Of a stretch of 44,147 bases of DNA, positions 1 to 44,147 are shown piece after piece (within the stretch, counting starts at the first letter, position 1; every line of letters starts with the position of its first letter). The notes beneath the pieces were generated by a model that was given only the letters and a program-made list of their open reading frames with translations, did no database searches and was not told where the DNA came from. The position numbers and the translations under genes are program-made. Source of the stretch: an uncultured Bacilli bacterium (lineage in GTDB: Bacteria > Bacillota_I > Bacilli_A > RF39 > UBA660); NCBI GenBank assembly GCA_944363915.1, contig CALVVR010000008.1, forward strand, positions 1 through 44,147, in the 5' to 3' direction.

Positions 1-82
1 TTGATAATGATAATAATATTAAATTGTACTTTAAGTTTCCAGAATTAACATCATATTTAAGGTGATTTTTTTTAAAACTTTT

Positions 83-130
83 GTTTACCAAAAAACTTGC
101 AACCATCATTTTAGTTTACCAAAAAACTTG
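83..130. repeat. direct repeat of 17 bp, two copies
   Basis: GTTTACCAAAAAACTTG occurs at 83-99 and again at 114-130, perfectly identical and 31 bp apart from start to start. The two copies are in different frames relative to each other and lie just before the FtsW fragment. They could be a duplication scar or a binding-site pair. No function can be assigned. Confidence 0.7.
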
Positions 131-135
131 TAAGG

Positions 136-234
136 GGAGTTACATTACCGTTTTTATCTTATGGCGGTTCATCATTACTAATTACCTTATGTAGTATTGG
201 GATTGTTTTAAATATTTCACGATATCAAAAGTAG
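136..234 (+). pseudogene. FtsW/RodA C-terminal fragment
   Basis: One open frame reads GVTLPFLSYGGSSLL and then an IGIVLNIS-like helix before a TAG stop. This is the hallmark last-helix region of SEDS glycosyltransferases (FtsW/RodA/SpoVE). Nothing upstream continues the protein: the frame hits a stop at 112-114, and the expected PxTG just before the motif reads as VRG. I infer a decayed 3' scrap of an ftsW/rodA-type gene, with the working copy elsewhere. Confidence 0.6.
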
Positions 235-261
235 TACTTAAAATTTTGTTATAATTGATAC

Positions 262-522
262 ATGGTGATAGTATGAATGTTTTCACACAATTTGTTGGCT
301 TTTGAAAAATAAAAAGGATATTATCTTATTTCAAGTGTTGCTAATGCTATTTATAGTTTTGAATATATAATTTTAAAAGCCTATAGTATTGTTTTATGAA
401 TTTTTGCTTATATTGGTAATTTAGCCATAATTTCTGTTGTTATAACTTTATTTTATGCCTATTCATTATGGCAAGGTGATTTAAAGATAACTTGAATCAT
501 TTATATTATAGATGCAATTTTA
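262..522 (+). pseudogene. decayed membrane-protein gene
   Basis: A TATAAT-like box and a GGTGATA ribosome site lead to ATG at 273, but that frame stops after 10 codons. From about 313 a second frame encodes hydrophobic sequence (IFAYIGNLAIISVVITLFYA) with stops at in-frame TGA codons and ends in TAA near 520. Frameshift plus internal stops indicate a dead gene for a small membrane protein. The family is not recognisable. Two of the TGA codons stand where Trp would be natural, but other genes in the window clearly use TGA as stop. Confidence 0.35.
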
Positions 523-629
523 TAAACATATTATAATTGTCGAATAAGTGTTTTTGTTGGATTATTAGTAATATATTAGAAATTGTTGCTGGAACTGTTT
601 CTTTAATAAAATATTAAGAAAATAGAATG

Positions 630-658
630 AAAAAAATATGGATTGCTCCATATTTTTT
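630..658. terminator. terminator at the end of the collagen-like gene
   Basis: Perfect hairpin AAAAAATATGGA / TCCATATTTTTT with loop TTGC, with a T-run on either strand. It overlaps the stop codon of the leftward collagen-like gene and works in both directions. Confidence 0.75.
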
Positions 659-1455
659 TAGTTGATTCTTGTGATAGAAACGCTAGCTGAATACAAATCA
701 TTTGGTACTAATTCAAAATCATTTTCTGAGGTGTTAATGAACCTATAACTTGCTCCAGGAAGAGCTTCAAAGATGGCATTACCATTGATCGTGCCAGTTT
801 CACAATATGAAAGTTTATTGTGAGTTGAAGAGTGTGCGATTAAAATGTCTTCTGGCCAGTATTGGTGAAATTCTATTCCTAAAGCTTTTTCTTCACAATC
901 AAAGTTGTCGTTTTTATGACTTCTAACATTTACCCACCAGTGAACTATATATATACCAGCTTCTGGAATATAAAAATCTCCAGTAGCAGGATTATATGTT
1001 ATTTTGTTAGAAATGTTAGTATTTTGGAATAGAATAGGGTTTTGTGATTGAACTGTAGAATTAGATCTATCGTGAACCATTGCGTAACTATCTAAATCTT
1101 CTCCAGGTCCAGCAGGTCCGGTTGCTCCAGTAGGTCCAGTAGCACCAGTAGGTCCAGTAGCACCAGTAGGTCCAGTAGCACCAGTAGCACCAGTTGCTCC
1201 AGTAGCTCCGGTAGCCCCAGTTGCTCCAGTAGCACCAGTAGGTCCGGTTGCTCCAGTAGGTCCAGTAGCACCAGTTGCTCCAGTAGCACCAGTAGGTCCG
1301 GTAGCGCCTCTAGGTCCAGTAGGTCCTGTGCATCCACATGGTCCAGTAGGTCCTTGTTTTTGACGGTCTACTAAACATTTTATTACTTCGCATAAAGGGT
1401 TGTTTCTACATTCATCTTTGTTTAAGAAATCTTCAATTTTATCATTTTCATTCAT
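658..1455 (-). CDS. collagen-like surface protein with C1q/BclA-like C-terminal domain
   Basis: The protein is 265 residues in three parts: a hydrophilic Cys-containing N-terminus (1-34), 28 uninterrupted Gly-X-Y triplets mostly of GPTG/GATG type (about 35-118), and a 147-residue beta-rich C-terminus resembling the trimerising C1q/TNF-like domain of BclA exosporium filaments. Thr-rich triplets are typical glycosylation substrates in BclA. No signal peptide is visible, which fits a spore-surface protein made in the mother cell. The AAAGGAGG ribosome site is well placed. A CATACCATA at 1477-1485 (reverse strand) resembles a sigma-K -10 box, but the -35 spacing is poor. With gerQ and yabPQ in the same window a spore-coat role is likely, though not proven. 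Triplet number is prone to change by recombination. Confidence 0.85.
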
Positions 1456-1639
1456 AAAAATTTCCTCCTTTCACTTTATGGTATGAAGAAAATGAAAATG
1501 TGACTAAGCAGATATCTCTTATTTATAAATATTTTTTTTAAATATAGACAACTATAACGAACTTTATAAAATAAAGATATAAAGCAAATATTAATTTGTT
1601 AGTAACTTTGATTTTTTGCAAAAAAAGTATTAAAAATGC

Positions 1640-1667
1640 TTGACAAACATATAATAAATGGTATAAT
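1640..1667 (+). promoter_or_regulatory. promoter of infC-rpmI-rplT
   Basis: TTGACA (1640-1645), 16-bp spacer, TATAAT (1662-1667) with an extended -10 TGG. It should start transcription near 1674, producing a leader of about 130 nt before infC. Confidence 0.85.
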
Positions 1668-1673
1668 TATAAA

Positions 1674-1806
1674 GAAATGAAGAAGGAAAGCGAGTATCCA
1701 CACTCCACCTGATAGCTATAAGGCTATGGGTTAGTAAGCCAGTTTAATTGCGTTTATGATAGGGTGGATACTGTTCGTATCTACTTTTTTATTGTTGGAG
1801 GTGTCA
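1674..1806 (+). promoter_or_regulatory. L20 leader: autoregulatory attenuator
   Basis: The leader before infC holds two mutually exclusive stems that share one strand. GTATCCAC (1694-1701) pairs with GTGGATAC (1764-1771), enclosing a hairpin ATAGC/GCTAT (1712-1716 with 1723-1727). Alternatively 1764-1771 pairs with GTATCTAC (1777-1784) through loop TGTTC, followed by six T, which makes an intrinsic terminator. In Bacillus subtilis ribosomal protein L20 binds the infC leader and favours termination. Position and architecture match that L20-leader system, so L20 feedback is the expected control here. Confidence 0.8.
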
Positions 1807-2340
1807 ATTATCGCAAATAAATCTAAAGATTCATTAATTAATGAACAAATTAAAGCCAAGGAAGTTATGGTCATTGGACCAAATGGCGAACAATTAGGAA
1901 CTAAAGGAATCAAAGATGCACTAACTTTAGCAAATTATGCGGGATTCGATTTAGTTTTAATTAATCCAAATAGTAATCCACCAGTTTGTAAGATTATGGA
2001 TTACAACAAATTTAAGTATGAAAATAAAAAAAGAACTAAAGAGAATTTAAAAAAACAAAGAGAAGCTAACTTAGAAATGAAAGAGTATCGCTTATCGGTT
2101 ACTATTGATGTCCACGATTTTAATACACGTGTTAAAAACAGTGCAAAATACTTAGAAAAAGGACATAAAGTAAAAGCTACTATTCGTTTCAAAGGTAGAG
2201 AAATGGCTCACCCAGAATTAGGGCGTGATGTTTTAATGCGTTTTGCTAGTGCCCAAGAAAGTGTAGCGATTATTGAACAACAGCCTAAATTAGAAGGACG
2301 TATAATGTCGATGATTTTAGGCCCAAAAAAAGAAAAATAG
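1807..2340 (+). CDS. infC: translation initiation factor IF-3
   Basis: The protein opens IIANKSKDSLINEQIKAKEV, continues with GPNGEQLG, and ends in the IF3 C-domain (RFKGREMAHPELG, then KLEGRIMSMIL), about 177 residues and normal for the family. The GGAGGTG ribosome site at 1797-1803 sets the start at ATT (1807), followed by ATC. An upstream ATG at 1756 lies inside the leader stems and is unlikely. Rare AUU-type starts are a known feature of infC and allow IF3 to limit its own translation by discriminating against non-canonical initiation codons. It is the first gene of the infC-rpmI-rplT operon, under the L20-leader attenuator. Confidence 0.95.
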   Translation: MIANKSKDSLINEQIKAKEVMVIGPNGEQLGTKGIKDALTLANYAGFDLVLINPNSNPPVCKIMDYNKFKYENKKRTKENLKKQREANLEMKEYRLSVTIDVHDFNTRVKNSAKYLEKGHKVKATIRFKGREMAHPELGRDVLMRFASAQESVAIIEQQPKLEGRIMSMILGPKKEK

Positions 2341-2353
2341 GAGGAATTAAGAT

Positions 2354-2542
2354 ATGCCAAAAATGAAAACTCATAAAGGAACAAGTAAAGTTTGTAAAGT
2401 AAGACCTGGTGGAACAATTAAAATTGGTCATCCTGGAACAAGACATAATACAGGAAAGAAAAATGCTGCTAGTAACCGTGCTGGTAGAACAGCATCAACA
2501 TTAAGTAATAGTGATTACAAAAGAATTAAGGATTTAATATAA
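2354..2542 (+). CDS. rpmI: 50S ribosomal protein L35
   Basis: The 62-residue basic protein starts MPKMKTHKGTSK and carries the L35 pattern with Lys/Arg-rich, Gly-rich sequence through to the C-terminus. It follows infC by 13 nt with an AGGAGGA ribosome site and precedes rplT by 12 nt, the standard order. It is expressed with its neighbours from the promoter at 1640 and is subject to L20 feedback through the leader. Confidence 0.96.
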   Translation: MPKMKTHKGTSKVCKVRPGGTIKIGHPGTRHNTGKKNAASNRAGRTASTLSNSDYKRIKDLI

Positions 2543-2554
2543 GGAGGTAATAAT

Positions 2555-3076
2555 ATGGCAAGAGTTAAAGGTGGAACAATAAGTCGTGCAAGACATAAGA
2601 AAGTTTTAGATCAAGCCAAAGGATATTTTGGTAGTAAGCATAGACTTTACCGTACTGCAAATGAACAAGTAATGCATTCTGGTAAATATGCATATCGTGA
2701 TAGAAGACAAAAGAAAAGAGATTTCCGTAAATTATGGATTACAAGAATTAATGCAGCTTGTCGCCAAAATGATATTAGCTATTCAAAATTTATTAATGGC
2801 TTAAATAAAGCTGAAATTGAAATTAATCGTAAAATGTTAAGTGAAATTGCTATTGATAATCCACAAGCATTTACAGAATTAGTTAACATAGCTAAAGATG
2901 CTTTAGAAGGAAAAGTAACTCAAAAAGTTAAAGAAACAAAAGCTCCTAAAGCTGAAAAAACAAGCACAGATTTAAGTAGTAAAACAGTTACTGAATTAAA
3001 AGAATTAGCTAAAGAAAAGAATATCCAAGGATATTCAACAATGAAAAAAGCAGAATTATTAGAGGCTTTAAAATAA
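2555..3076 (+). CDS. rplT: 50S ribosomal protein L20 with C-terminal Rho_N/SAP-like extension
   Basis: Residues 1 to about 119 are ordinary L20 (MARVKGG, a [15 protein letters not shown] helix, then [15 protein letters not shown]). L20 binds 23S rRNA early in assembly and represses this operon through the leader. The protein is 173 residues instead of about 119. After a Lys/Ala/Glu linker (about 120-143) it ends with [20 protein letters not shown] and a [10 protein letters not shown] tail, which resembles the small helical Rho N-terminal/SAP nucleic-acid-binding motif. The extension is in frame and ends at the operon terminator, so it is part of the gene. Its function is unknown; extra RNA binding is the natural inference. 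Confidence 0.95.
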
Positions 3077-3089
3077 GCTTCTTTTTTTT
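3062..3089 (+). terminator. terminator of infC-rpmI-rplT
   Basis: GAGGCTT (3062-3068) pairs with AAGCTTC (3075-3081), seven pairs with one wobble, followed by eight T. It overlaps the rplT stop codon. Confidence 0.75.
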
Positions 3090-3140
3090 ACATATTGTCT
3101 AATTAATAATATTATTATATAATTAATATGGTGAAATAAT

Positions 3141-3857
3141 ATGTGGAAGATTATAAAATGGCCCTTAATTTATTTTGTAGTTCAGTTTATATTAGTATTT
3201 ATTTTAGCTTATTATTATATAAATGGTGGAAATAATATTGAAGGATTTAATAGTTTTTTAAGTGATAAACAAGTATTTATTGCTATTATTTTAGGAATTA
3301 TTTTTATTCCTCTTTTAATTAAAAATTATCGTAAATTTAAACAAAATAGTAAAAAAATAAACATTATTAGTTTAATTTTATTAGGGATAATTATTAGTTT
3401 GTTATATAATGTTTTTGCCTTTTATCTAAATGAATATTTTTTAAAAACTGATTTATATTCTAATCAAAGTAATATAATTACTACTTTAATTAGTACTGGA
3501 TTAATTGGCCCTATAGTTGAAGAATTGATGTTTAGAGGAATAGTATATAATGAATTAAAACTTAAGGTATCTGTTATGAAAGCAATATTATTAACAACTT
3601 TCTTTTTCGCAATCTTTCATTTTAATATTTTGCAAATGATTTATACTTTTGCCGTTGGTTTTCTATTTATTTTCTTTTATGAAAAATATAAAGATATTAA
3701 AGCTCCAATAATTTTTCACATGACTTTAAATATAACTACAACTTTATTTTTAACAATATTAACAAAAAATATTTTTGTTCTTAATTATAGTATTTTTATG
3801 ATTAGTTTAGTTAGTTTATTTATTGTATTTAAATATACGAAAATATTGAAACCGTGA
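3141..3857 (+). CDS. CPBP-family intramembrane metalloprotease
   Basis: The 238-residue polytopic protein has about seven hydrophobic segments. The CPBP (Abi/CAAX-protease-like) motifs are present: EExxxR in GPIVEELMFRGIVYNEL (about residues 125-141), FAIFHFN (about 154-160) and a final FHMTLN. In this family the Glu pair and the two His residues form the membrane-embedded metal site. Bacterial relatives process prenylated or signalling substrates, or give immunity to self-made bacteriocins; no bacteriocin gene is next to it. The start ATG follows GGTGA by 8 nt. It is followed after 21 nt by the HAD gene, which has its own -10 box. Confidence 0.85.
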   Translation: MWKIIKWPLIYFVVQFILVFILAYYYINGGNNIEGFNSFLSDKQVFIAIILGIIFIPLLIKNYRKFKQNSKKINIISLILLGIIISLLYNVFAFYLNEYFLKTDLYSNQSNIITTLISTGLIGPIVEELMFRGIVYNELKLKVSVMKAILLTTFFFAIFHFNILQMIYTFAVGFLFIFFYEKYKDIKAPIIFHMTLNITTTLFLTILTKNIFVLNYSIFMISLVSLFIVFKYTKILKP

Positions 3858-3863
3858 TATAAT
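3855..3863 (+). promoter_or_regulatory. extended -10 promoter for the HAD gene
   Basis: TGATATAAT, an extended -10 element, begins in the stop codon of the CPBP gene and sits just ahead of the GAGGTGATTAC ribosome site. No convincing -35 is present. Confidence 0.45.
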
Positions 3864-3878
3864 AAAAGAGGTGATTAC

Positions 3879-4376
3879 ATGAAGAATTTATATATTGATT
3901 TTGACGGCGTAATAATGGATACAATTGGTGTTACTTACGATATGTTAGATAGATTAGAAGTCGACCGCAAAGATCCTGACAAAATGAAAGAATTTTATTC
4001 TAATTTAAATTGGAAACAATTATTAACTTTAACACCAATTATCAATGATGGTTATAATTGTTTAAAAAAGATATTTGCTTCTAATAAGTTTAATGTAGCA
4101 ATATTAACTCATGTCAATTCATTAGATGAAGCAGTTGCTAAAATAAATCATATTCGAAAATATTTTAAAGATGTAACAATAATTCCTGTTCCAAGGGAAA
4201 TATCTAAAACTAAAATATGTTTAAGTAAAGATGCGATATTAATTGATGATTACTCAGGTAATTTAAAGGAATGGGAAAGTGAAGGAGGAATTGGCGTTCA
4301 ATTTTCTCGTGATTTAACTAAAGATAAAGGATTCCCTGTTATCGACCGATTAGATAAAATTATCGATATGTTTTAA
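3879..4376 (+). CDS. HAD-superfamily phosphatase, 5'(3')-nucleotidase-like
   Basis: The 165-residue protein is cytoplasmic. HAD motif I is IDFDGVIMDT near the N-terminus (nucleophile D of DFDG), motif II is the Thr in ILTHVN, a Lys follows in SKTKI, and motif IV is the Asp pair in LIDDY. The size and the IDDYSGNLKEWES segment resemble small 5'(3')-deoxyribonucleotidase-like HAD enzymes. The substrate cannot be read from sequence. The start has a strong GAGGTGATTAC ribosome site. The gene lies between the CPBP gene and the MurF-like gene, all rightward. Confidence 0.8.
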   Translation: MKNLYIDFDGVIMDTIGVTYDMLDRLEVDRKDPDKMKEFYSNLNWKQLLTLTPIINDGYNCLKKIFASNKFNVAILTHVNSLDEAVAKINHIRKYFKDVTIIPVPREISKTKICLSKDAILIDDYSGNLKEWESEGGIGVQFSRDLTKDKGFPVIDRLDKIIDMF

Positions 4377-4404
4377 TAATATAAATGGAATGAGAGGAAA
4401 TATT

Positions 4405-5997
4405 ATGACTTTATTCATTGTTGCTTTATTTTTTATGCTAGCATTTACAGTAGTTGATTTAAAAAAAGCTTTTCATATGTTACAACAAAATTGGTATAAT
4501 GATGGAAATCGTTATTTAAAATGGATTAATAATAATAGTCGTTTTGTTTTTCTATGGTTTGATTATATTTATATCTTTATTGTTTTAATTGGATATTTCA
4601 TCGATTCTAATATTTTAAGTGCTTTAATTATATTTTATTATTTAATCATTACTTTTGTATTATTAGATAAATATAAAAATGAACAAGTAAAAAAACCATT
4701 AGTATTTACTAGTCGTATTAAAAGAATGTGTGTGACAATAGCTATTTTATATTTAATTCCGATATTAACTATCTTTTTAACATTTGATAAAGATTTAATT
4801 TTTATTTATTATTTTGTTATTGGTAGTTTGATATATTTTAATTATTATATTGTCTATTTAGCTAATATTATCAATAAACCTGTTGAAAAATTAGTTTATT
4901 TATATTATAAAAACAAAGCTAATAAAAAGTTAAAAAGTTTAAATCATATGGAAGTTATTGGGGTAACTGGTAGTTATGGTAAAACTAGTACCAAAAATAT
5001 CATTAGTGATATTTTAAATATCAAATATATTGCTTTCCCAACACCTCAAAATTTTAATACTAATTATGGTTTAATTAGAACAATCAACGAATATATTGAT
5101 AAATATAACGATTATTTTATTGCTGAATTAGGAGCTTTTAGAAGAGGTGATATTAAAAGTCGGGCTAGTATTGTTAAACCTAAATATGGCGTTTTAACTA
5201 AAATTGGAACAGCTCATTTAGATACTTTTGGTTCGATTGAAAATACGACAAAAGCAAAGTTTGAATTAATTGAATCGTTACCTAGTGATGGAATTGCTTT
5301 TTTAAATATTGATGATGAATTACAAGTGAACTATCATTTAAAAAATAAAGTAAGAGTTGTTTGGTATGGTTTAAATAAAAATGCTGATGTTTATGCTACT
5401 GATATTAAATATTCTAGTGATGGTATGAATTTTAAAGTTCATTTTAAAAATGATGATAAAGATTATCAATTTACAACCAAATTATTGGGTGAAGCTAATG
5501 TTTATAACATTTTGTCTGGAATAGCCATCGGTAAAGAATTAGGTTTAAATATTGAAGAATTACAAAAAGGAGTTTCCCAAATCAGACCGATTGAACATCG
5601 TTTACAAATGCGTAAGTATGGCTTAATCACTTACATCGATGATGCTTATAATTCTAATCCTGTTGGCTCAAAAATGGCTTTAGATGTTTTAAAACTAATG
5701 CCTGGTAAAAAGGTTATAATAACTCCAGGAATGATTGAGATGGGTAGCAAGCAATATGAAGTTAATTATAACTTTGGTAAATTTATTGCTGATAGTGTTG
5801 ATTTAGCTATTTTAGTTGGAACAGAACAAACCAAACCAATACAAGATGGAATAAAAGACACAAACTTTAATTTAGATAATTTAATTATATTAAATGATGT
5901 TAAAGAAGCTATTGCTATTGCTCAAAATTATTTTAAAAATGAAGAAACTTATATTTTATTAGAAAATGATTTACCAGATGTTTTTAATGAGAAATAA
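4405..5997 (+). CDS. murF: membrane-anchored MurF-type Mur ligase
   Basis: MurF adds D-Ala-D-Ala to the UDP-MurNAc tripeptide using ATP. Residues 1 to about 165 contain several hydrophobic helices, followed by a Mur ligase core: P-loop GVTGSYGKTST (about 186-196), FNTNYGLIRTINEY, ELGAFRRGDI and the MurF-typical HRLQ then IDDAYNSNPVGSKMALDVL. Total length is about 530 residues, longer than classical MurF (about 450) because of the membrane part. I chose ATG 4405 because GAGAGGA lies 7 nt upstream; an ATG at 4390 would place that site inside the gene. Membrane-fused MurF homologues occur in other Firmicutes. Specificity is inferred, and an alternative Mur-ligase substrate is possible. Confidence 0.85.
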   Translation: MTLFIVALFFMLAFTVVDLKKAFHMLQQNWYNDGNRYLKWINNNSRFVFLWFDYIYIFIVLIGYFIDSNILSALIIFYYLIITFVLLDKYKNEQVKKPLVFTSRIKRMCVTIAILYLIPILTIFLTFDKDLIFIYYFVIGSLIYFNYYIVYLANIINKPVEKLVYLYYKNKANKKLKSLNHMEVIGVTGSYGKTSTKNIISDILNIKYIAFPTPQNFNTNYGLIRTINEYIDKYNDYFIAELGAFRRGDIKSRASIVKPKYGVLTKIGTAHLDTFGSIENTTKAKFELIESLPSDGIAFLNIDDELQVNYHLKNKVRVVWYGLNKNADVYATDIKYSSDGMNFKVHFKNDDKDYQFTTKLLGEANVYNILSGIAIGKELGLNIEELQKGVSQIRPIEHRLQMRKYGLITYIDDAYNSNPVGSKMALDVLKLMPGKKVIITPGMIEMGSKQYEVNYNFGKFIADSVDLAILVGTEQTKPIQDGIKDTNFNLDNLIILNDVKEAIAIAQNYFKNEETYILLENDLPDVFNEK

Positions 5998-6018
5998 ATT
6001 AATTTCTCTTTTTATTTT
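5989..6018 (+). terminator. terminator after murF
   Basis: GAGAAAT (5989-5995) pairs with ATTTCTC (6002-6008), followed by a T-rich run. It overlaps the murF stop codon. Confidence 0.75.
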
Positions 6019-6025
6019 TGTAAAT

Positions 6026-6054
6026 TTGACAAATTTTATGATTTTAAATATAAT
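6026..6054 (+). promoter_or_regulatory. consensus promoter of the Fic gene
   Basis: TTGACA (6026-6031), 17-bp spacer, TATAAT (6049-6054): a perfect housekeeping promoter, 27 bp before the start codon. Confidence 0.85.
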
Positions 6055-6080
6055 AATTGACAATTAAAGGAGGATTTTTT

Positions 6081-6893
6081 ATGGATAAAAGTTTACGAGA
6101 ATTTATTGTTTTAGTATTCGAAGCTTATTTGATGAGAAAAAATGAACATCGTTTATATCAAAGAGATAGCTTAATTCCAGAGCAAATAATAGCAATGTAT
6201 TACCAAGCTAATAAAAATCCACAATTTAGGATTCTTTATAATAATTTTAAAAGACAATATTTATATAATGAAAGTCGAATTGATGAAACAATTTCTGATG
6301 AAGAACGAGAAGGGTTAGATCGTGTATATGATTATATTAAAGAATATGATTTTAATAAGCAAAATTTTGATATATTTATTGAAGCTATGAAAATTCATAT
6401 ATTATTATTTTCCGCTTGTCCTTATCCAGAATTTGGTGGAAGCTTACGAGATAGTACAGCTATTTTGAAAAACGAAATAATTGATGTGCCAACAGCAGAT
6501 GAGGCAAAAAAATATTTTCAATCATTTATTGGTATGAAATTACCGGAAGTTGATTTCTCTCAACCAGCTTCTATATTTACTTATATTAATGCTTGTATTT
6601 ATATTACTACCGAATTGATAAGAAATCAGCCATTTACAGATGGCAACAAACGAACCTTTAGATCCTTATTAAATTTAATGTTTAAACAACATAATTTGCC
6701 ACCTGTTTATGTTAAGACGAAAGAAAGAGAAGAGTATAAAGATGCTTTAATGAAGGCAATTAAAAGACGTGATTATATTTCTTTAAATCAATTTTACTAT
6801 TATAAGATATGTGATTCAATATATGATCTAGATATTTCAGAAGAACTGAAAAAAGAAGAAAAAGTTTTAGTAAAAAAAGGTTCTTCGAACTAA
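6081..6893 (+). CDS. Fic-domain protein with altered catalytic motif
   Basis: Fic proteins normally transfer AMP (or another nucleotide moiety) to target hydroxyls using the loop HPFxxGNGR or HPFxDGNKR. Here the loop reads NQPFTDGNKRTF (about residues 181-192), so the catalytic His is Gln while the phosphate-binding part is intact. A upstream YNESRIDET segment resembles the (S/T)xxxE(G/N) inhibitory helix of class II Fic proteins, and FGGSLRD matches the conserved FxGxxRD. The start at 6081 follows AAAGGAGG; a TTG 24 bp upstream would lie before that site. Size 270 residues. No adjacent antitoxin gene is visible. The protein is likely impaired or non-canonical in AMPylation. Confidence 0.85.
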   Translation: MDKSLREFIVLVFEAYLMRKNEHRLYQRDSLIPEQIIAMYYQANKNPQFRILYNNFKRQYLYNESRIDETISDEEREGLDRVYDYIKEYDFNKQNFDIFIEAMKIHILLFSACPYPEFGGSLRDSTAILKNEIIDVPTADEAKKYFQSFIGMKLPEVDFSQPASIFTYINACIYITTELIRNQPFTDGNKRTFRSLLNLMFKQHNLPPVYVKTKEREEYKDALMKAIKRRDYISLNQFYYYKICDSIYDLDISEELKKEEKVLVKKGSSN

Positions 6894-6963
6894 AATCTAT
6901 GTATAAAAATTGACAACTATATATAATTATGCTATTGTATCTGCGATGTAAAGGGGATTTTAT

Positions 6964-8724
6964 ATGATGAAAAAAACTAAAAGTACAGTTATTGAAAATA
7001 TTGTAAACCGAAATCAAAATAATCTAAATGAGGTTGCTTTCGAAAGTTTTGGCAGTAAACTAACTTATAAAGAATTTTTTGAATTAGTCGATACTTTAAC
7101 TAAAGGTTTTATTGAATTAGGCGTTAAAAATGGTGATATTGTTACTATGTGTATGGCAGGAACGGTTGATAGTGTCGCCCATTTTTATGCTTTAAATAGA
7201 ATCGGTGCAATTACCCAATTAGTTAATCCTAATTATTTTAAAGTTAATAGTAAAAAATATATTAATGAAACTAACTCAAAACTATTAATTGTTTTAGATC
7301 GTTTTTATCCAATGTTACAAGATGCTATTGCGAATACTAATGTCGAAAAAGTTATGGTATCATCCATAACTGAACAATCAGCTTTCTTATATAAGTTATT
7401 AGTTAGAAGAAAAAATCTAAAAAAAGATCAATTAATTTCTGGAGTTGAATATATTACTTATCCGGAATTTAATCGTTTAGGAGAAACTTCTAAAAAAGAA
7501 ATAATTTCACCAGAATTTATTGAAGGAAAAGAAACGGCAATCGTCTATACTAGTGGTTCTACTGGTAATCCTAAAGGGGTTGTACTGACAAATGATGCTT
7601 TAAATAATATGATTACGATATATGACGCTAAAAATGGATTTGGTTCCAAAGTAGGTGATCGAAATTTAGTTTTAATTCCGCCAATGTATGGGACAAGTTT
7701 ATGTCATTGTATTAATACACCATTAGCATTTGGTTGTACTAATGTAATGCAACCAGTATATAATCCACAAACTTTTTTAACTGATTTACAAAAATATCGC
7801 CCTAATATAGTAGTTGGTTCCTTAGGCCATTATATTAGTTTGTTGGATAAAGATATTAAAGATGAAAGTCTATCATTTTTAGATATGCCTTTTACTGGTG
7901 GGGAACCGGTTCCTTTAAAATTAGTTAAGCAAATAAATGAAAAAATGCGAAAAGCTGGCGTTAAAGAAGATTTAATTATTGGCTATGGTATGAGTGAATT
8001 TGGGACTATGGTAATGTTTAATATGGATATTAAAGATCGAACTAATGAATCTGGATTGTTAATGCCTTTTGTTGAAGCTAAAATAACTGATTCTATTACC
8101 AATGAACCAGTTGGTATTAATGAAAAAGGAATCCTTAAAATATCTACTCCTTGTATGATGAAAGAGTATATAAATAATCCCGAAGCTAATAAAAAATTTT
8201 TTGAAATTGATGAATCTGGTAAAGTTTGGGGTAATACTAATGATATAGCTACCGTCGATAATCAAGGTATTTATCACGTTTTAGGAAGAAGTAGTGATTC
8301 TTTTATTGATCCAAAAGGTAATATAGTTTATTTGTTTGAAATCGAAAATAAAATTGCTAACAATAAATATGTTAAGGAATGTGAATTAGTACCACTAACC
8401 GTAAATGGTAAAGTAGTTCCTATTGCTCATATTGTTTTAGAAGAATCAGTAAAACAATTTCCTAATGATGTAATTTCCCTTATTAATTCTGAATGCATGG
8501 TAGAATTTACTAATCCTGAAGCAATTCCTTTTGCTTATAAATTAAGAGATAAATTTCCGACTAGTCCGATAAGTGGCAAAAGAGATTATGAAACTTTGAA
8601 ATATGAAACAGAAGGATATCTACAAGTTACCAAAGAAGGCATTAAAATTATTTCTATCGATAGCGAAGAAAGTAAAAAAGAAAATGAAATTGAAAAAGTA
8701 AAAAAGCTTAAAATGAATATATAA
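6964..8724 (+). CDS. AMP-forming acyl/aryl ligase (ANL superfamily)
   Basis: The 586-residue protein shows ANL signatures in order: P-loop YTSGSTGNPKG (about 195-205), GEPVP and YGMSEFGT (A5 region), then the adenylate-binding D and R in the VLGRSSDSFIDPKG hinge. These enzymes activate a carboxylate as acyl-AMP and usually pass it to CoA or a carrier protein. The substrate is not evident, and no carrier-protein gene is next to it. The C-terminal tail past about residue 555 is charged and low in complexity. A TTGACA at 6910 with a weak TATTGT -10 may drive it. It is monocistronic, ending at its own terminator. Confidence 0.85.
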   Translation: MMKKTKSTVIENIVNRNQNNLNEVAFESFGSKLTYKEFFELVDTLTKGFIELGVKNGDIVTMCMAGTVDSVAHFYALNRIGAITQLVNPNYFKVNSKKYINETNSKLLIVLDRFYPMLQDAIANTNVEKVMVSSITEQSAFLYKLLVRRKNLKKDQLISGVEYITYPEFNRLGETSKKEIISPEFIEGKETAIVYTSGSTGNPKGVVLTNDALNNMITIYDAKNGFGSKVGDRNLVLIPPMYGTSLCHCINTPLAFGCTNVMQPVYNPQTFLTDLQKYRPNIVVGSLGHYISLLDKDIKDESLSFLDMPFTGGEPVPLKLVKQINEKMRKAGVKEDLIIGYGMSEFGTMVMFNMDIKDRTNESGLLMPFVEAKITDSITNEPVGINEKGILKISTPCMMKEYINNPEANKKFFEIDESGKVWGNTNDIATVDNQGIYHVLGRSSDSFIDPKGNIVYLFEIENKIANNKYVKECELVPLTVNGKVVPIAHIVLEESVKQFPNDVISLINSECMVEFTNPEAIPFAYKLRDKFPTSPISGKRDYETLKYETEGYLQVTKEGIKIISIDSEESKKENEIEKVKKLKMNI

Positions 8725-8725
8725 A

Positions 8726-8753
8726 GATGATACATATGTATTGTCTTTTTTTT
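8726..8753 (+). terminator. terminator after the ANL ligase gene
   Basis: Self-complementary GATGATACAT/ATGTATTGTC (with two G-U pairs) followed by eight T. Confidence 0.7.
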
Positions 8754-8768
8754 CTAAAATGATATAAT
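8741..8768 (+). promoter_or_regulatory. promoter of the histidine kinase gene
   Basis: TTGTCT (8741-8746), 16-bp spacer, TGATATAAT with the -10 at 8763-8768. The -35 overlaps the preceding terminator stem. Confidence 0.5.
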
Positions 8769-8795
8769 GTAATTAGTAAAATAAGGAGGTAAACA

Positions 8796-10724
8796 ATGAC
8801 TTTTATTGGTTTTCCTGTATCAGCTTTAATTTATATTATAATTTTTTTAATTGTTCATTTTTCAAAAAAAAGAATCAATATTTTTGAAAATAACTTATTG
8901 ATTGGTTTAATGATTTTAAATTTAGTGGGTTTAATTTTAGAATTAGGTTGTTATTATGTGGTGTTAAATATGGATACAAGTACCTTCTTTTCAATGTTAA
9001 TATTAAAATCTTATGTCGCTTATATAGTAACATTTACTTTTGCTTTAAATCTTTATTTGATCTTATTAACCAATAAAAAATATGGCAAAGAAGGTTTTGA
9101 TGTTGTTAAAAACTTTAAATATAATTTCCTTTTATTTTTATTTCCTTATTTAGCCATGATTTTAATAACTTATCTTTTACCACTTAACGTTTTTGCCGAA
9201 AATGGCTATTATTATACTTATGGAATTTCTATTGATGTTTTATTTTTAGTATCGGCTTTATTGATATCGTTATGGCTAGTTAGAAGTATTATTTCAATTT
9301 GGAAGGCTAATAACAAAAATAAACAACAATATGCGATTTTAATAGCTGTAATATTGTTTGGCTTAATAGGTAGTTTAACCCAATTTGTCGATAAGAGAAT
9401 TTTAATCTTAACATCTATGCATACAATGCTTCTAATAATTATGTATTTCTTCATTGAAAATCCTGATGTTAAATTGATTGCTAAATTACAGTTAGCTAAA
9501 GAACATGCGGAAAAAGCTAATCGTGCTAAATCAGATTTCTTATCAAGTATGTCTCATGAAATTAGAACACCATTAAATGCAATTGTTGGACTTTCTGAAG
9601 ATATTGTGACATATAAAGATCAAATTCCTCAAGAAGTGGTCGAGGATTCTTTAGATATTCAAAATGCTAGTCAAACATTATTAGAAATAATTGGTAATAT
9701 TTTAGATATAAATAAAATCGAAGCGGAAAAATTAGAAATCATAAATAATCCTTATAATTTAAGAGAAGAAATTACTAAATTATGTAAAGTAACTAGTACT
9801 AGAATTGCCGATAAACCAATTGAATTTAAGCTTAATATTGCCGAAGATGTTCCTAATGAGCTAATAGGTGATAAAACCCATTTAAAACAAGTTATCAATA
9901 ATTTATTATCTAATGCCATTAAATATACTGAAAAAGGAAATATTAATTTGAATATAAAATGTGTTAATCAAAATGATATATGTAATTTAATCATTACTGT
10001 CCAAGATACAGGAAGAGGGATTAAAGCGGAAAATATCAATAAATTATTTACTAAATTTGAAAGATTAGATGTTGAAAAAAATTCTACTATCGAAGGTACG
10101 GGATTAGGATTAGCAATCACTAAAAATTTAGTGGAAATGATGGGTGGTAAAATAAATGTTCAAAGTCAATTTGGTCAAGGATCTATTTTTGTCGTTCAAT
10201 TACCGCAAAAAATTAGTCATAATCAATCTTTAGAGGTTTTAAAGATAAATGAAACTAATTCATTACCTAATTATGGCCATAAAAAAATATTAATCGTCGA
10301 TGATAATAAATTAAATATTAAAGTAGCAATTAAAGCTTTATCTACTTTTAATTTTGTAATAGATGAATGTTATGATGGATTTGAATGTTTAGAAAAAGTT
10401 AAGAATAATAATTATGATTTAATTTTAATGGATATAATGATGCCTAATATGAGTGGAGAAACAGCTTTAGCAAAATTAAAAGAAAACCCTAATTTTAAAA
10501 CACCAGTTATTGCTTTAACAGCTGATGCTATAGCGGGCGCTAAAGAAAAGTATTTAGCCTTAGGTTTTGTTGATTATATTGCTAAACCATTTAGTCGTGA
10601 ACAAATTAAAGAAAAATTAGATGCTGTTTTTAATGATATCTCACAACCGGCTACTTATGTTTTTGATGCTAAAACTAACGAAGAATATGTTATTAAAAAT
10701 GGGAAAAGAGAAGACTGTAATTAA
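8796..10724 (+). CDS. hybrid sensor histidine kinase with receiver domain
   Basis: The 642-residue protein begins with about seven membrane helices (1-225). A dimerisation/phosphoacceptor domain follows, with [20 protein letters not shown] (H near residue 255), then a GHKL ATPase domain with N-box [20 protein letters not shown] and [20 protein letters not shown]-terminal receiver starts at [10 protein letters not shown] (about 497), with the phosphoacceptor Asp in LMDIMMP (about 545) and the conserved Lys in AKPF. The signal is unknown: there is no periplasmic sensor domain, so the membrane bundle itself is the likely sensor. No separate response regulator or output domain is adjacent, so phosphotransfer to a distant partner is inferred. 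AAGGAGG precedes the start. Confidence 0.92.
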
Positions 10725-10748
10725 AAAAATCTACTTATTTAGTAGATT
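10723..10748. terminator. shared terminator between convergent kinase and MurE-like genes
   Basis: AATCTACT / AGTAGATT with loop TATTT. A seven-T run follows on the minus strand, so it mainly serves the leftward gene and overlaps its stop codon. On the plus strand only a short T-run follows. Confidence 0.75.
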
Positions 10749-12140
10749 CTTTAAGTGTTTTTTAACTTCGTCTAAATCGCAAAATTCAATAATTTTATCT
10801 TTTAATATTTGATAGTTTTCGCTACCTTTACCAATAATTAAAACAATATCATTTTTATGAGCTATATTAATCGCTTTTTTAATAGCTTCACTCCGATCTA
10901 AAACTATTTCGTAATTTTTATAATCTTTGACATTACTAACTAAATCATTAGCTATATCAGCGGGATCTTCGCCTCTTGGATCTTGACTAGTTACAATCGC
11001 ATAATCACAATTAGTAATTACATTATAACCCTTACTAGGTCTTTTACTTTTATCACGTTCTCCAGGTTCTGAGAAAACAACAATTAATCTGTTATGTTTT
11101 AAACTATTCATAAATTTTAATAATTCGCTTATTCCATTAGGAGTATGGGCATAATCGACAATAACTTTAAAGTCTTGTCCTAAATCAATATTTTCTAACC
11201 GCCCACTTACTTTAATATTTTTAATATTACTAATTAAGTTATTCATATTATAACCTAAACTTACTAAAGCTAGTAGTGCCGCACATAAGTTATAGACATT
11301 AAACATAGCAATTAAAGGACTTTCAATTTCATATTCTTGATTTTGATAAACAATTTTAAATAATGTTTTATCTTCCATTAATTTAACATCTTTAAAATAT
11401 AAATCATTATCATTATCTTTTCCATAGGTATATATTTTTTGACAATGTTTACTTACTTCTAGATAATGTTCGTCATCTTTATTTAAAATACAAGGTCCAA
11501 TTGTATTATCAAATAATTTACATTTACAAGCAATATAGTTTTCTAATGTTTTATGGGTATTTAGATGTTCTTTAGTAATATTAGTTAAAATACTACAATT
11601 AAATTTGATGCCGTTAACCCGGTCATAGTGCAAAGCTTCACTTGATACTTCCATACTAACTGTTTTAATATTATTTTTAACCATATCGGCAAATAAAGGA
11701 ATTGTTTTATCTAAACTAGGAGTAGTGTTGCTAGTTTTTTCTTTATAATCATTATAAGTAATGCCATTAGTTCCAATATAGGCACAATTATTAAGCAACT
11801 TATAAATAATAGTTGCAACAGTAGTCTTACCATCAGTACCAGTAACTCCAATTATTTGTAGTTTATTAGTAGGGTAGTCATAAAATTTATTGATAATATC
11901 GACAAAAACTTGATTTGGATTATCAACTTTAATAATTGGTACCGATTTTTTTCCTACATCATTTTTAACAATCACCGCAGCCGCACCTTTATTAATCGCA
12001 TCATCGATGAATAAGTGACGATCCATTGTTTTGTTATCGATACAAATAAATAAGTCGCCTTTTTTTATATTAACTGAACTTGTTTTGATACCGGTTATTA
12101 AAGTATCGTAAGGACAGTCAATTAATTCATTTAATTTCAT
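10731..12140 (-). CDS. MurE-type UDP-MurNAc-peptide ligase, second paralogue
   Basis: The 469-residue Mur ligase has an N-terminal MurE domain (TGIKTSSVNIKKGDLFICI), P-loop GVTGTDGKTT (about 100), SNTTPSL, a carbamylated-Lys region and YAHTPNGI. At the amino-acid-specificity site it reads QDPRGEDP, unlike the DNPRSENP of the other MurE at 13946. This suggests a different third residue or a specialised role, but specificity is not certain from the motif alone. It overlaps the upstream amidase gene by an ATGA, so the two are translationally coupled. Length and motif order are normal, so it is probably active. Confidence 0.85.
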   Translation of the reverse strand: MKLNELIDCPYDTLITGIKTSSVNIKKGDLFICIDNKTMDRHLFIDDAINKGAAAVIVKNDVGKKSVPIIKVDNPNQVFVDIINKFYDYPTNKLQIIGVTGTDGKTTVATIIYKLLNNCAYIGTNGITYNDYKEKTSNTTPSLDKTIPLFADMVKNNIKTVSMEVSSEALHYDRVNGIKFNCSILTNITKEHLNTHKTLENYIACKCKLFDNTIGPCILNKDDEHYLEVSKHCQKIYTYGKDNDNDLYFKDVKLMEDKTLFKIVYQNQEYEIESPLIAMFNVYNLCAALLALVSLGYNMNNLISNIKNIKVSGRLENIDLGQDFKVIVDYAHTPNGISELLKFMNSLKHNRLIVVFSEPGERDKSKRPSKGYNVITNCDYAIVTSQDPRGEDPADIANDLVSNVKDYKNYEIVLDRSEAIKKAINIAHKNDIVLIIGKGSENYQILKDKIIEFCDLDEVKKHLKNLLNK

Positions 12141-13879
12141 TTTCTCACCTTCTTAATTATAATTACAGCAACCAATCCTCCTAATAATAAAATAATATAG
12201 TTATAATTATTATTTTCTATTTTTGGTTCAGGAATTAAGCTTTCTTCATCATATTTATTAATTAAGTTATTAATATTATCAACATTACCATCAAAATTAA
12301 TTAAATAATCTTGAACTTCATTATTAATATTTTCATATTTAGAATCATTTTTATAAGTATCATAATATTCTAATAAATCATTAACTTCTTCTGGTATTTC
12401 GTATAGACTTGGAGCAATACTAGGTGTTTGGTAATAATTAGTTAAATTTTCATAAGCACTAGCAATTTGATAAATTATCTTTTCATTGTTAGCTTGCGCC
12501 ATTATTTCTAAACCATAAGGTAGTTCATCATAAAATCCCATGGGAATACTAATAGCGGGGAAGCCAATTAATGGCGCTGTACTAGAACTTGGCGTATAAA
12601 TTTGACTATATTTAGCTTCATCATTAGTATATAATTTTGTTTTTAAAGTAGGGTAGATAATAGCATCTATTTCATATTCCTCAAATCTATTATTAGCCAA
12701 TTTAATATTATTATTACGAATGTTTAAATAGTTTTGATAAGCACTAGTTTCTTTATAGTCGTGATCGCAGTAATAACCATTATAGCCATTAATATATTGA
12801 GTATAACCACCATTTTTAATTAAATCATCTAAGCTTTTGATCTTACTAGAAGTACCCTTTATATATTCATTAAAATTATAACACATTGTAGTAGCGTCAA
12901 ATTTATAAGTTAGATAAAAATTGTCTAGATAAATAATTTCTGCACCTAATTCTTCTAAATCAGCAATTGCTTTAGTCATCATATTATAAATAAATCTATC
13001 AGTTTTACCATAATCAACACTTGTACTATTCGTATTAGGATTCATAAAACCATTAATAACAGCAATTTTAATACCAGATAAATCTTTATTTAAATAATCT
13101 TCATATTTAGTATCACTATTATCGATAATATCTAAAACAATCGCATTATCACTAACATATTTTGTAATTACTCCAACAACATCTCTAGTTTCTTCAAATT
13201 TAATTACCCCATCAGTGCTAACTAAATCAAAAGTAGGTCTAATTCCAACTACACCATTGGCACTGCTTGGAACTCTTATTGAACTACCTGTATCAGTACC
13301 TAGAGCGAAAACAGCTAAGTTACTGGCGACTGAAACAGCACTACCACCAGATGATCCATAAGATGAATATAAAGTATTATAAGCATTATAAGTATCACCA
13401 AAACTACTATGTGTATAAGTGGCATTAAATGCGAATTCATCCATATTAGCTTTAGCAATAATAATAGCTCCATTATCGATTAGTTTTTGAATAACCTCAG
13501 CATTTTCATATGGATAAGAATCAAGTAGTCCACTAGCGCCATTAGTAGTCGGCATTCCTTTAACATCAATATTATCTTTAACAATTACTGGTAAACCATG
13601 AATTAAGCTTCTTCTACCACTTTCTTGATATTCTAAATCTAGTTTTTTAGCTTCTTCAATGGCATTTTCGTTAATGGTAATTAAGGCATTATATTGTTCG
13701 TTATATGCCTCGATTCGGTCTAAATATAATCTAACAATCTTTTCATAAGTCAAATAACCTTTATCGACATATTCTTGAATTTCATAGATATTTAATTCAT
13801 TAATATCAATAACAGCTTGTTCTAAAGCTAAAACTTTAAATGGAATTAATAAAATAAGTAGAAAAATAAACTTTTTCAT
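12137..13879 (-). CDS. secreted, membrane-anchored amidase-signature enzyme
   Basis: The 580-residue amidase-signature hydrolase has its Ser-Ser-Lys triad in place: K101 in VIVKDNID, cis-Ser S176 in GSSGGSA and nucleophile S200 in GTDTGSSIR. Unlike GatA or cytosolic amidases it has an N-terminal signal peptide (MKKFIFLLILLIPFKVLAL) and a C-terminal hydrophobic helix followed by KKVRK, which makes it an extracytoplasmic enzyme anchored by its tail. The substrate is unknown; amide groups in peptidoglycan or extracellular amides are possible. Coupling to a MurE-like gene (ATGA overlap) argues for a cell-wall connection, by inference. The gene diverges from murE at 13946. Confidence 0.88.
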   Translation of the reverse strand: MKKFIFLLILLIPFKVLALEQAVIDINELNIYEIQEYVDKGYLTYEKIVRLYLDRIEAYNEQYNALITINENAIEEAKKLDLEYQESGRRSLIHGLPVIVKDNIDVKGMPTTNGASGLLDSYPYENAEVIQKLIDNGAIIIAKANMDEFAFNATYTHSSFGDTYNAYNTLYSSYGSSGGSAVSVASNLAVFALGTDTGSSIRVPSSANGVVGIRPTFDLVSTDGVIKFEETRDVVGVITKYVSDNAIVLDIIDNSDTKYEDYLNKDLSGIKIAVINGFMNPNTNSTSVDYGKTDRFIYNMMTKAIADLEELGAEIIYLDNFYLTYKFDATTMCYNFNEYIKGTSSKIKSLDDLIKNGGYTQYINGYNGYYCDHDYKETSAYQNYLNIRNNNIKLANNRFEEYEIDAIIYPTLKTKLYTNDEAKYSQIYTPSSSTAPLIGFPAISIPMGFYDELPYGLEIMAQANNEKIIYQIASAYENLTNYYQTPSIAPSLYEIPEEVNDLLEYYDTYKNDSKYENINNEVQDYLINFDGNVDNINNLINKYDEESLIPEPKIENNNYNYIILLLGGLVAVIIIKKVRK

Positions 13880-13945
13880 GTTACCACCATCTATATTTTA
13901 CCACACTTCTTTAATATTTGAATAGTATATATTAGGTGAAGGAAA

Positions 13946-15262
13946 ATGATTTTAAAAGATGATTCAAGAAAAATAAAAAAAGGTGATACTTTTATCGCTT
14001 TAAAAAAAGTTCATGATGGCCATGAATATATTGAAGAGGCTATTAAAAATGGAGCGAGTAAAATAATTGCTGAAAGAGGAAATTATAAGGTTGATACACT
14101 TATTGTTCCTGATACTCATAAATATTTAGTTGATTATTTATACGATAATTATTATGATAAAATAAAAGATTTAAAATTAATTGGTATGACTGGAACTAAT
14201 GGTAAAACGACAACTTGTTTTTTAATTTATCAAGCTTTAAATAAATTAAATATTAAATGTGCCTATATTGGAACGATTGGTTTTTATTTAGACAAAAAAA
14301 TAAAAGATTTAAGTAATACAACACCTGATATTTTAGAAATATACGAAATGCTATTAGAATGTGCTGATAAAGGTATTGAATATGTAGTAATGGAATGTAG
14401 TAGTCATGCTTTAGATATGAAAAGATTAGATAAATTAAAATTTAAGTATGGGATATTTTCTAATTTAACGGAAGATCATTTAGATTATCATGGGTCTTTT
14501 GAAAATTATATTAAGGCTAAACAAATATTGTTTGATAATGTAACGGATAAAACATTCGTTAATAATGATGATGAATATAAAGATTATTTTATAAAAGATA
14601 ATAGTATAACTTATGGCTTAAATGGTGGGGATTATCACTTAACTGATTATGTAATAAACTTAAAGGGAAGTAGTTTTAAAGTAAATGGTATTAGTTATAA
14701 AACTAGATTAATTGGGAAACATAATTTATATAATGTATTAGTTGTTATTGCATTACTTTCATTTTTAAATTTAGATACTAGTGTTGTAAGTAAATTAGAA
14801 TGTCCAAAGGGACGAATGGATATAGTTAAGAAAGGTAGTAATTTAATTATTATTGATTATGCTCATACACCTGATGCAGTCGAAAAAATAATTAATGCTG
14901 TAAAAGAATTAAAGCCAAATCATATTATAACGATTGTTGGATGTGGGGGAGATAGAGATCCATATAAAAGACCGATTATGAGTGATATTGCGTGTTCAAA
15001 TAGTGATTGGGTGATTATAACTAATGATAATCCAAGAAGTGAAAATCCTAATAATATTGTTAGTGATATGTTACACAATCTTGACAAATTTAACTATGAA
15101 ATTATTTTAAATCGTAAAAATGCGATTATAAGGGGTATACAAATGTTGGATAAAAATGATATACTATTAGTACTTGGAAAAGGTCATGAAAACTATCAAA
15201 TCATAAATAATAAAAGATATAATTTTGATGATAAAGAGGTTGTTTTAGAAAACATAAACTAG
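13946..15262 (+). CDS. murE: UDP-N-acetylmuramoyl-tripeptide synthetase MurE (diaminopimelate-type motif)
   Basis: The 438-residue Mur ligase has P-loop GMTGTNGKTTT (about 79-89), SNTTPDI, MECSSHAL, YAHTPDAV and GCGGDRD. It carries the specificity box DNPRSENP, close to the DNPRxE motif of meso-diaminopimelate-adding MurE. It adds the third residue of the stem peptide in the cytoplasm. The N-terminal domain is slightly short, starting directly at DDSRKIKKGDTFIAL. GGTGAAGGA precedes the ATG. It is followed after 11 bp by mraY, consistent with a small mur operon. The DAP assignment is inferred from the motif. Confidence 0.92.
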   Translation: MILKDDSRKIKKGDTFIALKKVHDGHEYIEEAIKNGASKIIAERGNYKVDTLIVPDTHKYLVDYLYDNYYDKIKDLKLIGMTGTNGKTTTCFLIYQALNKLNIKCAYIGTIGFYLDKKIKDLSNTTPDILEIYEMLLECADKGIEYVVMECSSHALDMKRLDKLKFKYGIFSNLTEDHLDYHGSFENYIKAKQILFDNVTDKTFVNNDDEYKDYFIKDNSITYGLNGGDYHLTDYVINLKGSSFKVNGISYKTRLIGKHNLYNVLVVIALLSFLNLDTSVVSKLECPKGRMDIVKKGSNLIIIDYAHTPDAVEKIINAVKELKPNHIITIVGCGGDRDPYKRPIMSDIACSNSDWVIITNDNPRSENPNNIVSDMLHNLDKFNYEIILNRKNAIIRGIQMLDKNDILLVLGKGHENYQIINNKRYNFDDKEVVLENIN

Positions 15263-15273
15263 GAGATGATGAT

Positions 15274-16263
15274 GTGTTAATTTTAGCAAAAGCTGTACTA
15301 GCGTTTATGATAGGGTTTATATTATCAATTATATTTGGAGTCGTATTAATACCTTTGTTAAAAAAAATGAATATTAAACAGACTGTTAGTGTATTTTTAA
15401 GTAAACATAAAGAAAAAGAGGGAACACCAACAATGGGGGGATTAATTTTTATTATTCCAACTATTATATCGGTTGTTATTTTATTACTTTGGAATAAGTT
15501 AGAACTAACTTATAATTTAGGTATTGTTTTATTTGTTTTTTTAGCTTATGCTCTACTTGGATTTATCGATGATTATTTAATTATTAAAAGGCATAACAAT
15601 ATTGGCTTAAGTGAAACTCAAAAATTAATCGGGCAAATATTTATAGCTTTAATCTTTTTTATTTTATTTAGATTAGGTGGAAGAGAGCCAGTATTAGAAA
15701 TATATACTTTAGGAATATCAATTAATTTAGGCTGGTTTTATTGGTTACTTATTTTACTTATGTTAGTAGCAACTACCAATGCTGTTAATTTAACTGATGG
15801 ACTAGATGGCTTAGCTGGTGGTTTATCGGCAATTGCTTTCTTAGCCTTTGGTATGATTGCTTGGGCATCTCTTGGCATTGAAGGTAATGAAGATATTGGA
15901 GTATTTTGTTTTATTTTAGTTGGTGCTTTAATTGCTTTTTGTTTCTTTAACACTTATCCGGCTAAAGTATTCATGGGCGATACTGGTTCTCTTGCTTTAG
16001 GTGGTACATTAGCGGCTGTTTCAATTGTTTCAAGTCATGAATTGACTTTGATAATAGTGGCTGGTGTGTTTGTTGTCGAAACTTTAGTATGTATTATTCA
16101 AAGATTATCAGTAAGATTTACTGGTAAAAGAATTTTCTTAATGACTCCTTTACATCATCATTTTGAAAAATTAGGATGGCAGGAATTAGATATTGTTAAA
16201 ATGTTTTGGTTTTTTGGAATTGTTTTAGCAGCAATTGCTATTCTTTGGGGAGTTTGGATTTAA
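15274..16263 (+). CDS. mraY: phospho-N-acetylmuramoyl-pentapeptide transferase
   Basis: MraY moves phospho-MurNAc-pentapeptide from UDP onto undecaprenyl phosphate, making lipid I in the membrane. The 329-residue protein has about ten helices and the family signatures: EGTPTMGGLIF, FIDDYLII (Asp pair), NAVNLTDGLDGLAGG, FMGDTGSLALGG and TPLHHHFE. The start is GTG at 15274 with AGGAG 8 nt upstream; the overlapping ATG at 15272 is immediately closed by a stop. It is coupled closely to murE and ends at a terminator. Confidence 0.95.
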   Translation: MLILAKAVLAFMIGFILSIIFGVVLIPLLKKMNIKQTVSVFLSKHKEKEGTPTMGGLIFIIPTIISVVILLLWNKLELTYNLGIVLFVFLAYALLGFIDDYLIIKRHNNIGLSETQKLIGQIFIALIFFILFRLGGREPVLEIYTLGISINLGWFYWLLILLMLVATTNAVNLTDGLDGLAGGLSAIAFLAFGMIAWASLGIEGNEDIGVFCFILVGALIAFCFFNTYPAKVFMGDTGSLALGGTLAAVSIVSSHELTLIIVAGVFVVETLVCIIQRLSVRFTGKRIFLMTPLHHHFEKLGWQELDIVKMFWFFGIVLAAIAILWGVWI

Positions 16264-16292
16264 AAAATATAACATAAAAGTTATATTTTTTT
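16263..16292 (+). terminator. terminator after mraY
   Basis: AAAAATATAAC (16263-16273) pairs with GTTATATTTTT (16280-16290), loop ATAAAA, ending in a T-run. Confidence 0.8.
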
Positions 16293-16320
16293 CATATATA
16301 TTAATTAAAGGAGGCTAATT

Positions 16321-16602
16321 ATGGACAAGATTGATACAATTGCTAGTTTAAATCATAATATTACAATTAATGAAAGAAAAAATATCATAATTAGTGGTGT
16401 GAAAAAAATTGAAAGTTTTGATAATGAAGAATTTTTATTAGAAACAACTATGGGTAACATAGTTATTAAAGGTAATGAATTAGAAATAATTAAATTAGAT
16501 ACTTATCAAGGAACCGTTTCGATAAAAGGAACAATTATTAGTCTTACTTATGCTGATGGAACAAAAAAAGAAGAGGGGGTATTTAGTAAGTTGTTTAAAT
16601 GA
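16321..16602 (+). CDS. yabP: sporulation protein YabP
   Basis: The 93-residue protein fits the YabP/YqfC family. It reads HNITINERKNIIISGVKKI, ESFDNEEFLLET, then GxIVIKGNELEI and TVSIKGTIISLTY, with the usual FSKLF ending. In Bacillus subtilis yabP is needed for sporulation and precedes yabQ, as here. AAAGGAGG ribosome site. It overlaps the next gene by an ATGA. No promoter is clear in the short gap after the mraY terminator; a mother-cell sigma promoter would be expected. Confidence 0.85.
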   Translation: MDKIDTIASLNHNITINERKNIIISGVKKIESFDNEEFLLETTMGNIVIKGNELEIIKLDTYQGTVSIKGTIISLTYADGTKKEEGVFSKLFK

Positions 16603-16880
16603 TGAATTTAAAAACACAAATTATAACTTTTCTTTTTTCAATTTTCTTTGGCTTTATTTTTTCATTGTTCATTAGTATAATTTATAAAAATAAATTATTT
16701 AATATAATTTTATCTTTTGTACTTGTGATAATAAGTTCATTATTATATTTTATTATTTTGTTAAATTTAAATAATGCTATTATCCATCCTTATTTTATTT
16801 TAGCTTTTATTATTGGCTTTTTTTTAGAACATTGTCTAAAAAAAATATTTAAAAAAATTGTATTCTTACTAAAAAGATGA
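16599..16880 (+). CDS. yabQ: sporulation membrane protein YabQ-like
   Basis: The 93-residue protein is almost entirely hydrophobic, with three helices and a basic C-terminus (KKIFKKIVFLLKR). Size, topology and position between yabP and divIC match YabQ, a membrane protein needed for spore cortex formation in Bacillus subtilis. Sequence alone is weak evidence; synteny makes the call. It starts within the yabP stop codon (ATGA). A second ATG one codon later is equally possible. Confidence 0.75.
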   Translation: MMNLKTQIITFLFSIFFGFIFSLFISIIYKNKLFNIILSFVLVIISSLLYFIILLNLNNAIIHPYFILAFIIGFFLEHCLKKIFKKIVFLLKR

Positions 16881-16886
16881 TATAAT
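16878..16886 (+). promoter_or_regulatory. extended -10 promoter before divIC
   Basis: TGATATAAT overlaps the yabQ stop region and lies just before the AAGGAGAG ribosome site of divIC. This suggests divIC can be expressed independently of the sporulation genes upstream. Confidence 0.4.
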
Positions 16887-16905
16887 TTTAATAAGGAGAG
16901 TAGTG

Positions 16906-17349
16906 ATGAAAAGAAGAGTATCGAAACAATCAAAAAGAAGATTAATGATATTTGGTATCCTTTCTATTGTAGCAATAGGATATTTTTTCGTTACTATTTT
17001 TTCTTATACTTATAATTATATTTCTTTAAAAAATGAGGAATATACTCTAAAAAATGAATTAGTTGCTTTACAGGATGAAAAGGCTAATTTAAAAATTGAA
17101 ATTGAAAAGTTAAATGATCCTGAGTATGTTGCAAGATACGCTAAAGAAAATTTTTTATATTCAGCTGATGGTGAGTATGTTATTAAAATAGAAACTGATG
17201 ATCAAGAACAAGTGGTAAGTAACGATAATAATCAAATGGTTTATGTTGTTTCAATCAGTTTAATAGTAATATTAATGTTAATTTTTATTATTAAAATAAG
17301 TTGTAAGCCAAAAATTAAAAAAATGACTATAAAAACAGTTCAAAAATGA
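16906..17349 (+). CDS. divIC: septum formation initiator, DivIC/FtsB family
   Basis: The 147-residue bitopic protein has a basic N-terminus (MKRRVSKQSKRR), one helix (about 15-35), then a leucine-zipper-like coiled coil (about 40-75) followed by NDPEYVARYAKENFLYSADGEYV, the typical DivIC/FtsB tail. It stabilises the division complex with FtsL and DivIB. It has an unusual second hydrophobic segment near 112-130 and a basic tail, longer than standard DivIC. ATG 16906 is preferred over GTG 16903 by spacing from AAGGAGAG. The yabP-yabQ-divIC order is as in Bacillus subtilis. Confidence 0.85.
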   Translation: MKRRVSKQSKRRLMIFGILSIVAIGYFFVTIFSYTYNYISLKNEEYTLKNELVALQDEKANLKIEIEKLNDPEYVARYAKENFLYSADGEYVIKIETDDQEQVVSNDNNQMVYVVSISLIVILMLIFIIKISCKPKIKKMTIKTVQK

Positions 17350-17360
17350 ACTGTTTTTAT
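17329..17360. terminator. bidirectional terminator between divIC and lemA
   Basis: A 13-bp perfect stem ATAAAAACAGTTC / GAACTGTTTTTAT with loop AAAAAT. It overlaps the stop codons of both convergent genes and has a T-run on each strand. Confidence 0.9.
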
Positions 17361-17899
17361 AATTTAAAATCATTAGTTATTTCATCATTCATATTTTTAC
17401 CGTCATAATAAGTTCTTTCTTTATATTTTGATATCATAGCGACTAAATTACTTGGAATTTTTCGCACCATTTTATTATAATCGGTAATAATATCATTATA
17501 ATATTTTCTTAAAGCAATTATTTCATGCTCACTTTCATTTAATGAAGTATCGATTTTTAAAAGGGCATCACTTTCACTTAATTCTGGATAATTATCTTTA
17601 TAATAATTAAATTCATTAATTGCTTCATATAATTGACGGTCTAAATCAAAATTAGAAATTTTTCGACTTCTCAATTTAACAATTAATTCTAAGACTTCTT
17701 GATCAGTATTAATATTTCCTTTAATAACATTAATTGATTTATTTAATAGGTCGAATCTTTTTCGTAAAACGGTATCGATATTAGCTTCAACTTCATTTAT
17801 TCTTATTATTAATCCTTGAAATTTATTATATGTATTTATATACCAAACTAAGATTAAACATATAATAATTAAAATTATCATTGTTATAAAAAATATCAT
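17357..17899 (-). CDS. lemA: LemA family protein
   Basis: The 180-residue protein has an N-terminal membrane helix (about 1-22), then the LemA helical domain: NTYNKFQGLIIRINEVEANI, VLRKRFDLLNKSINVIKG, and the C-terminal RKYYNDIITDYNKMVRKIPS segment, the most conserved part of the family. LemA proteins are membrane-tethered helical bundles of unclear function, often near proteases or cell-envelope genes. A TGTTATAAT box lies upstream on the minus strand, with ribosome site GGTGAAT. Confidence 0.88.
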   Translation of the reverse strand: MIFFITMIILIIICLILVWYINTYNKFQGLIIRINEVEANIDTVLRKRFDLLNKSINVIKGNINTDQEVLELIVKLRSRKISNFDLDRQLYEAINEFNYYKDNYPELSESDALLKIDTSLNESEHEIIALRKYYNDIITDYNKMVRKIPSNLVAMISKYKERTYYDGKNMNDEITNDFKL

Positions 17900-17916
17900 C
17901 TACATTCACCATATTA

Positions 17917-17925
17917 ATTATAACA
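17917..17925 (-). promoter_or_regulatory. extended -10 promoter of lemA
   Basis: On the minus strand TGTTATAAT lies about 18 bp before the lemA start codon. No -35 is obvious. Confidence 0.4.
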
Positions 17926-17941
17926 AATATTTTTTTAAATA

Positions 17942-18289
17942 TCAATTATTTGGATAAAAATCTGGGTCATAATTAATTGGTTCGTCAAATGAAATATAAT
18001 CGACATAAATCATTAATAACATCTGCCATACTCCATTAGTTGGATCACTTAAAATAATGTGATCTCTTCCTGATTGTTCGATAATTCCTGTAAATTCTAA
18101 ATCCCGCCATTCATTAGAGTCAGGAAATGTTTGATGAACACGGACCTTCTTTCCTTTATTTAATCTTAATATATTTTCAATATAAGATTGTTCAGCTGGT
18201 AATGCCATTTGTTGATAGTTAGTATTTCCTGGTGGGGTTGTAGGTCTTAAATATGTCTGTTGTCCATTATATTGATTATAATAATTCAT
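17942..18289 (-). CDS. gerQ: spore coat protein GerQ
   Basis: The 115-residue protein has a Gln/Asn/Pro-rich N-terminus (1-30) followed by the GerQ core: LPAEQSYIENILRLNKGKKV, GIIEQSGRDHIILSDP and LLMIYVDYISFDEPI. In Bacillus subtilis GerQ is a coat protein cross-linked by transglutaminase and needed to localise the cortex-lytic enzyme CwlJ. The Gln-rich N-terminus fits a cross-linking substrate. AAAGGAGAT precedes the ATG. No tgl or cwlJ gene lies in this window. Confidence 0.92.
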   Translation of the reverse strand: MNYYNQYNGQQTYLRPTTPPGNTNYQQMALPAEQSYIENILRLNKGKKVRVHQTFPDSNEWRDLEFTGIIEQSGRDHIILSDPTNGVWQMLLMIYVDYISFDEPINYDPDFYPNN

Positions 18290-18335
18290 AAATATCTCCT
18301 TTCATATAAAATATATTAAATAGTTTAATAAAATA

Positions 18336-18344
18336 TGTTATAAT
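18336..18344 (+). promoter_or_regulatory. extended -10 promoter of pduL
   Basis: TGTTATAAT, 15 bp before the ATG and immediately ahead of the GGGTGAT ribosome site. Confidence 0.45.
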
Positions 18345-18359
18345 TAGATGGGTGATATT

Positions 18360-18914
18360 ATGAAATTAACAGTTGGAGTATCTAATCGTCATGTTCATTT
18401 AAAACAAAGTGATTTAGATATCCTATTTGGTCAAGATTTGACTAAACAAAAAGATTTAACACAACCAGGACAATTTGCTTCTTGTGAATTTGTGACTATT
18501 AAAACTGACAAATCAGAAATAAGCAAGGTTAGGGTTTTAGGACCAGTTAGAAATTATACACAAATAGAAATTTCTAGAACTGACGCTTATAAATTAGGTT
18601 TAAATCCACCTGTTCGTAGTTCGGGTCATTTAGAAGATAGTGAAATTGTAACATTGATTGGTCCAAATGGAAGTATTACAACTAATGGTTGTATTATTGC
18701 TGATCGTCATATTCATATTACTTATGCAGATAAAGAAAAATATAAATTTCCTGATAAAGTCATGGTTAAAATTGCTAGTGAGAAACCTGGTATAATTGAG
18801 GTTGATGTTAAACCTAGTGAGGAAGCTTTTTTTGAACTTCATTTAGATACTGATGATGCAAACGCTTTTTTACTTAAAAATGGTGACGAAGTAGAAATAT
18901 TAGATTTTAAATAA
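18360..18914 (+). CDS. pduL: PduL-type phosphate acyltransferase
   Basis: PduL swaps CoA and phosphate on acyl groups (acetyl-CoA or propanoyl-CoA to the acyl phosphate). The 184-residue protein shows the two His clusters that bind zinc, SNRHVHL near residue 10 and ADRHIHI near residue 120, plus RVLGPVRNYTQIEISRTD and GHLEDSEIVTLIGPNG. No N-terminal encapsulation peptide is present and no microcompartment genes are nearby, so it likely serves as the general phosphotransacetylase, with the PFOR encoded downstream supplying acetyl-CoA. ATG 18360 is set by GGGTGAT; an ATG 12 bp upstream would overlap that site. Confidence 0.92.
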   Translation: MKLTVGVSNRHVHLKQSDLDILFGQDLTKQKDLTQPGQFASCEFVTIKTDKSEISKVRVLGPVRNYTQIEISRTDAYKLGLNPPVRSSGHLEDSEIVTLIGPNGSITTNGCIIADRHIHITYADKEKYKFPDKVMVKIASEKPGIIEVDVKPSEEAFFELHLDTDDANAFLLKNGDEVEILDFK

Positions 18915-18928
18915 TTGTTTTATAATAT

Positions 18929-18973
18929 AAAAAAATTGGTATTAATTTTTAAAGTTTTCATACCAATTTTTTA
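18929..18973. terminator. bidirectional terminator between pduL and the lipoprotein gene
   Basis: AAAAAATTGGTAT (18930-18942) pairs with ATACCAATTTTTT (18960-18972), 13 bp with a 17-nt loop. T-runs lie on both sides. Confidence 0.8.
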
Positions 18974-19787
18974 TATATTCTTTACCACTATCTAACAAAT
19001 CACTACCAACATCACCAATAATATCAATAGCTTCTTTTGTGTATTCAACTAATTCATCTTTTGCTTCAACAATTGAGTTATAATTTTCTTCACCTAATTT
19101 TTCTTTAGAAAATTCTTTTAAATTGTTAGCGCCTTTTTTGATTAATTCACTAGCTTTGTTAAAGGCTTCTTTAGCTGTTTCTGAGATAGTTTCTTTATAA
19201 TTTGGAAATTTATTTTCGATTTTTGTATCGATACGAGAAGCAATTTCTAAGACTTTTTGTTTACCACTATCGGTTAATTCATCAAAAGTAACACCATTTA
19301 TTTCGCTATCGTAAAATAGGAAATCGACAACAGTAACAAAGACACCTTTAGCTTTATCTTTTGCATTGTTAACTGTTTCACTATTTAAAATATTATCGAT
19401 ATCTTCTTCTAAGTTGTTAAATGTTTCAATGGCTTTTTCATCAGCGCTGCTATATTCTTCAGCACTGCTATATTCTTCAGTTACATTATTATTACTACTA
19501 TTATTGTTATTGTTGTTGTCATTGTTGTTAGTGGTTGAGTTTATACTTGGTTCACTAGTCACTGATTCATTAGAATCTGGTTTGATAACAGGATTAATAT
19601 TTGGTTCATCTTGTTCAATTTGTGGTTCACTATTTTCTGTTACTGTCTCTTGATTATAATGTTGATAATTTTCTTGTAAAGTATTTTCTGTTTTTGAACA
19701 TCCAACCATATTCACAATAATAAATCCTGATAAAATAATAGCAATAATTTTTTTATTATTAATAGATTTAAACTTCACATTATTCAC
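18942..19787 (-). CDS. lipoprotein with low-complexity linker and helical C-terminus
   Basis: The N-terminus is a lipoprotein signal: basic start (KFKSINNKKI), hydrophobic stretch and lipobox VNMVGC with the acylated Cys near residue 30. A Glu/Pro/Ser/Asn linker with an Asn run follows (about 35-120), including a tandem EEYSSAEEYSSADE repeat. Residues about 120-281 are amphipathic and helical, rich in Lys, Glu and Ala. It would be anchored outside the membrane with an extended spacer. No enzymatic motif is visible and the function is unknown. It is monocistronic, with GAGGTGA as ribosome site. Confidence 0.75.
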   Translation of the reverse strand: MNNVKFKSINNKKIIAIILSGFIIVNMVGCSKTENTLQENYQHYNQETVTENSEPQIEQDEPNINPVIKPDSNESVTSEPSINSTTNNNDNNNNNNSSNNNVTEEYSSAEEYSSADEKAIETFNNLEEDIDNILNSETVNNAKDKAKGVFVTVVDFLFYDSEINGVTFDELTDSGKQKVLEIASRIDTKIENKFPNYKETISETAKEAFNKASELIKKGANNLKEFSKEKLGEENYNSIVEAKDELVEYTKEAIDIIGDVGSDLLDSGKEYIKNWYENFKN

Positions 19788-19893
19788 CTCACATTGTATA
19801 TTATATCATTTTTTTTAAATGCTGGGAAAGTTTATGCAATAATTTATAAATTTTTGATTCTCATAATATTTTTAACTTTAATAAATAATTATT

Positions 19894-19922
19894 TTGTAAA
19901 TTAGTGTGATTTATGATATAAT
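19894..19922 (+). promoter_or_regulatory. promoter of the Tam41-like gene
   Basis: TTGTAA (19894-19899), 17-bp spacer, TATAAT (19917-19922) within TGATATAAT. It is 26 bp upstream of the start codon. Confidence 0.7.
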
Positions 19923-19947
19923 AACAAGCATTCGAAGGAGAAAAGTT

Positions 19948-20862
19948 ATGAATAATTTAGAAATAATTGAGAATTTAAAAGAAGCGTTACCTAAAACGGT
20001 TGCTGTTATTGGTTATGGCTCTGGTATTTATAAGCAGACTGGCTATACTGATAAAGAAAAACCTGATAAAGATGTGATTGTTGTTGTTGATGACTTCCAA
20101 GATTTTTTAATTGATGATTATGCTAAAAACACTCATCATTTTTCTAAGGATTTTATTCCTAGTAATTTATCAAGAAAAAAAGATGATTTTTATAGTAATA
20201 TTGGTTGTTTAAAATTCTATCACGACAATATTCATTTTAAAGCTATGATTATATCGAAAAAAGCTTTGGAACAAGATTTAAAAACTTGGAAATTTTTTGG
20301 AATGGCTGGTCGTTTGACTAAACCAATTTTATATCAAAATATTCCTAAAGATTTAGAAAAAGCAATTCAAAGAAATCGAGAAAATATTCTTATAACTGCT
20401 TTGCTATTTAATGATAAAGATGTTTTAACGCCTACTGAATTATACAATACTATTTCTGGTTTAACATATATGTATGATTTTAGAACGATTGTTCCAGGTG
20501 AGAAAAAGAGTAAAGCTACTGATATTGTAAATGGCGCTTTTGATTTTTTTGAAAATGCATATAGACAAAATGGTTTGATTTTATTTGATGAAGAATTTAT
20601 TTATAATTGCCATCCAGTTGAATTAATAGAGCAATTACCTGATAATTTAAGATTATATTTAGGCAAGTATTTTAATAACTTTAATTTGGATAATATTACT
20701 AAAGAGGATTTAAAAAGAATTAGTACAATAATCAAACATTATTTTCGAAAAACTAATTTTCCTAATTCTATTAGATTAGCTATTAGTAGTAGTACAACTC
20801 TAGGTAGAGAAGAATCTATCAAACATGGATTGAGTAAAGTAAAAAAACATTTTTCAAAATAA
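19948..20862 (+). CDS. Tam41-like CDP-diacylglycerol synthase
   Basis: The 304-residue protein resembles the mitochondrial-type phosphatidate cytidylyltransferase Tam41/Mmp37, a nucleotidyltransferase-fold enzyme making CDP-diacylglycerol from CTP and phosphatidate. Visible signatures: GYGSGIYKQTGY near residue 22, PDKDVIVVVDD with the metal-binding Asp, HHFSKDFIP, FKAMIISKKALEQDLKTW, MAGRLTKPI and ISGLTYMYDFRTIVPGEK. It has no membrane helices, unlike the usual bacterial CdsA. ATG 19948 follows GAAGGAG; upstream in-frame codons precede that site. It may replace or supplement CdsA. The call rests on motif order, not on a database search. Confidence 0.8.
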   Translation: MNNLEIIENLKEALPKTVAVIGYGSGIYKQTGYTDKEKPDKDVIVVVDDFQDFLIDDYAKNTHHFSKDFIPSNLSRKKDDFYSNIGCLKFYHDNIHFKAMIISKKALEQDLKTWKFFGMAGRLTKPILYQNIPKDLEKAIQRNRENILITALLFNDKDVLTPTELYNTISGLTYMYDFRTIVPGEKKSKATDIVNGAFDFFENAYRQNGLILFDEEFIYNCHPVELIEQLPDNLRLYLGKYFNNFNLDNITKEDLKRISTIIKHYFRKTNFPNSIRLAISSSTTLGREESIKHGLSKVKKHFSK

Positions 20863-20878
20863 CTCAATCTTTTTTTTG
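20828..20878 (+). terminator. terminator after the Tam41-like gene
   Basis: GATTGAGT (20828-20835) pairs with ACTCAATC (20862-20869), with a 26-nt loop containing the stop codon, followed by eight T. Confidence 0.65.
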
Positions 20879-20918
20879 TTTTGTTAAATTTTATAGTATA
20901 ATTAAATTGGTGATTATA

Positions 20919-23900
20919 TTGAAAAAAGTTATAATTGATGGCAATGAAGCTTGTAGTAACGCTTCTTATTTATTTACTGAAGCGGCTGGTATTTACCCAA
21001 TTACTCCTTCAAGTCCTATGGCGGAACATATCGATGATTGGAGTAGTCAAGGGTTAACTAATATTTTTGGTGATAAAGTTAAAGTAATTGAAATGCAAAG
21101 TGAAGCAGGAGCTAGTGGTTTAGTTCATGGTTTACTTAGAGCTGGTATTTTAACTAGTACTTATACAGCTAGTCAAGGGTTATTATTAATGATACCTAAT
21201 ATGTATAAAATAGCTGGAGAAATGTTACCATGTGTTATGCATGTGGCAGCTCGTAGTTTATCGACTCACGCTTTATCAATATTAGGCGATCATCAGGATA
21301 TCTATGCAACAAGGATGACTGGCTTTAATATGTTAGCTTCTAGTAATGTTAGCGATGCTAACTATTTAGGTGTGGTAGCTCACTTATCGGCGATTGAAAG
21401 TAGTTTACCTTTCATGCATTTTTTTGATGGCTTTAGAACTAGTCATGAACTACAAAAAATCAATGTTTTAGAGCGTGATGATGTTAAAGACTTGATTAAT
21501 TACGATAAGTTGCAAGAATTTAGAAATAAAGCTATTAATCCTTATAATCCTAAAACATATGGCACTAGTCAAAGCGATGATATTTATTTTCAAGCAACAG
21601 AAATAAGAAATAAATATTATGATAAGGTACCTGATATTGTTAATAGTTATATGGAAAAAATAAATAAAATAACTGGTATGAATTATAAACCATTTAATTA
21701 TTATGGAAGTCCTAATGCTCACAAAGTAATCATTGCGATGGGTTCAGTTTGCGAGACAATTAAAGAAGTAATTGATGATTTAAATGAAGATTTAGGGTTA
21801 ATCGAAGTCCATTTATATCGACCTTTTTCTAGTAAGTATTTAAAAGAAGTAATTCCTAATACTGTCGATAAGATTGCTGTTTTAGATCGAACTAAAGAGT
21901 TTGGCAGCGAAGGACCTTTATACTTAGATGTTTGCAATGTTTTAAAAGATGAAAATATCAAAGTAGTAGGTGGTAGATACGGTTTATCAAGTAAAAATAC
22001 AACACCTAGTCAAATTAAAGCTGTTTATGACATGTTAGATAATCCTATTCATAACTTTACTATTGGAATTCAAGATGATGTTACTAACTTAAGTTTAAAA
22101 GAGGAAAACTATAAACTAAATAATGGTTTAGAAATGTTGATATATGGTTATGGATCTGATGGAATGGTTAGCGCTAGTAAATCAATTATTAAATTAGTTG
22201 GTAAAAATACTGATAAATATGTTCAAGGTTATTTCCAATATGATTCTAAAAAATCAGGTGGTGTTACTAACTGTCATTTAAGATTTAGTGATAAGCCAAT
22301 TAAAGCAACATATTATGTTGATAATCCATCACTAGTCGTAGTTACTAAAGATACTTATATGGATGATTTTGATGTTTTATCTAATATTAAAGAAAATGGT
22401 ATATTTATTTTAAATACCGTTAAAACGGAAAGTGAAGTAAATAGTTTTTTAAGTTCTAATGTTAAACAAATAATTAAAAATAAAAATATAAAAGTTTATA
22501 TTATCAATGCTTATGAATTAGCTCGTAAAGTTGGCTTAAATAATAAAATAAGTACAATTATGGAAGTTATTATTTTCTATTTATCTAATTTAGTTGATTT
22601 TGATAAGATTAAAATTGATTTAAAAGATGATGTTACTAAACGCTTTGGCTTAAAAAGTGAAAGTATTGCTGCATCTAATGTTGAAGCTATTGATTTAGCT
22701 ACTACTTATTTAAAAGAAATTAAATTAGATGATAATTACAATAATGAAGAAAGACCAAAATATGTCGATGTTTATTTGGCTATGCGTAAAAGATTAGGAG
22801 ATAAACTACCTGTTTCTAGTTTTAGTGAAATGCCAGATGGAACTTTTAGGTCAGGAACAAGTAGAGAAGAAAAAAGATGTATTTCTGATTTAGTTCCTAA
22901 ATGGATCAGTAGTAATTGTATTAAATGCAATATGTGTTCATTTGTGTGTCCACATGGGGTAATTAGACCATATCAATTATCTGATGAAGAATATGAAAAA
23001 GCTCCTAGTTATATAAAAGAAAGATGTGTCGATAAATTTATTATTGGTATAAGTGTTAAAGATTGTACTGGATGTGGATTATGTATTAAATCTTGTTTAT
23101 CAAAAGAAAAATCACTTATTTTCTCTAAATTGGTTGATGAAGAACAAGAGCAAAAGATTTTCGATTATTTATCTAAAAATATAACTTGTAAAGAGACTAA
23201 TTTGAATAATATTAAAAATACACAATTTAGAGAACCTAAATTAGAATTTAGTGGGGCATGTGCCGGTTGTGGTCAAACTGCTTATATTAAATTGTTAACG
23301 CAATTATTTGGTGATAGTATGATTATCGCTAATGCGACTGGCTGTTCTTCTATTTATGGCGCTAGTGCTCCTTCAATGCCATACACGATTCCTTGGGCTA
23401 GTTCTTTATTTGAAGATAATGCTGAATATGGTTTTGGATTTTTAATGGCTGACAAACTTAATAAAGAAAAGATTGTTAAAATTATGAGTAAATATCCAGA
23501 ATTTAAAGAATATATTGAAAATATTAACGATTATAATATAACTAAAAAATATTATGATACAATTGATTTTGATAAATATCCTGAATTATTACCTTATAAA
23601 GACTACATTGTAAGAAGAAATATTTGGACTATCGGTGGCGATGGTTGGGCTTATGATATTGGTTTTTCAGGTATTGATCATGTTTTAGCTAGTGGGGAAA
23701 ATGTTAAAATATTGGTTTTAGATACCCAAGTTTATTCTAATACTGGTGGTCAATCTAGTAAGGCTACGCCAATTGGTAGTGTCGCTTTATTTGCCAGTGA
23801 CGGTAAAAAAACTAATAAAAAAGATTTAGCTAAAATGATGATGGCTTATCCTAATGTTTATGTGGCTCAAGTATCATTATCAGCTAATCCAATGCAATTA

Positions 23901-24242
23901 ATTAAAGCATTTAATGAAGCTAATAGTTATAATGGACCAGCTATTATTATTGCTTATGCACCTTGTATTTCTCATGGTATCATTGGTGGTATGAGTAATA
24001 GTTTAGAAATGGAAAAAGAAGCTGTTAAATGTGGATATTTTCCAATCTTTAGAAGAAATCCATTAACTAAATTTAGTCTAGATTGTAATCCTGATTTTAG
24101 TTTGTATGAAGATTTTTTAAATAAACAAACAAGATATACCGTTTTAAGCAAGATAAATAATGAAGCAGATGAATTATTAAAATTGAATAAAGAAAATGCT
24201 ATTAAAACTTATGAATATTATAAAAAATTAAGTGAGGAATAA
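20919..24242 (+). CDS. nifJ: pyruvate:ferredoxin (flavodoxin) oxidoreductase
   Basis: The single-chain PFOR of about 1107 residues oxidises pyruvate to acetyl-CoA and CO2 and reduces ferredoxin. Order of parts: N-terminal domain with GNEACSNASYLFTEAAGIYP ITPSSPMAEH, central gamma/alpha segments, two 4Fe-4S clusters (CIKCNMCSFVCP near 667 and CTGCGLCIKSC near 715), and the TPP domain with CAGCGQTAYIKL (about 783), GDGWAYDIGF and SNTGGQSSKATP. GGTGAT at 20909-20914 sets the start at TTG 20919 (KKVIIDGNEA). It should supply acetyl-CoA to PduL for acetate formation. It is monocistronic. Confidence 0.95.
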   Translation: MKKVIIDGNEACSNASYLFTEAAGIYPITPSSPMAEHIDDWSSQGLTNIFGDKVKVIEMQSEAGASGLVHGLLRAGILTSTYTASQGLLLMIPNMYKIAGEMLPCVMHVAARSLSTHALSILGDHQDIYATRMTGFNMLASSNVSDANYLGVVAHLSAIESSLPFMHFFDGFRTSHELQKINVLERDDVKDLINYDKLQEFRNKAINPYNPKTYGTSQSDDIYFQATEIRNKYYDKVPDIVNSYMEKINKITGMNYKPFNYYGSPNAHKVIIAMGSVCETIKEVIDDLNEDLGLIEVHLYRPFSSKYLKEVIPNTVDKIAVLDRTKEFGSEGPLYLDVCNVLKDENIKVVGGRYGLSSKNTTPSQIKAVYDMLDNPIHNFTIGIQDDVTNLSLKEENYKLNNGLEMLIYGYGSDGMVSASKSIIKLVGKNTDKYVQGYFQYDSKKSGGVTNCHLRFSDKPIKATYYVDNPSLVVVTKDTYMDDFDVLSNIKENGIFILNTVKTESEVNSFLSSNVKQIIKNKNIKVYIINAYELARKVGLNNKISTIMEVIIFYLSNLVDFDKIKIDLKDDVTKRFGLKSESIAASNVEAIDLATTYLKEIKLDDNYNNEERPKYVDVYLAMRKRLGDKLPVSSFSEMPDGTFRSGTSREEKRCISDLVPKWISSNCIKCNMCSFVCPHGVIRPYQLSDEEYEKAPSYIKERCVDKFIIGISVKDCTGCGLCIKSCLSKEKSLIFSKLVDEEQEQKIFDYLSKNITCKETNLNNIKNTQFREPKLEFSGACAGCGQTAYIKLLTQLFGDSMIIANATGCSSIYGASAPSMPYTIPWASSLFEDNAEYGFGFLMADKLNKEKIVKIMSKYPEFKEYIENINDYNITKKYYDTIDFDKYPELLPYKDYIVRRNIWTIGGDGWAYDIGFSGIDHVLASGENVKILVLDTQVYSNTGGQSSKATPIGSVALFASDGKKTNKKDLAKMMMAYPNVYVAQVSLSANPMQLIKAFNEANSYNGPAIIIAYAPCISHGIIGGMSNSLEMEKEAVKCGYFPIFRRNPLTKFSLDCNPDFSLYEDFLNKQTRYTVLSKINNEADELLKLNKENAIKTYEYYKKLSEE

Positions 24243-24256
24243 TCACTTAATTTTAA
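24224..24256 (+). terminator. terminator after PFOR
   Basis: AATTAAGTGA pairs with TCACTTAATT around loop GGAATAA, followed by a short T-rich run. It overlaps the stop codon. Confidence 0.6.
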
Positions 24257-24271
24257 GTTAAAAAATATATA

Positions 24272-24300
24272 TTGACAATAAAATTAATTTATAGTAAAAT
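24272..24300 (+). promoter_or_regulatory. promoter reading into the tandem structured element
   Basis: TTGACA (24272-24277), 17-bp spacer, TAAAAT (24295-24300). The predicted start near 24307 coincides with the first hairpin of repeat unit 1. Confidence 0.75.
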
Positions 24301-24308
24301 GTATATAG

Positions 24309-24688
24309 ATGAGGAAACCTCATATAATAAAAAAGAGATACATTTAATATTCCTTGTGTTAGATGTTTTACTCTAAATGTTTAGCTTTAAAGAAAACACC
24401 ATTTCAAAACTGATTAGGCGTTTTCGTTTAAGATTAGTCTTTTTTAAGGACTATGGTTGTATAAAATACAATAGTTATAAAAATAACTACTAATTCCACA
24501 TGAGGACCCTCATTTAATAAAAAGAGATACATTTAATATCCTTATGTTAGATGTTTTACTCTAAATGTTTATCTTTAAAGAAAACACCGTTTCAAAAGTT
24601 GATTCGGTGTTTTCATTTAAGATTAGTCCTTTTTAAGGACTATGATCGTATAAAATACGATAGTTATAAAAATAACTATTAATTCCAT
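24309..24688 (+). ncRNA. tandem structured RNA element, two units of about 190 nt
   Basis: Two imperfect copies lie head to tail: unit 1 at 24309-24499 and unit 2 at 24500-24688. Each holds the same series of hairpins: ATGAGG/CCTCAT, ACATTTA/TAAATGT, GAAAACACC with its complement, TAGTCY/GGACTA, a seven-pair stem around AAA, and TAGTTAT/ATAACTA. Differences between units mostly keep pairing, including one true exchange (T458-A470 in unit 1, C647-G659 in unit 2). No ORF of note lies on the plus strand. Unit 2 runs antisense to the 3' part of the small ORF at 24633-24722. A known riboswitch class is not recognisable. It could be an antisense regulator, a tandem leader for the downstream ATPase gene, or an independent RNA. 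Confidence 0.6.
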
Positions 24689-24722
24689 TGGAATTAATCC
24701 TTTCTATAGCTTTTTTAACCAT
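24633..24722 (-). CDS. small ORF of 29 codons with strong expression signals
   Basis: ATG at 24722 is preceded by AAGGAGGTGAT, close to a perfect anti-16S match, at a spacing of 8 nt, and by a consensus promoter at 24818-24846. The peptide begins MVKKAIERINSNG and ends in YNYRILYDHSP, basic and Tyr-rich without a clear membrane helix. Its last 17 codons lie inside repeat unit 2, and unit 1 carries a similar reading (YFYNYCILYNHSP) without a start. The opposite strand is likely transcribed from 24307, so antisense control is possible. It could be a toxin or signal peptide, or an incidental reading through structured sequence. Function unknown. Confidence 0.45.
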   Translation of the reverse strand: MVKKAIERINSNGINSYFYNYRILYDHSP

Positions 24723-24817
24723 AGAAATCACCTCCTTAAGCAATAAAATCAAAAAACTAAAAGATGATACTGCTGACGGAGTAAAACACCTAACTACTAA
24801 ATATACCTCTATAGTTA

Positions 24818-24846
24818 ATTATAAATTAATTCAAAACATATGTCAA
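24818..24846 (-). promoter_or_regulatory. consensus promoter of the small ORF
   Basis: On the minus strand TTGACA (24846-24841), 17-bp spacer, TATAAT (24823-24818). The transcript would begin near 24811, with about 88 nt of leader before the ATG. The leader contains GGTGTTTTACTCC (24790-24778), which can pair with GAGTAAAACATC further down the same transcript in both repeat units. Confidence 0.85.
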
Positions 24847-24916
24847 CAATAAATTAACTCATTTTAATAAAATATGACAACATTACAAAATTGTCATTAA
24901 AAATATTAGTTTTTTT

Positions 24917-24925
24917 TGATATAAT
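24917..24925 (+). promoter_or_regulatory. extended -10 promoter of the P-type ATPase operon
   Basis: TGATATAAT, 39 bp before the ATPase start codon. No good -35 at 17 bp. This suggests the ATPase operon can be transcribed independently of the structured element upstream. Confidence 0.45.
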
Positions 24926-24964
24926 TAATTTGGCGTGATACAATAATTAAAGAAGGTTGATATT

Positions 24965-27241
24965 ATGGAAAGATTTAATCCTAATTTAAATGAAGGCTTA
25001 TCTAGCAAACAAGTTAAATTAAGAATCGAACAAGGTTTAACTAATAAAGAGACATCTGTTCCTACTAAAACTATTCCAAGAATAATTAGGGATAACATTT
25101 TTACTTTGTTTAATTTTCTTAATTTTGGATTGGCGTTAGCTATTTTTGCTGTTGGTTCATATAAAAACTTATTATTTATGGGGATTGTTTTTTGTAATAC
25201 TTTAATTAGTACTGTTCAAGAGATAAGATCAAAATTAGTTATCGATAAATTGTCCGTTATTACGTCGACTAAAGCTAAAGTAGTTAGAGATGGTAAGATT
25301 GTAACCATTGATAATGAAGATATTGTTTTAGATGATATTATTCTGTTTAAGTCTGGTAATCAGATTGTCACTGATGCAATTATTATGGAAGGTGAGGTAT
25401 CAGTTAATGAATCATTTATTACTGGTGAAACAGAATTAATTATTTATAAAGAAGGCGATATGCTTAAATCAGGAAGCTTTATAGTTGTAGGAAATTGTAA
25501 GGCTAAGGTTGAACATGTATCTTTAGATAATTATACCAATGTTATTAGTAAGGATGCGAAATATGTTAAACCAATCAATTCAATTTTAATGAATTCATTA
25601 AATAAAATAATTAAAGTTATTTCTATTTTAATTATTCCTTTAGGTTTATTATTGTTTTTAAATCAATATAATTTAGATAAAAATTTAGAGTTAGCTGTAA
25701 TAAATACTGTGGCTGCTTTAATTGGAATGATTCCTGAAGGATTAGTTTTGCTAACAAGTACAGTTTTAGCTGTCTCTGTTATTAGATTAGCTAGATTAAA
25801 TGTTTTAGTTCAAGAATTATATTGTATCGAAATGTTAGCAAGAGTTGATACAATATGTTTAGATAAAACAGGAACTATTACTGATGGGAAAATGGAAGTA
25901 ATTAAAGTTATTAATTTAAATAAAAAGTATAATCTTGAAGAAGTGATGGGGAATATCGTCAATAATTTAGAAGTTGACAATGCAACTAGTGAAGCGATTA
26001 GTAATTATTTTAAAAAATACGATAATTATGAAGTTATAAAAAAAATACCATTCTCCCCAATATATAAATATAGTGGCGTTGAATTTAAGGAAGGAAAATT
26101 TGTTTTTGGGGCTCCTGAGTTTTTAACAAAAAAAGAAATAAAAGAAGTTAAAGAAAATCAAGATAATCGAACTTTACTTATTTGCTTTAATGATGAACCA
26201 ATTGGTGTCATTGTTTTGAAAGATACAATTAGAAAAAATGCTAAGAAAACTTTGGATTATTTAGCTAAAGAAGGCGTTGATATTAAAATAATATCTGGCG
26301 ATAGTGTGAAAACTGTTAGTAAAATAGCTCGTGATGCGGGTTTAACTGATATTAGAAGTATCGATGTTTCATCTTTAAATAATTTAGAATTAGAAAATGC
26401 TATACTAGAAAATAATATTTTTGCAAGAGTTACACCTCTTCAAAAAAAACAAATGGTTGAAATATTACAAAAAAACAAGCATTTTGTGGCGATGACTGGT
26501 GATGGAGTTAATGACGTGTTGGCATTAAAACAAGCTGATTGTAGTATTACCATTAAAAATGCTACTGATGCTGCCCGAAATGTTAGTCAATTGATTTTAT
26601 TAGATGATGATTTTGATTCGATTCCTAGCATCGTTCGTGAGGGAAGAAGAACTATTAATAACATTGAAAGAAGTGCTACTTTATTTTTAGCTAAGACAGG
26701 TTATGCTTTCTTTCTTGCGGTTATTTTTATGTTTGTTAATTTCAATTATCCTTTCCAACCAATTCAATTAACTTTAACTAACTTTTTTACTATTGGTGTT
26801 CCTTCGTTTATTTTAGCTTTAGAACCAAATAATAATCGAATTAAAGGTAATTTTTTAATTAACGTCTTTAGTAGATCTTTACCAACTTCATTAACTATTG
26901 TTTTAAATATTGTTATAATTGCAGTATTAGGTAACTTTTTCTTATTAAATGATGTACAAATATCAACTTTATGTGTTATAATGACAGGGTTTACTGGTTT
27001 CTTATTGTTATTTAAAATATGTTTTCCTTTAAATAGATTAAGATTAAGTTTAATTATTATCTTAATTTTAGGCTTTATTGGAACATTAATTGGTTTTAGA
27101 GAGTTCTTTGCTTTAACTGTTTTAAATTTAAAAATGTTTATCTTTATTTTGATTTTAGTATTTATATCGTTAACAATATTTAGTATCATGAGTATTTTAG
27201 TCGATAAATTAATTAAAAAATATCCGAGATTTTTTAACTAA
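24965..27241 (+). CDS. cation-transporting P-type ATPase (CtpE-like)
   Basis: The 758-residue ion pump has the P-type core: TGET phosphatase loop near 152, PEGL in membrane helix 4, phosphorylation site DKTGTITDGK with D near 300, and MTGDGVNDVLALKQADCSI near 512. It lacks N-terminal metal-binding domains and the CPC of heavy-metal pumps (PEGL instead), so a P2-like Ca2+/Mg2+-type or CtpE-like transporter is the best guess; the ion is not certain. GAAGGTTGAT is the ribosome site. The next gene, a ZIP transporter, follows after 9 bp, so metal homeostasis is a common theme. Confidence 0.9.
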   Translation: MERFNPNLNEGLSSKQVKLRIEQGLTNKETSVPTKTIPRIIRDNIFTLFNFLNFGLALAIFAVGSYKNLLFMGIVFCNTLISTVQEIRSKLVIDKLSVITSTKAKVVRDGKIVTIDNEDIVLDDIILFKSGNQIVTDAIIMEGEVSVNESFITGETELIIYKEGDMLKSGSFIVVGNCKAKVEHVSLDNYTNVISKDAKYVKPINSILMNSLNKIIKVISILIIPLGLLLFLNQYNLDKNLELAVINTVAALIGMIPEGLVLLTSTVLAVSVIRLARLNVLVQELYCIEMLARVDTICLDKTGTITDGKMEVIKVINLNKKYNLEEVMGNIVNNLEVDNATSEAISNYFKKYDNYEVIKKIPFSPIYKYSGVEFKEGKFVFGAPEFLTKKEIKEVKENQDNRTLLICFNDEPIGVIVLKDTIRKNAKKTLDYLAKEGVDIKIISGDSVKTVSKIARDAGLTDIRSIDVSSLNNLELENAILENNIFARVTPLQKKQMVEILQKNKHFVAMTGDGVNDVLALKQADCSITIKNATDAARNVSQLILLDDDFDSIPSIVREGRRTINNIERSATLFLAKTGYAFFLAVIFMFVNFNYPFQPIQLTLTNFFTIGVPSFILALEPNNNRIKGNFLINVFSRSLPTSLTIVLNIVIIAVLGNFFLLNDVQISTLCVIMTGFTGFLLLFKICFPLNRLRLSLIIILILGFIGTLIGFREFFALTVLNLKMFIFILILVFISLTIFSIMSILVDKLIKKYPRFFN

Positions 27242-27250
27242 GGAGGTTTT

Positions 27251-27964
27251 ATGACTTTATTAATTACACTTTTATTTGGTATGACTATTTTTATTGGAAC
27301 ATTGATTATTTTAATTACCAAAGATAACAAGAAAATAGCCGAGTTATCAATAAGTATTGCTTTTAGTGTCTTATTTTTACTAATATTTTTAGAGGTTATA
27401 CCACATTGTTTAGAACATTTAGATTATTTTTCGATGATATTTTATGGATTGATAGGTTTTGGGTTATTAAAGTTATTAGACTTATTTATTCCTGAACACG
27501 AACATTCCCATAAGAAAGATCATGTTTTTCACATTGGTATTATGGCTTGTGTTGCTTTAGTTGTTCATAATATTATTGAAGGAATGGTTTTATATTCAAC
27601 TTTAAAAAGTAATTTTGAATTAGGAATATTATTAGGAATTGGAATTGGTTTACATAATATTCCGATGGGAATGGTTATTTCTAGCTCTTTAGAAATAGCA
27701 AATTATAGTAAAAGTAAAATATTATTAACTAGTTTTATTGTTTCCTTAGCTACTTTTGTTGGGGCTTTACTCATTAACTTAGTGGGGGAAGTTAGTGAAT
27801 ATATTATTGGTGTGATGTTTGCGCTAACTTTGGGTATGCTTGTTTATATCGTTTTCTTCGAATTATATCGTCATTTAAAACATCAAAGTAAAAATAATAA
27901 TATAACGGGATTTATTATAGGAGCAATTATCATATGCATAAGTTTAATCTTTCACAGTCATTAA
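27251..27964 (+). CDS. ZIP-family metal transporter
   Basis: The 237-residue polytopic protein has eight hydrophobic segments, a His-rich cytoplasmic loop (PEHEHSHKKDH, about 80-90), and the ZIP metal-site helices VVHNIIEGMVLY and GLHNIPMGMVIS. In canonical ZIP proteins the second helix pair reads HNIPEG and HEIPHE; here the Glu is in the first (HNIIEG) and Met replaces it in the second. It probably moves a divalent metal such as Zn2+ into the cytosol. AAGGAGG start site. Its 3' end overlaps the LtaS-like gene by 31 nt, indicating coupling. Confidence 0.88.
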   Translation: MTLLITLLFGMTIFIGTLIILITKDNKKIAELSISIAFSVLFLLIFLEVIPHCLEHLDYFSMIFYGLIGFGLLKLLDLFIPEHEHSHKKDHVFHIGIMACVALVVHNIIEGMVLYSTLKSNFELGILLGIGIGLHNIPMGMVISSSLEIANYSKSKILLTSFIVSLATFVGALLINLVGEVSEYIIGVMFALTLGMLVYIVFFELYRHLKHQSKNNNITGFIIGAIIICISLIFHSH

Positions 27965-29730
27965 AAAATAATTATATTATTTATATTTTTATTATATCTA
28001 GTTTAATTAATAGTACTTTGTTACTTTTTACGACAACTGGATTAGGCAATATTCGTTTTATTCTTAGTGACTTAGTTATATTATTATTGATTTGTAGTTT
28101 TTCCTTTTTAGTTAAAAAAAGAAATCTTTATTTTTTAATATTTTCGATAATTTTATCTTCAATTTGTTGTATTAATTCAGTTTATTATAACAATTATAAT
28201 GATTTTGCTTCTGTTTATTTGTTTGAGACGATGTTTCAAGCTTTTAAACTTCCTAGTGAAGCTGTAACAAGTGTTTTTCAAGTATCTGATTTTATCTTTA
28301 TTTGGCAAATTTTATTGATGATTATTTTATATCGAATGAATAAATATGAAAAAAATGTTATTAATTTTAAAAAAAGTCTTTTAACAACATTTGCTTTATT
28401 AGTTATAATTTTATTATCTTGTAGTTCTAATGATATATACCGACTTACTCACGATTGGAATAAATCTTATGTTGTTCGTAACTTTGGAATATATAGTTAT
28501 CAAGTAAATGATATTTTTACAGTTGCTAAAAAAATTATTTGTCCAAAATGTGGTAAGAGCGAAGCACAAGTTATTGTCGACGAATATTTCCGTAATAGGG
28601 AAACTTTAGAAAATGAATACACCAATATTTTTAAGGATAAAAACATTTTATTTATTCATGCGGAAAGTGTTCAACAAATGTATTTAAATAGTGAGATAAA
28701 TAATCAAGTTATAACGCCTAATTTAAATAGATTAGCTAGTGAAGGTTTGTATTTTAGTAATTATTATTCACAAGAGAGTGTTGGGACTAGTAGTGATACA
28801 GAATTTACAATTACTAATTCAATTTTACCAGTTGGCACAGGTACCGTATTTATTAATTATGACTATAACAATTATCAATCGATGATTAAGTCTTTTGAAG
28901 AGATTGGTTATTATACCTTTAGTATGCATGGTAATATTTGTGAATATTGGAATAGAAGTCAAATGTATCAAGCAATTGGTTATGATCGTTTTTACTGCTA
29001 TAATGATTACGATTTAAGAGATCAAATAGGAATAGGATTATCTGATAAATCTTTCTTTAGTCAGTCAGCTGATATAATAAGTGATATTCATAATAATCAT
29101 GATAAGTTTTATGGTACTTTAATTATGTTAACTAATCATACCCCTTTTTATAATGATGGAAAAGTAGAATTTGATGTTGGTAATATGGAAGGTACTAAAA
29201 TGGGCGATTATTTAAAATTATTACATTATGCGGATGAAGCTATCGGTGAATTTATAAATAAACTAGATAATTTAGGTGTTTTAGATGATACCGTTATTGT
29301 TATATATGGTGACCACGATGCAAAGTTTACAATCAAACAATATGAAGAATATTTAGGTAAAGATATCGATTTTTATGAATATGAACAATTAACTAAAGTT
29401 CCTTTAATTATTTGGACGAAAGATCAAGAAGTAAAAGGAGAAATTACTAAAATAATGGGGGCTTATGATGTAATGCCAACTTTAGCTAATATGTTTGATT
29501 TTGAATATAAATATGCTTTAGGTCATGATATCTTTAGTGTTGATGAAAATATTGTCGTTTTTCCAAATGGTAATTGGGTAACTGATAAAGTATATTATAA
29601 TAATCAATTAAGTGACTATAAGGAATATAGCGAAGTAAGTGAAGAGTATTTAAAAGAAAATGAAACAAAAGCTAAAAAAGTAGTTGAAATTTCTAATTAT
29701 TTAATTAGGTATAATTTATTTGAGGAGTGA
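27934..29730 (+). CDS. LtaS-like membrane sulfatase/phosphoglycerol transferase
   Basis: The 598-residue protein has five membrane helices (to about residue 170), then an extracellular sulfatase-fold domain. Family signatures: NILFIHAESVQQM (metal Glu), the nucleophile region SVGTSSDTEFT, MHGN, MLTNHTPFY and VIYGDHDAKF. LtaS polymerises glycerol phosphate from phosphatidylglycerol onto a lipid anchor; relatives modify other envelope polymers. In LtaS the nucleophile loop usually reads GKTSDxEF. Here it reads GTSSDTEF, so the nucleophile may be Ser or the neighbouring Thr. AGGAG precedes ATG 27934, inside the ZIP gene. It has an unusual CPKC pair near residue 205. Confidence 0.88.
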   Translation: MHKFNLSQSLKNNYIIYIFIISSLINSTLLLFTTTGLGNIRFILSDLVILLLICSFSFLVKKRNLYFLIFSIILSSICCINSVYYNNYNDFASVYLFETMFQAFKLPSEAVTSVFQVSDFIFIWQILLMIILYRMNKYEKNVINFKKSLLTTFALLVIILLSCSSNDIYRLTHDWNKSYVVRNFGIYSYQVNDIFTVAKKIICPKCGKSEAQVIVDEYFRNRETLENEYTNIFKDKNILFIHAESVQQMYLNSEINNQVITPNLNRLASEGLYFSNYYSQESVGTSSDTEFTITNSILPVGTGTVFINYDYNNYQSMIKSFEEIGYYTFSMHGNICEYWNRSQMYQAIGYDRFYCYNDYDLRDQIGIGLSDKSFFSQSADIISDIHNNHDKFYGTLIMLTNHTPFYNDGKVEFDVGNMEGTKMGDYLKLLHYADEAIGEFINKLDNLGVLDDTVIVIYGDHDAKFTIKQYEEYLGKDIDFYEYEQLTKVPLIIWTKDQEVKGEITKIMGAYDVMPTLANMFDFEYKYALGHDIFSVDENIVVFPNGNWVTDKVYYNNQLSDYKEYSEVSEEYLKENETKAKKVVEISNYLIRYNLFEE

Positions 29731-29735
29731 TGAAT

Positions 29736-30068
29736 ATGCATTTTGGATTGTTTAAAGTTTTCTTTATCTTTGTTGCAGTTATAGTTGGAGTGATTTTTAT
29801 TCTTACTATATTAATGGTTGTTAGCCCTAAAATACGTGCTAAATTTATGAGCAAACAAATTAAAGCCACTAAATATATGATTGATGAAGTTGAAGATGAT
29901 TTGACGGATATTGCTACTAAAAGAGCTAATATTAATAAAGAAGGAGTAGAAATTACAGCAAAAGCAATTAAAGATGGTCTAAATAAAAGTACTAAATATT
30001 GTAAACATTGTGGCGAGAAAATAGATGAAGACTCTAAATTTTGTAAAAAATGTGGTAAAGAGCAATAA
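29736..30068 (+). CDS. membrane protein with C-terminal zinc ribbon
   Basis: The 110-residue protein has one N-terminal membrane helix (about 5-30), a charged helical middle and a C-terminal zinc ribbon CKHCGEKIDEDSKFCKKCGK with four Cys. This is the small zinc_ribbon_2-type module found on many membrane proteins of Firmicutes, and it would face the cytoplasm. ATG 29736 is chosen because GAGGAG lies 8 nt upstream; earlier starts are too close. It is the last gene of the ATPase-ZIP-LtaS operon. Function unknown. Confidence 0.7.
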   Translation: MHFGLFKVFFIFVAVIVGVIFILTILMVVSPKIRAKFMSKQIKATKYMIDEVEDDLTDIATKRANINKEGVEITAKAIKDGLNKSTKYCKHCGEKIDEDSKFCKKCGKEQ

Positions 30069-30128
30069 ATTATTATATTTTAATTTGATAATTAATATAA
30101 TGTAATGTAGTAAATTGTAGTAAAAGTC

Positions 30129-30157
30129 TTGCTTAAATAAAAATATTTTGCTATAAT
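30129..30157 (+). promoter_or_regulatory. promoter of the interrupted tRNA-Cys
   Basis: TTGCTT (30129-30134), 17-bp spacer, TATAAT (30152-30157) with extended TGC. It lies 10 bp ahead of the tRNA 5' end, showing that a real tRNA gene stood here. Confidence 0.75.
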
Positions 30158-30167
30158 TTACTTACAC

Positions 30168-30205
30168 GGGTCTATAGCCAAGTTGGTAAGGCATGGGACT
30201 GCAAC
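30168..30205 (+). tRNA. tRNA-Cys (GCA) 5' half, interrupted in the anticodon loop
   Basis: Acceptor strand GGGTCTA, TA, D-arm GCC-AAGTTGGTAA-GGC, A26, anticodon 5' strand TGGGA, and the complete seven-nt loop CTGCAAC (anticodon GCA) are all present in order. The next bases should be TCCCA for the 3' stem strand but read AACTA, and no T-arm (GGTTCGAATCC-type) or acceptor 3' strand follows. The leftward integrase gene begins its 3' end 118 bp further on. The break is therefore the left attachment site of the island. This fragment cannot give a functional tRNA. Confidence 0.8.
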
Positions 30206-30323
30206 AACTATATTGGTGAAACATTTCACTATTAATTTAAGCTAGATTTTACAAGGGTTTATGTAATCATAAACTCTTTTATTTTGTAAAAATGTCACAA
30301 AAAGTGTCACAGATCCCATATCT
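30199..30323. other. attL-type attachment region of the island
   Basis: This is the junction between the tRNA-Cys anticodon loop (candidate core CTGCAAC) and island DNA. It contains an outer inverted pair TTTTACAA / TTGTAAAA (30247-30254, 30284-30291) and two TGTCAC copies 12 bp apart (30293, 30305), which are candidate integrase or excisionase arm sites. Core length cannot be fixed without the right end. Confidence 0.55.
30255..30281 (+). terminator. hairpin terminator next to the attachment site
   Basis: GGGTTTATG (30255-30263) pairs with CATAAACTC (30268-30276), nine pairs with one wobble and loop TAAT, followed by TTTTATTTT. It would stop transcription from the broken tRNA gene before it runs antisense into the integrase gene. 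Confidence 0.65.
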
Positions 30324-31487
30324 TTATTTATGAAATTTATTGGTCACATTATATATACGATCAAGATCATCATCATACGTACAGGTATAATATTTTGTAG
30401 TTGTTCTTGCTTCACTATGTCCTAGTGATTCTTGTATTTCTTTAATTGAAATACCATCATGTAACAATAAAGATGCATAACTTGCTCTTAAACCATGATA
30501 AGTAACATGTTTAAATCCATGTTTATCTCTAAATCTTCTCCATCTATTCCCAATAGAATTTGGGCTAAGATAATAACCTAAATCATTTGTAAAAACCATC
30601 TCTGGTTTTTTATAATTTTTACCTAAAGTCTTTTTTAGCAAATTCTGTTCTTCCTTTAACTGAAGAAGAAGAACTGTAATTAAATCATTCATACGAACAG
30701 TTCTTTCTTTGTTACTTTTGGTTAACTTCAAATCTGTCCCTTTTGATTTACTTATTGATAAAGATTTCTTAACTCTGATTTGTTTTTTATCAAAATTAAT
30801 ATCTTTCCACCTAAGTCCTACAACCTCACCACGGCGTAATCCACAAAATAAGGGTATTAAAAAGGCACATTGATATTGAACAGGTAATTCGAGAATATAT
30901 TCAATTACTTCATCTATATCCATATCTTCTAAAATTTCTTTTTCGTAATCTTTTCTTTTAGGTAATTCAATTTTCCTACATGGTGTCATATTAATTATAT
31001 TAATATCTTCGTCAGAAGCCCAATTGAAAAAGGCGCGAACTATACTATAAACATTGTGAATAGTTGTTGAACTTAACTTTTCAAATGTACCATCATTACG
31101 TCTCATAGACTTTTTGTTTGTCAGTGTACCTATCCAATTTTGAATATCATTACGTTTCACATCACACATTTGCAAGTTACCAAGATATGGAAGAAAGTGA
31201 TTTGTTAATTTTGATATCTTATCATCTATAGTAGAACCTTCGTTTTTAATCTTTACAACTTGTTCCATCCATAACTTAACACAGTCTTTAACCTTCATAG
31301 TGCTATCTATTTTGCCTTTATTTTCCAATTCCTTCAAAGCATCATCTCTTATTGCAATAGCTTCATCAATTGTGCTATTACTGATTTGCTTTGAAAAGTA
31401 CAAATTTTTACCAGGAATACGGAACCTAATTCTAAAAGTTCCATTTCCTTTATCTTCTATATATTTTGTATCTAAGGTTTTAACCAT
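30324..31487 (-). CDS. tyrosine-type site-specific integrase
   Basis: The 387-residue phage-type integrase has an N-terminal AP2-like arm-binding domain (GTFRIRFRIPGKNLYFSKQI), a SAM-like core-binding domain (about 65-175), and a catalytic domain with Arg I in CGLRRGEVVGLRW (about 217), HGLR (about 327), LGH (about 356) and the nucleophile Tyr in TTTKYYTC (about 366). All catalytic residues are present, so it should be active. It lies directly inside the attachment site, as expected, and follows the excisionase gene by 50 bp. Ribosome site AAAGGAG. It ends close to the tRNA-Cys junction. Confidence 0.95.
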   Translation of the reverse strand: MVKTLDTKYIEDKGNGTFRIRFRIPGKNLYFSKQISNSTIDEAIAIRDDALKELENKGKIDSTMKVKDCVKLWMEQVVKIKNEGSTIDDKISKLTNHFLPYLGNLQMCDVKRNDIQNWIGTLTNKKSMRRNDGTFEKLSSTTIHNVYSIVRAFFNWASDEDINIINMTPCRKIELPKRKDYEKEILEDMDIDEVIEYILELPVQYQCAFLIPLFCGLRRGEVVGLRWKDINFDKKQIRVKKSLSISKSKGTDLKLTKSNKERTVRMNDLITVLLLQLKEEQNLLKKTLGKNYKKPEMVFTNDLGYYLSPNSIGNRWRRFRDKHGFKHVTYHGLRASYASLLLHDGISIKEIQESLGHSEARTTTKYYTCTYDDDLDRIYNVTNKFHK

Positions 31488-31518
31488 AAAAAACTCCTTT
31501 CAGTATTATTTGTCACTT

Positions 31519-31545
31519 AAAACTAGTTTTTTAGCAACTAGTTTT
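31519..31545 (-). terminator. hairpin between excisionase-like and integrase genes
   Basis: AAAACTAGTT (31519-31528) and AACTAGTTTT (31536-31545) form a perfect 10-bp stem that overlaps the excisionase stop codon. It is weak as a terminator because the T-run is short. It may attenuate integrase relative to the upstream operon. Confidence 0.35.
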
Positions 31546-31804
31546 CTTCTATAATTACTCGTTTATCAAGCCATTCATCAATATCTTTTATTCGATAGAA
31601 GCGATGCTTCCCAATTTTTAAATAAGGTAATTGGTTTTTAGTAGCTTCTCTTAAAGTTCCATCATTAAAACATGGGTATATCTCACACACTTCTTGTGGT
31701 GTTAATAAATCCATATTATTTTTAACAAGTAGTTTAGGAGAGTTTTTTAATAGTTCTCCTAACATACCCACTAAATCATCATTGTTTAACTCTTTACTTT
31801 TCAT
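31538..31804 (-). CDS. excisionase-like helix-turn-helix protein
   Basis: The 88-residue protein has a C-terminal HTH_17/MerR-like excisionase fold: LLTPQEVCEIYPCFNDGTLREATKNQLPYLKIGKHRFYRIKDIDEWLDK. Such proteins bend DNA at attachment sites and direct integrases to excision, and they often sit just upstream of int, as here. The first 30 residues are an acidic, helical extension of unknown role. It is expressed with the upstream recombinase-like operon (26-bp gap). Confidence 0.8.
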   Translation of the reverse strand: MKSKELNNDDLVGMLGELLKNSPKLLVKNNMDLLTPQEVCEIYPCFNDGTLREATKNQLPYLKIGKHRFYRIKDIDEWLDKRVIIEEN

Positions 31805-31830
31805 ATATACTCCTTTATCTCTGACCTAAA

Positions 31831-32238
31831 CTAATACTTTTCTAATTTATCTAATACAGATTTCAATATATCTGAATCATAAATCTGGGATTTCAAATGT
31901 TCTCTATTATATGTTCGCATTTTTTCAATTTGCTTAAAAACTTTATCTAAAGATATTTCTTTATTTTTTATAAAGAATTTGATATCTTCTTTTTTTAGCA
32001 TCTCTAATATTTCAAAAATAGTAGATTGTTTAGTACCTAAATTGTAAATATTTAGGACATATAAACTATCACCATTACTTATTTTCTCAAGAACTTTATA
32101 TAGAAAAGGTCTTTCTTTACCGCAATGATCATAATATACCTTAATATTAGGTATCGTTTTCATTTTTTCATAGTAATATCCTAAAGCACCTTTTGAAGGT
32201 ACTTGAAAATTTTCAAGCTTAAAATATCCATATTTCAT
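31831..32238 (-). CDS. degenerate serine-resolvase-like domain protein (paralogue C)
   Basis: The 135-residue protein follows the layout of the resolvase catalytic domain: YGYFKL in place of YGYxRVS, a variable loop, IKVYYDHCGKERPFLYKVLEKI, then GDSLYVLNIYNLGTKQS in place of GDxLxVxxLDRLGRS, and EDIKFFIKNKEISL. The catalytic Ser and the active-site Arg residues of the DRLGR motif are missing (YNLGT), and there is no C-terminal DNA-binding domain. It is therefore unlikely to cut DNA. It resembles its two upstream neighbours more than any intact recombinase. A structural, regulatory or inhibitory role is inferred. Its ATG overlaps the out-of-frame tail of the preceding gene by ATGA. Confidence 0.65.
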   Translation of the reverse strand: MKYGYFKLENFQVPSKGALGYYYEKMKTIPNIKVYYDHCGKERPFLYKVLEKISNGDSLYVLNIYNLGTKQSTIFEILEMLKKEDIKFFIKNKEISLDKVFKQIEKMRTYNREHLKSQIYDSDILKSVLDKLEKY

Positions 32239-32350
32239 ATTTCATATATTTCCTTATTTCTACTAACATCAACATGCCTTAATGTGTCCAATATAGGATT
32301 TAATATTTTAAAAGCATGTTCATCAGATTTTATGGCTCCATCACCATCTA
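32235..32350 (-). other. out-of-frame C-terminal tail of the preceding resolvase-like gene
   Basis: In a frame shifted by one base relative to the 32351-32671 gene, this stretch reads KLIDGDGAIKSDEHAFKILN and on to a TGA that overlaps the next start codon as ATGA, the same coupling seen elsewhere in the operon. Adding one A to the A-run at 32355-32358 (minus strand) would join both parts into a 145-residue protein, matching the 135 and 139 residues of the sister genes. Confidence 0.6.
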
Positions 32351-32671
32351 TTAATTTTCATCTTCTATTACTTTAGAAATTTTACTAAGACTAAATTCTT
32401 TATTGTTTATAAAGAATTTAATGTTAGCATATTTAAATGCCATTAAAATAGCAAATATATTTTTTATATTATTACCTAAATCATCAATACTTGTAACATA
32501 AACACTATCTCCAGTACGTAAATCACAAATTAGGTCTTTTATGGCTCTGTTATAACTGCCACAATAATCACAATATAAATAATTAATATCTGGAATAGTC
32601 ATCAGTTGACTATTTTTTAACTCTTCCTTTGTAACTATTTTCTTATTTAATTTTAAATAACCTCTTTTCAT
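32351..32671 (-). CDS. degenerate serine-resolvase-like domain protein (paralogue B, frameshifted)
   Basis: The 106-residue reading resembles paralogues A and C: RGYLKLNKK at the N-terminus, INYLYCDYCGSYNRAIKDLI, GDSVYVTSIDDLGNNIKNIF and ANIKFFINNKEFSL. The catalytic Ser and the RLGR arginines are absent (DDLGN). It stops early in an A-rich stretch, while a coding-like tail continues in another frame to 32235 (see the separate entry). This is consistent with a one-base deletion, a slippage-controlled gene, or a sequencing error. It starts in an ATGA overlap with paralogue A. Confidence 0.6.
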   Translation of the reverse strand: MKRGYLKLNKKIVTKEELKNSQLMTIPDINYLYCDYCGSYNRAIKDLICDLRTGDSVYVTSIDDLGNNIKNIFAILMAFKYANIKFFINNKEFSLSKISKVIEDEN

Positions 32672-33087
32672 ATAATTTCTCCTTCTAAATCATCTTTAAA
32701 AATAGGGGCCTTATCATATTTATCAAAATTAACAAATTGATAAGTGCGAAAATGATATTCAATACTATCATAAGTGATGGTCAAATCTATTTCTCTACCA
32801 TTTACAAAAACTCTTACATTTCTATCTTTTAATGTCTCTAAGTTATCTAAGACATCACTTACAAGATACCCTAAATCATTTAATCTATAAATGTATAAAG
32901 AGTGAAACTCACCAATCCTACTTAATAATTGCAATAAATTTTCATCTTTTGTACCATAGTCACAATGAATGTCCCACACTTGCCATTGGTCATAACAGTG
33001 ATTAAGTTCATGCTCAGGAATTCCATTTTTTCTAATCTTAAAATATCCATGTTTGTAAGTATTATAAGAATAACAATTACATATCAT
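32668..33087 (-). CDS. degenerate serine-resolvase-like domain protein (paralogue A)
   Basis: The 139-residue protein is the most divergent of the three. An N-terminal MICNCYSYNTYK precedes HGYFKIRKNG, then WDIHCDYGTKDENLLQLLSRI, HSLYIYRLNDLGYLVSDVLD and RNVRVFVNGREIDL follow the resolvase-domain order. LNDLGY replaces LDRLGR, and the catalytic Ser is not present. It starts in a TAATG overlap with the RecA-like gene stop and ends in an ATGA overlap with paralogue B, so translation of all three is chained to the RecA-like gene. Not recognised as any characterised family; the resolvase relation is inferred from motif order. Confidence 0.55.
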   Translation of the reverse strand: MICNCYSYNTYKHGYFKIRKNGIPEHELNHCYDQWQVWDIHCDYGTKDENLLQLLSRIGEFHSLYIYRLNDLGYLVSDVLDNLETLKDRNVRVFVNGREIDLTITYDSIEYHFRTYQFVNFDKYDKAPIFKDDLEGEII

Positions 33088-34115
33088 TATATTTCCTCCT
33101 CCATATCTATAAATATTACTTTATCATCTGTAATTAAACTTTCTAAAATATCAGACTGCATCAATCCCTTATTTTCTAATTCTTTAACAAAATTCATAAT
33201 ACCTTGTGCTTTAATTTCTTCATTATCATAAAGCATCGAATAATATGAACCATTTTTTCTAATAATGTCTTTTTCAATTAACTCATAGATGTAATTCCAT
33301 CTACTTGCTAACCCAACTCCATAATTCAGAAAAGCAGGCACTGTAATACCAGATTTTGATTTATTACTTTTAAAAATTTCAAAGACTAATGGTATTCCAG
33401 TAGCTACATCTTTTGTTAGATCATGAAATGCTTTTTCTTTGTATGAAGAAGCTTTATCTATTTTTATTATAATGTCAGTATTATAGACACTATTATTTGC
33501 TCCATAGCCTCTCTTTTTAGAGCCACTAACCATATTTAGTTCATTTCTATATTGATTAATAAATATAAAACACAACTTTCTATCACCAGCAAGAGCTTTA
33601 TATTTATCCATAAATTTGGTAAGTGGAACACTATTATAGCTTGTATTATTAGTTGTAATAGATATCTTTTTACCATCAATACTAGTAAAACAACTATTAA
33701 TTAAAACAGCTATAGAATCAATAATTACAAAATTTATTTCACCAGTAGAAATAAATTTATCTAAAACATCTTCTACCACAGAAAATTCTGATTCTTTAAC
33801 TAAGATGAAATTACTATTCAAGTAAGATTTTACATTTGTTGTCTCTAATATTTCATTAGATACTGATCTTTCAGCATCTATATATAGGACTTTAAAGCCC
33901 TTATTACATAAAGCATCGGCTATACCTAATGCCATAGTTGTTTTACCCACGCCAGAATCAGCTACAAACTGAATAAATGAACCTAGTTCAAATCCACCTT
34001 CAAGTAGTTTATCAATAGGATATATATCACTTTTGATAACTTCATTACTTTTTGTATAATCAGGGAGTGAACTAATAAGTTCACTCAATGACTCTTTTTT
34101 ATAATTCTTCAACAT
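33087..34115 (-). CDS. RecA/RadA-like ATPase of the island
   Basis: The 342-residue protein has a RecA core: IDKLLEGGFELGSFIQF, Walker A VADSGVGKTTMALGIADAL (about 50-68), LYIDAERSVS (the acidic catalytic position), Walker B FVIIDSIAVLI, and FIFINQYRNELNMV, corresponding to RecA FINQIR with its following loop. It is shorter and more divergent than housekeeping RecA and resembles phage- or element-borne recombinases. The C-terminal part (about 265-342) is helical and charged. ATG 34115 follows TGGAGT. It overlaps the upstream gene by 17 nt and the next by one base. A role in loading or controlling element recombination is inferred. Confidence 0.8.
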   Translation of the reverse strand: MLKNYKKESLSELISSLPDYTKSNEVIKSDIYPIDKLLEGGFELGSFIQFVADSGVGKTTMALGIADALCNKGFKVLYIDAERSVSNEILETTNVKSYLNSNFILVKESEFSVVEDVLDKFISTGEINFVIIDSIAVLINSCFTSIDGKKISITTNNTSYNSVPLTKFMDKYKALAGDRKLCFIFINQYRNELNMVSGSKKRGYGANNSVYNTDIIIKIDKASSYKEKAFHDLTKDVATGIPLVFEIFKSNKSKSGITVPAFLNYGVGLASRWNYIYELIEKDIIRKNGSYYSMLYDNEEIKAQGIMNFVKELENKGLMQSDILESLITDDKVIFIDMEEEI

Positions 34116-34632
34116 TGTAATACTCCATTTCATTTTCTTTTGCACTATTAATTGATTCTCTAACATTATTTTCATCTAATTCATGCACTCTAGCTCTCGC
34201 AATTAGATTCTCATTTACATCAAGATCTCGACACACAAGTTTTTCTCTATCTACACAAAAAGTAGGAAATTTTAAATCTAAATAAGAATCCTTATCCATT
34301 TCAAGTGTAAATAACTGCTCGAAGTTATAAACAACTACCAAATCATATGGAATAAAGAAATTTGGAACGTTTTTATTCTCTTGAAGGTATTCAATATCTG
34401 TCATCATATCTGAAATTTTACTAGTTGACCAATTGTATAGTCCAGAACGATTAAAATCTACATAACTTGCTGCCACATACCAGTTAGTTTCGTCATGAAT
34501 ATAGTTTTCAATTGCTTTAGCATATACAGATAAACAATAATTGCTATCCGTACCATTAGTGCGAATATATATCGCAACATTAAGTGGTAAGTTTTTTAAA
34601 TTCTTACCGTCAAATTCTAAGTTATAAGTCAT
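34099..34632 (-). CDS. degenerate large-serine-recombinase N-terminal domain protein
   Basis: The 177-residue protein matches the catalytic-domain layout of large serine recombinases: VAIYIRTNGTDSNYCLSVYA (in place of VAIYIRVSTxxQxxSxxxQ), AIENYIHDETNWYVAASYVDFNRSGL, then ISDMMTDIEYL and DLVVVYNFEQLFT in place of D-hydrophobic-xxLSRLxR. The nucleophile Ser position and the RLxR arginines are lost, and the recombinase and zinc-ribbon domains are absent. ATG 34632 follows AGGAGAAG. It is the first gene of the leftward operon and overlaps the RecA-like gene, so the two are probably made together. Confidence 0.6.
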   Translation of the reverse strand: MTYNLEFDGKNLKNLPLNVAIYIRTNGTDSNYCLSVYAKAIENYIHDETNWYVAASYVDFNRSGLYNWSTSKISDMMTDIEYLQENKNVPNFFIPYDLVVVYNFEQLFTLEMDKDSYLDLKFPTFCVDREKLVCRDLDVNENLIARARVHELDENNVRESINSAKENEMEYYNVEEL

Positions 34633-34793
34633 AATTTCTTCTCCTATTTCTATACTTAGCAAAGGATTTTGGCGCCTTATTGGCCTTTGCTGACAATAGA
34701 ATACCAAAATCACTATTGACAGACTTATGTTTTGGCGTTACAATATCGTTACAAACAAAAAAATTTCAAAAAAAAGAAGGTGCTAAACCCCCT
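34633..34793. promoter_or_regulatory. divergent control region of the island
   Basis: The region between the leftward recombinase operon and the rightward zinc-protein gene holds an inverted repeat GCAAAGG / CCTTTGC (34659-34665, 34684-34690) and GATTTTGG (34665-34672) with its inverse CCAAAATC (34704-34711). A further TTTTGGCG sits at 34730-34737, inside the rightward promoter spacer. These fit operator sites for an island regulator, but the regulator is not identified. Confidence 0.5.
34716..34744 (+). promoter_or_regulatory. promoter of the zinc-protein gene
   Basis: TTGACA (34716-34721), 17-bp spacer, TACAAT (34739-34744). One TTTTGGCG element lies within the spacer. Confidence 0.7.
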
Positions 34794-36173
34794 ATGAAAT
34801 CAGCCGTTTTAATAAAAAGTTTAAAAAAATTTAAAAAATTTAATTCGAGTGTAGAATTTAATAATATTTTACTAACTGGGTATAATCCATTGAATACAAT
34901 TGATAAAAAAATAAATAGTCATAATTTAGTAAAAAAAACTTGTACACTTGGGAAAAAAATATATAAAATAATCAAGGAAATAGAACTAGACAAGAATGGT
35001 AATGTCGATTTATTATTTGAGATAGTAAATCCAGAAGATAATATTAGTAATAAAGAAATTATTCAAAAACACATTAAAAACTTCAAAAATATTAAATCTA
35101 AAAATCATACTCATTACAATTTAATATTTAACTTTTACAAAAAGTGTTATGAATTATTAAAACAAAGTAATATTTCTGAAAGTATATCTGTTGATATGTT
35201 GCCATTGGTTATTAGTAATAACATCGGCTTAGCAACCAAAAACTATTACGAAGGATATGAATTTGATTTAAAAATATTAAAAAAACTTAAAGAACAATAT
35301 GACAATTTTTTCACCATAGTAGAAAACAATTTGGACAAAATAGATTTGGAGTCACTCATAAAAGAAATTAAATATATTCCTATTAATATAGAAAATTTTT
35401 ACGAGAACATTTATATTAATGGGGATGGTATTAATAATAAATATGCAATAGAAATATTCAATGCAATTACAGAATGGTGTATGGAATTTGGTATGCCATT
35501 TTGGACTGAACGAACAGAGTTATCTAAATATACTAAAGATTTGTTTATATCTAATGGTGAAATTTATGACAAATGGATAAATGAATCAGATATAAATAGT
35601 CCTAATGGTACAGATTCTTCATATACGTGGCAAGAACTTGCAAATAATAGCGTTCCTATAAATGGATTAATAACTATTAGCATTATAATGTATCTATTCT
35701 ATAGTATATGGGAAGAATATCATAGCATAAAAAAACTTAGTAAGGAAAAAGAAGAAGAATTAGTTTTTCTAAAATCAATAATTGGTTCAGATTCTGATGA
35801 TCCTATAGATTTACTTGAAAAAGCAGATGTATATCATAATTACATATTAAATAATTTCAATTGTATTGGGGCATTAAAATTGAATATTAATGAGAAAAAA
35901 GTTAAAACAACCCAAAATGGATACTATATTTTTTATAATGTCAAACAATATGAAAGTTCAGCAATTGCTGCTTGGGATGTATTTTATCATGACTATTTGG
36001 GAAATTCAGAAATAAATAATCCTTTACCTTACTGTAATATCTGTCAGAAAGAAATATCTAAAAATGAACACTATATTAAAACCGGTGACTGTTTATGTAA
36101 TAGTTGTTACAAAAAAAGAGAAAAAGTATTAGGTAAAAATAGAACAAACAAATTCAGAAAAAACAACAACTAA
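34794..36173 (+). CDS. unknown protein with C-terminal zinc finger
   Basis: The protein of about 459 residues has no recognisable enzymatic domain. It is mostly helical and charged, with a long N-terminal Lys-rich region. A hydrophobic stretch PINGLITISIIMYLFYSIW may be a membrane or buried helix. The C-terminus is a four-Cys zinc-finger-like segment, YCNICQKEI followed by CLCNSCYKKREK. Start ATG 34794 has GAAGG 13 nt upstream, farther than usual, so a different start is possible. It is the first rightward gene of the island and is divergent from the recombinase operon. Its C-terminal end overlaps the G5 fragment in another frame, which suggests a deletion or insertion joined them. Confidence 0.6.
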   Translation: MKSAVLIKSLKKFKKFNSSVEFNNILLTGYNPLNTIDKKINSHNLVKKTCTLGKKIYKIIKEIELDKNGNVDLLFEIVNPEDNISNKEIIQKHIKNFKNIKSKNHTHYNLIFNFYKKCYELLKQSNISESISVDMLPLVISNNIGLATKNYYEGYEFDLKILKKLKEQYDNFFTIVENNLDKIDLESLIKEIKYIPINIENFYENIYINGDGINNKYAIEIFNAITEWCMEFGMPFWTERTELSKYTKDLFISNGEIYDKWINESDINSPNGTDSSYTWQELANNSVPINGLITISIIMYLFYSIWEEYHSIKKLSKEKEEELVFLKSIIGSDSDDPIDLLEKADVYHNYILNNFNCIGALKLNINEKKVKTTQNGYYIFYNVKQYESSAIAAWDVFYHDYLGNSEINNPLPYCNICQKEISKNEHYIKTGDCLCNSCYKKREKVLGKNRTNKFRKNNN

Positions 36174-36174
36174 A

Positions 36175-36735
36175 AAGGTAACTGAAAAAGAAACTATAAA
36201 ATATAGTTCAACAAAACAAAATGAAGCTAATATGAAAAAAGGCTCAACATCAGTTGTACAAGCGGGTTCTAATGGTACTAAAGAAATAACATATGAAGTA
36301 ACTTATGATTCTAATGGAAAAGAATTGAGTCGTAAAAAAATATCAGAAAAAACAACAAAAGAACCTGTTGATGAAATTGTGAAAGTTGGTACTAGTGATT
36401 TCAATATAAATTCAGATAAAATTACAGGTAATTTAATGGGATTTATGTGTACTGAGGCAGACTCATTAACTAATCCAGATGGTGCTAAAGCGTGTGATGA
36501 CAGTAAATCACTTAAAAGTTTTAATGCAACACTAATTAATGATGTAGCATATCTTTATATGGTTAATAATGCTACTATAACACCAATTAAGATAAATGAA
36601 TATAGCGGAATGACTTATAGTGGCACATATCAAGGTTCATTACACTATTTTGATACTCGTGGTGGAGATGGTGCTCAAGAACCACTTACTATGGAAGATT
36701 GTAATAGATACGGTTTAAGTTGTGGTGCTTGGTAA
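36175..36735 (+). pseudogene. 5'-truncated G5-domain protein
   Basis: The open frame reads a full G5 domain (KVTEKETIKYSS at 36175, MKKGSTSVVQAGSNGTKEIT YEV, then KKISEKTTKEPVDEIVKVGT) and a short Cys-containing C-terminal domain of about 100 residues ending GLSCGAW. The domain begins in frame upstream of the only ATG (36232), there is no signal peptide, and no ribosome site is visible, while the frame closes at 36130. G5 proteins are normally secreted wall-binding proteins, so this is the 3' end of a gene whose 5' part was lost, probably when the upstream gene was joined to it. The 36232 ATG could give a 167-residue product lacking half the G5 fold. Confidence 0.6.
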
Positions 36736-36743
36736 TAAAATGT

Positions 36744-36771
36744 AAGGAGATATTAAATATCTTCTTTTTTT
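36744..36771 (+). terminator. terminator after the G5 fragment
   Basis: AAGGAGATATT and AATATCTTCTT are fully complementary (with one wobble), followed by a T-run. It directly precedes the next promoter. Confidence 0.75.
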
Positions 36772-36772
36772 G

Positions 36773-36781
36773 TGGTATAAT
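36773..36781 (+). promoter_or_regulatory. extended -10 promoter of the nuclease-HTH pair
   Basis: TGGTATAAT in the 18-nt string TTTTTGTGGTATAATATA, which recurs identically before the gene at 42579. Confidence 0.55.
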
Positions 36782-36802
36782 ATATTTATCGGAGGCGTTA
36801 AT

Positions 36803-37480
36803 ATGGGTTATAAGAAAAAAGAAATTATAAATAAACTGAGTTCAATAAATAAATTAGAAGATTTGTATATTGAAAAAATGATTAATTATACAGGTAAAAC
36901 AAATGATACTAAAGAAAAGTATACAGAGGTTATAGCAAAAGAAATTTTAGATAATCTTGATAAATTTAATTTTAAAAATATAAATGTAATAAATAGAAAT
37001 AAAGGATATAATGTAGGTACACATAATGGAAAATATAATGAGGAAAGCCCTAGACGTGAAGAAATAATTGCGATGAAATTATTTAATACTACACATAATG
37101 GGTTAGGAAAATTTATTGATTACCAAATACCTTTAAAAGATAAGAAAAATACAAAAGCGGGTAAAATAGATTTAATATCATATAATGAAGAAGAAAATAT
37201 ATTATATTTAATTGAATTAAAAAATGATTCAAGTAAAGAAACCTTATTAAGATGTGTATTAGAAATAATGACATATATCAATCAAGTGGATAAAAAAAAA
37301 TTATTATTGGATTATAATATGGAATCTACTATTAAAATTAAACCAGCAATATTGATTTTTAAAGGTACTAGACCACATAAAGATATTTCTGATGAATACG
37401 TAACAAAATTAATCCAAAAATTTGATATAGCGTTATATATAGCAGATATTGATGAAAATTTTAATATTAAAAGTGTCTAA
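36803..37480 (+). CDS. PD-(D/E)XK nuclease-like protein
   Basis: The 225-residue protein has the nuclease core pattern AGKIDLISYN (Asp near 121), then LYLIELKND (Glu near 137 and Lys near 139), which is the D...ExK signature of PD-(D/E)XK nucleases, with an upstream acidic segment EESPRREEIIAMKLF as the likely helix containing the first Glu. ATG 36803 is chosen for GGAGG at 36791; a TTG-like start upstream would precede that site. Restriction enzymes, repair nucleases and defence effectors share this fold. Only 2 bp separate it from the HTH gene that follows. Specificity cannot be read. Confidence 0.65.
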   Translation: MGYKKKEIINKLSSINKLEDLYIEKMINYTGKTNDTKEKYTEVIAKEILDNLDKFNFKNINVINRNKGYNVGTHNGKYNEESPRREEIIAMKLFNTTHNGLGKFIDYQIPLKDKKNTKAGKIDLISYNEEENILYLIELKNDSSKETLLRCVLEIMTYINQVDKKKLLLDYNMESTIKIKPAILIFKGTRPHKDISDEYVTKLIQKFDIALYIADIDENFNIKSV

Positions 37481-37482
37481 TT

Positions 37483-38055
37483 ATGAATAAAACTAAAAAG
37501 AATGTAGCAATAGTAGGTTTTGAAAATGAAGAAAGAAAATGTGTTAGTTATCCATGTATAGAAAATAGTGTAGTTCACTATTGTGATACTATATCAGAAG
37601 CAATTAAATATCAAGGATACATGATAATTATCAATAATTCTAAAAATATTGATTTAGTATCTTTTGATAAGAAATATAGAAAATCATTAAACAAATATGA
37701 AAGAATATTAATTTATAATGAAAAATATAATTGGACATATGATAAATGGTCTAGATTTGAAAAAGTAAATAGAGGTATTTTTGATGATTATTCATATCAG
37801 CTTGGTGAAGAATGGGATAAATATAAACTTGATAAAGAAAATGAGATAAGTAAAAAATATAATATTACTAAACAAAATCAATTAGAAAGTTTATATAATT
37901 ATTTAAAAGATTATAAAATAGTTAAAACTTCTAAGATAGCTAGTGATTTAAATCTAAATGAAAGAACTATTCAAAGATATATGCAAGATATAAATAATAT
38001 TTATCATAATGTAGGATATGATTATTCAAATAATGAGTGGTATTTTGTTTGGTAG
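37483..38055 (+). CDS. unknown protein with C-terminal helix-turn-helix
   Basis: The 190-residue protein has an N-terminal alpha/beta-looking region (1-115) without family recognition, then YNYLKDYKIVKTSKIASDLN and LNERTIQRYMQDINNIYHN, a winged-helix HTH of the HTH_11/DeoR-type segment (about 132-175). It starts 2 bp after the PD-(D/E)XK gene stop, so the two form an operon. It might be the regulator or DNA-specificity partner of that nuclease. Function is not assignable. Confidence 0.6.
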   Translation: MNKTKKNVAIVGFENEERKCVSYPCIENSVVHYCDTISEAIKYQGYMIIINNSKNIDLVSFDKKYRKSLNKYERILIYNEKYNWTYDKWSRFEKVNRGIFDDYSYQLGEEWDKYKLDKENEISKKYNITKQNQLESLYNYLKDYKIVKTSKIASDLNLNERTIQRYMQDINNIYHNVGYDYSNNEWYFVW

Positions 38056-38077
38056 TTGAAAATAAGTAAACACATAT

Positions 38078-38106
38078 AAATACAGAGAATTAACTCTGTA
38101 TTTTTT
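38078..38106 (+). terminator. terminator after the nuclease-HTH pair
   Basis: AAATACAGAG pairs with CTCTGTATTT, loop AATTAA, followed by a T-run. Confidence 0.85.
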
Positions 38107-38166
38107 GTCGTTTAAAATATCTTAATTTTTTATATGATATGCTTTTATCAGAAATGAGGAAAGTAT

Positions 38167-40230
38167 ATGAAAAAAATAGAAATGCATTGTAAAACAAAAT
38201 ATAGTATTGATAAAGATTCAACTATAGATATTGAATCAGTACTATGGAATGTTAAAGAAAATAAAGAAAGAGGAATTGTTTTTGTTGATAAGGATTCAAT
38301 AGTAGCATTTCCTAAAATAGAAAAAGTATATAAGAAACTTTGTGAAAAGGATGAAACTTTTAAACAATTTAAAATAGGATATGGGGTACAGTTAACTTCA
38401 ATAATTGATAATAAAGAATATGAAGTAATTGTTTTAATAAAGAATAATGATGGATTAAAACAGTTATATAAAATCATGTCAGAATATTTAAATAAATATG
38501 AAAAAAAGATTCCTATAAATGAGTTAACTAGCATAGACAATTTTTTAATAGGATTAATATTAAATGATGAAAGTATAAAATTAGATTTATCTATATTTGA
38601 TTATTTAGAAGTAAATAGTTATATGGATATATCTAATTTAAAAGATAAAGAAAAAATAGTTTATTCAAATATACCTAATGCTTTATTTGAAGGAGAATTA
38701 AAAGCTAAGGAGGTATTGTATGTTCATCAAAAGATAGATAAAAATCCTCTTTGTAGACTGTATAAAGATACAGAGGATACACTAAAGGAATTTAATGATA
38801 AAGAAATAGTTATTACTAATTCAAATATGCTTTTTGACAATTTAGATAATATAATTATTAATGATGATAAGTTTTATGTAACTCATGTAGATAATTTCTA
38901 TGAATTTGAAAATTTAGTTAGAAATACTTTTAAGAAAAAATATAAAAATCCATCTCAAACTACAATTAATAGATTAAATGAAGAATTGAATTTAATAAAA
39001 GATTTGGATTATACATATGTCTATATTTTATTAATGATGATAACAAAGCATTGTAAAAAGGAGAATGAATATTACCAATTAGATGGTTATATTAATAATT
39101 CTTTAGTAGCGTATATTTTAGAACTTACAGAGATAGAACCTTTTAATCTACCTTATGAATTATTTTTTAGTGAAATACCTAAAATAGAATTTATTGTATC
39201 TCCAGAATTTTATAATAAAAAATTAGTTAAATATATAATGGGAAAATTTGAAAAGGAATTAATAAGATGTAATTATCAATTTAAACTAAAAGATAAATCT
39301 ACTAGAAGAGTTATTAAACATTATGAAATAAAAAAGAAACAAGAATTAGATTCATCTACAAAAGATTATATTTGTAATGTTTTAGAAGATATCCCACTAT
39401 ATAAAGAGAGTAGATCACATTTGGTTTACTTGATTCCAAAGGGAAAAGATATTTTTGATTTTACACCTTATGAAAAAGGAACTACATTTTCTAATGATAA
39501 ATTAAAAGGAACACATTTTGATTATCATGATTTAAGAAATAATTTTATTAGTATCCAATTTATATTAAATGAAGATGTTAAAAATATAACTAATTTAATT
39601 AATAAAACAAATTTAAAAATAAAATTCTGTAATGATAAAAGAGTATTCAATTTATTTAGAAACACAGAAGAATTTGGATGTAAATTTAATATACTAGATA
39701 AATCAACTGGAACATTAAATATAAGATATTTTGGAGATGTTGAGTTAGAAAATAAACTTATGAATATTTCAAATATATGGATTCATGATTTAGAGAAAAT
39801 TTTAATGGATATAAACCATGGAATTATAAAAGATGATTTATATAATAATTTAAAGATGAGAAATCTTGATGACGTGGCAATCTTCAATGTAATAAACTCT
39901 TTAAAAGATAATGATAGATTATTAGTACCAAAAGCATTTATTTTAAATAAAATTAGAATAGCGTACATGCAAATGTATTATAAATTATATCATCCAAAAG
40001 AATACTATAATGAAATGTTATCTAATATAGATTACAACTTTATATACGATGGAGTATATAGTTATTCATTTGATAATATTAAGAAAAGATATTTTGAGTT
40101 GAAAGAAACAAATAAACTAGATTTAGGTTTGCAAGAATATGAAGAATTTAAATTATTAGAAATATTAATAGAAATGTATGAAAGAAATATTAAATATTCT
40201 ATTATAGACAGAAAGATAATTATTGATTAA
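38167..40230 (+). CDS. PolC-like protein lacking polymerase catalytic residues
   Basis: The 687-residue protein follows DNA polymerase III PolC of low-GC Gram-positives from end to end. A PHP-like start IEMHCKTKYS; YEVIVLIKNNDGLKQLYKIMSE; a segment RLNEELNLIKDLDYTYVYIL then ILELTEIEPFNLP; the palm region PKIEFIVSPEFYNKKL where PolC has PDIDLNFSGEYQ; KDIFDFTPYEKG and GTHFDYHDLRNNF; STGTLNIRYFG; VRIAYF-like IRIAYMQMYYKLYHP; and EILIEMYERNIKYSIIDRK. The palm aspartates are replaced (PDIDL to PKIEF; KLDILGHD to SIQFILNED), the SRGSVGSS loop is gone, and the inserted exonuclease and OB domains are missing. It is almost certainly not a polymerase. A decoy or clamp/replisome-interacting role is inferred. 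Confidence 0.75.
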   Translation: MKKIEMHCKTKYSIDKDSTIDIESVLWNVKENKERGIVFVDKDSIVAFPKIEKVYKKLCEKDETFKQFKIGYGVQLTSIIDNKEYEVIVLIKNNDGLKQLYKIMSEYLNKYEKKIPINELTSIDNFLIGLILNDESIKLDLSIFDYLEVNSYMDISNLKDKEKIVYSNIPNALFEGELKAKEVLYVHQKIDKNPLCRLYKDTEDTLKEFNDKEIVITNSNMLFDNLDNIIINDDKFYVTHVDNFYEFENLVRNTFKKKYKNPSQTTINRLNEELNLIKDLDYTYVYILLMMITKHCKKENEYYQLDGYINNSLVAYILELTEIEPFNLPYELFFSEIPKIEFIVSPEFYNKKLVKYIMGKFEKELIRCNYQFKLKDKSTRRVIKHYEIKKKQELDSSTKDYICNVLEDIPLYKESRSHLVYLIPKGKDIFDFTPYEKGTTFSNDKLKGTHFDYHDLRNNFISIQFILNEDVKNITNLINKTNLKIKFCNDKRVFNLFRNTEEFGCKFNILDKSTGTLNIRYFGDVELENKLMNISNIWIHDLEKILMDINHGIIKDDLYNNLKMRNLDDVAIFNVINSLKDNDRLLVPKAFILNKIRIAYMQMYYKLYHPKEYYNEMLSNIDYNFIYDGVYSYSFDNIKKRYFELKETNKLDLGLQEYEEFKLLEILIEMYERNIKYSIIDRKIIID

Positions 40231-40252
40231 AATGATATAGGAGAAAAGGATA

Positions 40253-40987
40253 ATGAAAAAAGAATATGTATTTTTAGATTTAACAAATTATAAGAAAACA
40301 AAATGTATAGAATGTGTAAAAGTAAATAATGAATGTAAAATAAGCATATTGAAATATGAATATAAAAAAGAAACTATAAATGAGTTAATTGGTTTTATAG
40401 ATAGAACTACTGTGATAGGTTATGATTTATCAAGTGTTTTAGTAGAGTTATTAACTGATATGTATGAATCAAAAATTTATGATTGTGTTTTTCATTACTA
40501 TGATATGAAATGTTATAATAAAAATAATACTAACTATCGTGTATTTAGAGGACTTAATTATAAACTATATTTATTAGATAATGGGTATTATGTTTATGAT
40601 AAAGGAGATGAAAAATTAGCAAGTTATTATATACAAAAAAAAGAATTAGAAAAGAATTGTGATTATACGGAAGAAGAATATTTATATTTAAAAAATAATG
40701 GAGCTAATTTTATAACTAATATTTTTCATATATCGGATAGTACAATAAAATATACTAATGAATATACAATTTATAGTGATAATAAATTAAGAGATTATAG
40801 ATATATGATTGATAAAATGAAAGATGCATTAGAGTTTATAAAAAATCATCCTAATTTAAATATAAAAATGGTTTGTATTGGTACTTTAGAAGAATTAAAA
40901 GAAAATTATAAAGTGTTAGGTGAAGAAGATTTAGAAATAATTTTAAATTTAATTGTTAAAGAAAAAGAATTGTGGAGCAATTGGTGA
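40253..40987 (+). CDS. degenerate DnaQ-like exonuclease domain protein
   Basis: The 244-residue protein begins KEYVFLDLTNYKKTKCIECVKVN, resembling YVVFDVETTGL-IIELAAVKV of DEDD exonucleases such as the one inserted in PolC. VIGYDLSSVLVELL takes the place of VAHNASFDxxFL, and DEKLASYYI matches the DAExT-type last motif. Only the first Asp is retained; the Glu and middle Asp are lost. The C-terminal 90 residues have no recognised fold. It starts 22 bp after the PolC-like gene with GGAGAAAAGG. The relation is weaker than for the PolC-like protein and rests on motif order. Together the two genes look like a split, inactivated PolC. Confidence 0.5.
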   Translation: MKKEYVFLDLTNYKKTKCIECVKVNNECKISILKYEYKKETINELIGFIDRTTVIGYDLSSVLVELLTDMYESKIYDCVFHYYDMKCYNKNNTNYRVFRGLNYKLYLLDNGYYVYDKGDEKLASYYIQKKELEKNCDYTEEEYLYLKNNGANFITNIFHISDSTIKYTNEYTIYSDNKLRDYRYMIDKMKDALEFIKNHPNLNIKMVCIGTLEELKENYKVLGEEDLEIILNLIVKEKELWSNW

Positions 40988-40993
40988 TATAAT
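40985..40993 (+). promoter_or_regulatory. extended -10 promoter before the MBL nuclease gene
   Basis: TGATATAAT starts in the stop codon of the preceding gene, 19 bp before the TTG start. It may give the MBL gene independent transcription. Confidence 0.4.
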
Positions 40994-41011
40994 AAAAGTA
41001 GGTGGTATATT

Positions 41012-42211
41012 TTGGAAATAAGAATAATAAAAGGAACAAATCAAATAGGTGGATGTATAACAGAAATAACAAGTAAAAATGCAAAAATTTTAATTGATTT
41101 CGGAAATGATTTAGAAGATACTAAAGAATCATTTGAATTAGATGGTTTAACATATGGTAAATCAAAATATAATGCTGTATTTATAACTCATTCACATATA
41201 GACCATATAGGGCTTATAGAAAAAATAAACGAAGATATTCCTGTATATGTTGAAGAAAGTTCTTTGAAAATTTATAATATAACATGCGATTTTTGTGGGG
41301 AAGATAAGCTAACCAAAAAAATAAATACATTTAAAATATATGATACTATTGAAATAAATAATATTAAAGTAACGCCATATAGAGTAGACCATTCATCTTA
41401 TAATTCTTGTATGTTTGTAATAGAATGTGAAGATAAAAAAATTCTACATACAGGAGACTTTAGATTACATGGAAGAAAAAAAGAAGAGACATTAAATAAT
41501 TTGAAGAGAATAGGTAAGGTAGATATATTAATAACTGAAGGTACATCTTTAAGTAGAAATATCTTAGAATATGAGACTGAAGAAAGATTAGAAAAAGAAG
41601 CTTTAGAATATATGAAAAAATATGACCAAGTATTTATAATGCATTCTTCAACCAATATTGATAGAACAATATCTTTTACAAAATCAGCTTTAAAAACAGG
41701 TAAGAACTATATTTTAGACTTATTTACTTATTCTTTGAGTAAAGTAGTAAACATGAATATAAAGGTAGATTATAAAAGAATATTTGTATGGAAACCTTTA
41801 AGATATTATTTAAAAGATGATAAATTTAAAAGTGAATATATGGATTTTGATACTAGTTCATTCTTTGGAAAAAAATATGCTATGAATGTAAAAGTATCAA
41901 TGTTAGAAGATATAAAGAAACTAAAAGAGAAAGGTTTAATAACAAATGCTTGCTTAATATATTCAATGTGGGATGGTTATATAGAAAAAGAAGAAAAATT
42001 AAGAAATTTTATTGATGAAATAAAAAATATGGGTATAGAATTTAAAAAGCTTCATACTTCAGGACATACAGATATAAATTCTATGATAAAACTAAATAAA
42101 ATAGTTAGTCCAGATAAAACAATTATTATTCATACAGAAAATAGGAAAAAAGGGAAGAATGTTTTTAATGGTATTGTAGATTTAAATGATAATGAAATTT
42201 TTAAATTGTAG
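41012..42211 (+). CDS. metallo-beta-lactamase-fold nuclease (RNase J/beta-CASP-like)
   Basis: The 399-residue protein has an MBL core with intact metal ligands: GTNQIGGCITEI, LIDFGNDL, FITHSHIDHIGLIE (HxHxDH near 60-65), YRVDHSSYNSCMFVIE, LHTGDFRLHG and the ending HTSGHTD followed by IIIHTENRK. This order matches the RNase J/beta-CASP nucleases (aCPSF-like), with the beta-CASP part at about 195-330. Unlike its two upstream neighbours it keeps its catalytic motifs. It probably processes or degrades RNA or single-stranded DNA. Start TTG 41012 with GGTGG nearby. It is the third gene of the operon. Confidence 0.85.
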   Translation: MEIRIIKGTNQIGGCITEITSKNAKILIDFGNDLEDTKESFELDGLTYGKSKYNAVFITHSHIDHIGLIEKINEDIPVYVEESSLKIYNITCDFCGEDKLTKKINTFKIYDTIEINNIKVTPYRVDHSSYNSCMFVIECEDKKILHTGDFRLHGRKKEETLNNLKRIGKVDILITEGTSLSRNILEYETEERLEKEALEYMKKYDQVFIMHSSTNIDRTISFTKSALKTGKNYILDLFTYSLSKVVNMNIKVDYKRIFVWKPLRYYLKDDKFKSEYMDFDTSSFFGKKYAMNVKVSMLEDIKKLKEKGLITNACLIYSMWDGYIEKEEKLRNFIDEIKNMGIEFKKLHTSGHTDINSMIKLNKIVSPDKTIIIHTENRKKGKNVFNGIVDLNDNEIFKL

Positions 42212-42222
42212 GAGGAAAATAT

Positions 42223-42477
42223 ATGGAAGAAAAAAGTTTAAAAGAATTAATTGAATCAAAAGATAATATTTCTGAACAATTAAGAGTATTAAGAAAGTAC
42301 AGAAATAGAGAAGATGTAAGAGAATATGTTGATAATTTATTAAAAAATCAATATGTAACAGATTATGTAAGATACATGATAGATAAATATTATTTTGGAA
42401 ATAAGGAAGCAATTAAAGCAGAAAAAAATTGTGTAGAGAAGATGTTTAAAGTTGTTTTAAGGTATGATATTAAATAA
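42223..42477 (+). CDS. small helical protein of unknown function
   Basis: The 84-residue, highly charged, helical protein (MEEKSLKELIESKDNISEQL) has no recognised domain. It starts 11 bp after the MBL gene with TAGGAGG and is the last gene before a terminator, so it belongs to the same operon. A small partner protein or inhibitor of the MBL nuclease is possible. Function unknown. Confidence 0.65.
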   Translation: MEEKSLKELIESKDNISEQLRVLRKYRNREDVREYVDNLLKNQYVTDYVRYMIDKYYFGNKEAIKAEKNCVEKMFKVVLRYDIK

Positions 42478-42498
42478 AAGGAAGTATTGAGTAATTGT

Positions 42499-42523
42499 AA
42501 AGTCCATGAAAAATGGGCTTTTT
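42499..42523 (+). terminator. terminator ending the PolC-like operon
   Basis: AAAGTCCAT pairs with ATGGGCTTT (one wobble), loop GAAAA, followed by T. It directly precedes the next extended -10. Confidence 0.8.
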
Positions 42524-42524
42524 G

Positions 42525-42533
42525 TGGTATAAT
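42525..42533 (+). promoter_or_regulatory. extended -10 promoter of the gene at 42579
   Basis: TGGTATAAT within TTTTTGTGGTATAATATA, identical to the promoter at 36773 over 18 nt. Confidence 0.55.
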
Positions 42534-42578
42534 ATAACTGATAGATAAACAATGATTTATAGAGTTGGAGGTATTTAT

Positions 42579-43661
42579 ATGATTTTAGGAATTGGTTTAG
42601 CTATTCTTGTTGTGGGAGCAATTATATATGCAATTATTGAAGGAAAGCAAAATAAAGGTTTAGAACCTATAATTCAATTTTTAAGTGAGAAAGGTATTGT
42701 TTATGAAAAAACTATAGATGAAAAATCTTTAGAAACTATCTATAAATTAACAGATAGTGGTAATAAAAAAATAGAAGAGTTATATAAACTTAATACATCT
42801 GAACGAGAATATAATTTAAATAATTTAATAAATGATTTAAATAAAATGGAAATAAAAAATAACAAATTTTATAAAAGAATACTTCACGATATATGTAATT
42901 ACAATGATAGTAATAATTTTAGAAATTTTTTTGAGGTAATGAAAATTGAATTGGTTGAAACTTATGATGAAACAGAAAATTATTATACATTTTCTTTTAG
43001 TGAAAAAGGTAAAAATGATTTTATAGATATATTAGTTAAAGATTTAAAAGAAAATAAAGATAATAATAGTGAAGATATAGTAAGTGTGTTTTATAAACAA
43101 CTTAAAGGTAATATGTATTTATACCCACTTGAAGATACCATAAAAGAGATAAAAGAAATAGCGAGAATTATTGTATTTAAAGATAACAATAGTAAATTTA
43201 TTAATGATGGAATTGAATATGAAACATATATTTTATCATCAGTTGAAGATTATTTTGCTTGTATTGATACAAGAAAATGGAAAATGGTACATTTAATAAA
43301 AATTGAAGATATAGATGAAATTATAATTGATACTAAAATTAAACCTGCTCCTACTTATAAAATGAAATTATTACAAGAGCCATTAAAACCAAATACTTTT
43401 TTTGTGAATAATGCAACAGGAAATACATATAACGAAAGAGCCATAAGAAACGATTATAAAGCATCACTTGCAAAATATGAAGCAGAACTATTACATGTTA
43501 AGCAACACAATGATGAAGAAAGAAGAAGATATAATGAATCTTTAAATAAAACAATAGAATATGATGTAATAATAGTTTCTACAAAAAAAGAAGATATTGA
43601 ATTTCCTATTGAAACAAAAAGAATATTCAAAAAAATATTAAAAGATAAAGTTGAATTTTAA
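42579..43661 (+). CDS. membrane-anchored protein of unknown function
   Basis: The 360-residue protein has an N-terminal membrane helix (MILGIGLAILVVGAIIYAII) and a large charged cytoplasmic or extracellular part. Residues about 30-75 include KGLEPIIQFLSEKG, and later sections are mixed alpha/beta with a coiled-coil-like stretch near 295-330 (YEAELLHVKQHNDEERRRY). No family is recognised. ATG 42579 is set by TTGGAGG; an ATG 27 bp upstream would be before that site. It is monocistronic between two hairpins, on its own promoter. Confidence 0.65.
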   Translation: MILGIGLAILVVGAIIYAIIEGKQNKGLEPIIQFLSEKGIVYEKTIDEKSLETIYKLTDSGNKKIEELYKLNTSEREYNLNNLINDLNKMEIKNNKFYKRILHDICNYNDSNNFRNFFEVMKIELVETYDETENYYTFSFSEKGKNDFIDILVKDLKENKDNNSEDIVSVFYKQLKGNMYLYPLEDTIKEIKEIARIIVFKDNNSKFINDGIEYETYILSSVEDYFACIDTRKWKMVHLIKIEDIDEIIIDTKIKPAPTYKMKLLQEPLKPNTFFVNNATGNTYNERAIRNDYKASLAKYEAELLHVKQHNDEERRRYNESLNKTIEYDVIIVSTKKEDIEFPIETKRIFKKILKDKVEF

Positions 43662-43687
43662 TCAACAAATTACAATTTATCATTCAA

Positions 43688-43719
43688 AAAGCCACTAATC
43701 AAATCCGATTAGTGGCTTT
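43688..43719. terminator. bidirectional terminator
   Basis: AAAGCCACTAATC / GATTAGTGGCTTT, a perfect 13-bp stem with loop AAATCC. It lies between the convergent membrane-protein and resolvase genes. Confidence 0.85.
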
Positions 43720-43733
43720 ACATTACCAATATA

Positions 43734-44147
43734 TTAATTTTCTTTTAAAACTTTAAGATACCTATAACCAGTATTGCGACTAATAACACATAACCTACAA
43801 AACTCAGTGAAATTAATCCTGTGCTCAATATATTCTATATAATACTTAGCAACATCTGGGTTCTTATTATAAATTCGCTCCCTCGTAAGCTTTGGTTGCC
43901 CACCAATACGACCTTCTTCACGTGCTGCATCAACACCTTCTTTCACTGCCTCAACGATCATTAATCGATTTATCTCATTAATCATCCCCAACATCATAAG
44001 CTGTCCTTGTGTGAGTATTGATAAGGAACCTGTACAATCTAAAACAAAATCTCCCATAACTAGTTTTAACTTCTTAGATTTTGCAAAATCTAATATTTCT
44101 AATAATTGTTGCAAACTTCTTGTTAATCTTGAAGCTTCAATAACATA
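43734..44147 (-). CDS. serine resolvase/invertase, partial
   Basis: The reading frame is open to the window edge, so the N-terminus is missing. It reads YVIEASRLTRSLQQLLEIL (RLxR retained), a TQGQLMMLGMINEINRLMIV helix corresponding to the long resolvase dimerisation helix, EGVDAAREEGRIGGQPKLT and a C-terminal HTH (FTEFCRLCVISRNTGYRYLKVL). The catalytic Ser would lie beyond the edge. Unlike the four degenerate proteins on the left it keeps the active-site arginines visible here and has a DNA-binding domain. It lies on the minus strand, so the gene begins beyond position 44147. Confidence 0.85.
   Translation of the reverse strand, partial: YVIEASRLTRSLQQLLEILDFAKSKKLKLVMGDFVLDCTGSLSILTQGQLMMLGMINEINRLMIVEAVKEGVDAAREEGRIGGQPKLTRERIYNKNPDVAKYYIEYIEHRINFTEFCRLCVISRNTGYRYLKVLKEN

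Follow-up and report, generated by a model that had tools for sequence, protein, structure and literature searches.

Predicted catalytically dead serine-recombinase domains encoded beside a RecA-like ATPase in a mobile element of an uncultured Bacilli bacterium

A mobile element of an uncultured Bacilli bacterium encodes four proteins, here called gene1, s1, s2 and s3, that sequence profiles and structure predictions identify as serine-recombinase catalytic domains without a DNA-binding domain of their own. All four have lost key catalytic residues, and they are predicted to be unable to cut DNA via the serine mechanism. We tentatively propose that they serve as non-catalytic regulatory subunits of the element's recombination proteins, most likely of its intact serine resolvase.

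Results

Gene layout

In the window, the whole stretch of 44,147 nucleotides that was analysed, the four dead-domain genes span 31831-34632 on the minus strand, and all four were found where the preliminary description of this DNA had placed them. The features of the window that concern us are listed below.

34099..34632, minus strand: first gene (gene1), 177 aa, putative catalytic domain of the large-serine-recombinase type, with helix E only
33087..34115, minus strand: RecA/UvsX-like ATPase, 342 aa, ATPase motifs and RecA-like C-terminal domain kept
32668..33087, minus strand: s1, 139 aa, predicted dead small-resolvase domain with an orthologue in L114
32351..32671, minus strand: s2, 106 aa, predicted dead small-resolvase domain without helix E, with a -1-frame tail after the stop
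31831..32238, minus strand: s3, 135 aa, predicted dead small-resolvase domain, predicted fold with pLDDT 85
31538..31804, minus strand: excisionase-type HTH protein (HTH_17, PF12728, E 2e-8)
30324..31487, minus strand: tyrosine integrase (PF00589, E 1.4e-27)
34794..36173, plus strand: divergently transcribed protein with a Cys-rich C-terminus, with a homologue at the same place in L010; the start of the gene was fixed by comparison with L010
30103..44147, no strand: part of the mobile element within the window; its right end lies past the contig
43734..44147, minus strand: serine resolvase of the intact type, truncated at its N-terminus where the contig stops

At the left end of the element, the order on the minus strand is gene1, the RecA-like gene, s1, s2, s3, the excisionase-type HTH gene and the tyrosine integrase gene. 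The four dead-domain genes have intact open frames, and a Shine-Dalgarno-like sequence is present for each operon gene. The overlaps reported in the preliminary description were all recovered, namely 17 nt between gene1 and the RecA-like gene (34099-34115), TAATG at the RecA-like stop and s1 start (33087) and ATGA at the s1 stop and s2 start (32668-32671), and the operon does lead into an excisionase gene and then an integrase gene. The picture of a fully overlapping operon holds from gene1 through s2 but not for s3, which is set off from s2 by a 112-nt gap.

Within that gap (32239-32351, minus strand) s2 continues for some 39 codons in the -1 frame, reaching s3 (KLIDGDGAIKSDEHAFKILNPILDTLRHV...). 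The tail resembles the C-terminus of s3 and represents either an old frameshift or a programmed one; the s2 stop is identical in the copy of the element in genome G344.

Fold and domain content

The proposal that these proteins keep a resolvase fold is supported by the agreement of sequence profiles, AlphaFold models of s3 and gene1, and comparison with the PDB. A search against the Pfam profile PF00239 went only part of the way: s1, s2 and s3 gave sub-threshold matches (E 3.5e-4, 9.6e-4 and 0.056, below the curated cut-off) and the single-sequence search with gene1 gave none, whereas profiles of each group do find serine recombinases. With the profile of the small proteins, the best PDB matches were Sin (8e-4) and gamma-delta resolvase (1.8e-3), and the best 15 were all resolvases or invertases. 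The profile of gene1 and its relatives placed the large serine recombinases 3g13 (3.6e-5) and 3guv (4.6e-4) first.

The AF2 model of s3, made from an 8-sequence alignment, reached a pLDDT of 85, and the first 33 PDB entries that it matched were all serine recombinases, the best being Sin (3pkz; Z 12.6, rmsd 3.2 across 107 residues). The model of gene1 is weaker (pLDDT 66); its best PDB match was the serine recombinase 3guv (Z 10.4), and Foldseek with this low-confidence model was uninformative, with PhiC31 integrase on top at E 0.06. No HTH or PF07508 match was found in gene1, s1, s2 or s3, all of which stop after the catalytic domain.

The fold of s3 is common to the small serine resolvases (Sin, gamma-delta/Tn3; PF00239) over about 107 residues, and Tyr6 and Asp36 are kept. 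In contrast to those enzymes, the dead small proteins lack Ser10, Arg68, the paired arginines and the DNA-binding domain, and their helix E is shortened or absent. Similarly, gene1 matches the N-terminal domain of large serine recombinases (PF00239 plus PF07508; TP901-1, Bxb1, 3g13, 3guv) and, like them, retains Arg8 and the beginning of helix E. It differs from them in lacking the recombinase and zinc-ribbon domains, and in the gene1 group Ser10 has become Asn, Arg or Leu and Arg68 has become Gln or His.

Loss of catalytic residues

The dead sequences were aligned with 31 intact serine recombinases encoded in the same genomes or in neighbouring ones; every intact protein has Arg8, Ser10, Arg45, Arg68 and Arg71. 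For s1, s2, s3 and gene1, respectively, the Ser10 column holds Arg, Val, Glu and Asn, the Arg68 column Asp, Asp, Asn and Gln, and the Arg71 column Tyr, Asn, Thr and Thr. The earlier claim that the nucleophilic Ser and the RLxR arginines had been lost is therefore correct for all four window proteins. Arg45 is retained in s3; Arg8 is retained in gene1 and across its group, and in the small group the replacement is mostly Lys or Arg. Arg68 is absent from all 13 dead sequences examined, and Ser10 is clearly absent from 12 of them, the exception being the gene1 homologue of L015, for which the result depends on gap placement.

Two origins of the dead domains

Trees built on the core domain, to be read with caution because of their long branches, group the nine small dead proteins in one clade within the small resolvases (support 98/96 and 99/94) and the four sequences of the gene1 group in a second dead clade within the large serine recombinases (99/97 and 98/95). 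The preliminary description had spoken of parallel loss in four proteins; fourfold loss is rejected by the tree, which places s1, s2 and s3 in one dead clade and gives two origins, one of them common to all the small proteins. Deriving all 13 dead sequences from one common ancestor gives a poorer fit but is only weakly disfavoured (p-AU 0.054). Two losses followed by duplication fit the trees best. L114, an element from a different genus, carries an orthologue of s1 (99/95).

Additional weak matches to the small-protein profile in G174, G398, G611 and G726 (E ~1e-8) were set aside. Their frames are 210-244 aa long, and since the sole one read whole, that of G174 (L048), is an intact resolvase, matches near this E value are taken as ordinary resolvases.

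Conservation within the dead families

When the 74 columns of the nine small dead proteins are ranked by conservation, those of Ser10 and Arg71 come near the bottom, at 71 and 72, and are free to vary. Asp36 does not vary at all (rank 2), and every one of the nine has Asp, Asn or Glu in the Arg68 column (rank 8). The top conserved positions of the family, Tyr6, Asp36 and the replaced Arg68, lie at or near the old active site. The dN/dS of s1 between L015 and L016 (elements of G079 and G472) is 0.17, a value that rests on a small number of changes (7 synonymous and 5 non-synonymous codons). Furthermore, the order gene1, RecA-like gene, s1, s2, s3, integrase gene is kept in G079 (L010) and G472 (L016), and the RecA-like protein is about 50% identical across elements with the conserved operon order. 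Because of the conservation of Asp36 and of the Arg68 column, the dN/dS of s1 and the kept operon order, it looks as though in the small dead clade an old constraint was replaced by a new kind, rather than lost by simple decay. The idea of a conserved non-catalytic role, put forward in the preliminary description, gains from the same evidence: the operon is kept in a second lineage, dN/dS is low for the one gene measured, and the conserved residues are specific to the family.

The mobile element

All genomes compared here are metagenome assemblies. Positions 30103-44147 are 99.93% identical to G344, while the flanking chromosome is 76.6% identical; such a difference between two species indicates a very recent transfer of an integrative element. 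The window is an entire contig of an uncultured gut bacterium of the Bacilli/Mycoplasmatota type, and the nearest named genome with the same element is Candidatus Faecisoma merdavium (G344).

The resolvase that is cut by the contig end in the window is full length in the L009 copy (16854-17507), with Arg8 and Ser10 present. An intact serine resolvase is found in every dead-carrying element with a long enough contig (window/L009, L016, L047 and L114), and similar resolvases are present in related elements that carry no dead proteins (L011, L017, L042 and L115). Upstream of the intact resolvase gene lies a repeated site (CCAAGAAACATTTGTTAAGTGG ... GTTTCTTGG) in L009 (17200-17887), L016 (2600-2900) and L017 (2740-2960), which is likely the recombination site of the resolvase. 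A repeat search in the element gave no clear invertible segment. The dead genes lie directly upstream of an integrase gene or an Xis-integrase pair in every case (window, L010, L016, L047 and L114); in the window they stand beside a tyrosine integrase that has its own Xis, and elsewhere beside large serine integrases that are unrelated.

Several other genes of these elements deserve mention. A 687-aa protein (38167-40230, plus strand) is collinear with PolC-type DNA polymerase III (E 1.3e-35 to the PolC model) at about half its length. In an alignment with PolC, IPKIEFIV stands in place of the catalytic VPDIDLNF and IQFIL in place of LDILG, which suggests that the catalytic aspartates have been lost. 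It was seen only in the window element and its G344 copy; other genomes matched with full-length host PolC only. The element also encodes an RNase J-like protein of the beta-lactamase fold (41012-42211, plus strand) and, directly behind the gene for the Cys-rich protein, a fragment of a G5-domain protein (36232-36735, plus strand) that lacks the first part of G5. At the element border a gene for a small Cys-rich protein (29727-30068) is unmatched in G344; there, the element directly abuts the preceding gene. In L114, a resolvase fragment comprising helix E and the start of the DNA-binding domain (8809-9063) lies directly upstream of the single dead gene; the same element also carries an intact resolvase.

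The RecA-like ATPase

Walker A, Walker B and the catalytic Glu are invariant in all six relatives of the RecA-like protein, which also keeps the NQxRN region and the region of the RecA C-terminal domain. All of these align with RecA/UvsX-like recombinases (PF00154, phrog_97), yet the window protein belongs to a separate family: the phage and plasmid collections held only generic RecA, about 24% identical to it. Host RecA is encoded by a separate gene. The family has been seen so far only in the window's bacterial family, and no relatives turned up in IMG/VR, which was scanned with the RecA-like protein, with its alignment and with the gene1 alignment. Matches in G134 and G152 proved to be host RecA, and one in G069 a phage protein.

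The RecA-like gene usually lies directly upstream of an integrase gene, with or without dead proteins. Five loci have it without dead proteins (L011, L012, L017, L042 and L043), and two have dead proteins without it (L047 and L114); in both of these, one dead protein is flanked by an intact resolvase and a large serine integrase. The RecA link is present in two of the four dead-carrying element types. The coupling proposed in the preliminary description stands as far as the overlapping operon and the kept ATPase motifs go, but it is no general rule; it is real in one lineage and not required.

Discussion

Based on these results, we regard the dead domains as possible non-catalytic partners of the element's recombination proteins, a reading that we favour while holding it tentatively. 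The proposal draws on the intact resolvase in dead-carrying elements and on the precedent of Sin, which at its regulatory site II is catalytically inactive and makes subunit surface contacts that control the catalytic tetramer (PMC2428073). There too, a serine-recombinase domain serves architecture and not cutting (PMC2428073). However, Sin at site II is the same active protein, bound via its own DNA-binding domain, whereas here the proposed role would fall to separate dead proteins without one. In this view, the dead domains would retain the surfaces by which the recombinase fold contacts other proteins, and would bind recombination proteins of the same element, most likely the intact serine resolvase. 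As inhibitory or architectural partners, they would determine when the element is resolved, excised or replicated. In the window lineage, this control would be placed in the same operon as the element's RecA-like recombinase.

Several observations restrict this proposal. Resolvases also occur in elements without dead proteins, and so the co-occurrence may only reflect a shared backbone. Helix E is the usual dimer helix; since the shortest dead proteins (s2 and that of L047) lack it, classical heterodimer poisoning is not the mechanism for all. The DNA-bound role suggested in the preliminary description is an unlikely one for the small proteins on their own, given that they have no DNA-binding domain. 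In addition, the positions under conservation are concentrated around the old active site and not at a known regulatory interface.

This clustering would fit a different possibility, that the fold has been re-used outside recombination as a pocket for a ligand, metal or protein, possibly directed against host functions or competing elements. Such a role would find a parallel in the PolC-like homologue of a host enzyme, without catalytic residues, encoded by the same element. On the other hand, no known defence or counter-defence family matches the four dead proteins: none of the PADLOC models matched them, and the RecA-like ATPase gave a weak partial match to mad8 (E 2e-5). We consider this re-use unlikely, though worth keeping in mind.

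Alternatively, the dead domains may be adaptors of the RecA-like protein, loading or unloading factors in a UvsY-like role, their resolvase ancestry being incidental. The translation overlaps on both sides of the RecA-like gene (17 nt and TAATG), conserved in G079 and G472, and the kept ATPase motifs agree with this. It becomes doubtful in view of L047 and L114, whose small dead proteins have no RecA-like gene nearby even though that of L114 is an orthologue of s1 (99/95), and of the five RecA-like loci without dead proteins.

Regulators of directionality or excision that work on the integrase itself would be expected at the constant place of the dead genes, which is the usual spot of such factors, and gene1 derives from the type of N-terminal domain found in large serine recombinases. 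Nevertheless, a factor specific to an integrase is not expected to survive an exchange of tyrosine for serine integrase. Since dead genes lie upstream of either type alike, a role tied to one integrase is rather unlikely.

It is improbable, too, that the RecA-like ATPase and the dead-domain array form one machine in which an ATP-driven filament carries non-catalytic recombinase protomers and builds or disassembles the element's recombination synapses; if true, this would be a mode of control that is not known from serine recombinases. Equally improbable is that the dead domains are decaying, functionless remnants: the -1-frame tail on s2 and the truncated fourth small gene of G079 point that way, but frames are otherwise intact across large divergence with operon order kept, and residues conserved in a family-specific manner, the dN/dS of s1 and ribosome sites at every gene speak against it.

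Among kinases and some nucleases, families of relatives that have lost catalysis are well known. The open papers that we searched held no relevant precedent for inactive or pseudo serine recombinases and no described family of dead serine-recombinase domains free of DNA-binding domains. The conserved acidic replacement of the essential Arg68 offers a simple handle on the role of a re-used pocket. Resolvases and integrases are widely used in genome engineering, and if the dead domains regulate these enzymes in trans, they would amount to genetically encoded inhibitors or directors of natural origin.
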